Origin: Sphaerolaimus hirsutus
Lineage: Eukaryota; Nematoda; Chromadorea; Monhysterida; Sphaerolaimidae
Length of the DNA stretch: 64,000 nucleotides
Reading direction: 5' to 3'
Assembly: GCA_964036195.1 (NCBI GenBank)
Contig: OZ038450.1
Span: 4,094,701-4,158,700, forward strand
The position numbers and the translations under genes were made by a program. The notes beneath the pieces were generated by a model that worked only from the letters and a program-made list of their open reading frames with translations, searched no databases and was not told the origin of the DNA. Below, piece by piece: positions 1-64,000 of this stretch. The first letter of the stretch is position 1. Each line of letters starts with the position of its first letter.

Positions 1-205
1 ATTTTCTAGGTCAAATGCTATGACATTGAAACAGATCACATTGGAATGCACAATCATATTTCTCACATAAGTCAAACACACGTGAAACCAAGCATTGTCT
101 AGCACAACAACACATCAAACAATATCCACTGTTCAACTGAAAGAACACAGTAAATTTTGTTCTGCCCAGATTTCCTTGGAAGTTTGCCAGCAGCGCACTT
201 AGATC

Positions 206-1414
206 CTAATGCCTCCCACCAGGGAAATTGAACTTCAGGACGCCTGACACTGCAAATGTTGCAATTTTGCAGTGTCGGAATTCGAACCATTTCAGCACCA
301 TTTTCCAACAATCTAGGGCAAAACCAAACCTCTCATGTCCTAAAAAACGGTGTGCACCATGGCACAAAACGATCCATCTCACTCGACGGTATCAATACTT
401 CTGACGAATCTAGGATCCACAAATCGGTCGCACCTCAGGCACTTCTCAGGCTCGCTCAGCGCGCTGGACACGCACTGGAGGAACATGTCGGCGTCGCTGG
501 GCGACAGTTTGGACAGCTGCATGTCACCGATAAGCACGCGCCACAGACGCCAGTCGCGCAGGCAACACTGTGGAGCAATGTGTCATGTTTACAGCGGTGG
601 ATGTCCAGGGGGCAGTCCCAAGCCCTGTAAAGTGTAAAGTAAAGTGTCAAATGTAAAGTCAAATGCAAAGTAAAGTGTCAATCAAAACAAAAAAGAAAAG
701 ATTTTAGTACTGAACTTTGCATGACAATTGACACTTTACTTTGCATTTGACTTTACATTTGACACTTTACTTTACACTTTACAGGGCTTGGGATTGCCAC
801 CAGGGGGATTGGTGATTAATAAAGAGGTACCTAAGTAGTAAGTGAACTGATACATATACTTATAAGTGATGAGTTTACACATTCACATTTTCACTTGAAA
901 GTTGATTTGTCACTTGTCTACTTGCCAAATTGGCACCCGCTGGCAAATTGGAAGAATATATTTAAGTTTTAGCCTACACCAACTGGATACTTTACAGAAA
1001 TCAAAGGCAGCCCATTTGAAAGGTGAACCAGACATTTTTATTTTTCATTTTCCTTGCCAACCACTTTGAAGGCAGCCAACAGGTATTTGCTTTATGTGAC
1101 AATGAGATTTAGCTAAATTACGCTACAGACTTCAAAATTACTGGGCGGTGCGTTTCCCGATTTGTGGAAACAGCCACTGACAAATGATTCACACTCCATC
1201 ATTAAAGATCAAAAATATTTAAATTACATCCTCAATTTTCATCCAAAATCACTCACAGAAATTCGATTCTCCAAAGCCTCATCAGATATATTTCGATCCT
1301 TGCACAGAGTCGACAATGAACCCATCAATTTAGCCCGTGATATAGTCATTTCATTGTCGCGCACGAAATTCACGCAATCAGTGCACAGCGAATAGGTCCG
1401 TTTATGATTGGAAA
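206..1414 (-). CDS. Cys-rich protein, C-terminal three exons, possibly saposin-like
   Basis: Three minus-strand exons join in frame: 1414-1257, 567-399 and 249-206, ending in TAG. Splice sites are GT-AG (donors at gtgagtga and gtattg; acceptors ccacag and ttgcag) and the phases agree across both junctions. The product has a CxxC near the start, a Cys about 27 residues later, a CC right after the first junction, and a closing CxxC after an amphipathic helix-like stretch. This resembles saposin-B cysteine spacing but is not a firm match. No start codon or signal peptide was found; the first exon(s) should lie above 1414, where the sequence is mobile-element-like. The intron between the first two exons carries the inverted-repeat element at 609-799. 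Alternative: a family I do not know. Confidence 0.4.
605..803. mobile_element. Introner-type inverted-repeat element (CCAG-flanked)
   Basis: The left end GGGGCAGTCCCAAGCCC at 609 is mirrored by GGGCTTGGGATTGCCAC ending near 799. The arms continue as near-perfect complements (TGTAAAGTGTAAAGTAAAGTG and its reverse complement) around a short A-rich loop, so almost the whole element folds on itself. CCAG lies directly on both sides (605-608 and 800-803), which looks like a 4-bp target duplication. It sits inside the intron of the Cys-rich gene rather than forming the exact intron. Confidence 0.75.
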
Positions 1415-1664
1415 CTTCGGGATGCAAAGCGTATTAGTGATGGGTTTTTTTACAACGATTTTCTGTGGAATTTGATAGGACTAGTGATGTAGAAAGCGGC
1501 AGGACTTTGGTGAACACCAAAAACCATAGCGGTTTCCTAACCCCCCGCGCCGAGCACCAATAAGCGCCATAGAAAAAGACGCCGAGAGTCGAAAGCGCCA
1601 CGGTGCGTTTTACCTTGGCGCTAGCGCCATGCGCCAGATGTTTTGTCTCCTGGCGCCAGAGCAA

Positions 1665-2095
1665 AATGGCGCTTATGCTGCGATTACAGCTTGAGCGTAA
1701 AATTGAATGGGCGTAAAATTGTTTTTGGCGTAAATTTTTTTACAGATGAATGGATAAAGATAAGACATTGTTATTTCAGTCAAAGAAAGCTTAGATGCAG
1801 ACGTTTCTTGTGTCCAAAGCTCATGAGTTTATTTTAATTGTACTGGGAGTTATGAATTTTAGCACAATTTTTCCAATTATGTGCTGTAAGTTGTGTAAAA
1901 TGAGGGCGTAGAATTAAAAAAATTTGCGCCAAAATTCATAACTTCTAGTACAATTAAAATAATTCGATGAGCTTTGGACACAAGCAACATCTACATTTTC
2001 GCTTTCTTTGACTGAAATTACAACGTCGTATCTTTATCCATTCACCTGTAATCAATTTTACGCCCGAGCTGTAATCGTTTGCGTCAAGCGGCAGC
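1665..2095. mobile_element. Foldback MITE, about 430 bp (copy 1)
   Basis: The left arm (TGCGATTACAGCTTGAGC, then GTAAAATTG, then GAATGGATAAAGATA, then GTCAAAGAAAGC) is repeated in inverse order and complement on the right (GCTTTCTTTGACTG, ATCTTTATCCATTC, CAATTTTACGCCCGAGCTG). A second copy with the same internal blocks lies at 30170-30606. It has no coding capacity. Two dispersed copies show that it is a mobile family rather than a chance palindrome. Confidence 0.75.
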
Positions 2096-2099
2096 GTCA

Positions 2100-3245
2100 A
2101 AAGTTTACACATAACTACCACGACTAACCATTTTTCGATGATACACCAGTTTGTGGAGTTTTCTGCGTTGCATCAAAATCGTCAGAGCCCCGAGCGTCCG
2201 CATTAGTCAGCTTTGATGGCGTTTTGTGCTTTCTTGAAAACCTGTGGATCAGTCAATACTGATTATGGCAAACAAAAATTCGAAAAGGTTTTCGAATTTT
2301 TGACGTTTTCAAATTTTTATTTCACCACTAGAAAAACACACACTTTAGTCGATTTTTTTATAGAAAATTCGAAAACTTTTTCGAATTATCACTTTTTTGG
2401 CTCAAACTGCATATAAAGTGCAGAAACACAATTCAAAACATCAATTTGACATGGGTCTATTCATAGCGGCAAGGAAAATCATGCAAATGTTCTACGGTAA
2501 CAGCTTGGCGACTGCAAAACATAAAAGTGTATTCAAAATTCAAATTCAAAATTTTTGGAAAAGGAAAATCAAAATTCGAAGAAAATTTTTTTTTGGAAAA
2601 GTTCAAAGTCAATTTAGAAAAAAACACTTTAAAATTTAAACACATTTCCAGAGAGTTTGCCATTTCAGTGAAATCTTTTAGTGACATCGTTACTTTGACA
2701 CATTTGAGTGAAATCTACCGTATCACATTACATAAGTTACACTATGAAGAATTTGCATGATTTGTACACTGGACACATATCCACGTTTTTCAGTTTTCAT
2801 TTTACATCTGTATTTTCAAAAATGACACCAACATTGGCGACTGTCCAAACCACTGGGTTCTATTTGCACCAAAAAGTAGTGATTCCGACTGGCTGTGGCA
2901 GCTCTGTGTTTTCTCTTCAATCTCAGAGCTGCTTTGTGATGATAACACGTGATGATGATCCAAAGAAATGTTTTCATATTTTTCCTCGTTCTTATCTGCG
3001 AGATTTTTAAAAAAATGACAGATTGATAAATAGAAAAAAGTGGAGGCGGAATCGTTCGCAATCAAATCACGCAATCAATAAATCACGTCAAATAAATACA
3101 TGCTAAAAATCGTCGAATAAATGCCAGCACTGCCCAAAACGCAGATTGCATCAATCTCACCAAAAATGCACAAATCGATTTTTCTCAACCAGCCTAAGGG
3201 ATGGAAAAAAGACTCTATTTCTTAGAGGTTCTTAAAGCACCACTT
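2100..3245. other. Intergenic AT-rich stretch
   Basis: No exon-like sequence seen on either strand. It holds runs of AAAATTCGAAAATT-type words at 2270-2650; the same words recur at 28220-28390 and 28850-29010 and probably mark remnants of one AT-rich element family. Confidence 0.4.
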
Positions 3246-3248
3246 GAC

Positions 3249-4006
3249 TAGGGTTCAAACGATATGACTTTTCTATACCGATATTCGATATTCGATATTT
3301 TTTCAAAATTTTCGATATCGATATTCGATATTTTTTTCTGAAACTCGATATTCGATATCGATACGATATGGAACCTCGATATCGATATTCGATATTGAAA
3401 AATGGTCGATATTCGATATTTTCGATATTTGATATTGCGATATGCTTTTGGTATAGCAAGGCATTTTTCAAGTGGCATATTGTATTTTCATGTGGTTGCA
3501 CACATGTTCAATCATCTCTTTACTGAAATGTGAATGGTACAAGTGATTTTAACAAGCTTTACATCACTCAATGGTAGAAAATAGAAGAAAAACATGATGA
3601 ATCAAAGTGTATCAGACAGATAACAATTGGTAGATATTACAGTTCATCCTTATAACCTAATTGCTTAAGGGCATGTTGCAAAAAAAAGTATATCAGCATT
3701 TTCTGGCATCAAATTTAGCACTCCAACAACAATGACATAATAAATACTGTACTTTTACTCATCAAATACAATACTATAAGCACATCAGATCAACCATAAA
3801 CATCTCAAAATGAAAATGAAAAGTAAATTTGGGGACACAATACAGGTTCGATAGATCGAAAAAAATGGTCGATATTCGATATTTTTTCAAAATTTTCGAT
3901 ATCGATATTTGATATTCGATATTTTTTCAAAATTTTCGATATCGATATTCGATATTAAAAAATGGTCGATATCCGATATTCGATACGATATATCGTTTGA
4001 ACCCTA
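3249..4006. mobile_element. MITE with TIR TAGGGTTCAAACGATAT and CGATAT-rich arms
   Basis: TAGGGTTCAAACGATAT near 3249 is answered by ATATCGTTTGAACCCTA ending near 4006. Inside each terminus is about 150-200 bp of degenerate CGATAT/TCGATATT repeat (3280-3440 and 3850-3985), and the arms are complementary. The core (3480-3850) is unique AT-rich sequence without an ORF. It separates the first Cys-rich gene from the membrane-protein gene. Confidence 0.7.
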
Positions 4007-4045
4007 CACTCGACCATGATAAAAATTTGGCAAACGTCCAAAGCA

Positions 4046-5019
4046 CTAACACTTATGAATTGCACTGCACACAGCGTCAATGGCCACAATCAGCGCAAGC
4101 AAAACGCTAAGCCACAGGACATCTTCACCCCTCACAGTCAGTGTGATCCGATCTGCGATATTCGTCGATAATTCATGAATTGTGATCAGTTCACAAATGT
4201 GAAGCGGTGAAGAGTGATAACTCACAAGGACCTTCAGTGATCCAGACAAACATGGCCGCCAGCATACTGTACAATTTGGCAAAGCGTGAAGGCTCCACCT
4301 GGGCATGGGTCAACTTGTCAACTCGAAAACATGGTGCCCACTGCCCACACACAATTAGTTGACGCGGCGTCGAGTGATGTTAGCTTACAATCGAATTATC
4401 AACAGAATGTCAACATGCTAATCCGTTCAAGTGAACTACCGTATTACCTCGAATTAACCCCCCCCCCCCCAAAAAAAAAATTTTTGGCAAAAAATAGATA
4501 ACCCCATTCTCGTTTGGAAATACAGTAAATAATGCGTGTCCATGCGAGATGCCGATGTTAAGTCAACAAGTGAAAAAATTGTCCAATCCAAATGCATTTT
4601 ATGGAAAAAGCTACTGCTGATATATGTTGAGAGCAAAGGCAGAAAATTTGACACTTTATAATCAACAGGAAGTTAAAATTAACCAGCGAGCAAGCCCATT
4701 GGACGCGCATCACTGACCACGGCAGTAAATTGGAATCGAAAAAAGCCGTTTTATCAGAATCAACTTTTTGGAGTTATCGACTTCTAAACGTACATGCTTA
4801 AATTTCATCCCGGCCAAGATAACACACCTGGATAATAGGTTTTTCCACTCCAATGACTTGGACATAGAAAGTCCAGTAAATCATCACAATTGTAGAGAGG
4901 GCAAAGAAAAATGGCCATGATTCCAAGACTACTACGCGTTGATTTTTTTCGCATTTCGGTTTTTGATGTTTTTGGGTAACCGGTGTTTTTATTTGTGAGG
5001 GAATATCAGAGGGAGACAT
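4046..5019 (-). CDS. Small membrane protein, about 111 aa, three hydrophobic segments
   Basis: Three exons join in frame: 5019-4828 (ATG at 5019), 4298-4232 and 4122-4046 (TAG). Exon 1 ends at CAG|gtgtgt in phase 0, exon 2 ends in phase 1 (gtcctt donor) and exon 3 begins after GTGAAG. Exon 1 encodes a charged Lys/Gln-rich head of about 40 residues followed by a hydrophobic helix (WPFFFALSTIVMIYWTFY). Exons 2 and 3 give further hydrophobic stretches (MLAAMFVWIT, WLSVLLALIVAIDAV) and a short tail ending HKC. The total length of about 111 residues and the hydropathy suggest an endomembrane or plasma-membrane protein with two or three spans. I do not recognise the family. The third exon boundary is the least certain, because another AG lies a few bases upstream. 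Confidence 0.6.
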
Positions 5020-5560
5020 TTTTTTCGTTGCGAAACGCAGTAGGATTATTTTCTATTGGGTGAACTGTCTCAGTGATTTGTACCCATTTCATGGGAAAGC
5101 AATTTCTCGTTTCGATGTTGCATTTCTGAATTTATTGTCAATGTTACCAAAAAAATCTAAATGCCAGATAATTTTACGATAGTCAGCAACTGTCACAATT
5201 TTGCACCAATAAAAATTATTTTACATTTTTTAACGAATGTAAATGTATTACTAAAGGCGCCGATTCCGCAAATAACATGTTTCATTCAAATTCTTGTCCT
5301 GGTAAAATCATAAAAATGTGCTGTAAACGGGAACTTTACGCTATGCTCCTGCATAACTTTAATTTTTTTTGCTGACATTTTTGCATGAAACTTGTCACTG
5401 CAACAAGATGCAGAATCAGCCCCGCATAGAAAAAACACTGCGCTCAGAAAATGCACCCTATGAATTGATTGTAAAACCCTCTAACCGCTCCAAATTTATG
5501 CAAATAAATATAATTCCGAGCCCAGCGTAGCACACTCAAAAAACAAAAAAATCACAACAA

Positions 5561-7400
5561 TCAAAAATACTTTTCAGCCTTATTGAAGGGTGCGTTGGCG
5601 CTGTGCGTCGCCGACGCGGCCCGGTACTGGGTCATGGGCTTGCCCGACAGCCCGCACGTGCCCACGCCCACCTGAATGTTGGTCGGGTTACGTGAATTGG
5701 GCCGAGTTCAAATTGCCCGATTTGTATTTTGTCGGGCATGATATGTTCGGAAAATGATGATTATCGTGGTGTACGCGGTAAAAGGGCCTACACAAACCGG
5801 TCGACAATAACACCAAGTGTCAACTGGTTCCGATCCCAATTCTAAGCTTGCTGACGAGCCACACTACGCATCCTTGTATACGCATGTATTTACTTCATGC
5901 CTGCCTTGTATTTACGTTGCACATACTGCAGTATTTTCTTCAACACAACAGCTTCACAACACTTTTGCATCTGAACGTCGTTCGTCGGCAAGCTTTGAAT
6001 TGGGCTCGGAACCAGTTTACATCTGATGTCCTTGTCAACTAGCGTGTGGCCACAAACAGATCAAATCAACCACGTTGTCAACCTTTTTTTCGAATTTCAA
6101 GGGAGTAGAAACGTCCTACTAAGAAAACCAGACCATTAAATTACTTACGCCGACTCACGAAATATTTTTTTGCATCAATCGACGGCATGGCACACACAAA
6201 ACGGAGATTTTCATTGACGGGAACCGACTCAGAAAAAATTGGGCGAAAAATGACACTGAAAATTGACGAAGGCTAACAAAACGCACCTTGCTATCAGGCG
6301 CGGTAGCGGAAGCAAAAATCGACTTTCTCTTTACACCCTTCATATTCTTATTAGCCGCTTTGTTCTGAAACGACTGCCATTTACCCTTTTCGCTCTCTTT
6401 CAATTCCTCTTGCATCTTCAGACGGTCGCGTTTTTTCTGCTGTCGCTTTTTGCGACGCTCCCTCTCAGCTAGCCAATCGGCACGTCGCGGTGGTACATTA
6501 TTTCCCCCGCTCGCATTTGAGACAGCTTCGAAAACCGATTGTCCTTTGCTCGGCTTTTTGGGGGTCTCCTGGAAATTTTTATGAGCTTTGGTTGGTGGGG
6601 ATTCTTTGTGCGAGTGATAAATTGTGCGGATAATCTGGGTGAAAATGACGGAAAATCGCAGCATAACGCAGGGGTTTTGTAGGGGGGGGGGGTTGGGTGA
6701 GGGTAACCACCCCCGCCCCTAATCGATCGGCTATCTACCTATCTGGAGTGATTTTTGAGAAATTTTTCCCACTTTTCGCTCAAAATCGCTAGTTTTCATA
6801 CATTTTCACCTTCAAAATCACCAGTTTTATCGCCTATTTTCAGCTATTTTGTGTACTATATATATATGCTTATATACCCAATTTAGCTATTTTCACCTAC
6901 TTTTAGCGATTTCTCCCCTTTTCTTCCTTCTATACCTAGGAAAAGCCTATATATTGAACCCCCGCGAAAGCACCCCACCGTATTCTAATGATTAAATTGA
7001 CTTGACTGATGAAATTTCCACAAAAATCTAAGCGAACAACATCTTCTGTGATAATGATGAAAAACATTTTGACACCATTTCACTGTCGTGCGCATAATCA
7101 GTCGACTATAATTTGAAAAAATCGAACCGACCTTCTCAACCTGCTCGTCATCGGCTTTTTGTGCCGCATTCGAAACGCCCGCATCCACAGACAACAATTC
7201 AGTTTGCAGCTGGATAACTTCTTCCAAATCTGCCTTCAAACGCTTCAATTCTTCATCCTCTGGCGTTTGCAGCAAAGCGGCTTCTACCTGAAAAAGCATG
7301 GAAACAGTAAGAGAAGAAAGGAGTAGTTTTGTGCTTTGGTGTTTTGGGTGGATAGACCGACCTGCTGCAGCTGAATTTTGTGCGTCTCGATTTCGTCCAT
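5561..7400 (-). CDS. SMNDC1: SMNDC1 / SPF30 splicing factor, Tudor exon not found
   Basis: Four exons join in frame: 7400-7362 (ATG), 7287-7132, 6568-6287 and 5671-5561 (TGA), giving about 195 residues. Exon 1-2 matches the SPF30 N-terminus (IQLQQ-VEAAL, then KADLEEVIQLQTELL). The third exon matches the basic coiled region (GKWQSFQNKAANKN, then KRKSIFAS). The last exon has VGVGTCGLSGKPMTQY, the conserved SPF30 C-terminal motif. SPF30 is a nuclear protein that binds the U2 and U4/U6.U5 snRNPs during spliceosome assembly; its Tudor domain reads symmetric dimethyl-arginine on Sm proteins. That domain should lie between exons 2 and 3, but the 563-bp intron (6569-7131) holds only repeat-like DNA and no Tudor coding on either strand. 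Phases still fit when the Tudor is skipped. Human SPF30 is 238 aa. Confidence 0.88.
5820..6018. mobile_element. TIR element AACTGGTTCCGATCCCAATT
   Basis: AACTGGTTCCGATCCCAATT followed by CTAAGCTTGCTGACGA at 5822 is mirrored by TCGTCGGCAAGCTTTGAATTGGGCTCGGAACCAGTT ending near 6017. Outer flanks carry GTGTCAACT / GTCAACTAGCGTGTG words, also seen in the element at 62745-62958. A sister copy is at 32312-32506. The open frames read in it are by-products of the repeat. Confidence 0.65.
6690..6985. mobile_element. Element of the CAGGGGTCTCC / TCTATCTGGAG family, degraded
   Basis: Shared words (GCTATCTACCTATCTGGAGTGATTTT, AAAAGCCTATATATTG followed by CCCCCGC) recur at 37450-37940 and 49860-50352. 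It sits in the SMNDC1 intron exactly where the Tudor exon would be expected. Confidence 0.5.
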
Positions 7401-7606
7401 CCTTTCCAAACGCGCGGCGGCTGAATTTTTTATTTATTTTTGTAAACTAAATATTTGGATACAATGGGAAACTCGCATTCGATCATTTTCCCGAATATCT
7501 CTCTGAAAAGAAGCGCGATGGACGCAAAATGACATTATAGCGCAAATTTCGAATGAATTTTTCACCGAAACACAAGAAACAGTCGACAGCGTCCAGCTAG
7601 TTGAAG
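7401..7606. promoter_or_regulatory. Putative bidirectional promoter between SMNDC1 and a + strand gene
   Basis: The SMNDC1 start codon (7400, minus) and the ATG of the next gene (7607, plus) are divergent and only 206 bp apart. The interval is AT-rich and unique. No TATA or named site is claimed; the inference is from head-to-head geometry alone. Confidence 0.35.
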
Positions 7607-10600
7607 ATGGCTGTTCCCGGACCGACTCAAGATCTTGAAGGGATGATGGCAAAAAGGAGGGTAGGTTTTGTACAGGTTGTGATGATGATTTAACATCGAT
7701 ATCGCATATAGTGTATCGATGCGTCGATATCGATGTTTTGTAATATCGAACATACAGCTTGAGTGCAGATTTTGAGGGGGTATTTCGATGGAGAAAATTA
7801 GTTTTTCGAGGAAATACGACCTTAACGTGAATTGCACGCACAACAAACAGCACCACGTTTCCCAATTCGTATTTACAACAAAACGCAGATGGAAGTAGGC
7901 CGGAAGCTGGCGGAGGCGGTCATGCGCGGCACCATGATCGGCGCCCACTACCTGGTGCCCATGCCGCACGTTGACAAGTGCCATGTCAAGTGATAAGAGT
8001 GGAGAAAAGTTGCGACTTTTCAAGTGTCAAGTGTCGCGTTATAATTAAAAATAATAATAGATAGCAGCGAGATGGATTTCAGCTGGGCACTCCCCACTTA
8101 TCACGCAACTTTTCACACTTCAATTCACTTATCATTCGTCACTTTTCAACGTGTCGCATTGACGCCCGGACCGACTCGGCAAGGACAGGGGCGCCCTAGT
8201 CGTGGCAGATTCTAAATCCATGCGCGAACACAAAGAAAGGGCTAATCGGAAGCCTGGCGCGCTGGTCCCACATCCAATTCGAAAATAAGGGGCTAGTAAG
8301 GCGCTGGACACGAGAAATTGTGCCTACATAGTTTTCTATCGAAATGTCGCATAGATCAGCTTTGAACGCACTTGAGTGTACTGAAATAGGTGGGTTATTT
8401 TTAATGCCGATAAACTGTAGTTGACGGCCACCTCAATCCGGTAAACTCAAGTTCAGGTTAAGCTGATTTGTGAGTTCTCAAAATTTCTGCCGAAAACTGT
8501 GTACCGATTCAACCATTGTATTGGGCGCCTTGCGTGCGCATTACGTTCAAATTGGATTTGGCCCCTGGTTGGCGACCGTTTGGCACAACCGGATGACGAT
8601 GCCTATTTTTGGCAGCAAAGGAGGGCCAGTAGGAAATTGTCTGAGGTTACGGCCGGCGGACCTACGATGGGTCAGCGGGGAGGTTTTTTGGTATTATTAT
8701 ATCTAGCTTTAAGGTTCATTACCTAATTGTAGGTTCATTGCGTGGTCTTGAGCGATTATTTTACACAATAATAACCTACCATAACTCTCAGAATAAACCC
8801 CCGCAACCCCGAATACCCCCTCCCTTGATATCCCCCTTAACCCCCCCCCCCACAATCAACCCCCCCTCCCAGACCCAGTAACGCACCGAGTGCCGCTGGG
8901 TTTCGGCGCGGGCGGCCGGCGCCGACTGCGCAACGCTGCGGCGGCGGCTGGCGGCGCGCCCCTTGTAGCCGCCGTGTTCCAAATGGTCGACGCCAAGGCG
9001 GCCACCGTGCAGCACATGTCGACTCGCATGGCTGAGCGGCTGGTCGACTCGCTACATGCTGTGATTACGGATAGGTCGATTGATTGTCGGGGGTCGGGGG
9101 GTTGATTGGAGATGATTGGTCAATTGCGATCGACTGAAGGATTGTTGTATTTGTCAACAGCGTATTTTGGCTCTAGCTTTAAAAGTCGATAAGACCAAAA
9201 GGTCTATTTCGAGAAAATTGCCCAAAGGTTTCATTTCCAATTATCTGCCTGTGTAAAAAAGAAGACACCACAAAAAAAACTGCTGCAACTTTCCCTCACT
9301 ACTGTTCACAATAAATTTAATGTTATCTTTTACATTAGTGTTAAAATTTACACCGCAGATACGCCAAATCAGTCGCAGGGGCAGCGGACGGCTGCAATAT
9401 TGCCCAAAGTGGGGCGATGCCCGGAAGTAAGGAAGACAGGTGCCACTCCCAGATCCTGTAAAATGCCATGTAAAATGTAAAATGTCATGCAAGTGTCAAA
9501 AATCATGATAAACTCCTGGAAAATGGCAAACGTACGTTGCCATTTTGCAGGGAATTTTAGATGACTTCCGACGCTTTGTATTACATTTGACATTTTACAT
9601 GGCATTTTACAGGGTCTGGGACTGCCCCAGGGAGAAGTTGGTCAGCGCCGCCGCTGTGGTCAATCTGCTTGACAGCCTGCCACCAAATTTGCCTACAAAT
9701 GTTCGTTTCAACGCCGTTAGAGTGCAATGCTTTTGTCCAAGTTGTTAAGGCGTGCAATTTTTTTAATCTAAGTTGTTAAGGAGTGCAATTGCAATGCTTT
9801 TATTTAAGTGGTTAAGCAAAGATAAAATTTGTAGGTTTATTTAAATATTGCGCACGATAACGATTGCTACAATATTTGAAAAGTTTGCTGGTGAATTTTG
9901 TCATAATTCACTGAAATGCTGAATTCAGATTGGGGACATTATCATTTTTGAACACATGTATTTTTTGCAATTGAATACCTACCTAAGTTATTAAGATGTT
10001 ACGCCAATCATATTGAAACTGAGATTTCGCTCCAATCGTGAAAGATTTTCAAGGGAACTGGTACGTAGTATTTATTCCTTGCAGCGACCATCATTTATAC
10101 AAGTCGAAAACATTCTGCAGATTGTTAAATAGCCGAAGAAAACCCTCCCAATGTTCTACGCGGTCATAATTTCAGATTCAGGACACAATCAAACAAGCCA
10201 CATCGGAAAGGCGCCAATTGACATTGGCCGAACTGCGCGACCTGCTGCCCCACCTGGCTGGCCGAGTGGCCGTGCAGGTCAGTGTTGCAAAAACGTGTTT
10301 ACGTTTGCCCGAAATACCCGGGTATATTGGTATATATCCTTATGTTTACGTTTTTACAAAATACTGTTACGTTTTCCTGGCCGAAATACCCGGGTACCGG
10401 AGAAAACGTAAAAACGCTTAAAATTTGGTTGCACGTACCCAAGATTCTATCAAATCTGTTAAATGACAGCTTTTCTAAATGTGTATACAATGCACATAAA
10501 ATGTACATTTAGGTATATGTTTAACATCAATTGACTTAGCAGAGGTCATAAATTTGTATCTTATAGGTAACTGGGGATACTGATTAATTTTCATGATGGT

Positions 10601-13600
10601 TGAAGCATTGTGTGGATTTTTATAGGTATGGTGTAACATCTGCATATTATTTAATTCCCAAATCAAGTTCCTGTGTGTACGCAATCTTCATGCTGTTGCT
10701 TAAATTTTTCATGTTGTTTTCCTTGAAACTTTAACGGAACATTTTTGCACAGGAAACATCTTTCTGCATTTATCTTTCTTGACCATGCAAAATCAAAATG
10801 CTGGCCATACTCATTGCTTGACAATGTCTGCTATGACTGGTTCACCAAATGTAAATTTCCATGAATTTATGTACCAAGGAGACAATGAAATTGTCATGTG
10901 TGTGACCGCTGGGGAAATGCGGCTCACACAGCCACTTCAACGCGTGTTTGACTGGCAAGCTCCCCATCGCGAAAAGTGAGAATTTTCATGGGTTCAGTGT
11001 AAAGATAGTGCACAATGACCAATACTCTTTTCAGCTTGAGTGAGTCTGTCCTTCTATGGGGAAATACAGCCTTTGGGAACGACCAGCCACTGTTGGCAAT
11101 AACTGGCCATGTGGCACCGATTCAACATTGCCAAGTCCATGGCACTGGCACCTCAATACAGGAAACAGCCCACTGCCTTCCCAATAGAGAGCCGTCGACT
11201 TCACCAACTGATTTTACTTATGACCCGCATCTTTCCGTTGGCCCTCCCATGCATGTGACCACGCGAGTTATTAATCCAAATAGTATTCCTATCACTGTTA
11301 CCTTGGAACAGACTGGCAATTTCGTAGATATTAAACTGCAATTTTAAACGATAATGGCTCCAATTCTGCGTTGAGTATTATTTTTCCGCTTTAGGCCAAA
11401 CGTAGTAATTCCAACAACAATATGTGCTAAATCTAGTTTGTATTAGCTATCACTTTTTATTGTGGTACAGGTGAACCACGACGCGTATTAATTTAGTTTC
11501 TAGTGTAAATTGGGTGCAGCGGTCTAAAGTGCCAAGCCTACGTCCCTGGGACTGACCAAAGCACCCATTGTGTACGTTTTGATATCGCTTTTCTGAAATT
11601 TTCTTCTAGTAAGCGCAGTCAATCAGTTGCACGCGGCGATTTTTGGTAATTGTGTGGAGGTAAACCATTTGAGCCATGTGTTTTGTGAAGTTAGCCGCGA
11701 ATTTGATCAGCAGTTGCGCTTGTGCCACCAAGATTAAATGTCATTGTTTTTGTGCTTGCGATTAGGCTGAGAATTGTTAGCCGAATGTTTTTTGCCGCCG
11801 GGATCCCTTTTGTGAATTGTTGTATTTCGTGCTGTTGTGAATATTTTCTAGCCTTTGTAGTTGGTTTCACTTAGTCGCGTTTAGTTTATATTTTTAGTGG
11901 CATTCCACTTGTCTTACGGTCTCACTTACTGTTCTCATGATTCTTGCCTTAAATTTTTTCTTGCCATAATTACAGATTCTGTTTCGACGCTTTATTAGGG
12001 TGCTTCCAGTGCACATGTTTGCGTATTTTTCAGGGCTCCACTTGCGATCTCGTAGCAATTGTAACGTACTTTAAACATTTACCTGCAATACACCGCAACG
12101 CTTTAAATACATGAAAATATCAACGTTCCTTGATAACAGTATATAACACCCTCTTCGCCGCTGCTGCACTGACTAACCCGCGCTTTTAGAAAAGGGGGGA
12201 GGAAGTGTAATGCCTGTTCGTGCTGGGCCAGCGCTCAAAAGGTCGGTATAGTATGTAATGCGATAACTGACGGCGGGCCACCAAAGTGCCAGACCCATGT
12301 CTCTGGGACGGTGACCCAGCGGCAATTAACGCATGACAGCCCTAATTATGGCGCTTTAGCCGCCGGAAATGCCATACTGGCCATCTTTAGACCAAAGCGA
12401 CGTCATTGCGACGTCGCCCTATATGAAACCTAACTTATAGGGAACTTACGGCGCAACGAACGCCAACTATGGTAATTGGCGCCAGACCACCAAAGTGCCA
12501 GACCCACGCCTCTGGGACGGTGATTAGGCGCGAATTGCCATAGAACTGTATGTCGATGGCGCTATGTTGCCAACCCTAATCGGCAAAACGGCCTGGTTAG
12601 CCGTATTTAGTCGTGAAAAGTCCCGGGTGACGTCATTTGACACCACCGGGAACGGAGCCTAACTTTTGTGAAACTTACGGCACTTTCATTAAAAAGAAAA
12701 GCAGCGCCGGTCGAAAAACTGTGTTTTCTGAGTATGGTGGCCGAACAAGCGCCGGTGGACGGTTCCGACGGCCGCGACAGCGTCGCGCCGCCGCTATTCG
12801 ACACCCGCCGACTGCCGGAACCCGGGAGAGGGGGATTTTTAGGTGATTTTGGGGATTTTCGTAGAGCGTCGAATCGGCCACTCTTGGCCGAGTGCCAACT
12901 TTTGGAAAAGGGCACCGAGAGCATTTTTGAGGGGGGCTAAGTGCTGCCGCCGTGTTTGGGCGACAGTTCATTGTTCAAAACTTATAAATCTCCCCTACCC
13001 AGTCCCCGTGAGCGTCGACAGCGGTGGCCGCCGTAAACGTCTGCGGAGCGACAGAACTTCGGCCGCTCAGAGAGTTTTGGTGGGAGTGGCCACCAGAAGG
13101 GATGGCCCCGATAGCTCCTGAAGCCTACGTCCTTCGGAGTAGAGACGGGTCACCCCTTCTGGAGGGGTATGTGCCTTAAGTAAAATTAGTAAAATAGGGA
13201 GCGGCCTTGATAGCTCCTGAAGTCTACGTCCTTCGGAGTAGAGACGGGCCAATCCCAAGGAAATTGGAAGAATGCCAAAAAGGCAGTTTTTGTGTGTAAT
13301 TTGGCACATATCCCGTAGCCACTGCTGCCACAGGGAGGAGTTTTGTGATGTTTTAGGTTGTAGGTGTAGGTTTAGGTTGTAGGCTCGCGGTAGGTGCCGC
13401 GGTGTGTGATTTACAGCGTATATATTTGTGTTTATTTGTATCCAATTACCTACCTAACCCCCTTAGTTGTGATAACTGCATGTGTTTTGTGATTATGTTT
13501 TGTGTTTTGCACTTATTTCTGTGTTTCGCACGTATTTCTGTGTTTTGCACTTTTGCACGTCGTGTTTAGTTTTACGTTGGCCGATTGGTACGCTGGTTTG

Positions 13601-16600
13601 GACGAGCTCACGTTTGAGCAATTACGGTTGTTTTTGTATTTTTGGTCCTTTTGCAGTTGCTTGCAGTTTTCAAGTAGCCTGTGGATTTACCCGGCTTGTT
13701 TTTAATTACATCATGTTTAAATTGGAGAGTCTCGCTCAGTTGAGTCATTTTTAGGCTGTTAGTTGTGCATTTTACATTTGGTAGGCTACTGCAGGTATTT
13801 TACTTTCTAGTTTGGCACAGTTCCAAGTTTGGTTTTATTAGCTGGCTGAGTGCCAGAAGAAAGGTGTTCCTGAATGTCAAGTCACCATTCCCTTTTGTTC
13901 CATTAAAAAGTAGCCCTTGTGGCACATGGCTTTGTTCAGCTGAAGTCACTTATTTTCGGTACATTTTTGAATGCACTTTCGTGATTGGTTGGCTCCGCCC
14001 AGCTGCAAACCGGTTTTGGGCACTTCAAACCTATAAAATAGAGCCCCAATCTTGTGATTGTCATCAGTCTATTCAATCCAATTCTAATTACTAAGTCAGT
14101 GATTTACCAGCTGAAATGAGCCTACCCTTGGTTATTCATTCTCTGCTAACTCTGGCATAGGCCTTCTCTTCCCTCTGCACGGTGACATTTAGGTTCACAG
14201 GGGCAGGAGTGGCCACACAGAGCTGCCAGTATAGCTAAGATAGGGTGTTGTATGGGGAGAACCCACCATCTGTGATGCTTACTGTACGTCTGGACCTCTG
14301 TGGACTTGTTTTAGGCATAGTATAAGCTGAAGTAGGCTGTACACCTATTGACTCGCTCTAGGCTTTCGTAAGGGCCCAAACAGTTGTGCTACGTCGTCGT
14401 AGAATTACTTTTGATAGTGGTGCTGTGCCAAGCTAGGATTTAAGTACCTGGTCTTGTGTGGTCTCTTACCAGTGCATTGTACTGCTATCCTCACCTGTCT
14501 GGTTTAGCTTATATGACCCTGAGTGTTATTTAGTCATTTTTATGTTAATGTTCTGATTTGGAGAGTGGAAAGGTAAATTGGAAATACTTAAATACTTTGG
14601 AAACCTTATTTGCAACGTTATCCGAGAAACCCAATTAGTGTAATTCAAGCTTACTCCGGTGCAACGAATTCTCTACTCAATCTATTGGCTCATTCCAGCT
14701 AGTGGATCTAATTGCTTCTAAATTCTAATTTGTGAAATCATGATGGAAGTCGCTTTTGTTTGCTTGCATTCGAGTGATGTTCAGTTGTCGGTTTTCGAAG
14801 CATGGGCTAGTCTTGCTTCTGTTTCTGAAAGCGCGCCAAGTTCTGAAGGTTTCTGGGAGGTTGATGATTTGGAAACGGGCCCAGTTTTGGATGGTTTTGA
14901 ATCCGTGTCGGAATTGTTGCAGATTCAGCGAAGGGCCACGTATGCGGAAAAGGTTCAGGGCGCCGGCAATTTTGTCATTGATTCTGTTTTGCCCAATGGC
15001 GAAGTGATTTGTGATGCGTCTCAGCAGTGGTTGCTTGATCACTTGATCATGGAGCCAGCTTTTATTGAGCCCGGAATTTGTGGTGTTTTTGAGAAAACTG
15101 CTGAAAGGCTGAAGAAAGTTGTGCAGCCTAAAAACCTTTGGTATTTGGTGGGCAAGAAGGGGAAATTACAGCCGCACGTGATTAGCCGCAAGCTTTTGCA
15201 ATTTGCGCGACCGGACTTTGTTAGCTGTGGCAACCAAGTAGACCGAAAAGTTCCGAAGCCTACGTCCTTCGGAATAGCTAGGTCGAAAGGCACCAAGCTG
15301 GTGAAGTTTGGCAGACAGGATTCCCGCGCACGCGCCAGGCGTAGGGCTTGTAGGGCAGTTGTTAAGCGTCCAGTGGACATCACGTCGCTCGTTGAATTGT
15401 CAGAATTGTGCAATTATTTAGTTGGCGTGTTGCCATCGTTTGTCGTTCCACGGGTGCAGAAGGTAACCAAGTCCCCTGTTAGGTGCTGTAGATTTGGCGT
15501 AATTAGGCAGGATGGGTTGCATGAGCGCATCGTTGAGAGTTCTGACGAACCAGGACACTGTCCAAGGTGTTGCTATCTGGCCCATAATGGTGATGTTGCA
15601 AGACCCGGGGGTGTATCGTATTATACTAGAGGCAAGGTTGCAAGACCGGGGGGTTATTCTATTATAGGTGCCAGATTAAAGAAACCATGCGCTTTTTGGT
15701 AGCCAGGTTTATTGTATTTGTATGGTGCGCCAGTCTGATTCACCGAAAGATATAACATGCCAGAAAAATTTGTCAATTCATGTAAAATATAAAATGCCTC
15801 GTACTCCAAATAATTCACGAGTTGCTCAACCTCTGCAAAAAGGGCCTGTAAAATGAACTGTAAAATATCGAATGTCATGCAAAGTTTTAAAAGTATGCAA
15901 AGTGACAAAATGACAAAAATCCAGTAGAGATATAAGAAAACTTGACAATTTACATGACTTTTGACACTTTTCATGACATTTGACATTTCGCATGACATCA
16001 GACATTTTGAAGTCGCCAGCTACCCCATTCAATGTAAATAAGTATTCAATCTTAACCACTCGATCCCCACGCAGGTGTCAGCGCAAAAGAGTAACAAGGA
16101 TCTGACGGGGCGTCTGGTCGAGCTAGGATTGGTGGAGGAAACCAGGGCGAACGTGGTCAGGGATTGGCTCAGGGCCAGGGCCAGTAGGAGCAGGAAGCGT
16201 AGGATCACTGTGGATGACATTTGCTATGCTATCTATAAATATGGTGAGTTCTGGGGGGTTGGGTGAAAAGCGCCAAGACTTTGGCACCAAGCGCCAAAAG
16301 CGCCACAGCAAAATAGCAGAGTTGTTAAAAGTACTGAAAAAATTTCAAACTAAATGTAAATGTGAAGTATATTTTTTTATTCACCCCTGGCCCTGAGTTT
16401 ACAGCAAACCTTTAAAAATGTCACTTTTACTCATGAGAAAACATCAGCAAAATACTTTCTCTTTCCCCTCTATGTCATGAAAAATACAATTTAAAAAAAA
16501 CCTATGCGAAATACATTTTCTGTTCTTGAGTATTAAAAAAAGTACGTATAAAGGTGAGTACGGGTACTTTCTTTCCGAGGAAATGTAATCATATTTACGC

Positions 16601-16754
16601 AGTACTAGACTTCGAGTATACACATTTTTTGAGTAAACGTAAATACGCTTTAACAACTATGCAAAATAGCGCCATTGTGATTTTAGAACACTAGCTGGGT
16701 ATGTTAGGCTTTCCTATTTTGAAAATTGTGTCGATTTTAGGACGCCTTCAGTGA
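7607..16754 (+). CDS. Unrecognised multi-exon gene
   Basis: Exons supported by GT-AG sites and matching phases: 7607-7660 (ATG), 7889-7977, about 8873-9074, 9359-9439, 9631-9700, 10176-10277, 16075-16243 and 16741-16754 (TGA). From 8873 onward every junction is phase-consistent. The link from 7977 (phase 2) to 8873 (needs phase 1) is not, so one exon between them is missing or the ends differ. The protein is Ala/Leu/Arg-rich and helical (short marks: AERLVDSLHAVIT, LTLAELRDLLPHLAGRV, VVRDWLRARASRSRKRR), suggesting a soluble helical-repeat or adaptor protein with a basic C-terminal patch, possibly nuclear. I could not place it in a family. Intron 9440-9630 is an introner, and the 5.8-kb intron 10278-16074 carries two extra ORFs. 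Confidence 0.5.
9440..9630 (+). mobile_element. Introner: inverted-repeat element that is exactly an intron
   Basis: The intron starts GTGCCACTCCCAGATCCTG and ends CAGGGTCTGGGACTGCCCCAG; the two ends are complementary, and the arms continue with TGTAAAATG words. Joining the exons (GAAGACAG | GGAGAAG) restores an open frame across 9359-9700. CAG lies on both sides. Element boundaries and splice sites coincide to the base. Confidence 0.8.
10785..11347 (+). CDS. Two-exon ORF inside a host intron, about 168 aa
   Basis: ATG at 10785; exons 10785-10975 and 11035-11347 (TAA) are joined across a 59-bp intron with donor gtgag and acceptor ttttcag, restoring one frame (REN|LSES). The product is rich in His, Thr and Asn with beta-strand-like stretches and ends in a run of alternating hydrophobics (VTLEQTGNFVDIKLQF). 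The start is uncertain: an upstream AG at 10751 could extend it. Lying on the same strand inside a 5.8-kb intron, it may be an element-encoded protein together with the ORF at 14740. No family recognised. Confidence 0.4.
11401..14700 (+). other. Long non-coding interior of the 5.8-kb intron
   Basis: No convincing exon. Five copies of a hairpin lie here: 11532-11549, 12289-12306, 12498-12515, 13115-13139 and 13214-13238. A sixth is at 15251-15274. Two of the copies (13115 and 13214) lie in a roughly 100-bp tandem repeat. Around 12260 and 12470 the hairpin is embedded in a longer similar block (CCACCAAAGTG before it, GGGACGGTGA after it). Confidence 0.55.
14740..15702 (+). CDS. 320-codon uninterrupted ORF within a host intron
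   Basis: This is the longest uninterrupted frame in the window, in a genome where other exons average about 130 bp, so it is probably selected or recently active. The N-terminal half is acidic (SSEGFWEVDDLETGPVLDGF). The middle is strongly basic (KLVKFGRQDSRARARRRACR). Near the C-terminus there is a CPRCC motif and a short duplicated VARPGG unit (about residues 287-310). A strongly basic segment plus a Cys cluster would suit a nucleic-acid-binding protein of a mobile element, but no transposase, reverse transcriptase or capsid motif was found. The covarying hairpin at 15251-15274 lies inside the coding frame. Start: first ATG of the frame (14740; a second ATG follows at once). Confidence 0.5.
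   Translation: MMEVAFVCLHSSDVQLSVFEAWASLASVSESAPSSEGFWEVDDLETGPVLDGFESVSELLQIQRRATYAEKVQGAGNFVIDSVLPNGEVICDASQQWLLDHLIMEPAFIEPGICGVFEKTAERLKKVVQPKNLWYLVGKKGKLQPHVISRKLLQFARPDFVSCGNQVDRKVPKPTSFGIARSKGTKLVKFGRQDSRARARRRACRAVVKRPVDITSLVELSELCNYLVGVLPSFVVPRVQKVTKSPVRCCRFGVIRQDGLHERIVESSDEPGHCPRCCYLAHNGDVARPGGVSYYTRGKVARPGGYSIIGARLKKPCAFW
15770..16030. mobile_element. Degraded introner-family copy
   Basis: It carries the family words TGTAAAATG, ATGTCATGCAAAG, TGACACTTTTCATGACATTTGACATTT in inverted arrangement just upstream of the exon at 16075, but the terminal GTGCCA/TGGCAC blocks are eroded. Confidence 0.45.
16317..16663. mobile_element. TIR element AGAGTTGTTAAA
   Basis: AGAGTTGTTAAAAGTACTG at 16319 is matched by TTTAACAACT at 16649. 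The interior is rich in ACG/TAC words (GTACGTATAAA, ACGTAAATACG). Related elements are at 41850-42052 and 43745-44420. Confidence 0.5.
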
Positions 16755-17068
16755 GAAGAGACAAGGCTTAGCGGAAGGAAGTAAATTGGTTGTTGATGGA
16801 TGCTGACTAAAATTCTACGATGTAAATTAAAGTATGATGATTCCAAGTGATGTGTGAAAAGTGCATGATTTCAAAATGAACACAAGGGTTAGACAATATG
16901 ATGGAATAGGTTTTCAAAATTCATGAAACTTCACAAAAATTGCAAGGCAATGATAGCAGTCAACAAAATTGGAGATAAATCACAATCTGCAGCACCAGAT
17001 ACGGCACAATAAATATCAAGGCACATAAATATCAAGGCACATAAATATCACAAAAATCGCCGACAAAA

Positions 17069-20000
17069 TCAGCACGCGCCCTTCATGTAACCCTCGACAA
17101 AAGAATCCCTCTCATTGACCCGATTTCTCATTTTCAGCGCGGTGCTATAAGAAAGTTCCCCCTTCAACTCAGACGACTCAATCCATTTCATTTGCTCCCT
17201 GTTTATAGCAAAAGCGAGTTCCCGATTGTTTCTCAGGGAGTTCCCGGTGCTTTCTAATGCGGCGTCGATAATTTTTTCGGCATTTTCCGGCCCTGCGCTA
17301 ACTAAAGTGTCGATGCACGAATAGTAGGCGGGCATTTTCATGGCCATGCAGTCTTTTTGGTACTTTGCCTCGTACAGCTGGAAAAATCGAGTTTTGGTTA
17401 AGTTTTGTAATGATTGTGTTTGGGTGGGCAGAAAGTGTGGGAAGAATTGAGGAATTTTTTATTTGAAAAAGAATTTTGGGAATTATAATTGATTTTGTTT
17501 TCTGATTGTAAGAAATTTTGTTGTTTAAACATTTTGTTTTGTGAAAGAGCCTGAGAAAATGATGTCCGATTTGGGCTATTTGGGCGCTTGTAATCCTGTT
17601 CTTCAGCGGAAATTTTTAGGATAATATCAAAAATGTTTTGGAGTCTTCGTGAGGGTCAAACATGTGGCTCGAATCCTATAGCAATTCGAAAAATTCTGTA
17701 ACAAACAACAACTTTGGTTTGAGTTGCAGTAAAATAAAGCTTGAGTAAAGTTCCAACCAGTTAACGCTTTAGCGCAGAACACAAATTTCTGTCAAGTCCC
17801 AATGCACCTACAAGTGTCAACCGACCATACTTTGCACCAACTTCACCAAAAAAATTATCTCCAAAATATGAATCCGTCAACTCACCCTATGCGCATCAGA
17901 CGCGAATCCCTTCGGATCGCGTTCGAAACAGTCGCCGACAAAATCTGCTGGCTGGTCATCATTTCCACTTCTCCTGCGGCCACTTCTACAAGAACTGAAA
18001 TCTCTCCGGTTTTCCCAGCCGAGTTTTGGCGTGATGCCAACACAGGTGCTGCCCCGCCGACCCTCGTACCAATTGCCTGGGTGTTTAGGTGGACAAATAA
18101 TATTTATTTATTTTTAGATGAGCAGTGCAGTGCCCTTTTTGCGCGGAAAATGCAGTGTGTACCTACTGATTTTACTCAACTGTATACAAAGTGGACGTTT
18201 TTTGCTGAATAAAGTCACCTGAAGAGTTCTGCACCAAACCACTCAAAGTGAGAGCATGTTTTTCACGTGACGGAAATATGATGGGCAAAATGATTTACAT
18301 TCGGTGGAATACGGTGGATTTCATTGGTCAGTGTGTGGCCATATCTTTAATTACGAGTAGATACATATTTCCAGTGCCCCGCTACTTAAATATGTAAATA
18401 TTTATGTCCTATGATATGAGTTTTTTCATGACTGAAAAAATTATATGAAGGCGAATCGAAATTTCTATGAAACTTTGTAATTTTTAGTGTTTCGTGAAAA
18501 AAAATTCCAGAACAGATTTAGGTAGGCAAATTATGATGAGAGGTAATAACAAGTATACTCGACGGACCGCAAGGTATGCGCCCAAAATTATTCATGTCTT
18601 GGTCGATAACGCGCGAGCTGGGCACTTATGTACCTATACACTTTCACAAAAATATAAATATTTTTTTCAAGAAAAAGGCGGAGTCGCGTACAAACAGGGA
18701 ATGTATTTTCCCGTCATGTTTTTTCTTTTTTTTGTGGAATTATTTTTATTTGATTAATGATGACGTCATGATGGAGTGTTTCCTTTAGAAAGATTCATAG
18801 TATGCGTTCCGCCGAGTATACTATTTTTGCATCCGAAAACGCGTCAAAGAATTTCAACCCACGTTGATCGAATGTCGATGTGGAGCAGTTTTCCCTGGGA
18901 TCAAACAAATCTCTGAAGTATTGCTGCAGTTTTGATAATGGCTCCGGTCTGCACACTCCGCTGCCAGATGAGCCGCCGCCCGACCCGACGCCAGTGCAGC
19001 AGCTGAATTAATTTTGTTAATTGACTTCGATTTAGGATACCGTATTTGCTTGAATAATCCCCCTGGGGGATGTCAAACTCGTCAGACTTTTTTGAGGGGG
19101 AACTAATCGAGGGGGGGGATTATTCGAGGGGGATTATTATTTCGTCAACAATTTCAACCATGTTTCTATCAACTTATTTGATGAAATATGCTTTATTCAC
19201 CTGAAAACGTGCCATTTTTGTTCAATTGGGCACAATAAATTGAGCAAATCTCCTTAAGGGGGGGGGGGGTTGGTTCGAGGGGGGGGGGAGATTATCATTT
19301 CCTCACTCGTCTTACAGGGGGGAATTATTCGAGGGGGATTTTCGAGGGGGGAATTATTCAAGGGGGGAACTATTCAAGCAAATACGGTGTATATGTTTTT
19401 AGGAGCAATTAAGGAGAGAGGGGGGTTCAGTTGAGGAGCCCAATTCCCATTTTCAGCTGAGCAGTATTTCGCAATTTTTCTTCAATAATTCGATAGATTC
19501 AGTTACTTTATTGACCCCTCCCGTTAGCCACACTCATGCACTTGACATTTGACAGGGGATTGTACTAAACTCCTGACATTTTGCATTGACAGTTGACATT
19601 TTACAGGGTCTGAGAGTGGCCCCTGGTGGCAGTTCTGAGCCCCGTAAAGTGTAAAGTCAAGTGAGACGTTTTTTATTACAAAAATAAAAGTTTTTATTAT
19701 TTTACTGAAATTTTGACACTTGGCGCCAAACATTTGACACTTGCCCCTTACACTTTACAGAGCTCAGAACAGACACAAAAACCCAAAATCCACCAACCCC
19801 CATGATTGTAAACTTATAAACATCACCCAGAACTCACAGAACACCTTGAGCCACCTGAGTGCGGGGCACTTGTTTTGCCAAGTACCGGCGCATGGCGTCC
19901 GTGTAGTTTGGCACCTGCCATTTACTTGGGCGCACTCCGTTTCCAGGAACGGCAGCGACGCGTTCACGCCGTATTTTGGCACGCAGCATCTGAGAGTGGG

Positions 20001-22545
20001 TGGGGATTTGGGATTTGGGATTTGGGCTTGGGTGGGGATTTTTTTTCATAAAATTTAATCAGGGAAATACGGGATGTTTTTCTGACAGAGTTTTGCAGAC
20101 CCGCTGATATTTAGCAATTTTATTCGATGGAGGAACTGTCAAAAATATTATGTATTCAAATCATCACTTGAGCAAAATTTGAAAAGCGAAATTTTGATAA
20201 AATTCGCTCCCTATCATCAAATTTTTAACGCCTGTCGTGTGAGTAACCATATGCATGTAAGATCATCGAAATTCCATGTTAAAAAAGTGATTCCATCACC
20301 AGGTGCCACCCCTAGAGCCTGTAAAATTCACTGTGAAATGTAAAATGTCATTCAGTGTCAAAAACCATGCAATATTCCCTGTGAAATAGCAAACACCTTG
20401 ATCATTTTACATGACTTTTGACACTTTGCATGACACTTGACATTTACAGGTCGTTTTACGTGTTCTGTAAGTGCCACCAAACATGTCAAAACTCACTGCA
20501 CGCCGGGCTGCATGATGCACATGCCGAACTGCCAGGCGCCGTTGCTGCACTGCTCCAAGCCGGTCACGTAGCGGTCGCATTTTCCCCCCAGACGGGTGCA
20601 CTCGTTCTCTTGGAAGGGACTTTCTTTGCGAAGTTCCACCAGTGAGGCCAATGGCGCGTTTTTGGGCACACAGCATCTGGGGTGGGGATTTTTTTGTTGG
20701 GGGGGGTGAATTGGGGTAATTGGAGGTTTACGTAAATTTACTGGAGGCGAAAAGCGCGTTGAAAACATACAGCACAGATTGTGTGGTTTTCTTTATTTTA
20801 GATACTTTTTTTGCACAAGAAAAAAGGAACATTCGGTCCAAATGTCGTACGTTCAAACTTACAGACTGATTTCTACCGTAGGACCAATTATGACTGAAAA
20901 ATTCTAGGTACTGATCGATTGCCAGATAATTCAAATCGTGCTGTATTAACCCGAAAGAAACGGTATTTACTTTCCGCGCCAGTCTTCCCAATGCATCGAT
21001 CTTTGAACTTGCGAAAATGACCCCCCCCCCCCCCCACTCACTCAACCAAGGGCTGCCTGATGCACTTGCCATACCTCCACTGGCCATCATCGCACTTCGG
21101 TCCGTTCGAAATATGCCTACAATCTCCGCCCTCCACCATGCACAGGGTCTCCTGGTAGGGCCGGCTGGCGTCGATGTAAAAGTTCTTCCTGCAGCACTTG
21201 ATGTCGACGCCCTGGCCCAGGCAGCTGGCGTAGTCGATGTTGCCGTTGGTGCACGGGTCGGACTTTATGTCTTGACATCGACCGCCTTGAATCAGGCACT
21301 TTGTCGACTGGAAGGGCACGTTTCTGTTTTTGTCGCCGAATAAGTCGTCTTGGATGCAGCATCTGGGATTGGGGGAGTTATGGTGTGGTTTTGGGTTGAT
21401 TTTGGGGATTTTTTGTGGGGCTGGGCTTTGGTGTTTACTTGAAGATACTTTTGAATTTGATATTTGGGCAGTTAAAATAGATTGATTCAAATTAAAATAG
21501 GTAAAATAGGTAGGCATGTATTTACAATTTGAACACTGTTTTCATCAGATCTAGTGTGACAGTGTTACTACTCTTGGTTTGGTTGACATTCACAACTGAT
21601 GGAGCACTTCATTCAGAAAACTTATTGATACGGCCCGCGAGTTTTTATACATTTGCCTGAAGAGAAATATGACGTCCTGACCAGGGTTGGCAAAATTTCA
21701 GAAAATAATAAAAATAAAATAAAAATAAAATGGAAAATGTAAGAATAAAATAAAATAAAATAAAATGGAAAATTTCAAAATAAAAATAAAAATTGTATAA
21801 AAATTCGAATTTTTGTAAAATTGTATAAAAATTTATATTTTTTGTAAAATTTGTATTGTGTTGCTTGAGTTTATACCTGTCTATTTTGGGAACTGGGAGC
21901 TGTACTGAGCCTGTGAACTGTTAAATGTCATGTGAAATGTCATGCAAAGTGTCAATTGTCATGACAAATATAAAGTAAAGTGTGAATTGTCATGACAAAT
22001 TTGTCATGACAAACGAACCAAATTTCACTTGAACATTTTTCATGTTTAGGTCTAATGATAACATTTTGTTGGCCTTGCATGCAAGATTTGATTTTTTGTA
22101 AAAAAATTGTAAAATTTTTGTAAAATGGTTCCATTTTTTTTTTTATTAACATTTTGGAATAAAAAAAAATAAAATGAAACAAGAATAAAATTAAAATAAA
22201 ATACATTTTTATACATTTTTTATACAATTTGTATACAAATGATTTTTTATAAAACCAACCCTGGTCCTGACCATTTTGCAAATTTATCTAAGCCATGTGA
22301 AATTTCTCAATGTTTCCAAAGATATTCTTATATATTTAAACATTTCGAAAACCTTTGACTAACTCAACGTCATCCCTCTGAGTAGGGCACAAATCCTCTT
22401 CGAAATGTCCGCCCTTGCACTTTCTGGAGTTTTTCCTTTGACACTGGCCGAATTTGTCGGCGCAGGGTGCCTCTTGGTACGTTTCCTCCGAGATGACAAA
22501 TGTTAATGAGCCGCTAATTAGCAGCAAAACTTGTAGATACAACAT
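17069..22545 (-). CDS. Secreted protein with five tandem six-cysteine (beta-defensin-like) modules
   Basis: Exons: 22545-22364 (ATG, signal peptide LYLQVLLLISGSLTFVIS), 21362-21042, 20676-20497, 19989-19855, 19002-18863, 18076-17886 and 17377-17069 (TGA), about 485 aa. If the donor at 18863 is skipped, exon 5 runs to a stop at 18795, giving about 341 aa. Five modules follow C-x6-C-x(6-9)-C-x(7-9)-C-x(4-8)-CC, most preceded by P(F/Y)xET/N and containing GG before the second Cys. This is the beta-defensin cysteine order, and the exact spacing x6-x7-x9-x8-CC is shared by modules 1 and 2. Introns 1-4 all fall just before the CC of a module with the same phase, so exons could duplicate as units. 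The C-terminal part (DFVGDCFERDPKGF, KDCMAMKMPAYYSC) is unrecognised. Extracellular; role in defence is inferred only. Confidence 0.72.
19040..19389. mobile_element. MITE with TIR ACCGTATTTGCTTGAATA
   Basis: ACCGTATTTGCTTGAATAAT at 19040 is mirrored by ATTCAAGCAAATACGGT ending at 19389. Next to each end are G- or C-rich blocks (CCCCCTGGGGGA; GAGGGGGGGATTATTCGAGG). It belongs to a widespread family with copies at 45265, 50464, 56356, 59088 and 62213. It lies in an intron of the modular Cys-rich gene. Confidence 0.65.
19530..19765. mobile_element. Two abutting introner-family copies
   Basis: The right end of one copy (TTTTACAGGGTCTGAGAGTGGC near 19600) is followed at once by a complete small copy: GGCAGTTCTGAGCCCCGTAAAG (19617) to CTTTACAGAGCTCAGAAC (19765). 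The second has near-perfect arms around an A-rich loop. Both lie in an intron of the modular Cys-rich gene. Confidence 0.6.
20303..20478. mobile_element. Introner-family element
   Basis: GTGCCACCCCTAGAGCCTG on the left, preceded by CCAG; TTCTGTAAGTGCCACC on the right. The arms carry TGTAAAATGTCAT-type words and their complements. It is inside an intron of the modular Cys-rich gene and does not coincide with its splice sites. Confidence 0.6.
21690..22262. mobile_element. AT-rich nested element pair
   Basis: The outer arms are AAAATAAAATAAAAATAAAA-type sequence (CCAGGGTTGG at 21682 and CCAACCCTGG at 22256 are complementary ends). Between them lies an introner-like copy (21900-22020: CTGTACTGAGCCTGTGAAC, ATGTCATGCAAAGTG). 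This looks like one element inserted into another. Confidence 0.45.
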
Positions 22546-23164
22546 GTTATTCGATGAATTTCGTTCGTTCGTTCGATGAATTCGTTTTGTATTTCTCCGC
22601 TGTGAAGGTAGTTCAATGCAGCGCCTGGCTATAAATATGTTCGGGTAAAAATTATTTACACCGGTTCGCAAGTTTTCACCGGTTTACAGTTTAATCAGAT
22701 GTACACAGGGTGCGCTCGCACCTGTAGTTTTCTGTATTGCTGAGTCTCGTGCTCATCTGACGCTCAAAGAAAAGTTGATTGAGTTCCATGTTGATTGAAC
22801 TTACTACAAGTTAACATATGTAAGTTCAATCAACTACTACCTACACATCGAAAAAAAATCTTTCACAAAATCAATTGAACATTTTTTATATCTCGAGATT
22901 CCGAAGACATTACCTGAAATTATCATTCGGATGCGGAACAGAAAAATACCGAAAATATCGAATGCCGTGTGAGTGGCTTGGTGTAGTGTAAATGCAGCCT
23001 AGGTATGCTGAGTTGTTTTCCGGGGGAAGATGTTACCACTTCCCACGCACTTCCCACGCGTGGAAATCACTCAATAATCGTTTATTTATTGTGTTTTTTT
23101 GCCACTTCATTTTCGATGTTTTTATTGTTATCATGCGATGATCAACGTGCGGAAAATTAAATTA

Positions 23165-23635
23165 ACACTAAGGCCCCTTTCATACTGCACTTGTGTGACG
23201 ACAATAGATCTTACTCGTCACAGACCGTTTTGTGATGACAAATCTATTTTTTAGCAGATTTTCATGAGTGTGACGACTGGTCGGCCTCGTTATTGGTGAC
23301 AAGTAGTGACCCTTTTTAACCATGCTCATTGTGACGACTAGATCAAATATTTTACTTGTCGTCACCCTCGCGCAATGTGACGACCAATTTTTTTTTTATT
23401 GTCGGCGCACCTGTCAGGCTCCGACAGTGGCAAATTTATCTATCAACATGTATAACTCTTTAGCAACACACACGATTCATCTGAAATTTGACATGCATAT
23501 ACACCTAGGTGGTATTTATGTATACTTTACCACATTCACTCATGAATATGGAACTTTTCACTTGACTTATGGAACTTTTTCAAGTGTTGTCGTAGTCGTC
23601 ACAAAACTGCAGTGTGAACGCTGTCTAAGTGTTAT
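23165..23635. mobile_element. MITE with TIR TTTCATACTGCACTTGTGTGAC
   Basis: TTTCATACTGCACTTGTGTG followed by ACGAC near 23177 is mirrored by GTCGTCACAAAACTGCAGTGTGAACGC ending near 23623. GTGACGAC words are repeated along both arms. No ORF. Confidence 0.6.
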
Positions 23636-24293
23636 TATCGAGAAAACCATTTAGGTATTTGTATCTATGCCCGATTCAATTTGGTTCTGTCTCGGTGGCT
23701 GACATACTGAAGGCACCTCTGAATGCACAAGAAAAAAGTAAAATATCAAAATCGTGTCAAAAGTCATGTAAAATGTGAAACGCCCAGTAAAATATAAAGA
23801 AAAAATATTATAGTATTTGGCATTTTACATGACATTTGACAACGTGCGGGACTGGCCCACCGGGCCATGGACATGTTGAATGGGACAGAGCATTTATTTT
23901 GTAATGAATTGGGGGTTCTCTTCTCGGGTTACCCGACAAAGAAGTGTCGGGTCAATCAAATTTTGTCCATTGTTTCATAAATATTTATGTAAATTCATCA
24001 ACAGTATTTTAACACATAAACAAATCGCGTCAGAATTACAGCGAGTTTCTGCGGGCGGCGGGGTGAAAGTGATTTGCGTCTTTGCGATGTTCGTTGACAA
24101 AGAGTGATTTATCATCGCTGTTTTTTTTGTTGAGTTTTATCAACACCAACGTATCGAATTAGGTAATGTAAATTTCTCCCGGTCCGGTGAACGTTTTTTT
24201 TCCACTGCACCCGATATTATACGTTACAATTGATGCACTCCAAAATGATAATGAAATTGCAATTATTTAGACTACGGAAAGATTTCAACAATA

Positions 24294-25443
24294 AAATTGA
24301 GGCCTCTACTTCTAAAAGTCGACAAGTCCACAAAATGTGATTTTGAGTAAATCGCATTTTAAGTTTCGGACCGAACTCCAGGCCAGTGGTGCGTGTCCAA
24401 TTTGGCTCTCTCATGCTTTCCATTAAGTTCCATATATTGACAATAAAGTGTCAAATTTTCAGCCCCTGCTCTCAACCTTTATGTGAAAAATTGGGTGTCC
24501 ATGAATTTCCATTCGGTCAGAGCAAAACTGTTTTTGGGAGGGAATTGGACTTGTCGACTTCTTGCACTAACAAACGTTTTTGTTCCCGGGGAAGCCGAGA
24601 CTGCCTTAAGCCGGAGTTACAGCATAACGATAAATAGAAGGTGATACGACAAATAAAACGTCACCGATAAATCCATTATTTTCATGTTTTCAATTTTTTT
24701 ATTGAAATAAATGTTCCAATTTTAATGAATAAATTTTCATATGGGAGATGTCAAATTCGAATTTGAACGAAGAACGTTCGATGAAAAATGGTCCGCCGAC
24801 AAATCAATTTCACGGTGATGCCCAAAAATCAATTTGGCGATGGCCATTTCATGCAATGACCGTCGACAAATTGATTTTAGGGCATCACCGTGAAATTGAT
24901 TTGTCGCGACGATTTTTCATCGAACGTTTTTCATTCAAATTCGAATTTAAACTTCTTCCGTATGAAAAAATTTTTCATACTTATTCGTGTATTGAACATT
25001 CGTTTTCAATAAAAATACTTGTAAAGATGAAAATAGTGGATTTATCGGTGACGTTTTATTTGTCGTATCACCTTCTATTTATCGTTATGCTGTAACTCCA
25101 GCTTTATGGGCAATTTATGCACTTAACGACTTTTAGAAGTAGCTGTCCATAGTGGACATATCACATTTCTTGCTATTTTTCCCATAAAAAAGGTAGCAGA
25201 GGAATGGACTTGTCGACTTCTTGCACTAAACTAGGTGGACTTGTCGACTTCCTCCCCGAATTTTTTGCATATTTCCCAAAAAATGTCAAATTTGGGACTT
25301 TGCCATATGGGCACGTGAGGTCAAAAATTTTATGGAAAATGATACAAAATGTGCGGAAGTAGCCCCAGATGACGTTTCCGGGCCTAACTCGAAAGTTTCA
25401 AATTTTGGACTTGTCGACTTTCAGAAGTAGACGCCTCAATTTG
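24294..25443. mobile_element. 1.15-kb near-perfect palindrome (foldback element)
   Basis: The left end TTGAGGCCTCTACTTCTAAA then AGTCGACAAGTCC is mirrored at the right by GGACTTGTCGACTTTCAGAAGTAGACGCCTCAA. Further matched pairs run inward: GGTGATACGACAAATAAAAC then GTCACCGATAAATCC (24640) with its complement (25040), and AAATCAATTTCACGGTGATG (24800) with its complement (24880). The centre is near 24860. AT-rich, no coding capacity seen. Confidence 0.7.
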
Positions 25444-26510
25444 ATCTTCATAAAATCTATCACATACTAATGCGTTGAACCGCACAGGCACACGTGAAAC
25501 AACCTCCCGTAAAATATTCAAGTATAAATAAAATAAACACAAACCACACACAGTGACATAAGATTAGGTGGCTTCGATTCGAATCGCTTAATCCCCCCCC
25601 CCCCCTACAATAATGACCGAAATCGCCGCGGGGCATACAGAAAGAAAGCACAGGGACGCACATGCACTTGCGCGCTCATTTCACATAAGCTTAAAGTGAC
25701 CTGCTACTGTAAAAGCATGAATAGATGTGTAGTAGAACCGTTGACAATACAGTTTACAGTATAAGCTACCATATACCATCCGAATAAAGAACCAAAGTAT
25801 AGGATTTTGCGTCATCACATTAGGTACATTGCGTTTTTTTGATAGTCATTTTGTTTGACAATAAAAAGAAACCTTATTCATAAAGATATGGTGACGTTCA
25901 TGGTAATATACATGCTATCCGTTTAGTAGACAGTGACATTCACTGTGGCAGTGGGAAGTTTTTGAATTTTTGGGCCGAAAAATGGTTTTAGAAATAATTT
26001 GGCTAACTCCCTACATGTAAATGTACAATAACATGATAAATATTTTTATACTTCCTATATTATTAAAATTTTGATGCTTGATGTTTTATTTTAAAACTGT
26101 CGAGTAAGAGACCAGTAAACTTTCAGATAAACCTCACGTATTTTTCCGAGAATTTGACATTTGTCAGAAAAAAACACTTGACACGGCATATTAGGTAGTG
26201 TGTGCCAAAGCTCGAAAATGGACCCTATAGGATATTTCTCTCGAGCACTCTATTTATTCGAGTCCATTTCTCCACTCATCGCATTATCAAAATCAAAACG
26301 AGTTACAATAAGCGAACGAAAGGTGTCACTTCCCAGAAACCCAAATTTCGACAATCGACGCCAATGACAAACGCCATTTCCATGGCGCCAGTTCCAATCC
26401 CTTTCAAGCGCCCGGTCCTTTATCTTATGATGGGACCGTTGCACTTTTGCCGCGCTCCAATGAATTCGCCGCGGTGCATTCATTCTTCATTCGAAGCCGC
26501 GCGGATTTGT

Positions 26511-27334
26511 CCAGGGGCCAGTCCCAGACTCTGTAAAATGCCCAGTAAGATGACAAATACTTATCATTTTACATGGCATTTTACATGACTTTCAACATTT
26601 TGCATGACATTTGCCATTTTGAAAGGCATTTTACATCACTTTTGACACTTTGGTAACATTTGACATTTTCCAGGCCGTTTTCATGACCTTAGACACTTTG
26701 CATGACATTTGCTTTTTTTGTTACTTCGCTGACATTTGACATTTTTATGCCGTTTTCATGACCTTAGACACCTTGCATGACATTTGACATTTTCCAGGGC
26801 ATTTGAAATGCTTTTTGACACTTTGCATGATATTTGACATTTTCCAGGCCCTTTTCATGACTTGAGAAACTTTGCATGACATTTACCTTTTCATGACTTT
26901 CGCCACTTTGCATGACATTTGACATTTTCCAGGGCATTTGAAATGCCTTTTCACACTTTGCATGATATTTGACATTTTCCAGGCCCTTTTCATGACGTGA
27001 AAAACTTTGCATGACATTTGCCTTTTCATGACATTCGCCACTTTGCATGACATTTGACATTTTCCAGGGCATTTGAAATGCCTTTTGACACTTTGCATGA
27101 TATTTGATATTTGACATTTTCCAGGCCCTTATAATGACTTGAAAAACTTTGCATGACATTTGCCTTTTCATGACTTTCGCCACTTTGCATGACATTTGAC
27201 ACTTTCCAGGGCATTTGAAATGCTTTTTGACACTTTGCATGATATTTGATATTTGACATTTTCCAGGCCCTTTTCATGACTTGAGAAACTTTGCATGATC
27301 TTTGACATTTTACAGTCTCTGGGATTGGCACCAG
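26511..27334. mobile_element. Introner-family element expanded by internal 135-142-bp tandem repeats
   Basis: The ends are GGGCCAGTCCCAGACTCTG (26515) and CAGTCTCTGGGATTGGCA (27330), with CCAG on both sides. The interior repeats the block starting CCAGGGCATTTGAAATGC at about 26794, 26929, 27064 and 27206, a unit of 135-142 bp in four copies. All copies consist of CATGACATTTGACATTTTCC family words. Reading it on the minus strand gives a long Lys/Cys/Met-rich frame that is only the repeat translated. Confidence 0.75.
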
Positions 27335-27579
27335 CCCGAAGCAAATGATGCAAGTTTTGCGTCACGCTAAAATTGGTCGGGGAAATTTGTTCAAGTGCTT
27401 TCCCATTGGCTCGCTTAGAATTCGAGAGTGAGACTTCGGGCAGATGCGACGGTTTAAAGAGTTGTCGCTGTCTGAGAGTTCTATCTTAGTTTCTGCTTGA
27501 ATAGGTCCTCCCAACGTATTCTTAAGAGAGAGTTGACTTTGAGGTGTATTTTCTGAAGCCGAAAAGTGAAACAGGAGAA

Positions 27580-30500
27580 ATGAATGAATCTACAATGGCC
27601 GAGTTTGATCAAACAACAGGGCGGCTGCACTCAATTGGTAATTTTGGCAATTATCCAACAAGTGACCAAACTTTTCCAGCATTCTTGACTACCACACAGA
27701 TCTGCTGCCACACAATCCAAATGGCTGGAGCGACACTGAAAAGTTCCTTCAACAAGTCGTACGCGTACTGCTCGAATACATTCGCACCATGAACGACAGG
27801 CAGTCGAAAATACTCGACTTCAAACATCCGGACGAATTGAAACAGATGTTCGACTTTTCCATCCCCGACGAGGCGGTGAACCTGGAGCAGTTGATGGCCG
27901 ATTGCGACAAGACTCTCAGGATTCAATTCAGAACTCTGTCAAGTGATGAAAAGTGTCAAGAATTATAAGAAGTGACAAATTGTGCCTACACACATGACAA
28001 ATTGTGCCTACACCGTGACTTTTTTTCAATTTATTCAATTTGAATGATTTGATTTAAACTTGAATTTAAATTAATGAAAGTTAAAATTTGAAAACTAAAA
28101 CACATAAAGCATACAAAAAGAGTAGGTTGGATGTCGCCATGTCGCCATTTCAGTTTTCACATCGGTCACTTTGAAAAGTAGTGTGTGTAGGGCCAATGTA
28201 TGTCAAGTGTAACGATGACAAAAAAAGTTTCGAAAATTCGAAAATATTTTCGAATTTTCGAATTTTTTCATAATTTTCGAATTTTTATTCCACCCCTGGA
28301 AAAAACACTTAAAATCGATTTATTTTTTAAAAAATTCGAAAATTCAAAAATTCGAAAATAGTTTTCGAATTTTTCAGGGAATTCAAGGTGACAAAAAGCG
28401 ATCTTAAGTTCAGCGTGCTAAATAAAGCGACAATTGATATGCGGTGGGTCTGAAAAAGTCTCATGTAACGAAAAAACAAACATTAAAAAACATTGAAATG
28501 GCATCCGCGGGGGCAGCGGCGGGCGGACTCCATCTATTTATGACATCTATTCAGGAATGCAGGGAGCCGCCCAAACAATTAGAACCGCGGCGCTCTACTT
28601 CCGCGGATAGAGACTCCAGTCCATCAAAAAAAAATCGCTCGCGGGTCTTCCGAGGGGCAGTCACACAAACATTTTTGAAAGCATTCTGCCCCAGTGAAAA
28701 TGGTGCAAACTGATCCACATAAGTGTTTCTACCATTTGTCATGTTAAAGTGATATGAAATTGTCATATCATGCTTCACTTAAAGTGAAATTAAGGTTAAA
28801 AGGGGCTCCAAACATTAAAACAGTCCAAATACTGTGTTTTAAGCTTCAAATTCAATCTTTTTTTCTGAAAAAATTCGAAAATTACCAAAAAAGATTCGAA
28901 AATTCGAAAATTCAAAAATAAAATTCGAAATTCGAAAATTCATTTGGGAAAAAATTCGAAAATTCATTTTAGAAAAAAACACTTAAAAATTTAAATACTT
29001 TTTTCTGGGAGGTTTGCCATCGTTAGTCAAGTGTCAACAAAATTCCACATGAAATTTTCAACTTTTCTTGATTATTGGCGCTTTTCTTCTAGTTTGACAG
29101 GGTTCGGAATTGTCCCCAGGTACCAGGTGAAAACTGGCCACCCCAGATTTATGAATCAAATCTCGTGCGGACTGGATTTGGTGTCTATGGCTGGAGAGTG
29201 GCTTACCGCCACTGCCAATACAAATATGTGCGTGAGTATATTATTTAGTTGAGGTGATCCGGTTTAGTGATTGATAATCGTTAGAAAAATGACTGCATTA
29301 GTCAACACTGCAAGTAAATGTAATTCAACCAGGGACCAGTCCCGAGCCCTGTAAAGTGTGAAGTTGGGTGCCGTGTAAAATGTCAATCAAAACAAACAGA
29401 CTTTGTTATTATACTGAAATTTCGACACTTTGCCTGACAATTGACAAATTTGTATTTAAAATATGACATTTAACGTGATTTGACACTTGACTTTACACTT
29501 GACAGGGTTCGGCGCTGGCACCACGCGTTGTTACTCTGATAAATCACGCCTGGAAGTAATCGAAATTGTAACACTGCGCGGATGATTTTCATTTCAAATG
29601 GACCAGAAAAGGATTTATTTTTAGCATATAAATAAGTAAATAAAAAAAAAGAAATCTTGTTACGCGTAGTTATTATAACTTCTTCTCCCCTCCTCGTCCC
29701 GTTCTGACCCCCCAAAAGCGAATGCAAATTTATCCATCATAAACCATTCCATTTCCAAGACAGATTACGGTAGGGACACAAATGCGAAAAGGTTCCCAAG
29801 AAAAGCCCATGGCTTGCGCTTCGCTGTAGTGAATAAATTACCATAACGCCGACTCAAATGGTTACTCATTACTTTAAAATTGATAGTTTAACAAACGCAG
29901 GTTCACCTACGAAATCGCCCCAGTGTTCATTCTGATGGAGCGTGAAGTTGGCAATAAAATGATTTCACTAATCGGCTGGGAAAGCGGCGACTACATTTTC
30001 GCACCAGGTAAAACTGTAAATACAATCAAACACAAAAACCGCACAGAAAATGTGTCGCTTCACACAGGGCCGAAATCAACTGATATGGAATAGTTTTTTG
30101 CACAGTGTCAAGTGACAATTCTCACACAAAGGTCATCGATCACGTGTTTTGTATAAATAAAATTGCGCAATTATGCTGCGATTACAGCTCGGGCATAAAA
30201 TTGATCGGGTATAAAATTGATTTTGGGCATATATTAATTACAGATGAATGGATAAATACGACATTGTTATTTCAGTCAAAGAAAGCTTAGATGCAGAAGT
30301 TTCTTGTGTCCAAACCTCATGAGTTTATTTAAATCGTACTGGGAGTTATGAATTTTAGCACAATTTTTTCAATTATGCGCTGTAAGTTAGGGTGTAAAAT
30401 GAAAAAAATTTGCGCCAAAATTCACAACTTCTAGTACAATTGAATAAACTGATGAGCTTTGGACACAAGCAACATCTGCATGTGTGCTTTCTTTGACTGA

Positions 30501-33500
30501 AATTACAACGCCATATCTTTATCCATTTACCTGTAATGAATTTTAAGCCCAAAAATCAATTTTACGCCCAGTCAATTGTACGCCCGAGCTATAATTGCAG
30601 CATTACCAGTAAACGGATCAGTCCAAAAACGAATCCTGATTACTGATGTCGGCAAGCATTTCTTCGACTGGCGGGTTGTGTACGATAGTGTTCTAAGTAA
30701 CTCCGCTCCCAGCACCTGAAAATCTAGCGCTTGCCCGCCGCCGCAGGGGGCTCCATTTCGAACCTGTACGCGGTGAACGCCGCCCGGCACTGGTTCATGC
30801 CGCGCTGCAAGCCGCTCGGCCTGTGCCGCTGCCCCGCCCTGTGCATGTTCACATCTGGTGCCACTCCCGGACCATGTAAAAAGTCCTGTAAAATGTCAAA
30901 TTTCATGCAAGGTGTCAAAAGTCATGTAAAAGGTCTTGTAAAATGTCAAATGTTACGCAAAGTGTCTAAAGTCATGTAAAGTGCCCTGGAAAATCACGAA
31001 CGTTTTTGCATTTTTCCAGGGCATTTTACATGACTTTGACACTTTCCATCACATTTGACATTTCACATGGCTTTCAATACTTTGCATGACATTTTACATT
31101 TTCCATGACTTTAGACACTCTGCATGACATTTGACATTTTCCAGACCATCTCACATGATCCGGGAGTGCCCGCCAGAAGAGTCGCACTATTCGATGCGCG
31201 GCGCGGCGGCGGTGACCGGCTTGGGCACGGACAACTGCATCGGCGTGCACACCGACCACACCGGCGCCATGGTGCCTGAGGCGCTGGAGGAGAGCATCGT
31301 TGAGGTGAGATGAGATTGAGAGGGTGGTGCTTGGTTGATGGCGCCGGATCGAATTGGACCGACTTTTGCGTATTTTTTAGTTCAATTTGTTGTACTCAAA
31401 AATGTTTTGTCAGGAGAAAAGTGGTAAAAAGTGCTTTTGTCAGTTGTTATTTCGGATATTTTTTTTGCAAAATTCAATTATTATTACGTAATTTCCCCTG
31501 GTTGAATTTTTTGTCGAAATAATCAACAAAAAAAATCGAAAATGATTTCTAGTTCCATCACACGACGGGGAAACTAGCAGTCGTAAAGGAAACCGCACTC
31601 CATCTATCAATGATAATTTTACCAATTCTCAATGCCCTCAATCATTAAAAAACCCCAAAAAATCACCAAAAAAAAACAACAACAAAACCCGAACCCCCCC
31701 CCCCCCCAACGTGCAGGCGAAACGGGCGGGCATGACGCCCTTCTTCGTGTGCGCCACGGCCGGCACCACCGTGTACGGCGCTTTCGATCCCCTGCACCAG
31801 ATAGCGGACATTTGCGACCGCCACGGACTGTGGTTCCATGTCGATGTGAGTACTGCGCATACCTATCTATATATTGTGGTGCTGCGACGAAAATTGATTG
31901 ATGTCGAAAAGGAATCACTATTTCCATGTGCATTTGAACATGGATTCGCCAACTATAACCTTTTGGAAACCAGTCGAAGCAGTTGACATCGGGTGTCATC
32001 AGATGTCAACTGGGCCGACTGGTTTCCAATTTCCATAAGGATTGCCGCGTGTACACTTGAAAATGCACCTGCGACCTAAATTGAACTACGGTAAAAAACG
32101 TTGGCATCGAAATAATTTGACACCCAGTGGTGTATTTATGTCACCAATGATTCGGGCACCAAAAAACTTCGCCCGCAAACAAAAAAGCGGCGCTCGGCAG
32201 CACATGGGATAAGCATTCGTTAGTACGCAACACGCACACTAGGCCGTTAGGCGCATAATTACATATACTCTGGCGCCTTAGACCCTACGCACATTAGTTG
32301 ACAACGACAACAAATGTCAACTGGTACCGATCCCAATTTAAACGACGTCCGAGTGCAATATTTTGAAATCTTGCAAGTAAAGCCGTAACGGTGAAAAAAT
32401 ATTGCGTTATATGTACAATGTATATACACAGGCGGCACAAGGTATTTATACAATAATGCGTAGTGGTATAACACTCGTCAGCGAGCTTTGAATTGGGATG
32501 GGACCTGCGGGCGCAGGCGGCGTGGGGCGGCGGGGTGCTGCTGTCGCGGCGGCACAAGCAGCTGCACTCTGGCATCGAGAGGGCTCGCTCGGTCACCTGG
32601 AACCCGCACAAACTCATGGGCGCCCTGCTCCAGTGCTCCGCGTGTTTCATCAAACAAGATGTGGGTGGGGCGGTTTTTTTCTGTTGTTGGCATGTTGCCA
32701 ATGATGGATGAGTGTTGGGGAAATGAATGCGATGCTCGTATACACAGATCGAATCTATTTTTGGTCGACGCAAATGGCATTTCGAACTGTCGTAATCTTC
32801 AAGTTGCTGTTGCTACATAGCTTTTTCAAGCGGCGCATTCAAAAATATTCCCAGAAATTTTGCGAGCGCACATGTTTCACCATCAAGATGCCATCCTCAA
32901 AACCAACTTGCCCACAAAAAGACAATAACAAACTTTCACATCACCCAAAAAACAACAACAACAACCCCAAACCAGGGTCTCCTATTCGAGACGAACCAAA
33001 TGTCAGCCGACTACTTGTTCCAACAAGACAAACCCTACGACGTGAGTTACGACACGGGCGACAAGGCGATGCAATGCGGCAGGCACAATGACGTTTTCAA
33101 GTTGTGGCTCATGTGGCGCGCTAAGGTTCGGGGGGGGGGGGTTGGAATGAGGGGGGTATTTTGGCGTTGGTTGATATATTTGGTATGAAGCGAGGTCAAC
33201 TGTGTGAGCGTCAGTTATTAAGTTTTATTTTTTTGTCATTTTCGGATTGGTCGATTTTTTTTTGTATTTTTGACACATTTTTCCGCGACGCACTTTTAAA
33301 AAGAGGCCGCTTTGGACCGGTAAAACGATACATTTACCGTATTTACTCGAATAATTTATCTGGGGTATTATTTTTTTGTCAGGACTTTTTGAGGTGGAAG
33401 TATTCAAGGAGCATTATTCAAAAGCGAGGATTATTATTCCATCAAAATTTCCAAGCATTTTCTATTAACTTAGGTAGGTAGTCCATGAAATATATTTAAC

Positions 33501-36024
33501 AATAATATAAACACCTTCCCGGTCACGTCCGGCACCCTATTTTTGATCGTACTTGTGACACCCTATCTCCAGTTCTAGGGCGCGCCAGAAGCTGAAACCT
33601 GGGGGAGGTATTGGTGCAACCCCCCTCTACTTCTCATGAATTTGGGGGGTCGCGGCGACCCCTCTCCGGGTGGGTCGCCCTAAGTGCAAAATTTTTTTTG
33701 GCTTTTTTGGTGTCCCACAGCAGGTCCGGCACCCGCTGATTTCTGAGCTCTGGGAGGGCTATAAATCTAAAATTTTGGGGATGTGTTACCAACACCACTC
33801 CCCTACTATACACTATTCAATCATGTGAGATTAACGTGAAAAATTTCTCAAAAATTTGCTTATTCTCCAAATAAAACACCACTCCCCAATAGGTGTATGA
33901 CAAAAAATTCACTTTTTGGAACTTTTTTATTAGACACTTGAAGAGATGGTTTACGATACTTTAAAGGGAAGGGTTTGATGTTTAAAGTTATGTAAAGAAC
34001 CATACCTCTAAAACGCATGCATTGTCAAATTTACTTGGGGGGAATTTCAAAGTGTAGATTTTGCAAATTTTTGTTCCTGCAATGATGTCATTATGATGTC
34101 ATAAAATTCGCCCTAAGTAAATTTTGCAATGCAGGCATTTTAGAGGTATGGTTCTTTACATAACTTTAAACATCAAACCCTTCCCTTTAAAGTATTGTAA
34201 ACCAGCTCGTCAAGTGTCTAATAAAAAAGTTCAAAAAGTGAATTTTTTGTCATCCATCTATTGGGGAGTGGTGTTTTTTTGGAGAATAAGCGAATTTTTG
34301 AGAAATTTGTCACCTTCATCTCACATTATTGAATAGTGTATAGTAGGGGAGTGGTGTTGGTAACACATCCCCAAAATTTTAGATTTATACCGCTCTCACA
34401 GCTCAGAAATCAGCGGGTGCCGGACCTGCTGTGGGACACCAAAAAAGCCATAAAAAATTTTTGCACTTAGGGCGACCCACCCTGAGAGGGATCGTCGCGA
34501 CCCCCCCAATTCATGCGAGGTAAAGGGGGGTTGCGCCAATATCTCCCCTAAGTTTCAGCCTCTGGGGCACCCTAGAACTGGGGATAGGATAAGAAGTAAA
34601 ATCAAAAAATGGGTGCCGGACGTGACCGGGAAGGTGTTTATAATAGGTATGACATGTACATAAAGGGGAATTTTTTCCGCACTTGTTTAGCATGGGAAAA
34701 TTATTCTGAAGTGGGAATTATTCTGAAGGGGGAATTATTCAAGGCTGGGATATTATTCGACCAAGTACAGTACATCACTTTTTCGCCCGACCCAATCCAG
34801 GGCACGATCGGCTTCGGCGAGCAAATCGACCGGCTCATGGCGCTGGCGCAGTATTTCGTGGCGCGCATCAAGGCGACCCAGGGCTTTGAACTGGTCGTCG
34901 ACAATGTCTGTTTTTATCTATTTTCGTCGCGAATGCGAATAAAAAGTGAAACCGGAAATTTTTGAATCGCAGCCGAAATTTCTGAATGTGTGCTTTTGGT
35001 ACGTGCCGGCCAGCTTGCGCAGTCTGGAACGAGACGAGAAAATGGCCAGACTGGAAAAGGTTGGACAGCTCACTTAAAAAACCTATTTCTACTCGTGTCT
35101 AGGGTGTCAAAAAAAATTTTTTATGGAAAACGGAAACGGATTTTTTTTTCAGAGGCCAGAAAAAGGAACGGCCAAAAATGTGCACTTGACGGAAAACGGC
35201 AAAAAATTTCAGCGGCCAGAAAACGGAAAAATGGGCCGGAAAAACGGAAACAGAAAAATTAAATTTGCACAGAAACAGAAAAATTTGCTGAAATTTTGAT
35301 GGAAAACGGATAAAATTTGCAGAAATTTTACTGGAAGTGGAAAAAATTTGCAGAAATTTTGCTGGAAACAGAAAAATTGACATAATTGACAATCTGCATG
35401 AATGTCTACCAGTTTGGCTTAACAGAAAACGGAAAGTTAAGCCAGAAAAAGGTAAAATGAGGCAGAACAATGGAAAATTGAGGCGGAAAACGGAACAAGG
35501 CAGAAAAACTGGAAATTGAGGTGGAAAACGGAAAAAAAGCGGACAAACTGAAAATTTAGCCGGAAAACGGAAAATGAGCCTGAAAAATGGAAAAAGTGGC
35601 CGGAAAACGGAAAAAAAATTTCAGCAGCCGGAAAACGGAAAAAATCTGCCTGCGGAAAACGGAAACGGAAATTTGACACCGTACTCGTGTCTATCCATAA
35701 CCACTAGATTTTTTTCAAACCCACAGAGTCACAGCCAGATTTTTTTCCCGGTCGAGTCGGTCGCGAAGCCTAATTAGCACCTATCAAATGACTACAGATC
35801 CAATCCAGGGCACCCCCTAATAAACCGCCATGACACACTCGCAGATCGCACCGAAAATAAAAGAGCGTATGATGCAACGCGGCACATTGATGGTCAGCTA
35901 TCAACCCGACCACCACAAAAAACGGCCAAATTTTTTCCGTTTGATTGTCAGTAATCCAGCGATTACTAGAGAAGATTTGGACTTTGTCGTCGATGAAATT
36001 ATCGATATTGGCGGCGATTTGTGA
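27580..36024 (+). CDS. Gad1: Glutamate decarboxylase (GABA synthesis)
   Basis: Twelve exons, about 508 aa: 27580-27637, 27700-27919, 29120-29227, 29901-30007, 30747-30857, 31177-31304, 31717-31845, 32517-32660, 32976-33125, 34801-34905, 34973-35059 and 35845-36024 (TGA). All phases agree. It is a PLP enzyme converting L-glutamate to GABA. Motifs: [49 protein letters not shown], and [11 protein letters not shown] with the PLP-binding Lys; also [20 protein letters not shown]. The length equals insect Gad1 (about 510), and there is no long N-terminal targeting region like vertebrate GAD65. Intron 1 is only 62 bp. Intron 2 (27920-29119) lacks a GT donor in the best-fitting model (CTCAG|gattca). 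Intron 5 (30858-31176) is an introner. Introns 4, 7 and 9 hold MITEs. Expected in GABAergic neurons. Confidence 0.95.
27920..29119 (+). mobile_element. Glutamate decarboxylase intron 2, degraded introner ends
   Basis: The left end ATTCAATTCAGAACTCTGTCAA and the right end TTGACAGGGTTCGGAATTGTCC are complementary with mismatches, and the right end abuts the acceptor CCCCAG. The interior holds an AAAATTCGAAAATT-rich insertion (28220-29010) and extra unique sequence, so the introner has been lengthened by later insertions. Confidence 0.5.
29334..29525. mobile_element. Introner-family element in glutamate decarboxylase intron 3
   Basis: CCAGGGACCAGTCCCGAGCC then CTGTAAAG at 29330 is mirrored by TTGACAGGGTTCGGCGCTGG then CACC at 29522. 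It is internal to intron 3 (29228-29900) and does not set the splice sites. Confidence 0.6.
30170..30606. mobile_element. Foldback MITE, about 430 bp (copy 2)
   Basis: Sister of the element at 1665-2095. The left end is TTATGCTGCGATTACAGCTC then GGGC, and the right end is GCCCGAGCTATAATTGCAGC then ATTA. It has the same internal blocks (GAATGGATAAATACGACATT, GTCAAAGAAAGC). Located in glutamate decarboxylase intron 4. Confidence 0.75.
30858..31176 (+). mobile_element. Introner: inverted-repeat element that is exactly glutamate decarboxylase intron 5
   Basis: The intron begins GTGCCACTCCCGGACCATGT and ends ACATGATCCGGGAGTGCCC then GCCAG. The termini are complementary, and the arms are filled with TGTAAAATGTCAAA / TTTGACATTTTCC words. 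The exon join (MFTS|EESHYS) is the conserved enzyme sequence, so the boundaries are fixed independently by protein conservation. Confidence 0.85.
32312..32506. mobile_element. TIR element AACTGGTACCGATCCCAATT at the 3' end of glutamate decarboxylase intron 7
   Basis: CAACTGGTACCGATCCCAAT near 32315 is mirrored by AGCGAGCTTTGAATTGGGAT then GGGACC ending 32505. It is related to 5820-6018. The acceptor of exon 8 (GCGCAG at 32516) lies 10 bases beyond the element. Confidence 0.55.
33518..34640. mobile_element. 1.1-kb foldback element in glutamate decarboxylase intron 9
   Basis: CACCTTCCCGGTCACGTCCG then GCACCC at 33519 is mirrored by GGGTGCCGGACGTGACCGGG then AAGGTG at 34637. Complementarity continues through almost the whole length, for example AAAGTATTGTAAACCA against TGGTTTACGATACTTT, and GGTGCCGGACCTGCTGTGGG against its complement. 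No coding capacity. Flanking fragments of the CCGTATTT family lie at 33337 and 34690-34780. Confidence 0.75.
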
Positions 36025-36149
36025 GGATTGAAAATTGGTAAGATCAGGTTTAACAGTGAAAATATAGGCGCTAGAACACATAATAGACTACCGCATTTTG
36101 CGAAATATCGTCATTTAAGGGGAGGGGGGCGTAGTTCTATTGGGAGTAG

Positions 36150-37153
36150 GGTTGGAAAAAAACGTTTTTTTAACTCGATGTTTTAAAAAAAACACGTTTT
36201 TTTAAAGCTCCCAGATATGACCTTGTGTCAACATATATAGGTATATCAGACAGTGGCAATACTCTGTGATGTTATATACAGGGCCGTATCCAGGGGGGGG
36301 CGGGGGGGGCTGCAGCCCCCCCCTCCCGGGGCGAGACCAAAAAGTGACCGGAAAAAGCGACTTTTTCAACGTCAGCATAAAAAATTTTGCGCGCAAGCGC
36401 GCATTCTTCACCAGACAGAACGTATTATCATCGGATTTGCTCTATGTGGCCACAAATCATTATAAATACACTCAATGTTGTGTTTTTTTGCTGTTTTGTA
36501 TGTATATTTACATACATATACAGCATTCCATGGCGCTGACGCCAACGCCAATGGCGCCATGGCGTGGCGCCTACTAATGGCGCCAGCGCCATGGCGCCAT
36601 TCCGCCACTATGTAGCTAAAATTTTAGGGGGGGGGGGCTGAGCCCCCCCCCTCGTCGGCCTCCGTAAACAAGCAGCCCCCCCCCCCGCTCAAAAATCCTG
36701 GATACGTCCCTGGTTATATATGACCATATAATGTCTGTGGAGCCATGGGATAGCATTATAAGTGGTGATTTGTGTCAAAAATATCCATTTTTCGTCAACA
36801 TATCATTCGTATATCGCCTTATACTTGAATGTTCGTGACTTCAGGTAAAGTTTGGCACGGAATAGTGATCAAACAAGGTTATAAAAGGAGGTTGTTACCT
36901 TGGGAGTGAAGTTGCACACTGTGGAGGTTCATGGAAGCAACATATGACGGCTTATTAACCTATGGTAGCACATGGAAATGGATACTTTGATACTAAAAAT
37001 GCCACAAAACCAATGAAAACAACCACCAATGTCAATTTGTGTGTGAAAATGCGCGCGCAAAATTTTTGCAAAATACCTAGTGCTTAGTACTCAAAATTTC
37101 GGCCGATGTTTTTAAATAAAAAACGTTTAAAAAAAAACATCGGCCAACCCTAA
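36150..37153. mobile_element. TAGGGTTGG element with a nested GGGCCGTATCCAGG element
   Basis: The outer pair is TAGGGTTGGAAAAAAACG (36156) and AAAAAACATCGGCCAACCCT then A (37150). The inner pair is GGGCCGTATCCAGGGGGGGG (36280) and CTCAAAAATCCTGGATACG then TCCCTGG (36712), a later insertion. The inner element carries GCGCCATGGCGCC palindromes and AAAATTTTGCGCGCAAGC. Confidence 0.6.
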
Positions 37154-37451
37154 TTGCGAGTATACCTAACTAAATGGTAAACGTCAAACGATCAAAAATG
37201 GACTGAGATCATAGCCAGACAGAGTAGTTGGTATTTGGTACTAATCTATCCCATCGCATCTGAATGTTTAGCGATCGAAATCGATTAAAAAAAGCTAATC
37301 AAAATTACCCATCATCATTGTCTACCCAAGTAATTGATGACAGCTTCTTTTCCTACTCTGATTATTAATTCATATTTATTTGTGTTCTTACATCAACTTT
37401 TTCTAAAGCTTATGTAAATATGATATGTTGATTCATTTGTGTATACGTATA

Positions 37452-37937
37452 CACGGGTCTCCAATGGGTGGTTTGGGGGGGGGGGTAACCCCCCCCCCAA
37501 ACCGCCCAGCTATCTATCTATTCCAGCGGCCGCTCAGCTATCTATCTATCCCGGAGGCAAAATTTTGGGCTACTACACTCTAACCCCCCCCCCAAATCGC
37601 TCAGCTATTTACACATTCTGGAGCGATTTTGAGAAACGAGACCCCAATTTTCGTTCAAAATCACTATTTTTTAATACCATTTTATAGATTCTTCTCCAAA
37701 ATCACTAGTTCGTGTTCCTATTTACCTATTTTCAGTACTATATATCCTTGTATACCCATTTTGAGCTATTTTACACCTACTTTTAGCGATTTTTCTCCCT
37801 TTTCTTCTGTCTACACCCTGAAAAACCCTATATATCGACCCCCTCCCCAAATTTTTTCCCAGCTATCTATCTCTCCCGGAGGCCGCTCACCTTTGTACCC
37901 AACCCCCGGAGGGTCAAAATCTAGGAGACCCCTGTAT
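37452..37937. mobile_element. MITE with ends GGGTCTCC ... GGAGACCCC
   Basis: ACGGGTCTCCAATGGG at 37454 pairs with CTAGGAGACCCCTGTAT at 37938. The interior has repeated GCTATCTATCTATCCCGGAG then GC words and long C runs. Copies at 49862-50352 and partly at 6690 and 50930-51040. Confidence 0.55.
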
Positions 37938-38349
37938 GTATATCAATAATGCATAGGTATTATAGCTACGTACGTAAACTTGTATACCCAGAATACTTAG
38001 TATCAACGCAATATTTCATCAAATTACGTGACATCAAACTGTATTTCGAGGGTTCAATAAATACACGACACAGAAAATATCATTTAGAGGCCATTTATTG
38101 CATGGCGCACTATAAAGCAGCACAAATCTATATAATTGTTAACTAAAATTAATCAAAATAAGTAGGTAGATAGTACAGGCGAATTTTAACCCATAAAAAT
38201 ATACATTGAAGTTCACATTAAAATATCAATTTTCACTCTCACCCATCCGGACAAGTGACTGAACATGGAAAACAGAAAGAATTGGGTATTATGGAGGATT
38301 GCACAAAGATAGTGAAAAGAAAGAAAACTGACCAGTTCAAGGGCAGGTA

Positions 38350-38566
38350 GCGCAAAAAAACCCAGTAAAATTTCATGTAAAATGTAATACAAACTGTCAA
38401 ATGCCATGTAAAATAAGTAAATATAAAACGCTGCGCAAAACGTTATTTTGCATTTTACATGGCGTTTTACATTTTACATAGCATTTTGCATTTTCCATGA
38501 CATCACACAATTCTCACCCGCGATTTTACATTTTACACGGTGCAGGATTGACCCCAGAAAAAAATA
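38350..38566. mobile_element. Introner-family element, intergenic
   Basis: CCCAGTAAAATTTCATGTAA then AATG on the left; ATTTTACACGGTGCAGGATT then GACCCCAG on the right. The internal arms are complementary (GCATTTTACATGGCGTTTTA). No flanking exons recognised. Confidence 0.5.
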
Positions 38567-38811
38567 CCTGGTGACTTTGCAAGCCGCAGTTCATGTGGGT
38601 GCGAGTTTGTCCAAAAATGCCTGTCTTTTGGCGCGCAAATCCTGCTGCGTAGACGATGAATTGGTTGATGGCGATTGCTCGGCGATGCCATTTGTTTCTG
38701 CACAAGAAAAAAAAGAAAATTAAATTAAAGCCATACGTAACTTCAAAGGAATCCGCAAGCTGATGTTTGTACACTAGCCCATTTGTAGCGTTTGTACACT
38801 AGTACACACTC

Positions 38812-39215
38812 AGGGACGTAGCCAGGATTTTCGAGCGGGGGGGGGGCGGATTGTATACGGAGCCCGGCGAACGGGGGGGGGCGGCGCCCCCCCCCCTAAC
38901 ATTTTACCCCTGTTGTAGGGGAATGGCGCCACTGGCGTTGGCATTGGCGCCAAAACAGCAGTATACGTCTGTATTTTACAGGCATATACAGCGACATGGA
39001 CAAATTGAGTCCATTTTCACTGGCTTTTAGGCCGCGGAGACTGGTCAGCCAAAAAGATAAGTTGTGAAGGGAGAATGCGCGCTTGCGCGCAAAAATTTTT
39101 CAAACTGTCGACAAAATCGTCGTCTGAAAGTGCCATTTCTGGCACATTTTTTGGTCCGGCCCGGGAAGGTGATGGGCGGCCGCCCCCCCCGCACGTCCTT
39201 GTACACACTAAATAT
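38812..39215. mobile_element. hAT-like MITE (CAGGGACGTAGCCAGGATTTT end)
   Basis: CAGGGACGTAGCCAGGATTT then TCGAGC at 38812 is a terminus typical of hAT-type MITEs. The right side ends in a GGCCGCCCCCCCC block without the full mirror. It shares GCGCGCTTGCGCGC and GGCGCCAAAACAGCAGTATA blocks with 43310-43695. Confidence 0.5.
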
Positions 39216-39425
39216 TTATACTGATCGGGGCGCATGATTTAGAGATATCGTTACCATATTTAGATATCGTTACCATACATTCAAGTGATGCGTGCGCTCA
39301 GCCGACTGGGGCTACATTTACAGTCTTTGGTCCATAGTGAAATGCAACATACAGTTTTACTGTTTCATAATACATATTTGTTGGAATAACATGAATAAAA
39401 GTCTATATATTGAGATAAAATATAC

Positions 39426-39498
39426 AAAATGTCCGGGACTCGAACCCGGGACCTTTCACTTTGCAGGTGAATGCTCTAACCAACCGAGCTACCAGAGG
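39426..39498 (-). pseudogene. tRNA-Cys(GCA)-like sequence lacking acceptor pairing
   Basis: On the minus strand it has TAGCTCGGTTGGTTAGAGCA (box A and D arm), an anticodon loop CTGCAAA with GCA, a paired anticodon stem (TTCAC/GTGAA), and a T arm CCGGG-TTCGAGT-CCCGG (box B). The 5' acceptor strand CCTCTGG does not pair with the 3' strand ACATTTT. A processed tRNA could not form, so this is a pseudogene or the head of a tRNA-derived SINE. Confidence 0.65.
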
Positions 39499-39573
39499 TC
39501 ATTTCTGCACCACTCTAACCTCATAGAGCACTTACATAAAATCAAACAACCAATAAAAATAACAAAATGATGT

Positions 39574-41439
39574 CTACCGACCAGCCAAACTCAATCGGAT
39601 GGCTTCCTCCAATTGGGCACTTTCAGAATCCTGTGCGTTTGCATTGCCATTTTCTGTTACAGGCACCCCAGTGCTCAATTTCACCCCAGTACCTGTCCAG
39701 GGTTCAACTGTTTTTGCCTGATTTTCAGTGGCGTTTTGGTCCTTGTTCTCTGACTTTTCGGGTTTAACCTGGATTTTGAAATGAGATGAAAATTTAGTCA
39801 TGTGTTATTTGTTGGATAGAAAGGGAAATGGAATGTGCACAATATGATCTCTGCCTGACATAGTTCGAACGGAATTTTAACAACAGTGTTCATAAGAACT
39901 TAGCGAAGCAGCCCGACGGTAGTTGACATTGTTGTAAAATATTATGTGTTTAAAGCTAATTTATCAGCTTTGAAAATTCCAGTTAAAAAACTAGTGTATA
40001 GGGTAAAATACCTTAAACATTTACCCACAATAGGAACCAAAACCAACTGGGTTCTTGATCAAAAACTCATCAGCTTCACATTTTGGCAACTGGCCAAGTA
40101 CAGCGAATACAGTATAACCTTCATTCTGCAGTTGATTGATGTACAAGTGTAGATAGGTATTGCTAATTAGTTGAGGCCCCTTTCTGGTTGAATTTAGATC
40201 AAACCACTGCGCCCCCAAGTGTCTAATTGCAAACCAATGCTCCCGCATGTTGCATACGTAGCCGCGACAGAACTTTCTGTGTGGAGGAATTTTATTTGGG
40301 TAGTGATGGTATGGTGGTATGAATTCTGAACATTACTCACGTTATGAACATTAAAGAAATGACGAAAATATACTATAGGACTACTTGAATGACTCCCCCT
40401 GTGGCCGAGTGACGAAAAAATAGCACCCCTTGAATATCCCCCCTCCGTAATAGACGGAAAAAATGCACTATACGTGTGTGTAGCTGAACTGGATCCATTT
40501 TTTTCAAATAAAGCTATCTCGAGTTTTACAGGCGACGAAAAAAGCACCTTCTCTGTGGAATAACTCCCAGTAAAAAAACAGACAAAAACTCCCTTCCTGG
40601 GAGGTATTATAGGATTTACGTGCACAGTCCAAAAATACGAGAACTGTAGATATTTCAGTGGCTGAGACGTGACGGAAACAACTTCCGGAAACAACCAAAA
40701 ACCTTTCCAAAATCGGAAGCAGTTTCCGATGGCTACTTTTACCGACCCGGCGGCGGGTTCGTCGGCGACGTGCTTGACGCTGGGGTTGGCCAGGGGCACG
40801 AGTTGCAAGTCGAACACTTTGAGCGCCTCGCCCATCACCTGCACGGAAAAGTAGCCGCTGTCGTCCATGTTTTGCGACGCGGCCGTGCCTGCGAATGTGT
40901 GATCCTTTGTGAATGGAAATGATAAGTGGAGTAAAAAAAAAGGTGCTGTCGGACTGGGGAAATTTCTGTGCACGTTTACTCCACCAGCGCGCAATTCAAC
41001 AGTGATAAGTGGATAAGTGACAGGTTAATTTTAACGTTTCCATATATTAATTTTCTTGGCACGTGTTCAACTTGTGTTACGGACTTTACTTATCACTTTT
41101 TTGGGTTCATGATTAATTGCGACAGGTACTTATACACTCGCCATTTGCACTAGGAAAAGTTGCGAAGTGCCAAGTTTCTTTAAAAATCTCGGCACCTCAA
41201 ACAGAATTGCAAGGAAAAACTACGCGAAAGGAGTAGACCGAATGAGCCCCTACACACGGGCACCAGAAGGAATACGGTAGCCAACCTTCAGTGGCGCCCA
41301 CTGCCCTCTCTTGTTCATCTAATCTGCGTGCAATTTCAGCCAAATCGACCGCGGTCAAAAGCGGCGCCTGTAATAACGCGTTCAAACAATGTTGCGCGCA
41401 CAAATTGCCAGACTGGTGTTCGAAGAAAATCACGTCCAT
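39574..41439 (-). CDS. ATXN3: Ataxin-3, Josephin-domain deubiquitinase, short form with one UIM
   Basis: Four exons: 41439-41286 (ATG), 40888-40747, 40276-40048 and 39768-39574 (TAG), about 239 aa, all phases consistent. The Josephin domain cleaves Lys48/63-linked ubiquitin chains. Visible active-site residues: Gln9 and Cys14 (EHQSGNLCAQHCLN), the His in MREHWFAIR, and the Asn in QWFDLNS. Other matches: NMDDSGYFSVQV and LPKCEADEF. The C-terminal exon is hydrophilic and ends with one ubiquitin-interacting motif (SAQLEEAIRLSLAG). Human ataxin-3 is 361 aa with two or three UIMs, a VCP-binding arginine motif and polyglutamine; here there is no polyQ and I see no VCP motif. A donor-like GTCGGT overlaps the stop, so a longer isoform is possible, but no further exon was found. 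Confidence 0.9.
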
Positions 41440-41849
41440 TTTTGCACTGGTGAGGGCTGAAAAGATTTGAGGTGTCCGGGAACTTTTGGAACACGTGAGA
41501 GAAATGCTGAGAGCTCCAGATTTTTTGTGACTGAAGTGGTTTTATTGTGACGTGCGGGAAATGACATTTTTGCTAACTTTAGCTTGGAGAAATCATTGTC
41601 ATCAGTTTGAATCATTGTCATTTTACACAGCCCATATCCTATCCACGTGAGTGAAAAAGAAAAGTTCAAGCAATATTTTTATAATTTTATTGAATCAGAG
41701 CAACATTATTGAGCGACAATGTAAAATAATCTAAAATTCCTTAATGAATAATCTAAAAGTATGCGCGAAATAACTAGTACGTCTAAATCGATCAATCAAC
41801 ATTCAACACCCAAGGCGACAAAATGTTTTTTTTTCAATGTTTAATATTT

Positions 41850-42052
41850 CCAGAGTTGTTCAAAGTACTGAACTTTTTGAAAAGTAATTTTTATTTTACT
41901 CACACATGAGTACAGAAAACGTACGGAAAACTTTCAAAAAGTACGCGAGTATGTGAGTACCGGTATTTTACCGCAGGAAACGTAAAAGCATTTACGCAGT
42001 ACGCGAGTATACGTATTTATCGAGTGAACGTAAATACGTTTTAACAACTATG
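41850..42052. mobile_element. TIR element AGAGTTGTT ... AACAACT
   Basis: CAGAGTTGTTCAAAGTACTG at 41852 pairs with TTTTAACAACT at 42050. The interior shows GTACGCGAGTATGTGAGTAC-type words. Same family as 16317-16663. Confidence 0.5.
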
Positions 42053-42423
42053 AATATTTCAAGGAAAACGTTGTATTTCTGAGAAAAGGCAGTGACATTC
42101 ACATAAACTACTACTCGAGTGTACATACGCGCCGCGACAACATAAATTTTTTTTAAATGCCTATGACTTTTGAGCGACAAGCACAAACTATGTGAAACTT
42201 GGCATGAGTGTACACTCAAGTATGCACGCTTCACTGCTTTTTCTCACTAATACGAAACTTTTTCCTGAAATATGAAACTTAGGAAACTTTTTACCGTCAA
42301 ATTTTTCCTGCAAACGCCGCCTAAATTTGTATAACTAAAATTGCAGAGATAGGGTTCGCTTCGGCAGAAATTTTTCAACGGCATCGATACATTCTCTCCG
42401 AACCTCACGAACAAAAATGCAAT

Positions 42424-45400
42424 CTACAGGCAGTCCATCGCAGGCGTCACTTCGTTTTTATCGCGGTTTTCAGTGATCAGCTCAGATCGCACCTCACTGC
42501 TCACTTTTTTAATGGCACCATCAATTGCTGACATGAGATCAAGCCTATCGAGGCACAATTTGCGGCAGCCCTGAAATTTGGGGCCAGAAATCAAACTTCG
42601 ATCAAAAATTAGTGGGTTTTAAAAATGAAAGACCAACATTTAATAATTCTGTCTTTGAAAGATCCGGTGGAATAATCACAATTCCACTCGAAAGTCTCTC
42701 AATCCAAGAAATTAATGATGCGTGGCTATCAGCACCTGAAAGCACGAAGAACAAATACAATACAGTCCACTAGTTGACACCATAGATGTTAAAACGTATT
42801 TACGTTTACTCAGGGACGTAGCCAGGATTTTTGAGCGGGGGGCGGATTGTATACGGACAAGGACGTATCCAGGGGGGGGCGGGGGGGGGGGGGGCTGCAG
42901 CCCCCCCCGCTCCCGGGGTGAGACCTAAAAAATCCCGGGAAAAGCAACTTTTCCTATACATTTTTCATGGTAGGTGCAAAAAATTTCGCGCGCTGGCGCG
43001 TGACCTCCCCTCCAACACATAATTGTCAGCGGATCGGTCCCCGGTGACACAAATCCATGAAATTGTGTGCCCTTCGCTGTGTATGAACGTGTATTTCATA
43101 CATATACAGCGGTTTCTGGCGCTGGCGCCAGCGCCAATGGCGCCATGGCGTGGCGCCTATGAATGGCGCCAGCGCCATGGCGCCATTCCGTCACTATGTA
43201 GGCGAAATTTCAAGGGGGGGGGGGGGGCTGAGCCCCCCCCCGTTCGCCGGGCTCCGTAAACAAGCAGCCCCCCCCGCTCGAAAATCCTGGATACGTCCCT
43301 GTATACGGAGCCCGGCGAACGGGGGGGGCGGCGCCCCCACCCCCTAAAATTTTACCCCTGTTGTAGGGGAATGGCGCCATGGCGCTGGCGCCATTCGTAG
43401 GCGCCACGCCATGGCGGCACTGGCGTTGGCATTGGCGCCAAAACAACAGTATACGTCTGTATTTTACAGACATATACAGCGACATGGACAGAAATTGAGT
43501 CCATTTTCACTGGCTTTTAGGCCGCGGAGACTGGTCAGCCAAAAAGATATGTTGTGAAGGGAGAATGCGCGCTTGCGCGCAAAATTTTTTCAAACTGTCG
43601 ACAAAATCGTTGTCTGAAAGTGCCATTTCTGGCACATTTTTTGGTCCGGCCCGGGAAGGGGGGGGGGGGGCGGCCGCCCCCCCCCCTGGCTACGTCCTTG
43701 CGTTTACTCGATAAATCCGTATACTCGAGTACTGCGTAAATACGTTTATAGCAGAGTTGTTAAAATACCGTTATTTTTGGAAAGCGTAAGCGTAAATACA
43801 CTTTCCAAATTTTGAGTATGGATACAGAAAGCGTAAGGTATTTTTAAAATACCTAGGAAAGCGTAAAAAAAGCGTAAGCGTAAAAACTTTAAGACGATTT
43901 TTCTCAGTGAATTCTTCCGAAATCAAGCTCTCAGCAATATTTTTCAGACGTCCACTTGGTAGCCTGCCCTTAGATGCTGATAGCAATTCATTGTCAATGA
44001 CACTTATTAAGTCATATTCATTTTCTAACTCATGCTGTTGACAACGACAACATCGTCGTCGGAATCCATTTTTGACCCCAAAATTTCTAATCTAAAGCCA
44101 CGACACAGTGTTATCATGACATTCATATTGCGACACAATTTGTACATGTGTCGCTATTTCCAGTGCAATACTGCACAGTGCACACATACTCATCTTATTT
44201 TGGTACGCAGTTTTGTTCACTTTTTTTCCGTGGTTTGCCACTTTTTCAAAAGTGTAAAACCGGACCATGTGAAAAGCTTTTTTAAGCTTTTAGTACCCGG
44301 GTATTTCGGCCGGGAAAGCGTAATAAGGCGTAAGGGTATTTTATGAAAGCGTAAGCGTAAGTATAAATACCCATTTACCCGGGTATTTCGGGTATGCGTA
44401 AATACGCTTTCGCAACTCTGGTTTATAGTTCCCTCCGAAAAAATACCAGAACTCACTTACTCGCGTACTGTTTGAAAGTACGCTAGTACCTAAAACGTAT
44501 TTCGGGTAGGTTTTTATATCAGATTTTTCAAGGCATACAATGGGAAAAACATAAAAAATAGGGGAAAATGGTAAAAATTTCGTATATAAGCAAATATATA
44601 GTCAAGAATGGCTGAAAATTGGCAAAAAGCAGATTAACTGTGAATTTGAAGGTTTAAATGGACAAAAGTATGAAAATTAGTAATTTTGGGAGACAATTGT
44701 AGCAAAATTTCGCTAAAATACTCACTTTTACGTTTTCCAGATAAAAAGTATTTTACTCACGTTTACTCACGAGTAAAAGTAAAAAGATTTTAAACGTTAA
44801 AACTTAACGAGAAAATTAATGTTTTCTGTACTAAGGGGCGAGTAGACAATACATACTGTACCTATTCCTTGACTTTAAAAAAAGTTTGTACTTTGTACTT
44901 TTAACTACTGTGGTTGACACCGGAGTAAATTAAGCATACTCGTCAACTTAACCTATTCACCGCATTTCAGTTGACAGCCGCTTCATTGTCAACTGAAACC
45001 ACACACCAAATACGAATATGTACATTATACAAACCTTGAGCCAGCTCATAAGAAATCCATCGGTGAACTGAGCTGATAAAATCATCACCGGAACCAGACA
45101 TTCCCGCGGCTAAAACGTCGCTTTGCAGTCGTCCCGAGAGATCCGCACTCCTAAATTGACAGAAAAGGCCCTTTATAAAGATATGGGTTGAGACGAGTTT
45201 TACTGACAGTAACTAAGTGAAGACACGATTTCAAAACGGAGGTTTGACGTCTAGTACTAAAAATAGCTGAAATACAGTATTTCCTCGAAATACACCCCTC
45301 AAAATGGACACCATGAACTGATAAACCCCCCCTCGAAATACCCCCCCCCCAAAATTTAGTGTATAGAGAACGTAAATGACAAAGGCTGCGGTTTGTCATC

Positions 45401-48400
45401 TGGGTAATGCAAAACACACGTTAAAAACGATGACTCTGTTATGTGAGAACAGTGATTATACGTCTACACACTTATACAAGTCTTTAGAGTCTTATAAATG
45501 GCGATTTTTGTTGCATTTTCGACGTCTGCGTACGTTTCAGACGACAATTTAGTACTTGGTTTTCAAAAAATTTCTGGCGAAATAATAACCCCCCCCCCTC
45601 GTTTAACCCCCTCAAAATTCTCACTCTGAAAAAATAACCCCCCCGGGGGTATTTCGAGGAAATACGGTACTCAGTTACCTAGACACATGAACTAGTGAAT
45701 TTATGGGTGAAAATCTATAAAAAGGTACTAAAAATAGCGAAAAATTTTGAGCGTTAATTGGGGTATAGTTTCTCAAAAATCGCTCCAGATAGGTAGATAG
45801 TAGCCTTTTTTTCCATTTTGCCATTTACTTGCTTCTTAGTGTTCTGAATTCTGGCGGCAAATAACTATTTATGTATATTCGACGCGTCGAAGAGTGATTT
45901 GACGATTTGGCCCAGTAAACAACCTTTCACACGATTCCAGTCCACCCTGTGTTTCAGGCGAGCGCCAGGCGTCACTCAAACTGGCGTCAACTCTCAAAAG
46001 ACACCAGCACTGTCTGCGGGCGTCGTAAGCGAATTGTTTTCCGTCAGATCTGCATATCGATACACTGCCGCCGGGGGAAATCGAACATGATGTTATGCTG
46101 TGCGCGCCTGCAACAAATGAATTTGAACGATAACTTTTTTGGATAGTTGCCAAATCACACTTATGGAAGGTACCTGACAAAAGTGACGCCAACGATACGA
46201 ATGGAACCAGCGTTTTGCATTTCACTGCATCTCTGCAATTGAAAAATACCACAATCACACAAAATATTCAGCATGCATGAAGACAAAATAAAAAGGTACA
46301 TGGTTACTAGTGATGGAATGGCGTCATGGCGGAATCGGTGTCATACTTCGGTCGCCCCGGGCGCTAGGCGCCATTTTTCCATCACAAATACACGCACACG
46401 TCGAATCAAGAAAACGCACACCGCGAAGCACTGGGCATTCTCCAGGACCACCAAAATCCGGCCTACTCTATCACACTTCAACACGGCCACCTTGCCGTTG
46501 AGGCACAGCGGCGCGTCCAACACCAAACCGCATCTGGTCCGCCACGCGTACAGCGTGTCCACGTTATCGCCGTCGTGCCGCACCGCCGCGGCGACGCAAG
46601 CCGGCGACGCGGCGACAGTTTTCACGCAGCTGTTTTTTATAACGTGCCGCCACCGGTGCGCAGCGGCGGCGCCCAGGTGCAGCGCGGCCGCGTCTCTGGG
46701 CAGTTCGACTGCTACGGCGCAGTTGCGGGCGGAGTCGTTGCTGCCCGAGGCCACGCCGCCGTCCTGGAAGAGTGCGGCCGTTGAGTAAGCCATGTATTGA
46801 AAATGGATGCCACGCAAAATTACAAATGTATGTATGTATAATGAATACATACATCGTAAATATTATGAGTACTGTGTAAGCGAGCGCCTACGTTTGCAGA
46901 TGCAAAATCAGCCACTTATGTCAATATTAAAAAAATTGCTGAGCAACGAAGAAATTGCGCACAACCGCTAAAAGACTGCCCAACATTCTCAGAGATAAGT
47001 ACACTAGAAAAATCAAACTGACAGGTAATTTCACTCTCAACACAATTTTCACAAGTTTGCCCGCTAGTTGATCGACCGAAACAGACGCTGAACCATCAGC
47101 CGCGTCGGCGGCCAGAAAAATCTGTATCGGCGCGGCCGTGGGCGCCAAAGCGGCAGTTTCTGATGACGCCTGTTTTGGGGTGACTCATCTTTTGCTGGCG
47201 CTGTGCCATTACGCATGTAAACCCATTACACATGTAGAACCGGCACGCATTTAATAATACAAGGCACGCTGAAAATAGACAATAAAACACATGACCTAGT
47301 GATTTTAAGCTGAAATTCCATTAAAAGGTGTGAAAATTAGCGATATTGATTGAAAATTAGTGTAGAATTGCTCAAAAGCGCTCCAGATAGCCACATAGAT
47401 AGACAATTTGCGGGGGGCTGTTTAGGGGAAAGTAACCAAAAAATTGCCTCTGGTATAGATACCTGGGCAGTTTGGGGTGGGGTTGCCCGCTCCCTTTCTG
47501 ACCCCTGCGGGGTCTATAATGGGTCTACATGCGTAATAGGCCTGACCCTCTTTGGCCTACGTCTGTCATAAATATCCGAAAAGTTGTGTCTCACCTGCTT
47601 TGAGGTACCGGGCAATTGCGAGTGTTCAATTTCTGGCTGTCTATCCACAATCACTGTGGCAATTTTCGGTTTTTCGGTAACTGGTGCGGCGTTGGCCGAA
47701 TTTGGGTGGGTGGTATCTGAATCCAATTGCAGTTTCGACGGTGTACCACCACGGGATGATACTAAAACGTGTAATATATTTATAAAGGTACAAATTTGGG
47801 TAATGATGGAAAGACGTTTTTTCTTCTTCAACGACCTGTTTAAATAACGGCCTCGATGGTCGGGTTAAAAAAACTTTTTTGGAACCTTTAAAACCCCCCG
47901 GCAATCCCTATTTCTGGGTTCAGTACTTGTTATGTATCCTAAAATGTTCCAAATTTTCACCCTCACCTATTCAAAATTACGGAATGTGTAATTATACGTC
48001 GTACAGACATTTACAAACAGTTACTTAAATACCCCCAGGGTATATCTACAAAGAAACTCTGAGATAACACCCGTAGAAGCAGACTTCTACAGAATTTCAC
48101 TTGTAAATCACACACCATCGGGTTGCTGTTTGACTGGCGTCATAGAGCCCAGAAAAATCGGCTGTATACGTCGCTTTCCGCTTTTCAGACGCGTTTCTGT
48201 CTGCTTTTGCTGCACCCCGGGTGCCGTCTAAAAATAGGTGACGCCATCAACGAAAGTTATAAAATTGGCTCAAATTAATCGAAAATTTACCTCCATCGGC
48301 GCCGGAACCACCTGCGGAGCAGTTTTTTCCGCATTTTGATCAGTGCCGCTGGCATTTTCCACTTCAATGTTATTTTGCACGAAAGTGGTAATTTTCGGTT

Positions 48401-51400
48401 TAACCGCATCAACCACTTTAGGATTTTCCGCCGTTTTCACTTTTTCCGGTGATTTTTCCGCCGCCGCAAAATTCGTCGGGCCAGCCAACATGGCGTCGAC
48501 TAAAATATTGGCGTCGCAGCTGTCAGTGGCGCTTGGATCGCATCCAACTGGCAGGTTGTTGCCGCCCGGTTTGAGATGGCAGCTACCCTGTATTTATTTT
48601 TGTGGAATTTATTTACAATTTTTGGGGAAAAGCGAGAAAATATCTCCTGAAAAAAGAAAAATCTGACTTACGTTGACCATTGGCTGAACGCAGAAGCGCC
48701 GCTGCTGCACTGCTAGCCACGAGCGACTGGTCTTCTCATCGTAAGAAGAACGCAGACATTCAGCCTACAAAGTATAAATATATTTATGATTGTAAACGGT
48801 GTAAAAATTTATGTCACGCGTGATGGAACAGTCTTAAAATGAACTCTTAAAGGAATGAAGAAAAGCAAATCGTTTCGGCTGCTGTTTTAAAAAAAATTAC
48901 CTTTTTAAACCTCTTAATTTTTTTTAAAAACTGAAACCCCGCCCATAGGCCACATCACCAAAGCACGCAACCTTCGAACGTGAATCGAACGAAACCAAAC
49001 GTGAACAAACAAACCATCGCCTCATCACCCAGCGGCAGCCCCAGCGACTCTGGCAGCCTCACAATGGCCACGGCGCCCTGTTTACTGCACGCAAAAAGCA
49101 CCCTGCCAGCGCAATGCCACGCCAAATCATAGGTGATCGTGTTGAACACCTCCTCGAGCACGAGCAGGGGCCTGCGCACGCTGGGCACCCCCTTCCAAAT
49201 GGACAGACTCTGGTCCTTGCCCGCCAATGCGAGCAGGGAAATTGGGGGTCGTTCGGCGGTTAGCGAGGGGAATAGACGCGGCGAGAAACGCTGAGTGGGC
49301 GGAGTTTAAGCGTGAAATGAGTAGTTTTTGGACTATATGGGTGAGGCGTTTATTTAGGTACCAATTCCGCAAGTGGATAAGTGGATAGAATGATTTAAAT
49401 GCAGTTTATTAACCGTCTAGCGACATGTGAACTCCAGTGTTTCCAAACAATGTTAACTATGCTTATGTGTCACTTGTAATTTCCAAAAACAAAACCCCAA
49501 CTGATTTTTCACTTGTACCGCTTTTAACTAATTTCCCTACCCGCTCCACTGCAGTAACCATAAAAAAAATACCCACCAAAAATACTCACAGCCACAATTA
49601 GGGCCCTTCTGTGCCCTACAAAGTCCCTGGCATGCGCCCACACACTTCTCCTGATAATCTGCGCCGTGGGCGCGCCATTATTCATGCAATTCACGGCCAC
49701 CAAAATGGATCCGTCGGGCGACCAGCCGGGCCGCGACATTGACGTGCTGTGGACTGACTGTGGAGGGGGATTTTTTGCATTTTTTTGGTTACTAGTGTTC
49801 TTTTGTTAAGTTCATCTCAGGGCTATCTTGAATTTTGACCCTCCGAGTGGTTGGATAGATAGCTGAGCGCAGGGGTCTCCTAGGGGGGCTGCCCCCCCCC
49901 AAAAAAAACGGCCAGCTATCTATCTATCCCGGAGGCCGCTCAGCTATCTATCTATCCCGAGGCAAAATTTTTGGCTACTTCCCCCAAAGACCCCCCCCCC
50001 AAATCGCTCAGCTATCTATCTCTATCTGGAGTGGTTTTTGAGAAATTTTGCCCCAATTTTCGCTCAAAATCACTAATTTTCGCACCTTTTTGTAGTTTTT
50101 CACCTTCAAAATCGTGCTTTCCGGCTAAATACATGGTTATATACCTATTTTCAGCCATTTTGAAGCTACTTTTGGCTACTTTTAACTGATTATTAGCGAT
50201 TTTTTCCCCTTTCTGCTTTCTTAACCTTGAAAAAGCCTATATATTGTGCCCCCGCCAGCCCTCCCCCAGAAAAATTTTCAGCTATCTACCCCTCCGGAGG
50301 AGCGATTTGCTATCTATCCAGCCCCCGCGAGGGCCAAAATTTTGGAGACCCCTGGCTGAGCGGCCTTCGGGTTAGATAGCTGGAAAAAATTTTGGGGGGT
50401 TGGGGCAGGGTTGGGGGGGGGGGAAGGGACGTATCCAGGATTTTTGAGCGGGGGGGGGTAAATACCGTATTTCCTCGAATCACCCCCCCTTGAATTAACC
50501 CTCCCTCGAAATACCCCCAGGTGTTTTCGAGCTGAGAAAAAACTAAACCCCCCCTCGAAATAATACCCCCATCTGGAATGATATACATCATGTATGCAAT
50601 GTACATGATGTATTTATTGATGCCAATTTGCATCGCAGATACACATATAGGTAAGTTAATATGTGTACAGATGTACGTCTAAATACCTTATATGTCCCGA
50701 TATATCCTATTTACCCACGTTTATTACCAGTTTTGGGTATGAAAAAGCGTACTGTTTACTATTTTGGGGGTATTTCGAGGAAATACGGTAGGCACAAAAT
50801 CTAGTATTTTGGGGGTGAAAATCTATAAAAATTGGGATTTTGAGCGAAAATTGGGATATAGTTTCTCAAAAATCGCTCTAGATAGGTAGATAGCTGAACG
50901 ATTTGGGGAAGGGGTTAGGGGGTAGTAGCCCCAAATTTTGCCTCGGGGATAGATCGATAGCTGAGCGGCCTCAAGGATAGATAGATAGCTGGGCGGTTGG
51001 GGGGGGGGGTAACCCTCCAGCCCCGCCCATGCGAGACCCCTGGTTCTTCTACCGTATTTCTTCTAATAGAACGGCAGCCTCCAATTTAACGGCACCTCCA
51101 ATAGAACGGCAGGTAGAAATTATGTTGGGAGTGCGCCAAAACACAAAAATAGTAGAAAATGGATGGTGAGAATGTTAAAAGCATTCAAAAAGCTGTTAAA
51201 TGTCAAATTGATGCTCTTATATTAAAATATTGCTTAACCTTCATTAAAAATAAGGCTCATGTTCAAATGATAAATGTGTGAAAAAAATTGGTAGAAAAAT
51301 AAAACGGTAGCCTCCAATAGAGCGGCAGGTAAAAAAGTTGACGAAAAAATAGAACGGCGCTCTTCTATTAGAAGAAATGCGGTAGTCAACCTTCTATAGT

Positions 51401-53940
51401 CTTCTAGTTTATTTTCTATAGTCTTCTATTGTATTTTTGGTTTAAAATTTTTTTAATGAGATAGCGGCCTTGAGAATAGGTTGGGATTGGGACGATGTGG
51501 CTTTTTGATATCGATATATTCTTTTCCTGAAACTCTACTAGGGATGGCCCGGGATTTTCCAAGGTTGTTTTACTATTAGGGATATTTGTGAGCTTTTGCA
51601 AAAACGTTTTTATTCAAAAAAACAGGGTCGTGAGAAAAATTCCCCCCCCCCCAAACTAGATGTTCAATATCGATATGGACGCTCGATATCCATATTAGAT
51701 TCTCAATATCGAAAAAAATTGTCGATAACCCAAATGAAAAAACCCTCACATCTTTGAAGCACTCGTCAATTGTGCTGACGCACTGCCACGACTGCGTATG
51801 CCACACTTTAAGCGTTTTATCAGCACTTTGGGACGCCAGATACTTGCCAAGTGGGTCGAAAGCTAGCCCTTTCACGAAATCGGTGTGCCCACGCAACGTG
51901 ACCACTATTTCTGCGAAGGTTATTTCACACATGTTTATAGTGTGATGGCAAAATGTATGAAAGGCCGTTTTTTATGATTGGTTTTTACACACACTTTAGT
52001 TTTCTATCGAAAGTTCGAAAATTTGAAAACTCATAAATCATATTTGAACGCGTCTACCGGAATAACGAGTATGTCAACTACAGTTGATTGAGATCAAAAT
52101 ATGCGTTCAAAGCTGATTTAAAAGTCTTCCAAAAGAAGTCTTTAAGCCTTTCAAATTATTTGAAATTTCGGCAAAAAATCAGGTCTTAATAGGGATGGCA
52201 AGCGCTTTTTTTCAAGCGCTTTTTTTTAAAAAACGCCGCTTTTTTAAAAAAAAGCGCAAGGGTCCCAGCGCTATTTTTAATAAAAAAGGCTCTGGCAACA
52301 TTTTTAGTACTCATGCACTAGGTATTTTGCAAAAAAATTTGCGCGCAAGCGCATAATTTCACATGCAAATAGCCATTGGTGGTTGTTTTCATTGGTTTTG
52401 TAGCATTTTAGTGGCATTGCTTCTATTCCTGCATGGTATCATGTAATAATGAGTTGAGGAGATATGTCAGTGTAGTAAATAATATCCAGCCAATGTGCTT
52501 CCACTTTTCTACAGTGTGAAACATCACTGTCATGTATTAGCCATCTTTTATAGCCAAATTTAAGCACAATTCCATGCCTAACTTCACTTGCAGTCATGAA
52601 ACATTCAAAAATGGCGATATACATATATACATAATTAGTCGACATAAAATTGGATTTTTTGGCAGAAATCAGCACTTATAATGCCATCAGATGATTATAT
52701 ATGTTATACTATGGTGATATATCATCACAAGTATTGCCACTTGTCTGATATACCTGTATATATTGACTCAGGACCATATTTGGGAGCTTTTTAGGTAACG
52801 TCTTGACAATTTCTGAAAAAAAGCGAAAAAAGCGCTTTAAAAAAAAAAGCGGGGCCGTTAAAAAAAGCGCTTTTTCCATCCCTAGGTCTAAATCTTCTAG
52901 ACCGAGTAATTTCGCACCAACCCGGGAGCGCCCGAGCATCCCACACGACAATTCTGTTGTCAACGGAACAAGAGGCCAGATAAGCGCCATCGTTCGACCA
53001 GTCCAAGTGCAGCACCTCTGCGAATTATTGCGCACGTGGTTGTTAATGGTTCGATTACCTCACTGATCACGATAAAAGAATTGATTTTTAGCTGTGTGAT
53101 TCATGGCACACGACTGGGGATGGGAAAACATGGCATTTTTAATGATCCCAAATATGCTTGATTATATGCTTGATTCCCAAAACGAATCCAGTGCCCAATG
53201 TGGACACATCGAAATCTCATACCCCCAAAACGGGCCCCGTCCCAATTTGACCAGCCGAGTGCGCCCTCAAAGTGTGTTCCGAGCGCCAGTGCTCACATGG
53301 CGCCTCGTCGCCGCCAAGAGAATCGCTGGCTTGCAGTTCGGCTACAAATTCAAAGACCGAAATGTTGGCGGCTGGGCCGGCGCTCGCGAAACGACTCCCG
53401 TCGCTCGACCAGCGCACTATGTTCACGCAGTCTGAGAGTGGTTACCTATATTTATATGGTGTTATTTGTTTTTGATTGATATCTTTTTATTTCAGTTTAT
53501 TTTTGATTTTATTCGACTTCAGGTTAATTCCAGCGCTGACTTTTCCTTACTCATGGTGGTGTTTTCAATGTTTCACAAGCTTTGTTGCAAGTTCGCAATT
53601 TATAATTATTCTATTTAATAAAAACTAAATATTTTGCTATTTTGCTATTTTTTAATTCAATAAAAGTAATAACTTTCCCGTCGGAACTTACCCCAAACAC
53701 TCAAATCGAGACAATCCTCAGTCACTACCTAATAAATTTCAATAAACCTCTTACCTTCAAACTCGAAACTGCAAATGCGCCGGACATCAGTCCTCAAATT
53801 TTCTTTATCGCCCAAATCGGCATTATGCACAAACGAAGCTACGTTCCACATTTGTACGATGCCAGCATTGTGATCGCCCTGACCGCCGGTTAACAACTTT
53901 GATTGAGACGGGTGGCAGTCCAGCGAATAAATGGGGCCGC
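42424..53940 (-). CDS. HIRA: HIRA, histone H3.3 chaperone subunit
   Basis: Seventeen phase-consistent exons: 53940-53755, 53431-53252, 53017-52922, 51910-51750, 49757-49590, 49290-49015, 48764-48672, 48587-48291, 48227-48116, 47761-47595, 47169-47035, 46763-46420, 46232-46174, 46107-45924, 45150-45035, 42735-42638 and 42570-42424 (TAG). About 940 aa plus a missing N-terminus of roughly 12 residues. The WD40 propeller: GGPIYSLDCHPSQSKLLTGG, NIVRWSSDGSRFASAG, LASCSVDNRIVVWDA, LRGHTDFVKGLAFDPLGKYL, MNNGAPTAQII, and GKDQSLSIW. The B domain that binds ASF1 is in exon 48227-48116 (TETRLKSGKRRIQPIF). The C-terminal HIRA domain follows (VAVLKCDRVGRILVV, SICRSDGKQFAYD). HIRA deposits H3.3-H4 outside S phase in the nucleus. 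Least certain: the 45924 donor. Introns hold many MITEs. Confidence 0.92.
42811..43305. mobile_element. CAGGGACGTAGCCAGG / GTATCCAGG element
   Basis: CAGGGACGTAGCCAGGATTT at 42811, then GGACGTATCCAGGGGGGGGC at 42863, mirrored by CTCGAAAATCCTGGATACG then TCCCTG at 43301. It has the GCGCCATGGCGCC blocks seen at 36530 and 43370. Two overlapping insertions of the same family are likely. Confidence 0.6.
43306..43700. mobile_element. Sister of the element at 38812-39215
   Basis: It is almost identical to 38850-39190 over long stretches (GGCGCCAAAACAACAGTATA, GACATGGACAGAAATTGAGT, GGAGACTGGTCAGCCAAAAA, GTTGTGAAGGGAGAATGCGC). It ends in CCTGGCTACGTCCTTG at 43699, the complement of the family terminus. 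Confidence 0.6.
45265..45672. mobile_element. MITE with TIR CCGTATTTCCTCGAAAT-type
   Basis: AGTATTTCCTCGAAATACAC then CCC at 45279 is mirrored by GGGGGTATTTCGAGGAAATACG at 45668. The interior includes CAGACGACAATTTAGTACTT, shared with the copy at 59200. Located in a HIRA intron. Confidence 0.6.
49862..50352. mobile_element. MITE with ends CAGGGGTCTCC ... GGAGACCCCTG
   Basis: CAGGGGTCTCCTAGGGGGG at 49870 pairs with TTTTGGAGACCCCTGG at 50353. It carries the GCTATCTATCTATCCCGGAG repeats of the family. Located in a HIRA intron. Confidence 0.6.
50464..51385. mobile_element. Two adjoining MITEs: CCGTATTTCCTCGAA and CCGTATTTCTTCTAATAGAAC
   Basis: First: ACCGTATTTCCTCGAATCAC at 50463 with TTTCGAGGAAATACGGT at 50790. 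Second: ACCGTATTTCTTCTAATAG then AACGGCAG at 51052 with GCTCTTCTATTAGAAGAAAT then GCGGT at 51384. Between them (50920-51045) is a fragment of the GGTCTCC family. In a HIRA intron. Confidence 0.6.
52190..52887. mobile_element. MITE with TIR TAGGGATGG...AAGCGCTTTTT
   Basis: AATAGGGATGGCAAGCGCTT then TTTTT at 52190 is mirrored by AAAAAAGCGCTTTTTCCATC then CCTA at 52884. It is related in design to 36150-37153 (the shared motif AAATTTGCGCGCAAGCGC is internal). In a HIRA intron. Confidence 0.65.
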
Positions 53941-54945
53941 CTGCACGAAAATGAAAGTTTGGCAGCGTGCCAAAGTGAAAATTTTCAGCTATGAACCCGG
54001 AACAAGGCTTACTACAACGAGAAGTGCCCGATCTGTGCAATTTGCAAACAAACCTTTGTGGTGTATCCAAGATGGCCGGGACACACGGAAACTGTTCTTT
54101 TCACCCATTTCAACTCTGGACGAATTTACGATGTGCCCCCGCGAGACCGCTGGCGACTGCTATAAAAGCAGAATGTTATAGGTGTGAACAGTTCTATTTT
54201 CTGCGGTATTTGTGCTCTAAAAGACCGGAAAACGATCGAAAGGAAACGGCATCACCGGGGATATCATCAGTCAAAAGGTTTGAAATTTTCTTTTTCGCGA
54301 AATGATACTGTTTTGGATACGAACATTTTATTGCAGGTGAAATAGACGAAAATATACGAAACACAATAAAACACAAGATCACGATAGGAAAGCCCGACAA
54401 TTTCGCAAATGGATAAATATGACAACCGTTTACAGTATGCGAGTAACAAGGCACTAAGATATCATAATGCTGAAAAACTACACATATTCACAATATTTAT
54501 TTACAAAGTACAATGACACAATTTCAAGAGTTTCACAATTAAATGAAGTCATCAAATTTCAATATTCAAATCAGCAGAAAACTCGTTGGCGCTCCAATGC
54601 CTGTCTTTTTACCAGCCGCATGTATCTGCGAGATGTTTAGTAAATCTACCTATATGTTTCTACAAAAAATGGTGAAATATAATAATGGCACTGGCGCCGT
54701 TTAAACGTGCCTGGCGCACTGTTTGTGTGGCGCTGTTTTTACTGGCACTATCGCTTTTTCACAAAGAGCAAAGCAATTTGCAAATGAAATGAAACGTGTT
54801 GGCGCCATTTGACTGCGATTTACGGCGTGAATGGAGGTGGCAATTTACGGCGGTGGCGCCATTTTTGTGAGAATTGGTGCCCTGTTTTTTAGTCAAGTTT
54901 ACATTAAAGTACCCTCTCCTCAACTATTCATGCCGTGCTACCAAA

Positions 54946-56098
54946 CTATCCTGTTGCACTAAAAATGTAACACAAAACCAACTGCACAGCGTCGCGGCTA
55001 TTTTCCACAATGCAAGCACTGAAACCGCTCGCATCAATCTCCGGTTCAGGCTTGGCGAATGCAGGGCACTTGATCCCTGAAAAAAATATTACTGTAATCA
55101 TTCCCAATAAAAGACCAAAATTTGGCAGCTTGCCAACTGCCATCAAAATAAAGTAAACTAACAGCACTTCATAAACAGGAAATGCCTGCCCTGGCTGCAC
55201 AGGCACCTGCTCGGCTTGCTAGTCCTATCACAGAAGCTAGTCTCACAGGTTCTGGCGCACTGCTCATCCAATTGACAGTGTGTTTCATTGGGCCTCAAAG
55301 CTGGTAGACAGCAGCCACTGGTGGCACTCAGTGGCTCTGGGGGCACTTCCAAACACTGTCAAATGTCAAATGTCATGCAAATTGTCTACAGCCATGGAAA
55401 ATGCACTGGAAAATGGCAGATTAGATAGTTTGCCATTTTGCAGGGCATTTTACATGACTTTCGAAACTTTGCGTGACATTTTACATTTTACAGGGTCTGG
55501 GAGTGGCACCTGGGTCAGCACTTGTGGGGGTAGGGAAGAAACAGCTGGTGCCATATGGGAGGCACTCATTGTTGGAACTACAGGCTGTGGGACATGGGGT
55601 GGGTTACTTTATCAGAGAATAGATTTTTGATTGTTTATGATATGTATTTGATTTTTATGGTGTTGTATGTGACTGACTAGTGATCGAATCAAATGACGCT
55701 GATCGAATGGTGCTTTTTATTGACGCTTTTCTATAACTACATGTGACTCTGTCTGCGGCACTCAATATGATTCACTACTGTCAGATTTGACGTCAACTGA
55801 AAATATAGAGCCATGAACACAGCTATGCAATCTCAAATTTCACCCAGTAAAGTGGCATAATTTTCAACAGAAAACTGCACACCCAACCAACGTCTTTCAC
55901 ACTTGAATCCCTTCTGTATCTCCTTACTCACTCGTTCCCTTTCGTCCGGCTTCATGTACTCTGTGGCAATGAAATTCTGACCACTTTCCTCCACTAGCTG
56001 AGCACCATTGTCCGTGTTTTCTGGTGTCAAAACGTCAGTGACCCACTGGCTGAAACGAGTGGCAGCTTCACTCGGTCCAGTGTACCAAGTGGCGTGTG
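54946..56098 (-). CDS. Cys-rich, probably secreted protein, C-terminal exons
   Basis: Exons: 56098-55844, 55584-55510, 55336-55190 and 55076-54946 (TAG), all phase-consistent. If the donor at 55844 is not used, the first exon ends in its own TGA at 55833 and would be a separate gene. The upstream exon reads TWYTGPSEAATRFSQWV and ends near a Trp/Cys cluster. The later exons are Cys-dense (CSSNNECLPYGTSC, GCCLPALRPNETHC, QCARTCETSFC, RCLCSQGIKC) with one N-glycosylation-like NET. Twelve or more cysteines in about 90 residues, with CxC and CC pairs, imply extracellular disulfides. The intron 55337-55509 is an introner. The intron 55077-55189 appears to use a GC donor. The start and signal peptide lie upstream of 56098 and were not found. 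Family unknown. Confidence 0.5.
55337..55509 (-). mobile_element. Introner: inverted-repeat element that is exactly an intron
   Basis: On the minus strand it begins GTGCCACTCCCAGACCCTG and ends CAGTGTTTGGAAGTGCCCCC then AG. Exon flanks are CCAG| on the donor side and CCCAG| on the acceptor side. The arms carry TGTAAAATG and TTTGACAGTG family words. Removing it joins a Cys-rich frame without interruption. Confidence 0.8.
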
Positions 56099-56355
56099 CT
56101 GAGTGTGGAGTGGTTTGCGTTATAAATATTTATGGCGGCCCACACACCAGTTGACTTGACACCGGTGTGTCAACTGGTTTGTGTCAACTCAGATCTCAGC
56201 TTCAATTCTCGCAGAGCGATCTCCAAATGCACTTGCCGTAATATTTATTTTTCAACATGCCCAATGTTCATTTGGAGATAGTTCTGTGACAAATGCAGCA
56301 AATATGAGTGGTACGCTTCCAACGTGAACCACGCGTGCAAGGTGTAAATTCACTG

Positions 56356-56757
56356 GAGTACCGTATTACCTCGACTTACCCCCCTCGAATCAACCCCCCT
56401 CAAAATGGGTTGGGGGAATAATAACCCCCCCTCGCCTCGCAATACCCCCCCCCCCTTCGGAATGATGTACGTCATGTACGTAATAAATATTTACGTCATG
56501 TATGCAATGTACATGATATATTTTGCTAATTTGCATTGCAGTTACACATAGACTAGTTTGTGTAGCTATCTACATTTTTATCTGTTTGGACACATTAATT
56601 ACCTGTTTTGGGTACACAAATGCCTACTATTTACTACAATCCGTACGAAAATTTCTGACGAAATAATAAACCACCCCCCCTCGAATTAACCCCCCTCAAA
56701 TTTTGCTGGCGAAATAATAAACCCCCATGGGGGTATCTCAACGTAATACGGTATACT
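56356..56757. mobile_element. MITE with TIR CCGTATTACCTCGACTTACCC
   Basis: ACCGTATTACCTCGACTTAC then CCCCC at 56360 is mirrored by GGGGGTATCTCAACGTAATA then CGGT at 56752. The interior ATGATGTACGTCATGTACG and AATTTGCATTGCAGTTACAC blocks are shared with 50560-50690 and 62380-62480. Confidence 0.65.
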
Positions 56758-56812
56758 GTTTCGCTTTTTATCATGCTTTTCTACCTAAATATAAATACCT
56801 ATTTATCCTGAT

Positions 56813-56975
56813 TAGTGATGAAAAAACGCCATTGCGCTTGGCGCTCTTTCTGCCTGGCGCCAGGAACAAAATGCCTGGCGCTAGCGCCAAAGCAAAAAGC
56901 GCCATGGCGCTTCTTGTGCTTGACGCCATTGGCGCTGGAGGTCGGAAAAGCGCCGTGGTGCTTTTTCCATCACTA
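56813..56975. mobile_element. Short MITE TAGTGATGAAAAA ... TTTTTCCATCACTA
   Basis: Eight-bp-plus TIR TAGTGATG at 56813 and CATCACTA at 56975. The interior is built from GGCGC/GCGCC words. Similar ends occur at 46310-46385 and around 1436-1660. Confidence 0.6.
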
Positions 56976-57000
56976 GTCCTGTTTCCGGTATTTTATGCAG

Positions 57001-57674
57001 TGTGGTTGCAGATATCACGGTGACAATCAACATGAAGTCAAATGTCATGTAAAATGGCAAACGTTTGTTGCAATGGCTTAAACGCACGATTTAAGATAAT
57101 TTGCATGACATTTGACATGATCTGGGATTTGCAGCCAATAGCAAAAAACCAAATGGCCTCTCGCATTGACGCCACCGCCAGTGCAGTGACACCACTATTA
57201 GAAAGCCAAACGAGAAATATACCTAATTTAAAAAAAATCTGGGTTGAACAAATTTACTGCCAGTAAAACAGTCCTACTGGCGCAAGTTCCGCAAGTGGTG
57301 AAGTGAAAGTGCAAACTGCAAAAGCGAAGTGAAATGGCAAGTAAATTGACAAAAGCGAAGTAAAGTGAGAAGTGAAATGACACATATTCTGCCTGTTTTT
57401 AAACCTCACTTTTGCCAATTTACTTGCCATTTGACTTCGCTTTTGCCATTTGTGCTTTCACTCCTCAACTTGCAAAACTGGCCTCAGATGTTCATCCCAC
57501 CTAGCAAAATTTGGGCCCGCAAGCCATAAATTTCAAAATTTCAAACGTACCACCGGCTGCAAGAGCACAGATCGTCAAGACGCAGACCAAATTTGCCATG
57601 CTGATAAAAATTGCGACTTTGAAATTTCGTTCACTGAGAGTGAAAGTGAAATCGATCACAAGAAAACCGTCTAG
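57001..57674 (+). CDS. C-terminal exons of an unrecognised + strand gene
   Basis: Exons 57135-57262 and 57488-57674 (TAG) join in phase 2 (CA|A, Gln-Cys). A 19-bp micro-exon 57001-57019, between TTATGCAG and GTGACA, may precede them. The product has an Ala/Thr/Ser helix (MASRIDATASAVTPLLES), a Trp-containing segment, then a hydrophilic tail with several Cys and an acidic Ser/Glu cluster (FTESESEIDHKK). Both introns (57020-57134 and 57263-57487) have complementary ends, and both look element-derived. No family recognised, and upstream exons were not identified. The opposite strand has no competing coding signal here. Confidence 0.4.
57020..57134 (+). mobile_element. Short introner-like intron
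   Basis: It begins GTGACAATCAACATGAAGTC then AAATGTCATG and ends TTTGCATGACATTTGACATG then ATCTGGGATTTGCAG. The ends are imperfectly complementary and use family words. Its role as an intron depends on the tentative micro-exon. Confidence 0.45.
57263..57487 (+). mobile_element. Intron formed by a second inverted-repeat family (AAGTGGTGAAGTGAAAG)
   Basis: The left arm GCGCAAGTTCCGCAAGTGGT then GAAGTGAAAG and the GGCAAGTAAATTGACAAAAG block are mirrored by CTTTTGCCAATTTACTTGCC and CTTTCACTCCTCAACTTGCA. The intron ends CTCAG. Splicing restores one frame across 57135-57674. Related AAGTGGATAAGTGGAT / AAGTGATAAG words occur at 7978-8010, 40990-41040 and 49372-49390. Confidence 0.55.
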
Positions 57675-58439
57675 CAGGAACTAAAAATGTGTCGTTGAAC
57701 GGGTATATTGCAGTGCCTGTGGGCGGCCGGTACAGGTCTAAGTGCTAACTACCGTATTTTCTGAATTAAAACGCTATTTTTGGCGTGAAGCAAATTTTTG
57801 CTGAAAAATCGAGTTATAACGACGAGTTATTGTATGAGGTCTTATGACTCTTATTCACAATAGAAAATTTTCTGAATAAAGTGTGCTTTTTTGGCTTGGC
57901 TTTGGAAGTTTTCAATCGAATCATGCAAATTGAGAACGTCCGAATTTTGATATTGGACATTTTCCGGGACTTTATCCAGGATGACAGGTTTACCTAACTA
58001 TCACAGGCGATTAAGTTGAGAAAAAGTATTGATAGAATAATTCCATCCTTTCAAAAAGTAGACGTTGTCGAATTTTCCAATCTTCTAATTTCATGAAAAA
58101 AATGATTTTCAATCGTCAAATTTTAGAATTTATAAACCTCCATCCGTGTTATAAAATCCGATGGACTACTGTGGAGAGATTTGGATCACAACTGAACAAG
58201 TTAACTTGGTCTACTTTATATTTGCACTCGCCCAATACAAAATTCAAAAGAGCTATAGCCGAGGGTGATCTAAAACGGGCGCCCAGGTGTTGTTTTGTTA
58301 TTGGGCCACTTGACTTCACTATTAGAAATGTGCAAACAAACTTTAGTACACGGTGGTTCAAAGCAGTTCGAGCGAGGTGTGTATTTATAAATTTGTATAC
58401 AATTATGCATTAAGTGCGAAATACATCAAACAAAAGTGA

Positions 58440-58620
58440 CACCTAGAGCCAGTCCTGTGAGATGTAAAAAATGTAGAATGTCAGAGAAATTTGAAAAATT
58501 GTACCGTAAAATGAAGGTGTACAGTAAAATGTTGTTTTTTTTTGCATTTCACATGCCATGTAACAATATTATTTGACATTGTGCCGGTTGCAATAATTAC
58601 TAGTTCCCGTAAAAGTGACA
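58440..58620. mobile_element. Introner-family element
   Basis: GTGACACCTAGAGCCAGTCC then TGTGAGATG at 58437 pairs with CCCGTAAAAGTGACACC at 58607-58623. It directly precedes a possible + strand exon. Confidence 0.4.
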
Positions 58621-58639
58621 CCTCCCGCTGCCAGCTTCA

Positions 58640-58747
58640 TTGGCTTTGGATGATGAACAACGAGTATCGTTGAATATGAACAACGATCCAGATATAGAGT
58701 TCAATCGGATTCCGCAGAAACAACACCCGAAATGGGACACCATGTAA
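58640..58747 (+). CDS. Possible C-terminal exon
   Basis: After CTGCCAG the + strand is open to TAA at 58745-58747 with strongly protein-like composition (ALDDEQRVSLNMNNDPDIEF, PQKQHPKWDTM). No upstream exon was linked, and the minus strand is also open here. Reported so that it is not lost. Confidence 0.25.
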   Translation: MALDDEQRVSLNMNNDPDIEFNRIPQKQHPKWDTM

Positions 58748-59087
58748 AACAGAGCCGCGAGCACTTCGCAAAACATGATTGCAAGTTGCCAATTATTCTT
58801 TTGTGACGGATGTCACTCACTGTGACAATTTAAAGCAACACTTTGGAATCTAAATCTAGTTTTTAATTCTTCGAATTTTCTTTTACTTTTTGAATGCATC
58901 GATGACGACTTCAAGCAACATCTAAATTTTTATGACAATTTCTTCAGTTCATAGCCAAAACAACGAAACAACACTACACAAATTCATTTTTGAACCGGTT
59001 ATGACAATGGATGTCCAGTTTAAATATTGAAAGTAGAAAAATACAGTGAAAACAAACGTCTATCCCAGAACGTACGGGAGAAAATAT

Positions 59088-59534
59088 CATACCGTATTTC
59101 CTCGAAATACCCCCCGTGGGGTGATTGTTTCATAGTGGTCCCGAGAGGGGGGGGGGTCAAACGAGGGGGGGGGGGTTATTATTTCACAAGAAAATTTTTG
59201 AAAACCAAGTACGAAATTGTCGTCTGAAACGTACGCAGACGTCGAAAAATGCAACAAAAACTGCCATTTATAAGGTTCTGTAGACTAATATTAGTACGTA
59301 GATGGTATAAACACTGTTCTAACGTGATTCCGACATTGTTTTAACGTGTGTTCTGCACTACGCAGAACATAAACTGCCGTATTTGTCATGTACGTTCTCT
59401 TTACACTCAATTTGGGGGGGGGTATTTCGAGGGGGGGGGGTGATTGTTTCATAGTGGTCTCGAGAGGGGGGGGGGGGTCAAACGAGGGGGGGGGGTATTT
59501 CAAGGGGGGGGGTATTTCGAGGAAATACGGTAAA
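59088..59534. mobile_element. MITE with TIR ACCGTATTTCCTCGAAATAC
   Basis: ACCGTATTTCCTCGAAATAC at 59093 is mirrored by GTATTTCGAGGAAATACGGT at 59512-59531. Each arm holds G-rich GAGGGGGGGG blocks and GTGATTGTTTCATAGTGGTC. The arms are among the least diverged of the family in this window, suggesting a recent insertion. Confidence 0.7.
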
Positions 59535-59637
59535 TAATTTCAGACGACACAGACAATACAAACGGTTTAAAACCATGTTTATACCTTGTAAAAATCGGCA
59601 GATTCGTGCACAAACAGAAATCAGAGTGAAAAAGTCA

Positions 59638-62600
59638 TTAATCCCTTTCATCCTTTCTATTTCTAGATCTCGATCTAGTCCGACGTTTACTGGACTTTTT
59701 CGCCTTCTTACTACTCCGTTTCTTTTCCGTTCCCTCATTTTCCGAATCGGAACGCGGCGACCGTTTCCGACGCCTGTCGCGTTTTCGATTCCGATCGGAA
59801 TTTTCCGATCCCGACGCGTCGCGACGTCGCCTGTGTCGCTTGGGTCTGCGATTACAAATTTGAAGAAAAAAAACGTTTTGAAAAAAATTTCTTGAAAAAT
59901 AGTCGAGCAAAGAAAATTTACGTTCTGCTGCGACTGCGTTCTCTTTGATTTTCATGGTCGATTTCTGAAACAATCTGAACATCAGGTTCCGGTTCATTGA
60001 CGGGGACACTGGTGGAGCCATTGGACGTATGACTGCAAAATGAGGCGGCGAAAATATTTTTCACGCGGATTTTTTTAAATTCAAGATCATAACTTCACGC
60101 CACACAGCTCAAAAAACCCAAATATATATTTACACACACCTAGTAACATTAGTGGGGCTTGTCGTAGCGATTCACTTTATGACTTTTCTATTGTTAGATA
60201 CGGATGGAAAAACAAAATTTTGATCAAAATAAACGTAATCGAACTATTTACACATTTGCCTATTCCTAAATCCGAAAGCAGGACCCCTCGAAACCCCCCC
60301 CCCTATGTCAAGGGTCCATCTATACTCACCTCTCAGTTTCATCTTTATTCTTCACAGTAGGACAAACACCTTCAGCCTGCCCCTCGGAAACGTCCAATCC
60401 CAACTTTTTTGCGCGTTTCGCTTTCATCAATTTATCGACAAATTCCTGAGCGCGCTTTTTTCTCTCCGCCTGCCGCTCCAAATCGACGCTGGTCGGCTCG
60501 ACGGCGGCGGAAAAGTGCGCGTTTGATTTTGTAGACTGGTCGCTGCCAATGTTTGACGCGTTTTGGGGTTGCTGCGAGAGATGATCAAATGATTTTCAAG
60601 TAAAGTGGTCAATGATTGATTGGTCATCGAATGATTTTCATGTAAAGTGGTCAATGATTGATTGGTCATCGAATGATTTTCACGTCACGCACACCATGTC
60701 CTAAATGGACAACGGGTGGAATTAGATGGGCAACGGGACTAGATGCGTAATGGGTTGAGATGTACAATAAGCCTACGTCAGCTAAATTACCATTCTAAAT
60801 TTCGGCGAATAACCAAAATAATTACTAAAAATGATGAAAAATAAAACCAGAAGGCACTCACCAAATGAGGCTCAGGCACATCTTCTTCGCACTCCCTCAA
60901 ATCCCTCACAAAAAGCGGCGCCACGCCGGCAGCCACACTTTTCAAGTGTCCAGGGACATTTTCCGGCGCTGCGGTGGCACCGCCACTCGTTTCTGGATGC
61001 TTGCCAAGTGCGAAGGAAATCGGCAGCGAAGGGGTCACTTGTACCGAGGCGGGAAGTTGGTCGAATCGTCGCCGCCGCGTCGTGGGTCGAGTGGGACTCG
61101 TTTCGGACGTAAGTGGCTGAATGGGACATAAGTTTTCCGCAATGATTGAATGAAAGTGATTGGTTTGTTCTGGAAAATTGGACAGTGTTTTGTTATTGAA
61201 GGGAACAACGAAAGTGTGAAATGTTGTTCATGGAATTTTTTGTAGATCGATTGGACGAAATAGGTAAATATTTGGGGTTCGATGAAAAATATTGACATGT
61301 TATAATTTGTTTTCTATTGCAGTGCAAAAGCTTAATATAGAAGCGACCACACACTGAAATTTCAAGTAATACGTTAAAATGTAGAAAAATTGAACTCTAA
61401 ATTCCCAAATCATGATTTTTTTTCTCGCACAATTAGCAATTGGACAAAAACTTACCACCTCTAGTGAAGAAAAACTATCAAATGGACTACATTAACCGCA
61501 CCAATAACCAAATGAAATCACACAAAAACCGACCGTTTTCACATTACTATCAGCCAGAATGACCACTCGTTTCGGCTGTGTCGCAGACGCGTCATTTGTA
61601 ACCGGATTCATTTGACTGCTACCGGCGGTCGGGTGGCACAAATCAGCCACCGTGGAAACATTTGGATAAAATGGACCATCTTCTTGTTGCTGCACTATCT
61701 GGAAGGGTGAGAAAATCGACCACAAAGGAAAAATGTATTAGATAAATATGGGTGCATCGAGAATCCTCAAATAAAAAATCCTTTTACCCTGGTGCCAGTG
61801 AAATTGTCAATCGTCATGCAAAGTGTCAAAAGTTCAGTGATAAAATATTTATTTTTTATTTTACATGACAATTAACACTTTACAGGGTGCGGGACTGACC
61901 CCAGAAGAGTTGTCATTACCTCATAACGATATCAGCGTGCGTTTTTCAAGTGCGGTAGTTTATTAGAAAGCGCGGTGACGCCAAAAAATTTCAAACCTGT
62001 CCAAACTGCGCATCGCCGGCGACGGCCTGAACCAAATGTCCGAGCTGTCTGAGCTGTTCGATCCGTCGATAATGCTGATCGTAAAGCAACCAGCGCAGTC
62101 GCATCTCGTAGAATGATCGATACAGCGATTGAGCTTGCAGAAAGTCTAGTTTAGGTGAGGATCCTCCTGAGAACATTAAATGTCAGTGATATATCATACA
62201 TGGTTTAAAATACCGTATTACCCCGAAATACCCCCATGGGGTTTATTATTTCGCCAGCAAAATTTGAAGGGGGGTTAATTCGAAAGGGCTTTGTTATTTC
62301 GTCAGGATCGTAGTAAATAGTAGGCATTTGCGTACCCAAAACAGGTAATAAATGTGTCAAACAGAATATATGTGGACATAAAAACGTAGATAGCTACACA
62401 AACTAGTCTATGAGTAGCTGCAATGCAAATTAGCAGTAACAAATACATCATGTACATTTCATACATCATGTGCATCATTCCGGAGGGTGCTGTTATTTCC
62501 TCGGCCCAGTTTGAGGGGGGGGGGGTTAATTCAAGGAGGGGGGTAATTCAAGGGGGTGATAATTCGAGATAATATGGTAGTTCGAAAATGCAAATGTGCC

Positions 62601-63766
62601 TCACGAGAGTATCGCTTGTGCGACGGCGCCTTTGTATGGGAATCGAGAATCTCCTCAATCTCCGTCAACCGATTGCCCACATTGTCTAGTCCTGTGCGTT
62701 TTTACCATCATTCATGACAAAAAGTTGTAAAACTACCACATTAAGGCCACACACGCTGGATGTCAACTGAGTTTGTGTCAACTAAATTTTAGTGAATTAT
62801 GTGATTTTAACTTTCCTATCTGATGAACGTATAGTGCATTTTATATCGTGACACCTAATTTTTATTGTTTCTGTAAGTGTGATGCTTTAAATTTTTTGTG
62901 TTAGTTAGTTGACATTGAGTTGACACGAATTTGTGATGTCAACTAGCGTGTGTGGGCCCATAAAACCCTCCTCCCAAATACAAACAAACGCACTCATCAA
63001 ATGCTGTTCAGCCATGGGTCCGTGGCCGGCTACAAATTCAGCGACTCGATCCACAGTGGCCGCCATTTCGGGGGGTGGCGGCACCGCCTGGGGCTGTTCC
63101 GCTCTCGCAGGGGGGTGCCCATAAAACCATTCGAACCATTGCGCGTACTGATCCGGGGGTGCCCCTTTGGTACTCAAATCGAACGGGGTGAAATCCACTT
63201 GGCTGGGCGGTGGCGGCGGGGGTGGAGGGATGAAGGGCACCTGTGGGGGTTAGTAGGGGTCAAGAGATTTGCAGGGAAAATTGAGATAACCTTTGTTGCG
63301 TATAGATAGCGTTCTAAAAATCTCGGGTGATTTATATTTTCAATATGAGAAAATAAATAAAAAAATCTTATATTTTTTTTATTTCCTCCTGTTTTTTTTT
63401 CCCCGGAGTAGCGCTAATAGCGCCTTGGCGTTGGCGCCATTTTCAAATTTAGTCGAAAGTGCCCTTAGTGAAGTGATAAACGTGATCAATAATTCATTTT
63501 AGAAGCCTCCACAATGGCGCACTTTGCTCATAGACTCCGCCCCTACAAACACTCAGCACCATACACCCCACCAAAACCGCACCTGCTGCCCCAGCGACAC
63601 GTCGGCGTGCAGCGCGGGCGCGGACTGGCTGGCGCGCAGCGCGTTCGCCCCGTCGCTCTGCCGCTGCTGTTGCTGCAGCGCCGCTTGGTACAGGCGCTCC
63701 GCCTCGGCCGCGCGTCTCGACCGAAGCTCCGCCTCCTCTTTGGCCGCTGTGAAGGCGGTCACTTGT
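59638..63766 (-). CDS. RS-tailed nuclear protein, probably splicing-related (5' end outside or unrecognised)
   Basis: Nine phase-consistent exons: 63766-63583, 63240-62994, 62691-62605, 62166-61997, 61698-61534, 61116-60862, 60571-60330, 60032-59922 and 59845-59638 (TAA), about 555 aa so far. Order along the protein: a Gln/Ala coiled coil (AAEAERLYQAALQQQQRQ); a polyproline run; a Trp/Tyr patch (YAQWFEWFYG); VDRVAEFVAGHGPMAE, which resembles the start of a SURP module but lacks the rest; a charged helix (FYEMRLRWLLYDQHYRR); a low-complexity middle; LERQAERKKRAQEFVDKL; and a C-terminal Arg/Ser/Lys tail (KRRTRSRSRNRKDERD). The RS tail implies nuclear speckles and contact with splicing factors. 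I cannot name the family; SURP/RS proteins such as SFSWAP are candidates. No initiator Met was identified. Confidence 0.7.
61785..61905. mobile_element. Introner-family element inside an intron of the RS-tailed gene
   Basis: CCTGGTGCCAGTGAAATTGT then CAATCGTCATGCAAAG on the left; TTTACAGGGTGCGGGACTGA then CCCCAG on the right. It lies wholly within the intron 61699-61996. Confidence 0.55.
62213..62582. mobile_element. MITE with TIR ACCGTATTACCCCGAAATAC
   Basis: ACCGTATTACCCCGAAATAC then CCCC at 62213 is mirrored by TTCGAGATAATATGGTAG near 62575. It shares internal blocks with 56356-56757. In an intron of the RS-tailed gene. Confidence 0.6.
62745..62958. mobile_element. MITE with TIR GGCCACACACGCTGGATGTCAAC
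   Basis: GGCCACACACGCTGGATGTC then AACTGAG at 62745 pairs with GATGTCAACTAGCGTGTGTG then GGCC at 62958. GTTGACA/TGTCAAC words are repeated inside. The same ends occur as fragments at 5815, 6030-6050 and 56140-56190. Confidence 0.6.
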
Positions 63767-64000
63767 CTGGTGGGGGGGGGGGGGGTGGGGGGTGTTGTGA
63801 TTTGACGTATACTCAGCGTCAGCGGACATCACACTTGTGTGGAAACCTACGGTACGAAGTGTGTGCGTGTGTGCCATGAATCCATGTGAATAATGAACAA
63901 AACATTAAACAGTTTTTTATCCTAAAATTTCGTTTTTACTATGGAATAATTAATTACTCCATTGATCGCAAGATTTTATTGATTAAATTATGGCAGGATT

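Follow-up and report, generated by a model that had tools for sequence, protein, structure and literature searches.

The window (the whole stretch analysed, 64,000 nucleotides) carries on its plus strand, at about positions 27500-36024, a glutamate decarboxylase (GAD) gene, which is single-copy in the genome. Its spliced protein was nearest to nematode GADs: Litomosoides ranked best (71%) among the 120 matches listed, none of them an identical protein, and the top 39 bore nematode labels, bar two that bore no label (P0012 and P0023). In a tree of 53 tips the sampled Rhabditida formed its sister group (support 80), Nematoda being supported at 100; the organism is accordingly a nematode, probably one outside Rhabditida. 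The region of intron 5 is organized as follows, with exons numbered as in an earlier, sequence-only reading of this DNA:

30747-30857, plus strand: GAD exon 5, the 3' end of which is the left target duplication, CTG at 30855-30857
30858-31173, plus strand: foldback (MITE-like) element of 316 bp, starting GTGCCACTCCC (predicted 5' splice site) and finishing GGGAGTGCCCGC
31174-31176, plus strand: right CWG target duplication, CAG, also the predicted 3' splice site
31177-31305, plus strand: GAD exon 6

Intron 5 (30858-31176) consists of the 316-bp element and one copy of the 3-bp target-site duplication, with no other intron sequence left. Its context (slashes here and below marking exon, element and duplication boundaries) is exon ...TTCACATCTG / GTGCCACTCCCGGACC ... 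ATCCGGGAGTGCCCGCCAG / AAGAGTCGCAC, and the exons join as F-T-S-E-E-S. Together with its immediate flanks (30850-31190) it forms a single long hairpin (DNA MFE -95.8 kcal/mol); a chance hairpin was rejected, since 100 shuffles averaged -33.7 (sd 4.1, z -15) and none was as good. Complementarity between its arms (30862-30934 and 31096-31168) is 82%, and units of roughly 19 bp recur to make up the intron, oriented oppositely in the two arms. Against the family end motif, with its own seed excluded each time, the left end scored 32.4 bits and the right end 11.6 bits, the latter being low because of one extra base; the best position across 20 simulated windows, taken as baseline with an earlier and closely similar matrix, reached 17.0. 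The sequence-only reading had described intron 5 as an inverted-repeat element base for base, its ends coinciding with GT and AG. The hairpin bears out the inverted repeat, but the last three bases, CAG, are best assigned to the duplication, with the element stopping at 31173; GT is thus provided by the element and AG by the duplication, the 5' splice site being the only one that the element carries.

The same reading had held that the exon junction is fixed by conservation of the enzyme and is no gene-model artefact, a claim that was confirmed. No indel of four residues or more occurred at the junction among the 120 homologues listed, and the query aligned there free of gaps with 13 other animal GADs. 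Retention of the intron leads to a stop after 40 codons and to a frame shift (319 = 3n+1). When donors from -40 to +140 and acceptors up to +40 were searched, 26 GT-AG choices kept the frame open, and the only one restoring the conserved protein exactly was the one exact to the ends. The gene-model artefact was rejected on the strength of the gap-free alignment and of this single exact choice.

GTGCCA is a weak donor under the usual consensus, and many copies of the family carry a better-looking GTAAAA 18 nt inside, where the consensus has CCTGTAAAATG. A true donor at this inner position (GTAAAA or similar) would leave six added residues, so that copies would not be removed exactly; this may hold for GAD intron 2 and for the copy at 9440-9630 (see below), and codons are added by some introners described in the available part of PMC9860276. 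Yet at GAD intron 5 the inner donor leads to an immediate stop and is absent from the 26 open choices. By sequence, an immediate stop would also arise at 55337-55509, and six extra residues in an ING zinc finger or a laminin EGF domain (see below) would be expected to break conserved folds. As an explanation of intron 5, an inner donor appears very improbable.

The genome (348 Mb in 762 contigs) was searched with the 319-bp sequence, as the sequence-only reading had proposed, and 40 scored candidates out of 5,700 first-look ones yielded at least 96 matches, on both strands. With up to two mismatches, the 29-base element end CAGGTGCCACTCCCAGACCCTGTAAAATG had 4,297 matches (2,201 + 2,096) and its reversed control none; these are ends rather than elements, because both ends of one element may match. 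Viral contigs contained no exact match to the family end. Forty-nine unique end-exact GT-AG copies gave the consensus CAG/GTGCCACTCCCAGACCCTGTAAAATGCC...GGCATTTTACAGGGTCTGGGAGTGCCCC/CAG, with intron lengths of 98-778 bp (median 194). Its ends are inverted: one displays GGGG (GGGGCAC) beside the duplication, the other GTG, and the C-rich end lies directly before the acceptor CAG. The family is short and present in high copy, with inverted ends, a target duplication and no coding capacity, and is as such a MITE family.

Target-site duplications were examined in 90 paired copies (30 exact-end loci, 20 stretches with the best matches to the GAD element and 40 more exact-end stretches). The flanking triplets were CAG on both sides in 29 copies, CTG on both sides in 20, CTG left with CAG right in four, CAG left with CTG right in three and others in 34. 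CWG therefore stood at both ends in 56 of the 90, and 49 of these 56 pairs were concordant (28.7 expected). Removal of copies with shared flanks left 81, with CWG at both ends in 51, of which 45 were concordant against 26.6 expected (P 5e-8). This comprised 36 of 40 CWG pairs in the 60 copies picked by an exact end and, in the 21 copies not picked by end pattern, nine of 11 (6.5 expected, P 0.10). Since CWG was concordant and the adjoining columns stood at expectation, the target duplication is 3 bp, CWG; a 4-bp CWGG duplication, considered earlier, was dropped once further copies had been paired.

At intron 5 the two copies of the duplication differ (CTG left, CAG right), and one base must therefore have changed, silently at GAD if this happened in the left copy (TCA/TCT, both serine). 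The pair CTG and CAG could also be an extension of the inverted repeat rather than a duplication, an alternative rejected for the family by the concordant pairs (45 of 51); for the intron 5 copy itself, the duplication reading needs the one base change. The same state recurs where a family copy interrupts a transposase gene (L121, see below).

Many copies of the family are clearly not introns. Among 84 end-paired copies with enough flank, 35 displayed GT-AG in neither direction, so that copies arise without being introns. This bears on a mechanism put forward for fungal introners, in which intron copies are reverse-spliced and so multiply through RNA. The end-to-end match of copies and introns would agree with such a route, but the inverted ends, the CWG target duplication and the 35 copies without GT-AG all argue against it; we regard it as extremely improbable.

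Other copies also lie in conserved proteins that are restored on their removal. Twenty spliced translations, chosen among paired copies by long open frames, were searched against Pfam, and in six a domain with a family score above the curated cut-off spans the junction:

L045: PHD
L086: GATase_7
L061: Carn_acyltransf
L092: Reeler
L078: KxDL
L099: EGF_laminin, where the best Pfam stretch lies downstream and the crossing of the junction comes from structure comparison

Among the others, L093 (Peptidase_C78) merely touches the junction, L094 (haem peroxidase) starts beyond it, L088 (PAN) and L062 (PI-PLC-Y) scored under the cut-off, and ten of the 20 had no Pfam match. Three alignments with solved structures were free of gaps at the junction:

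ING4: YCVCKQ^VSFGEM aligned to YCLCHQVSYGEM
laminin beta-2: CECKQ^NVVGR aligned to CRCKPGVVGR
carnitine octanoyltransferase: NFTLST^SFLGY aligned to NFVLSTSLVGY

These three junctions are consequently fixed independently, as at GAD. Family copies would coincide with introns at both splice boundaries at GAD and in these six of 20, splicing being predicted from the sequence.

Joined flanks of the 49 GT-AG copies were open on both sides over at least 60, 90, 120, 150 and 180 nt in 37, 31, 23, 16 and 11 copies, respectively. With permuted right flanks the corresponding means were 32.9, 25.2, 16.7, 11.7 and 6.3, and the observed values were reached in 79, 19, 15, 107 and 46 of 2,000 permutations. 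Open frames of at least 120 nt on either strand were found in 26 of 49 spliceable and ten of 35 non-spliceable copies; the two groups did not differ significantly in open frames (rank test, P 0.08) or in flank GC content (0.508 versus 0.480, P 0.11). At exact ends, the triplet adjoining the GTGCC end was CAG in 205 cases versus CTG in 156 (P 0.011).

Taken together, these results make it very likely that intron 5 arose from a non-autonomous foldback DNA transposon (MITE) that inserted into a GAD exon. A copy would have entered the coding exon at a CWG site, with duplication of three bases. Its end starting with GTGCC would then serve as 5' splice site and, beyond its other end, the duplicated CAG as 3' splice site, and a cut at CWG/GTGCC.../CAG/ would take out the element with one duplication copy and bring back the original codons. 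Use of these sites by the spliceosome is suggested by the sequence, and a single base of the intron 5 duplication would have changed since. The introner interpretation of the sequence-only reading is thereby upheld by a genome-wide repeat, a CWG target duplication and conserved domains restored at other copies.

Alternatively, an old intron may have occupied this site, a transposon landing inside it and the remaining old intron being lost later, so that the ends coincide only secondarily. Older introns do harbour family copies, for instance at 29330-29524 in GAD intron 3. However, the same would have to be repeated to the base in ING, laminin, carnitine acyltransferase and other genes, always with CWG on both sides, and such a history appears very improbable. 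A weaker indication against it comes from annotated relatives, where exon-sized gaps end within 1-2 residues of introns 3, 4, 7, 8, 9 and 10 and none does so at intron 5. Under a MITE insertion, relatives would be expected to be without intron 5. The genome yielded no empty allele; for the GAD of relatives, a search of genome contigs returned 21 loci, in bacterial records, and one of viral contigs returned none, and nothing on GAD intron positions in nematodes was found in the literature searched.

One of the described systems that the family resembles most is NuwaI, a Harbinger-related (PHIS) group with CWG target duplications and ends usually starting with GGG; the portion of that report at hand records it from 16 animal genomes, no nematode among them (PMC4482050). 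The present family likewise displays a CWG target duplication and one end starting with GGG (GGGGCAC). Unlike NuwaI as described there, its other end starts with GTG, its host is a nematode and a transposase is not tied to it. The donor would have arisen at that end through a T replacing G at its second base. We lean towards a NuwaI-type Harbinger MITE that, in a nematode outside Rhabditida, turned into an introner by GG becoming GT at one end, with the CWG preference supplying AG, and seeded introns genome-wide, which would make it the first introner in Nematoda. Within such a reading the CWG preference gives AG in the right orientation, so that an insertion into a coding exon would be spliceable at once. 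A Harbinger/NuwaI-type transposase would have moved the intron 5 element.

The genome displayed at least 163 matches to DDE_Tnp_4, many with near-identical scores. In three copies (L120, L121 and L122, stretches of 3-4 kb) no transposase bounded by family ends was found. The L120 gene is apparently interrupted by ordinary introns, a possible reason for the TGA stops that were counted. At L121:3678-3875 (G000:C1:28876200-28880200), a family copy interrupts one of the DDE_Tnp_4 matches, a Harbinger-type transposase gene, the ends being CTG/GT...CAG/ with exons in frame on both sides.

Introners with features of DNA transposons have been reported (Gozashti et al. 2022, PMC9860276), and in the part of that study available the family shares with them a non-autonomous nature, introns matched end to end and a target duplication. 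As in the type of its Fig. 2C, the 5' splice site lies in the element and the 3' site is co-opted; that type stems from an alga, has 4-bp duplications and lacks terminal repeats, in contrast to the nematode host, the 3-bp CWG and the long inverted arms found here. Introner elements of Amoebophrya, in the sections at hand of PMC7789003, also form hairpins and have short direct repeats (3-5 nt) that overlap their exon boundaries, but they occur in a dinoflagellate, mostly as non-canonical introns and without family-specific repeats, whereas GT-AG and one conserved end sequence are found here.

As to age, 44 of 51 copies compared matched another over at least 80% of their length, with a median best identity of 85% and a maximum of 93%. 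The best near-full-length match of the GAD copy among the 40 scored candidates was 78% identical. To go by these identities, the family appears to have been active more recently than the GAD insertion. The qualification of the intron gain as recent thus suits the family, with identities up to 93%, and is doubtful for the GAD copy.

Introners are a leading candidate source of bursts of intron gain and are already known as a kind; as far as our searches reach, what is new is the family and the phylum. In the text available of a survey of 3,325 genomes, introners occurred in just two animal groups, and the 835 animal and land-plant genomes yielded two groups, both animal, copepods being named (PMC9860276). 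No nematode introner was found in the available text of the literature searched on introners and nematode intron gain, and a study of the latter discusses missing source sequences in the part at hand (PMC9169325). The family combines thousands of element ends with a clear target duplication and target genes that are conserved, and would offer an animal system for direct tests of intron birth: alleles with and without a copy, the splicing of newly inserted copies, and the conversion of an ordinary transposon end into a splice site.

Further copies in the window were located by a position matrix built from the window's own copies, which returned end pairs at 606-803, 9437-9631, 20300-20480, 26512-27334, 29330-29524, 30855-31175 and 55337-55512, and single ends elsewhere (e.g. 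61904). With GAD intron 2, they are:

606-803, no strand assigned: family copy with CAG at both ends, away from exon ends
9440-9630, plus strand: second likely GT-AG introner, CAG/GTGCC...CCCC/CAG/, in-frame exons on both sides
20300-20480, no strand assigned: family copy within an intron of a minus-strand gene (read from open frames)
26512-27334, no strand assigned: family copy with a long internal array and CAG at both ends, neither end being GT in the CAG direction
27920-29119, plus strand: GAD intron 2, CAG/GATTC...CCCC/CAG, with family-like ends
29330-29524, no strand assigned: family copy within GAD intron 3, not at the intron ends
55337-55509, minus strand: third likely GT-AG introner, CCCAG/GTGCC...GCCCC/CAG/, in a Cys-rich open frame with in-frame exons on both sides

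The gene around 9440-9630 had no match in Pfam and PDB searches, nor that around 55337-55509 in a Pfam search, so homology does not fix their junctions. GAD intron 2 scored 9.3 bits at its left end (27917, weak) and 28.7 at its right end (29119), and from its sequence is probably an older introner of a related subfamily. Either it is a GA-AG intron, or splicing starts at a GT 18 nt further in and adds six residues; if spliced at the GA end, it is a non-canonical intron, and GA 5' splice sites account for up to 40% in some introner families covered by the available part of PMC9860276.

Two family copies stand end to end at 19530-19779, their ends abutting at 19623/19625 with CCTGG/CTGGTGG in common at 19623-19629. 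Pfam searches identified a Josephin domain and a WD40 repeat in minus-strand open frames at 41197-41541 and 51576-51971. A different inverted-repeat family, marked by long runs of G and of C and by a common GAGCCCCCC/CGGAGCC motif, is present at 36268-36723 and 43114-43443, and GAD intron 9 contains, at 33503-34645, a large nested foldback of another repeat family, with several inverted pairs of up to 188 nt at 94%.
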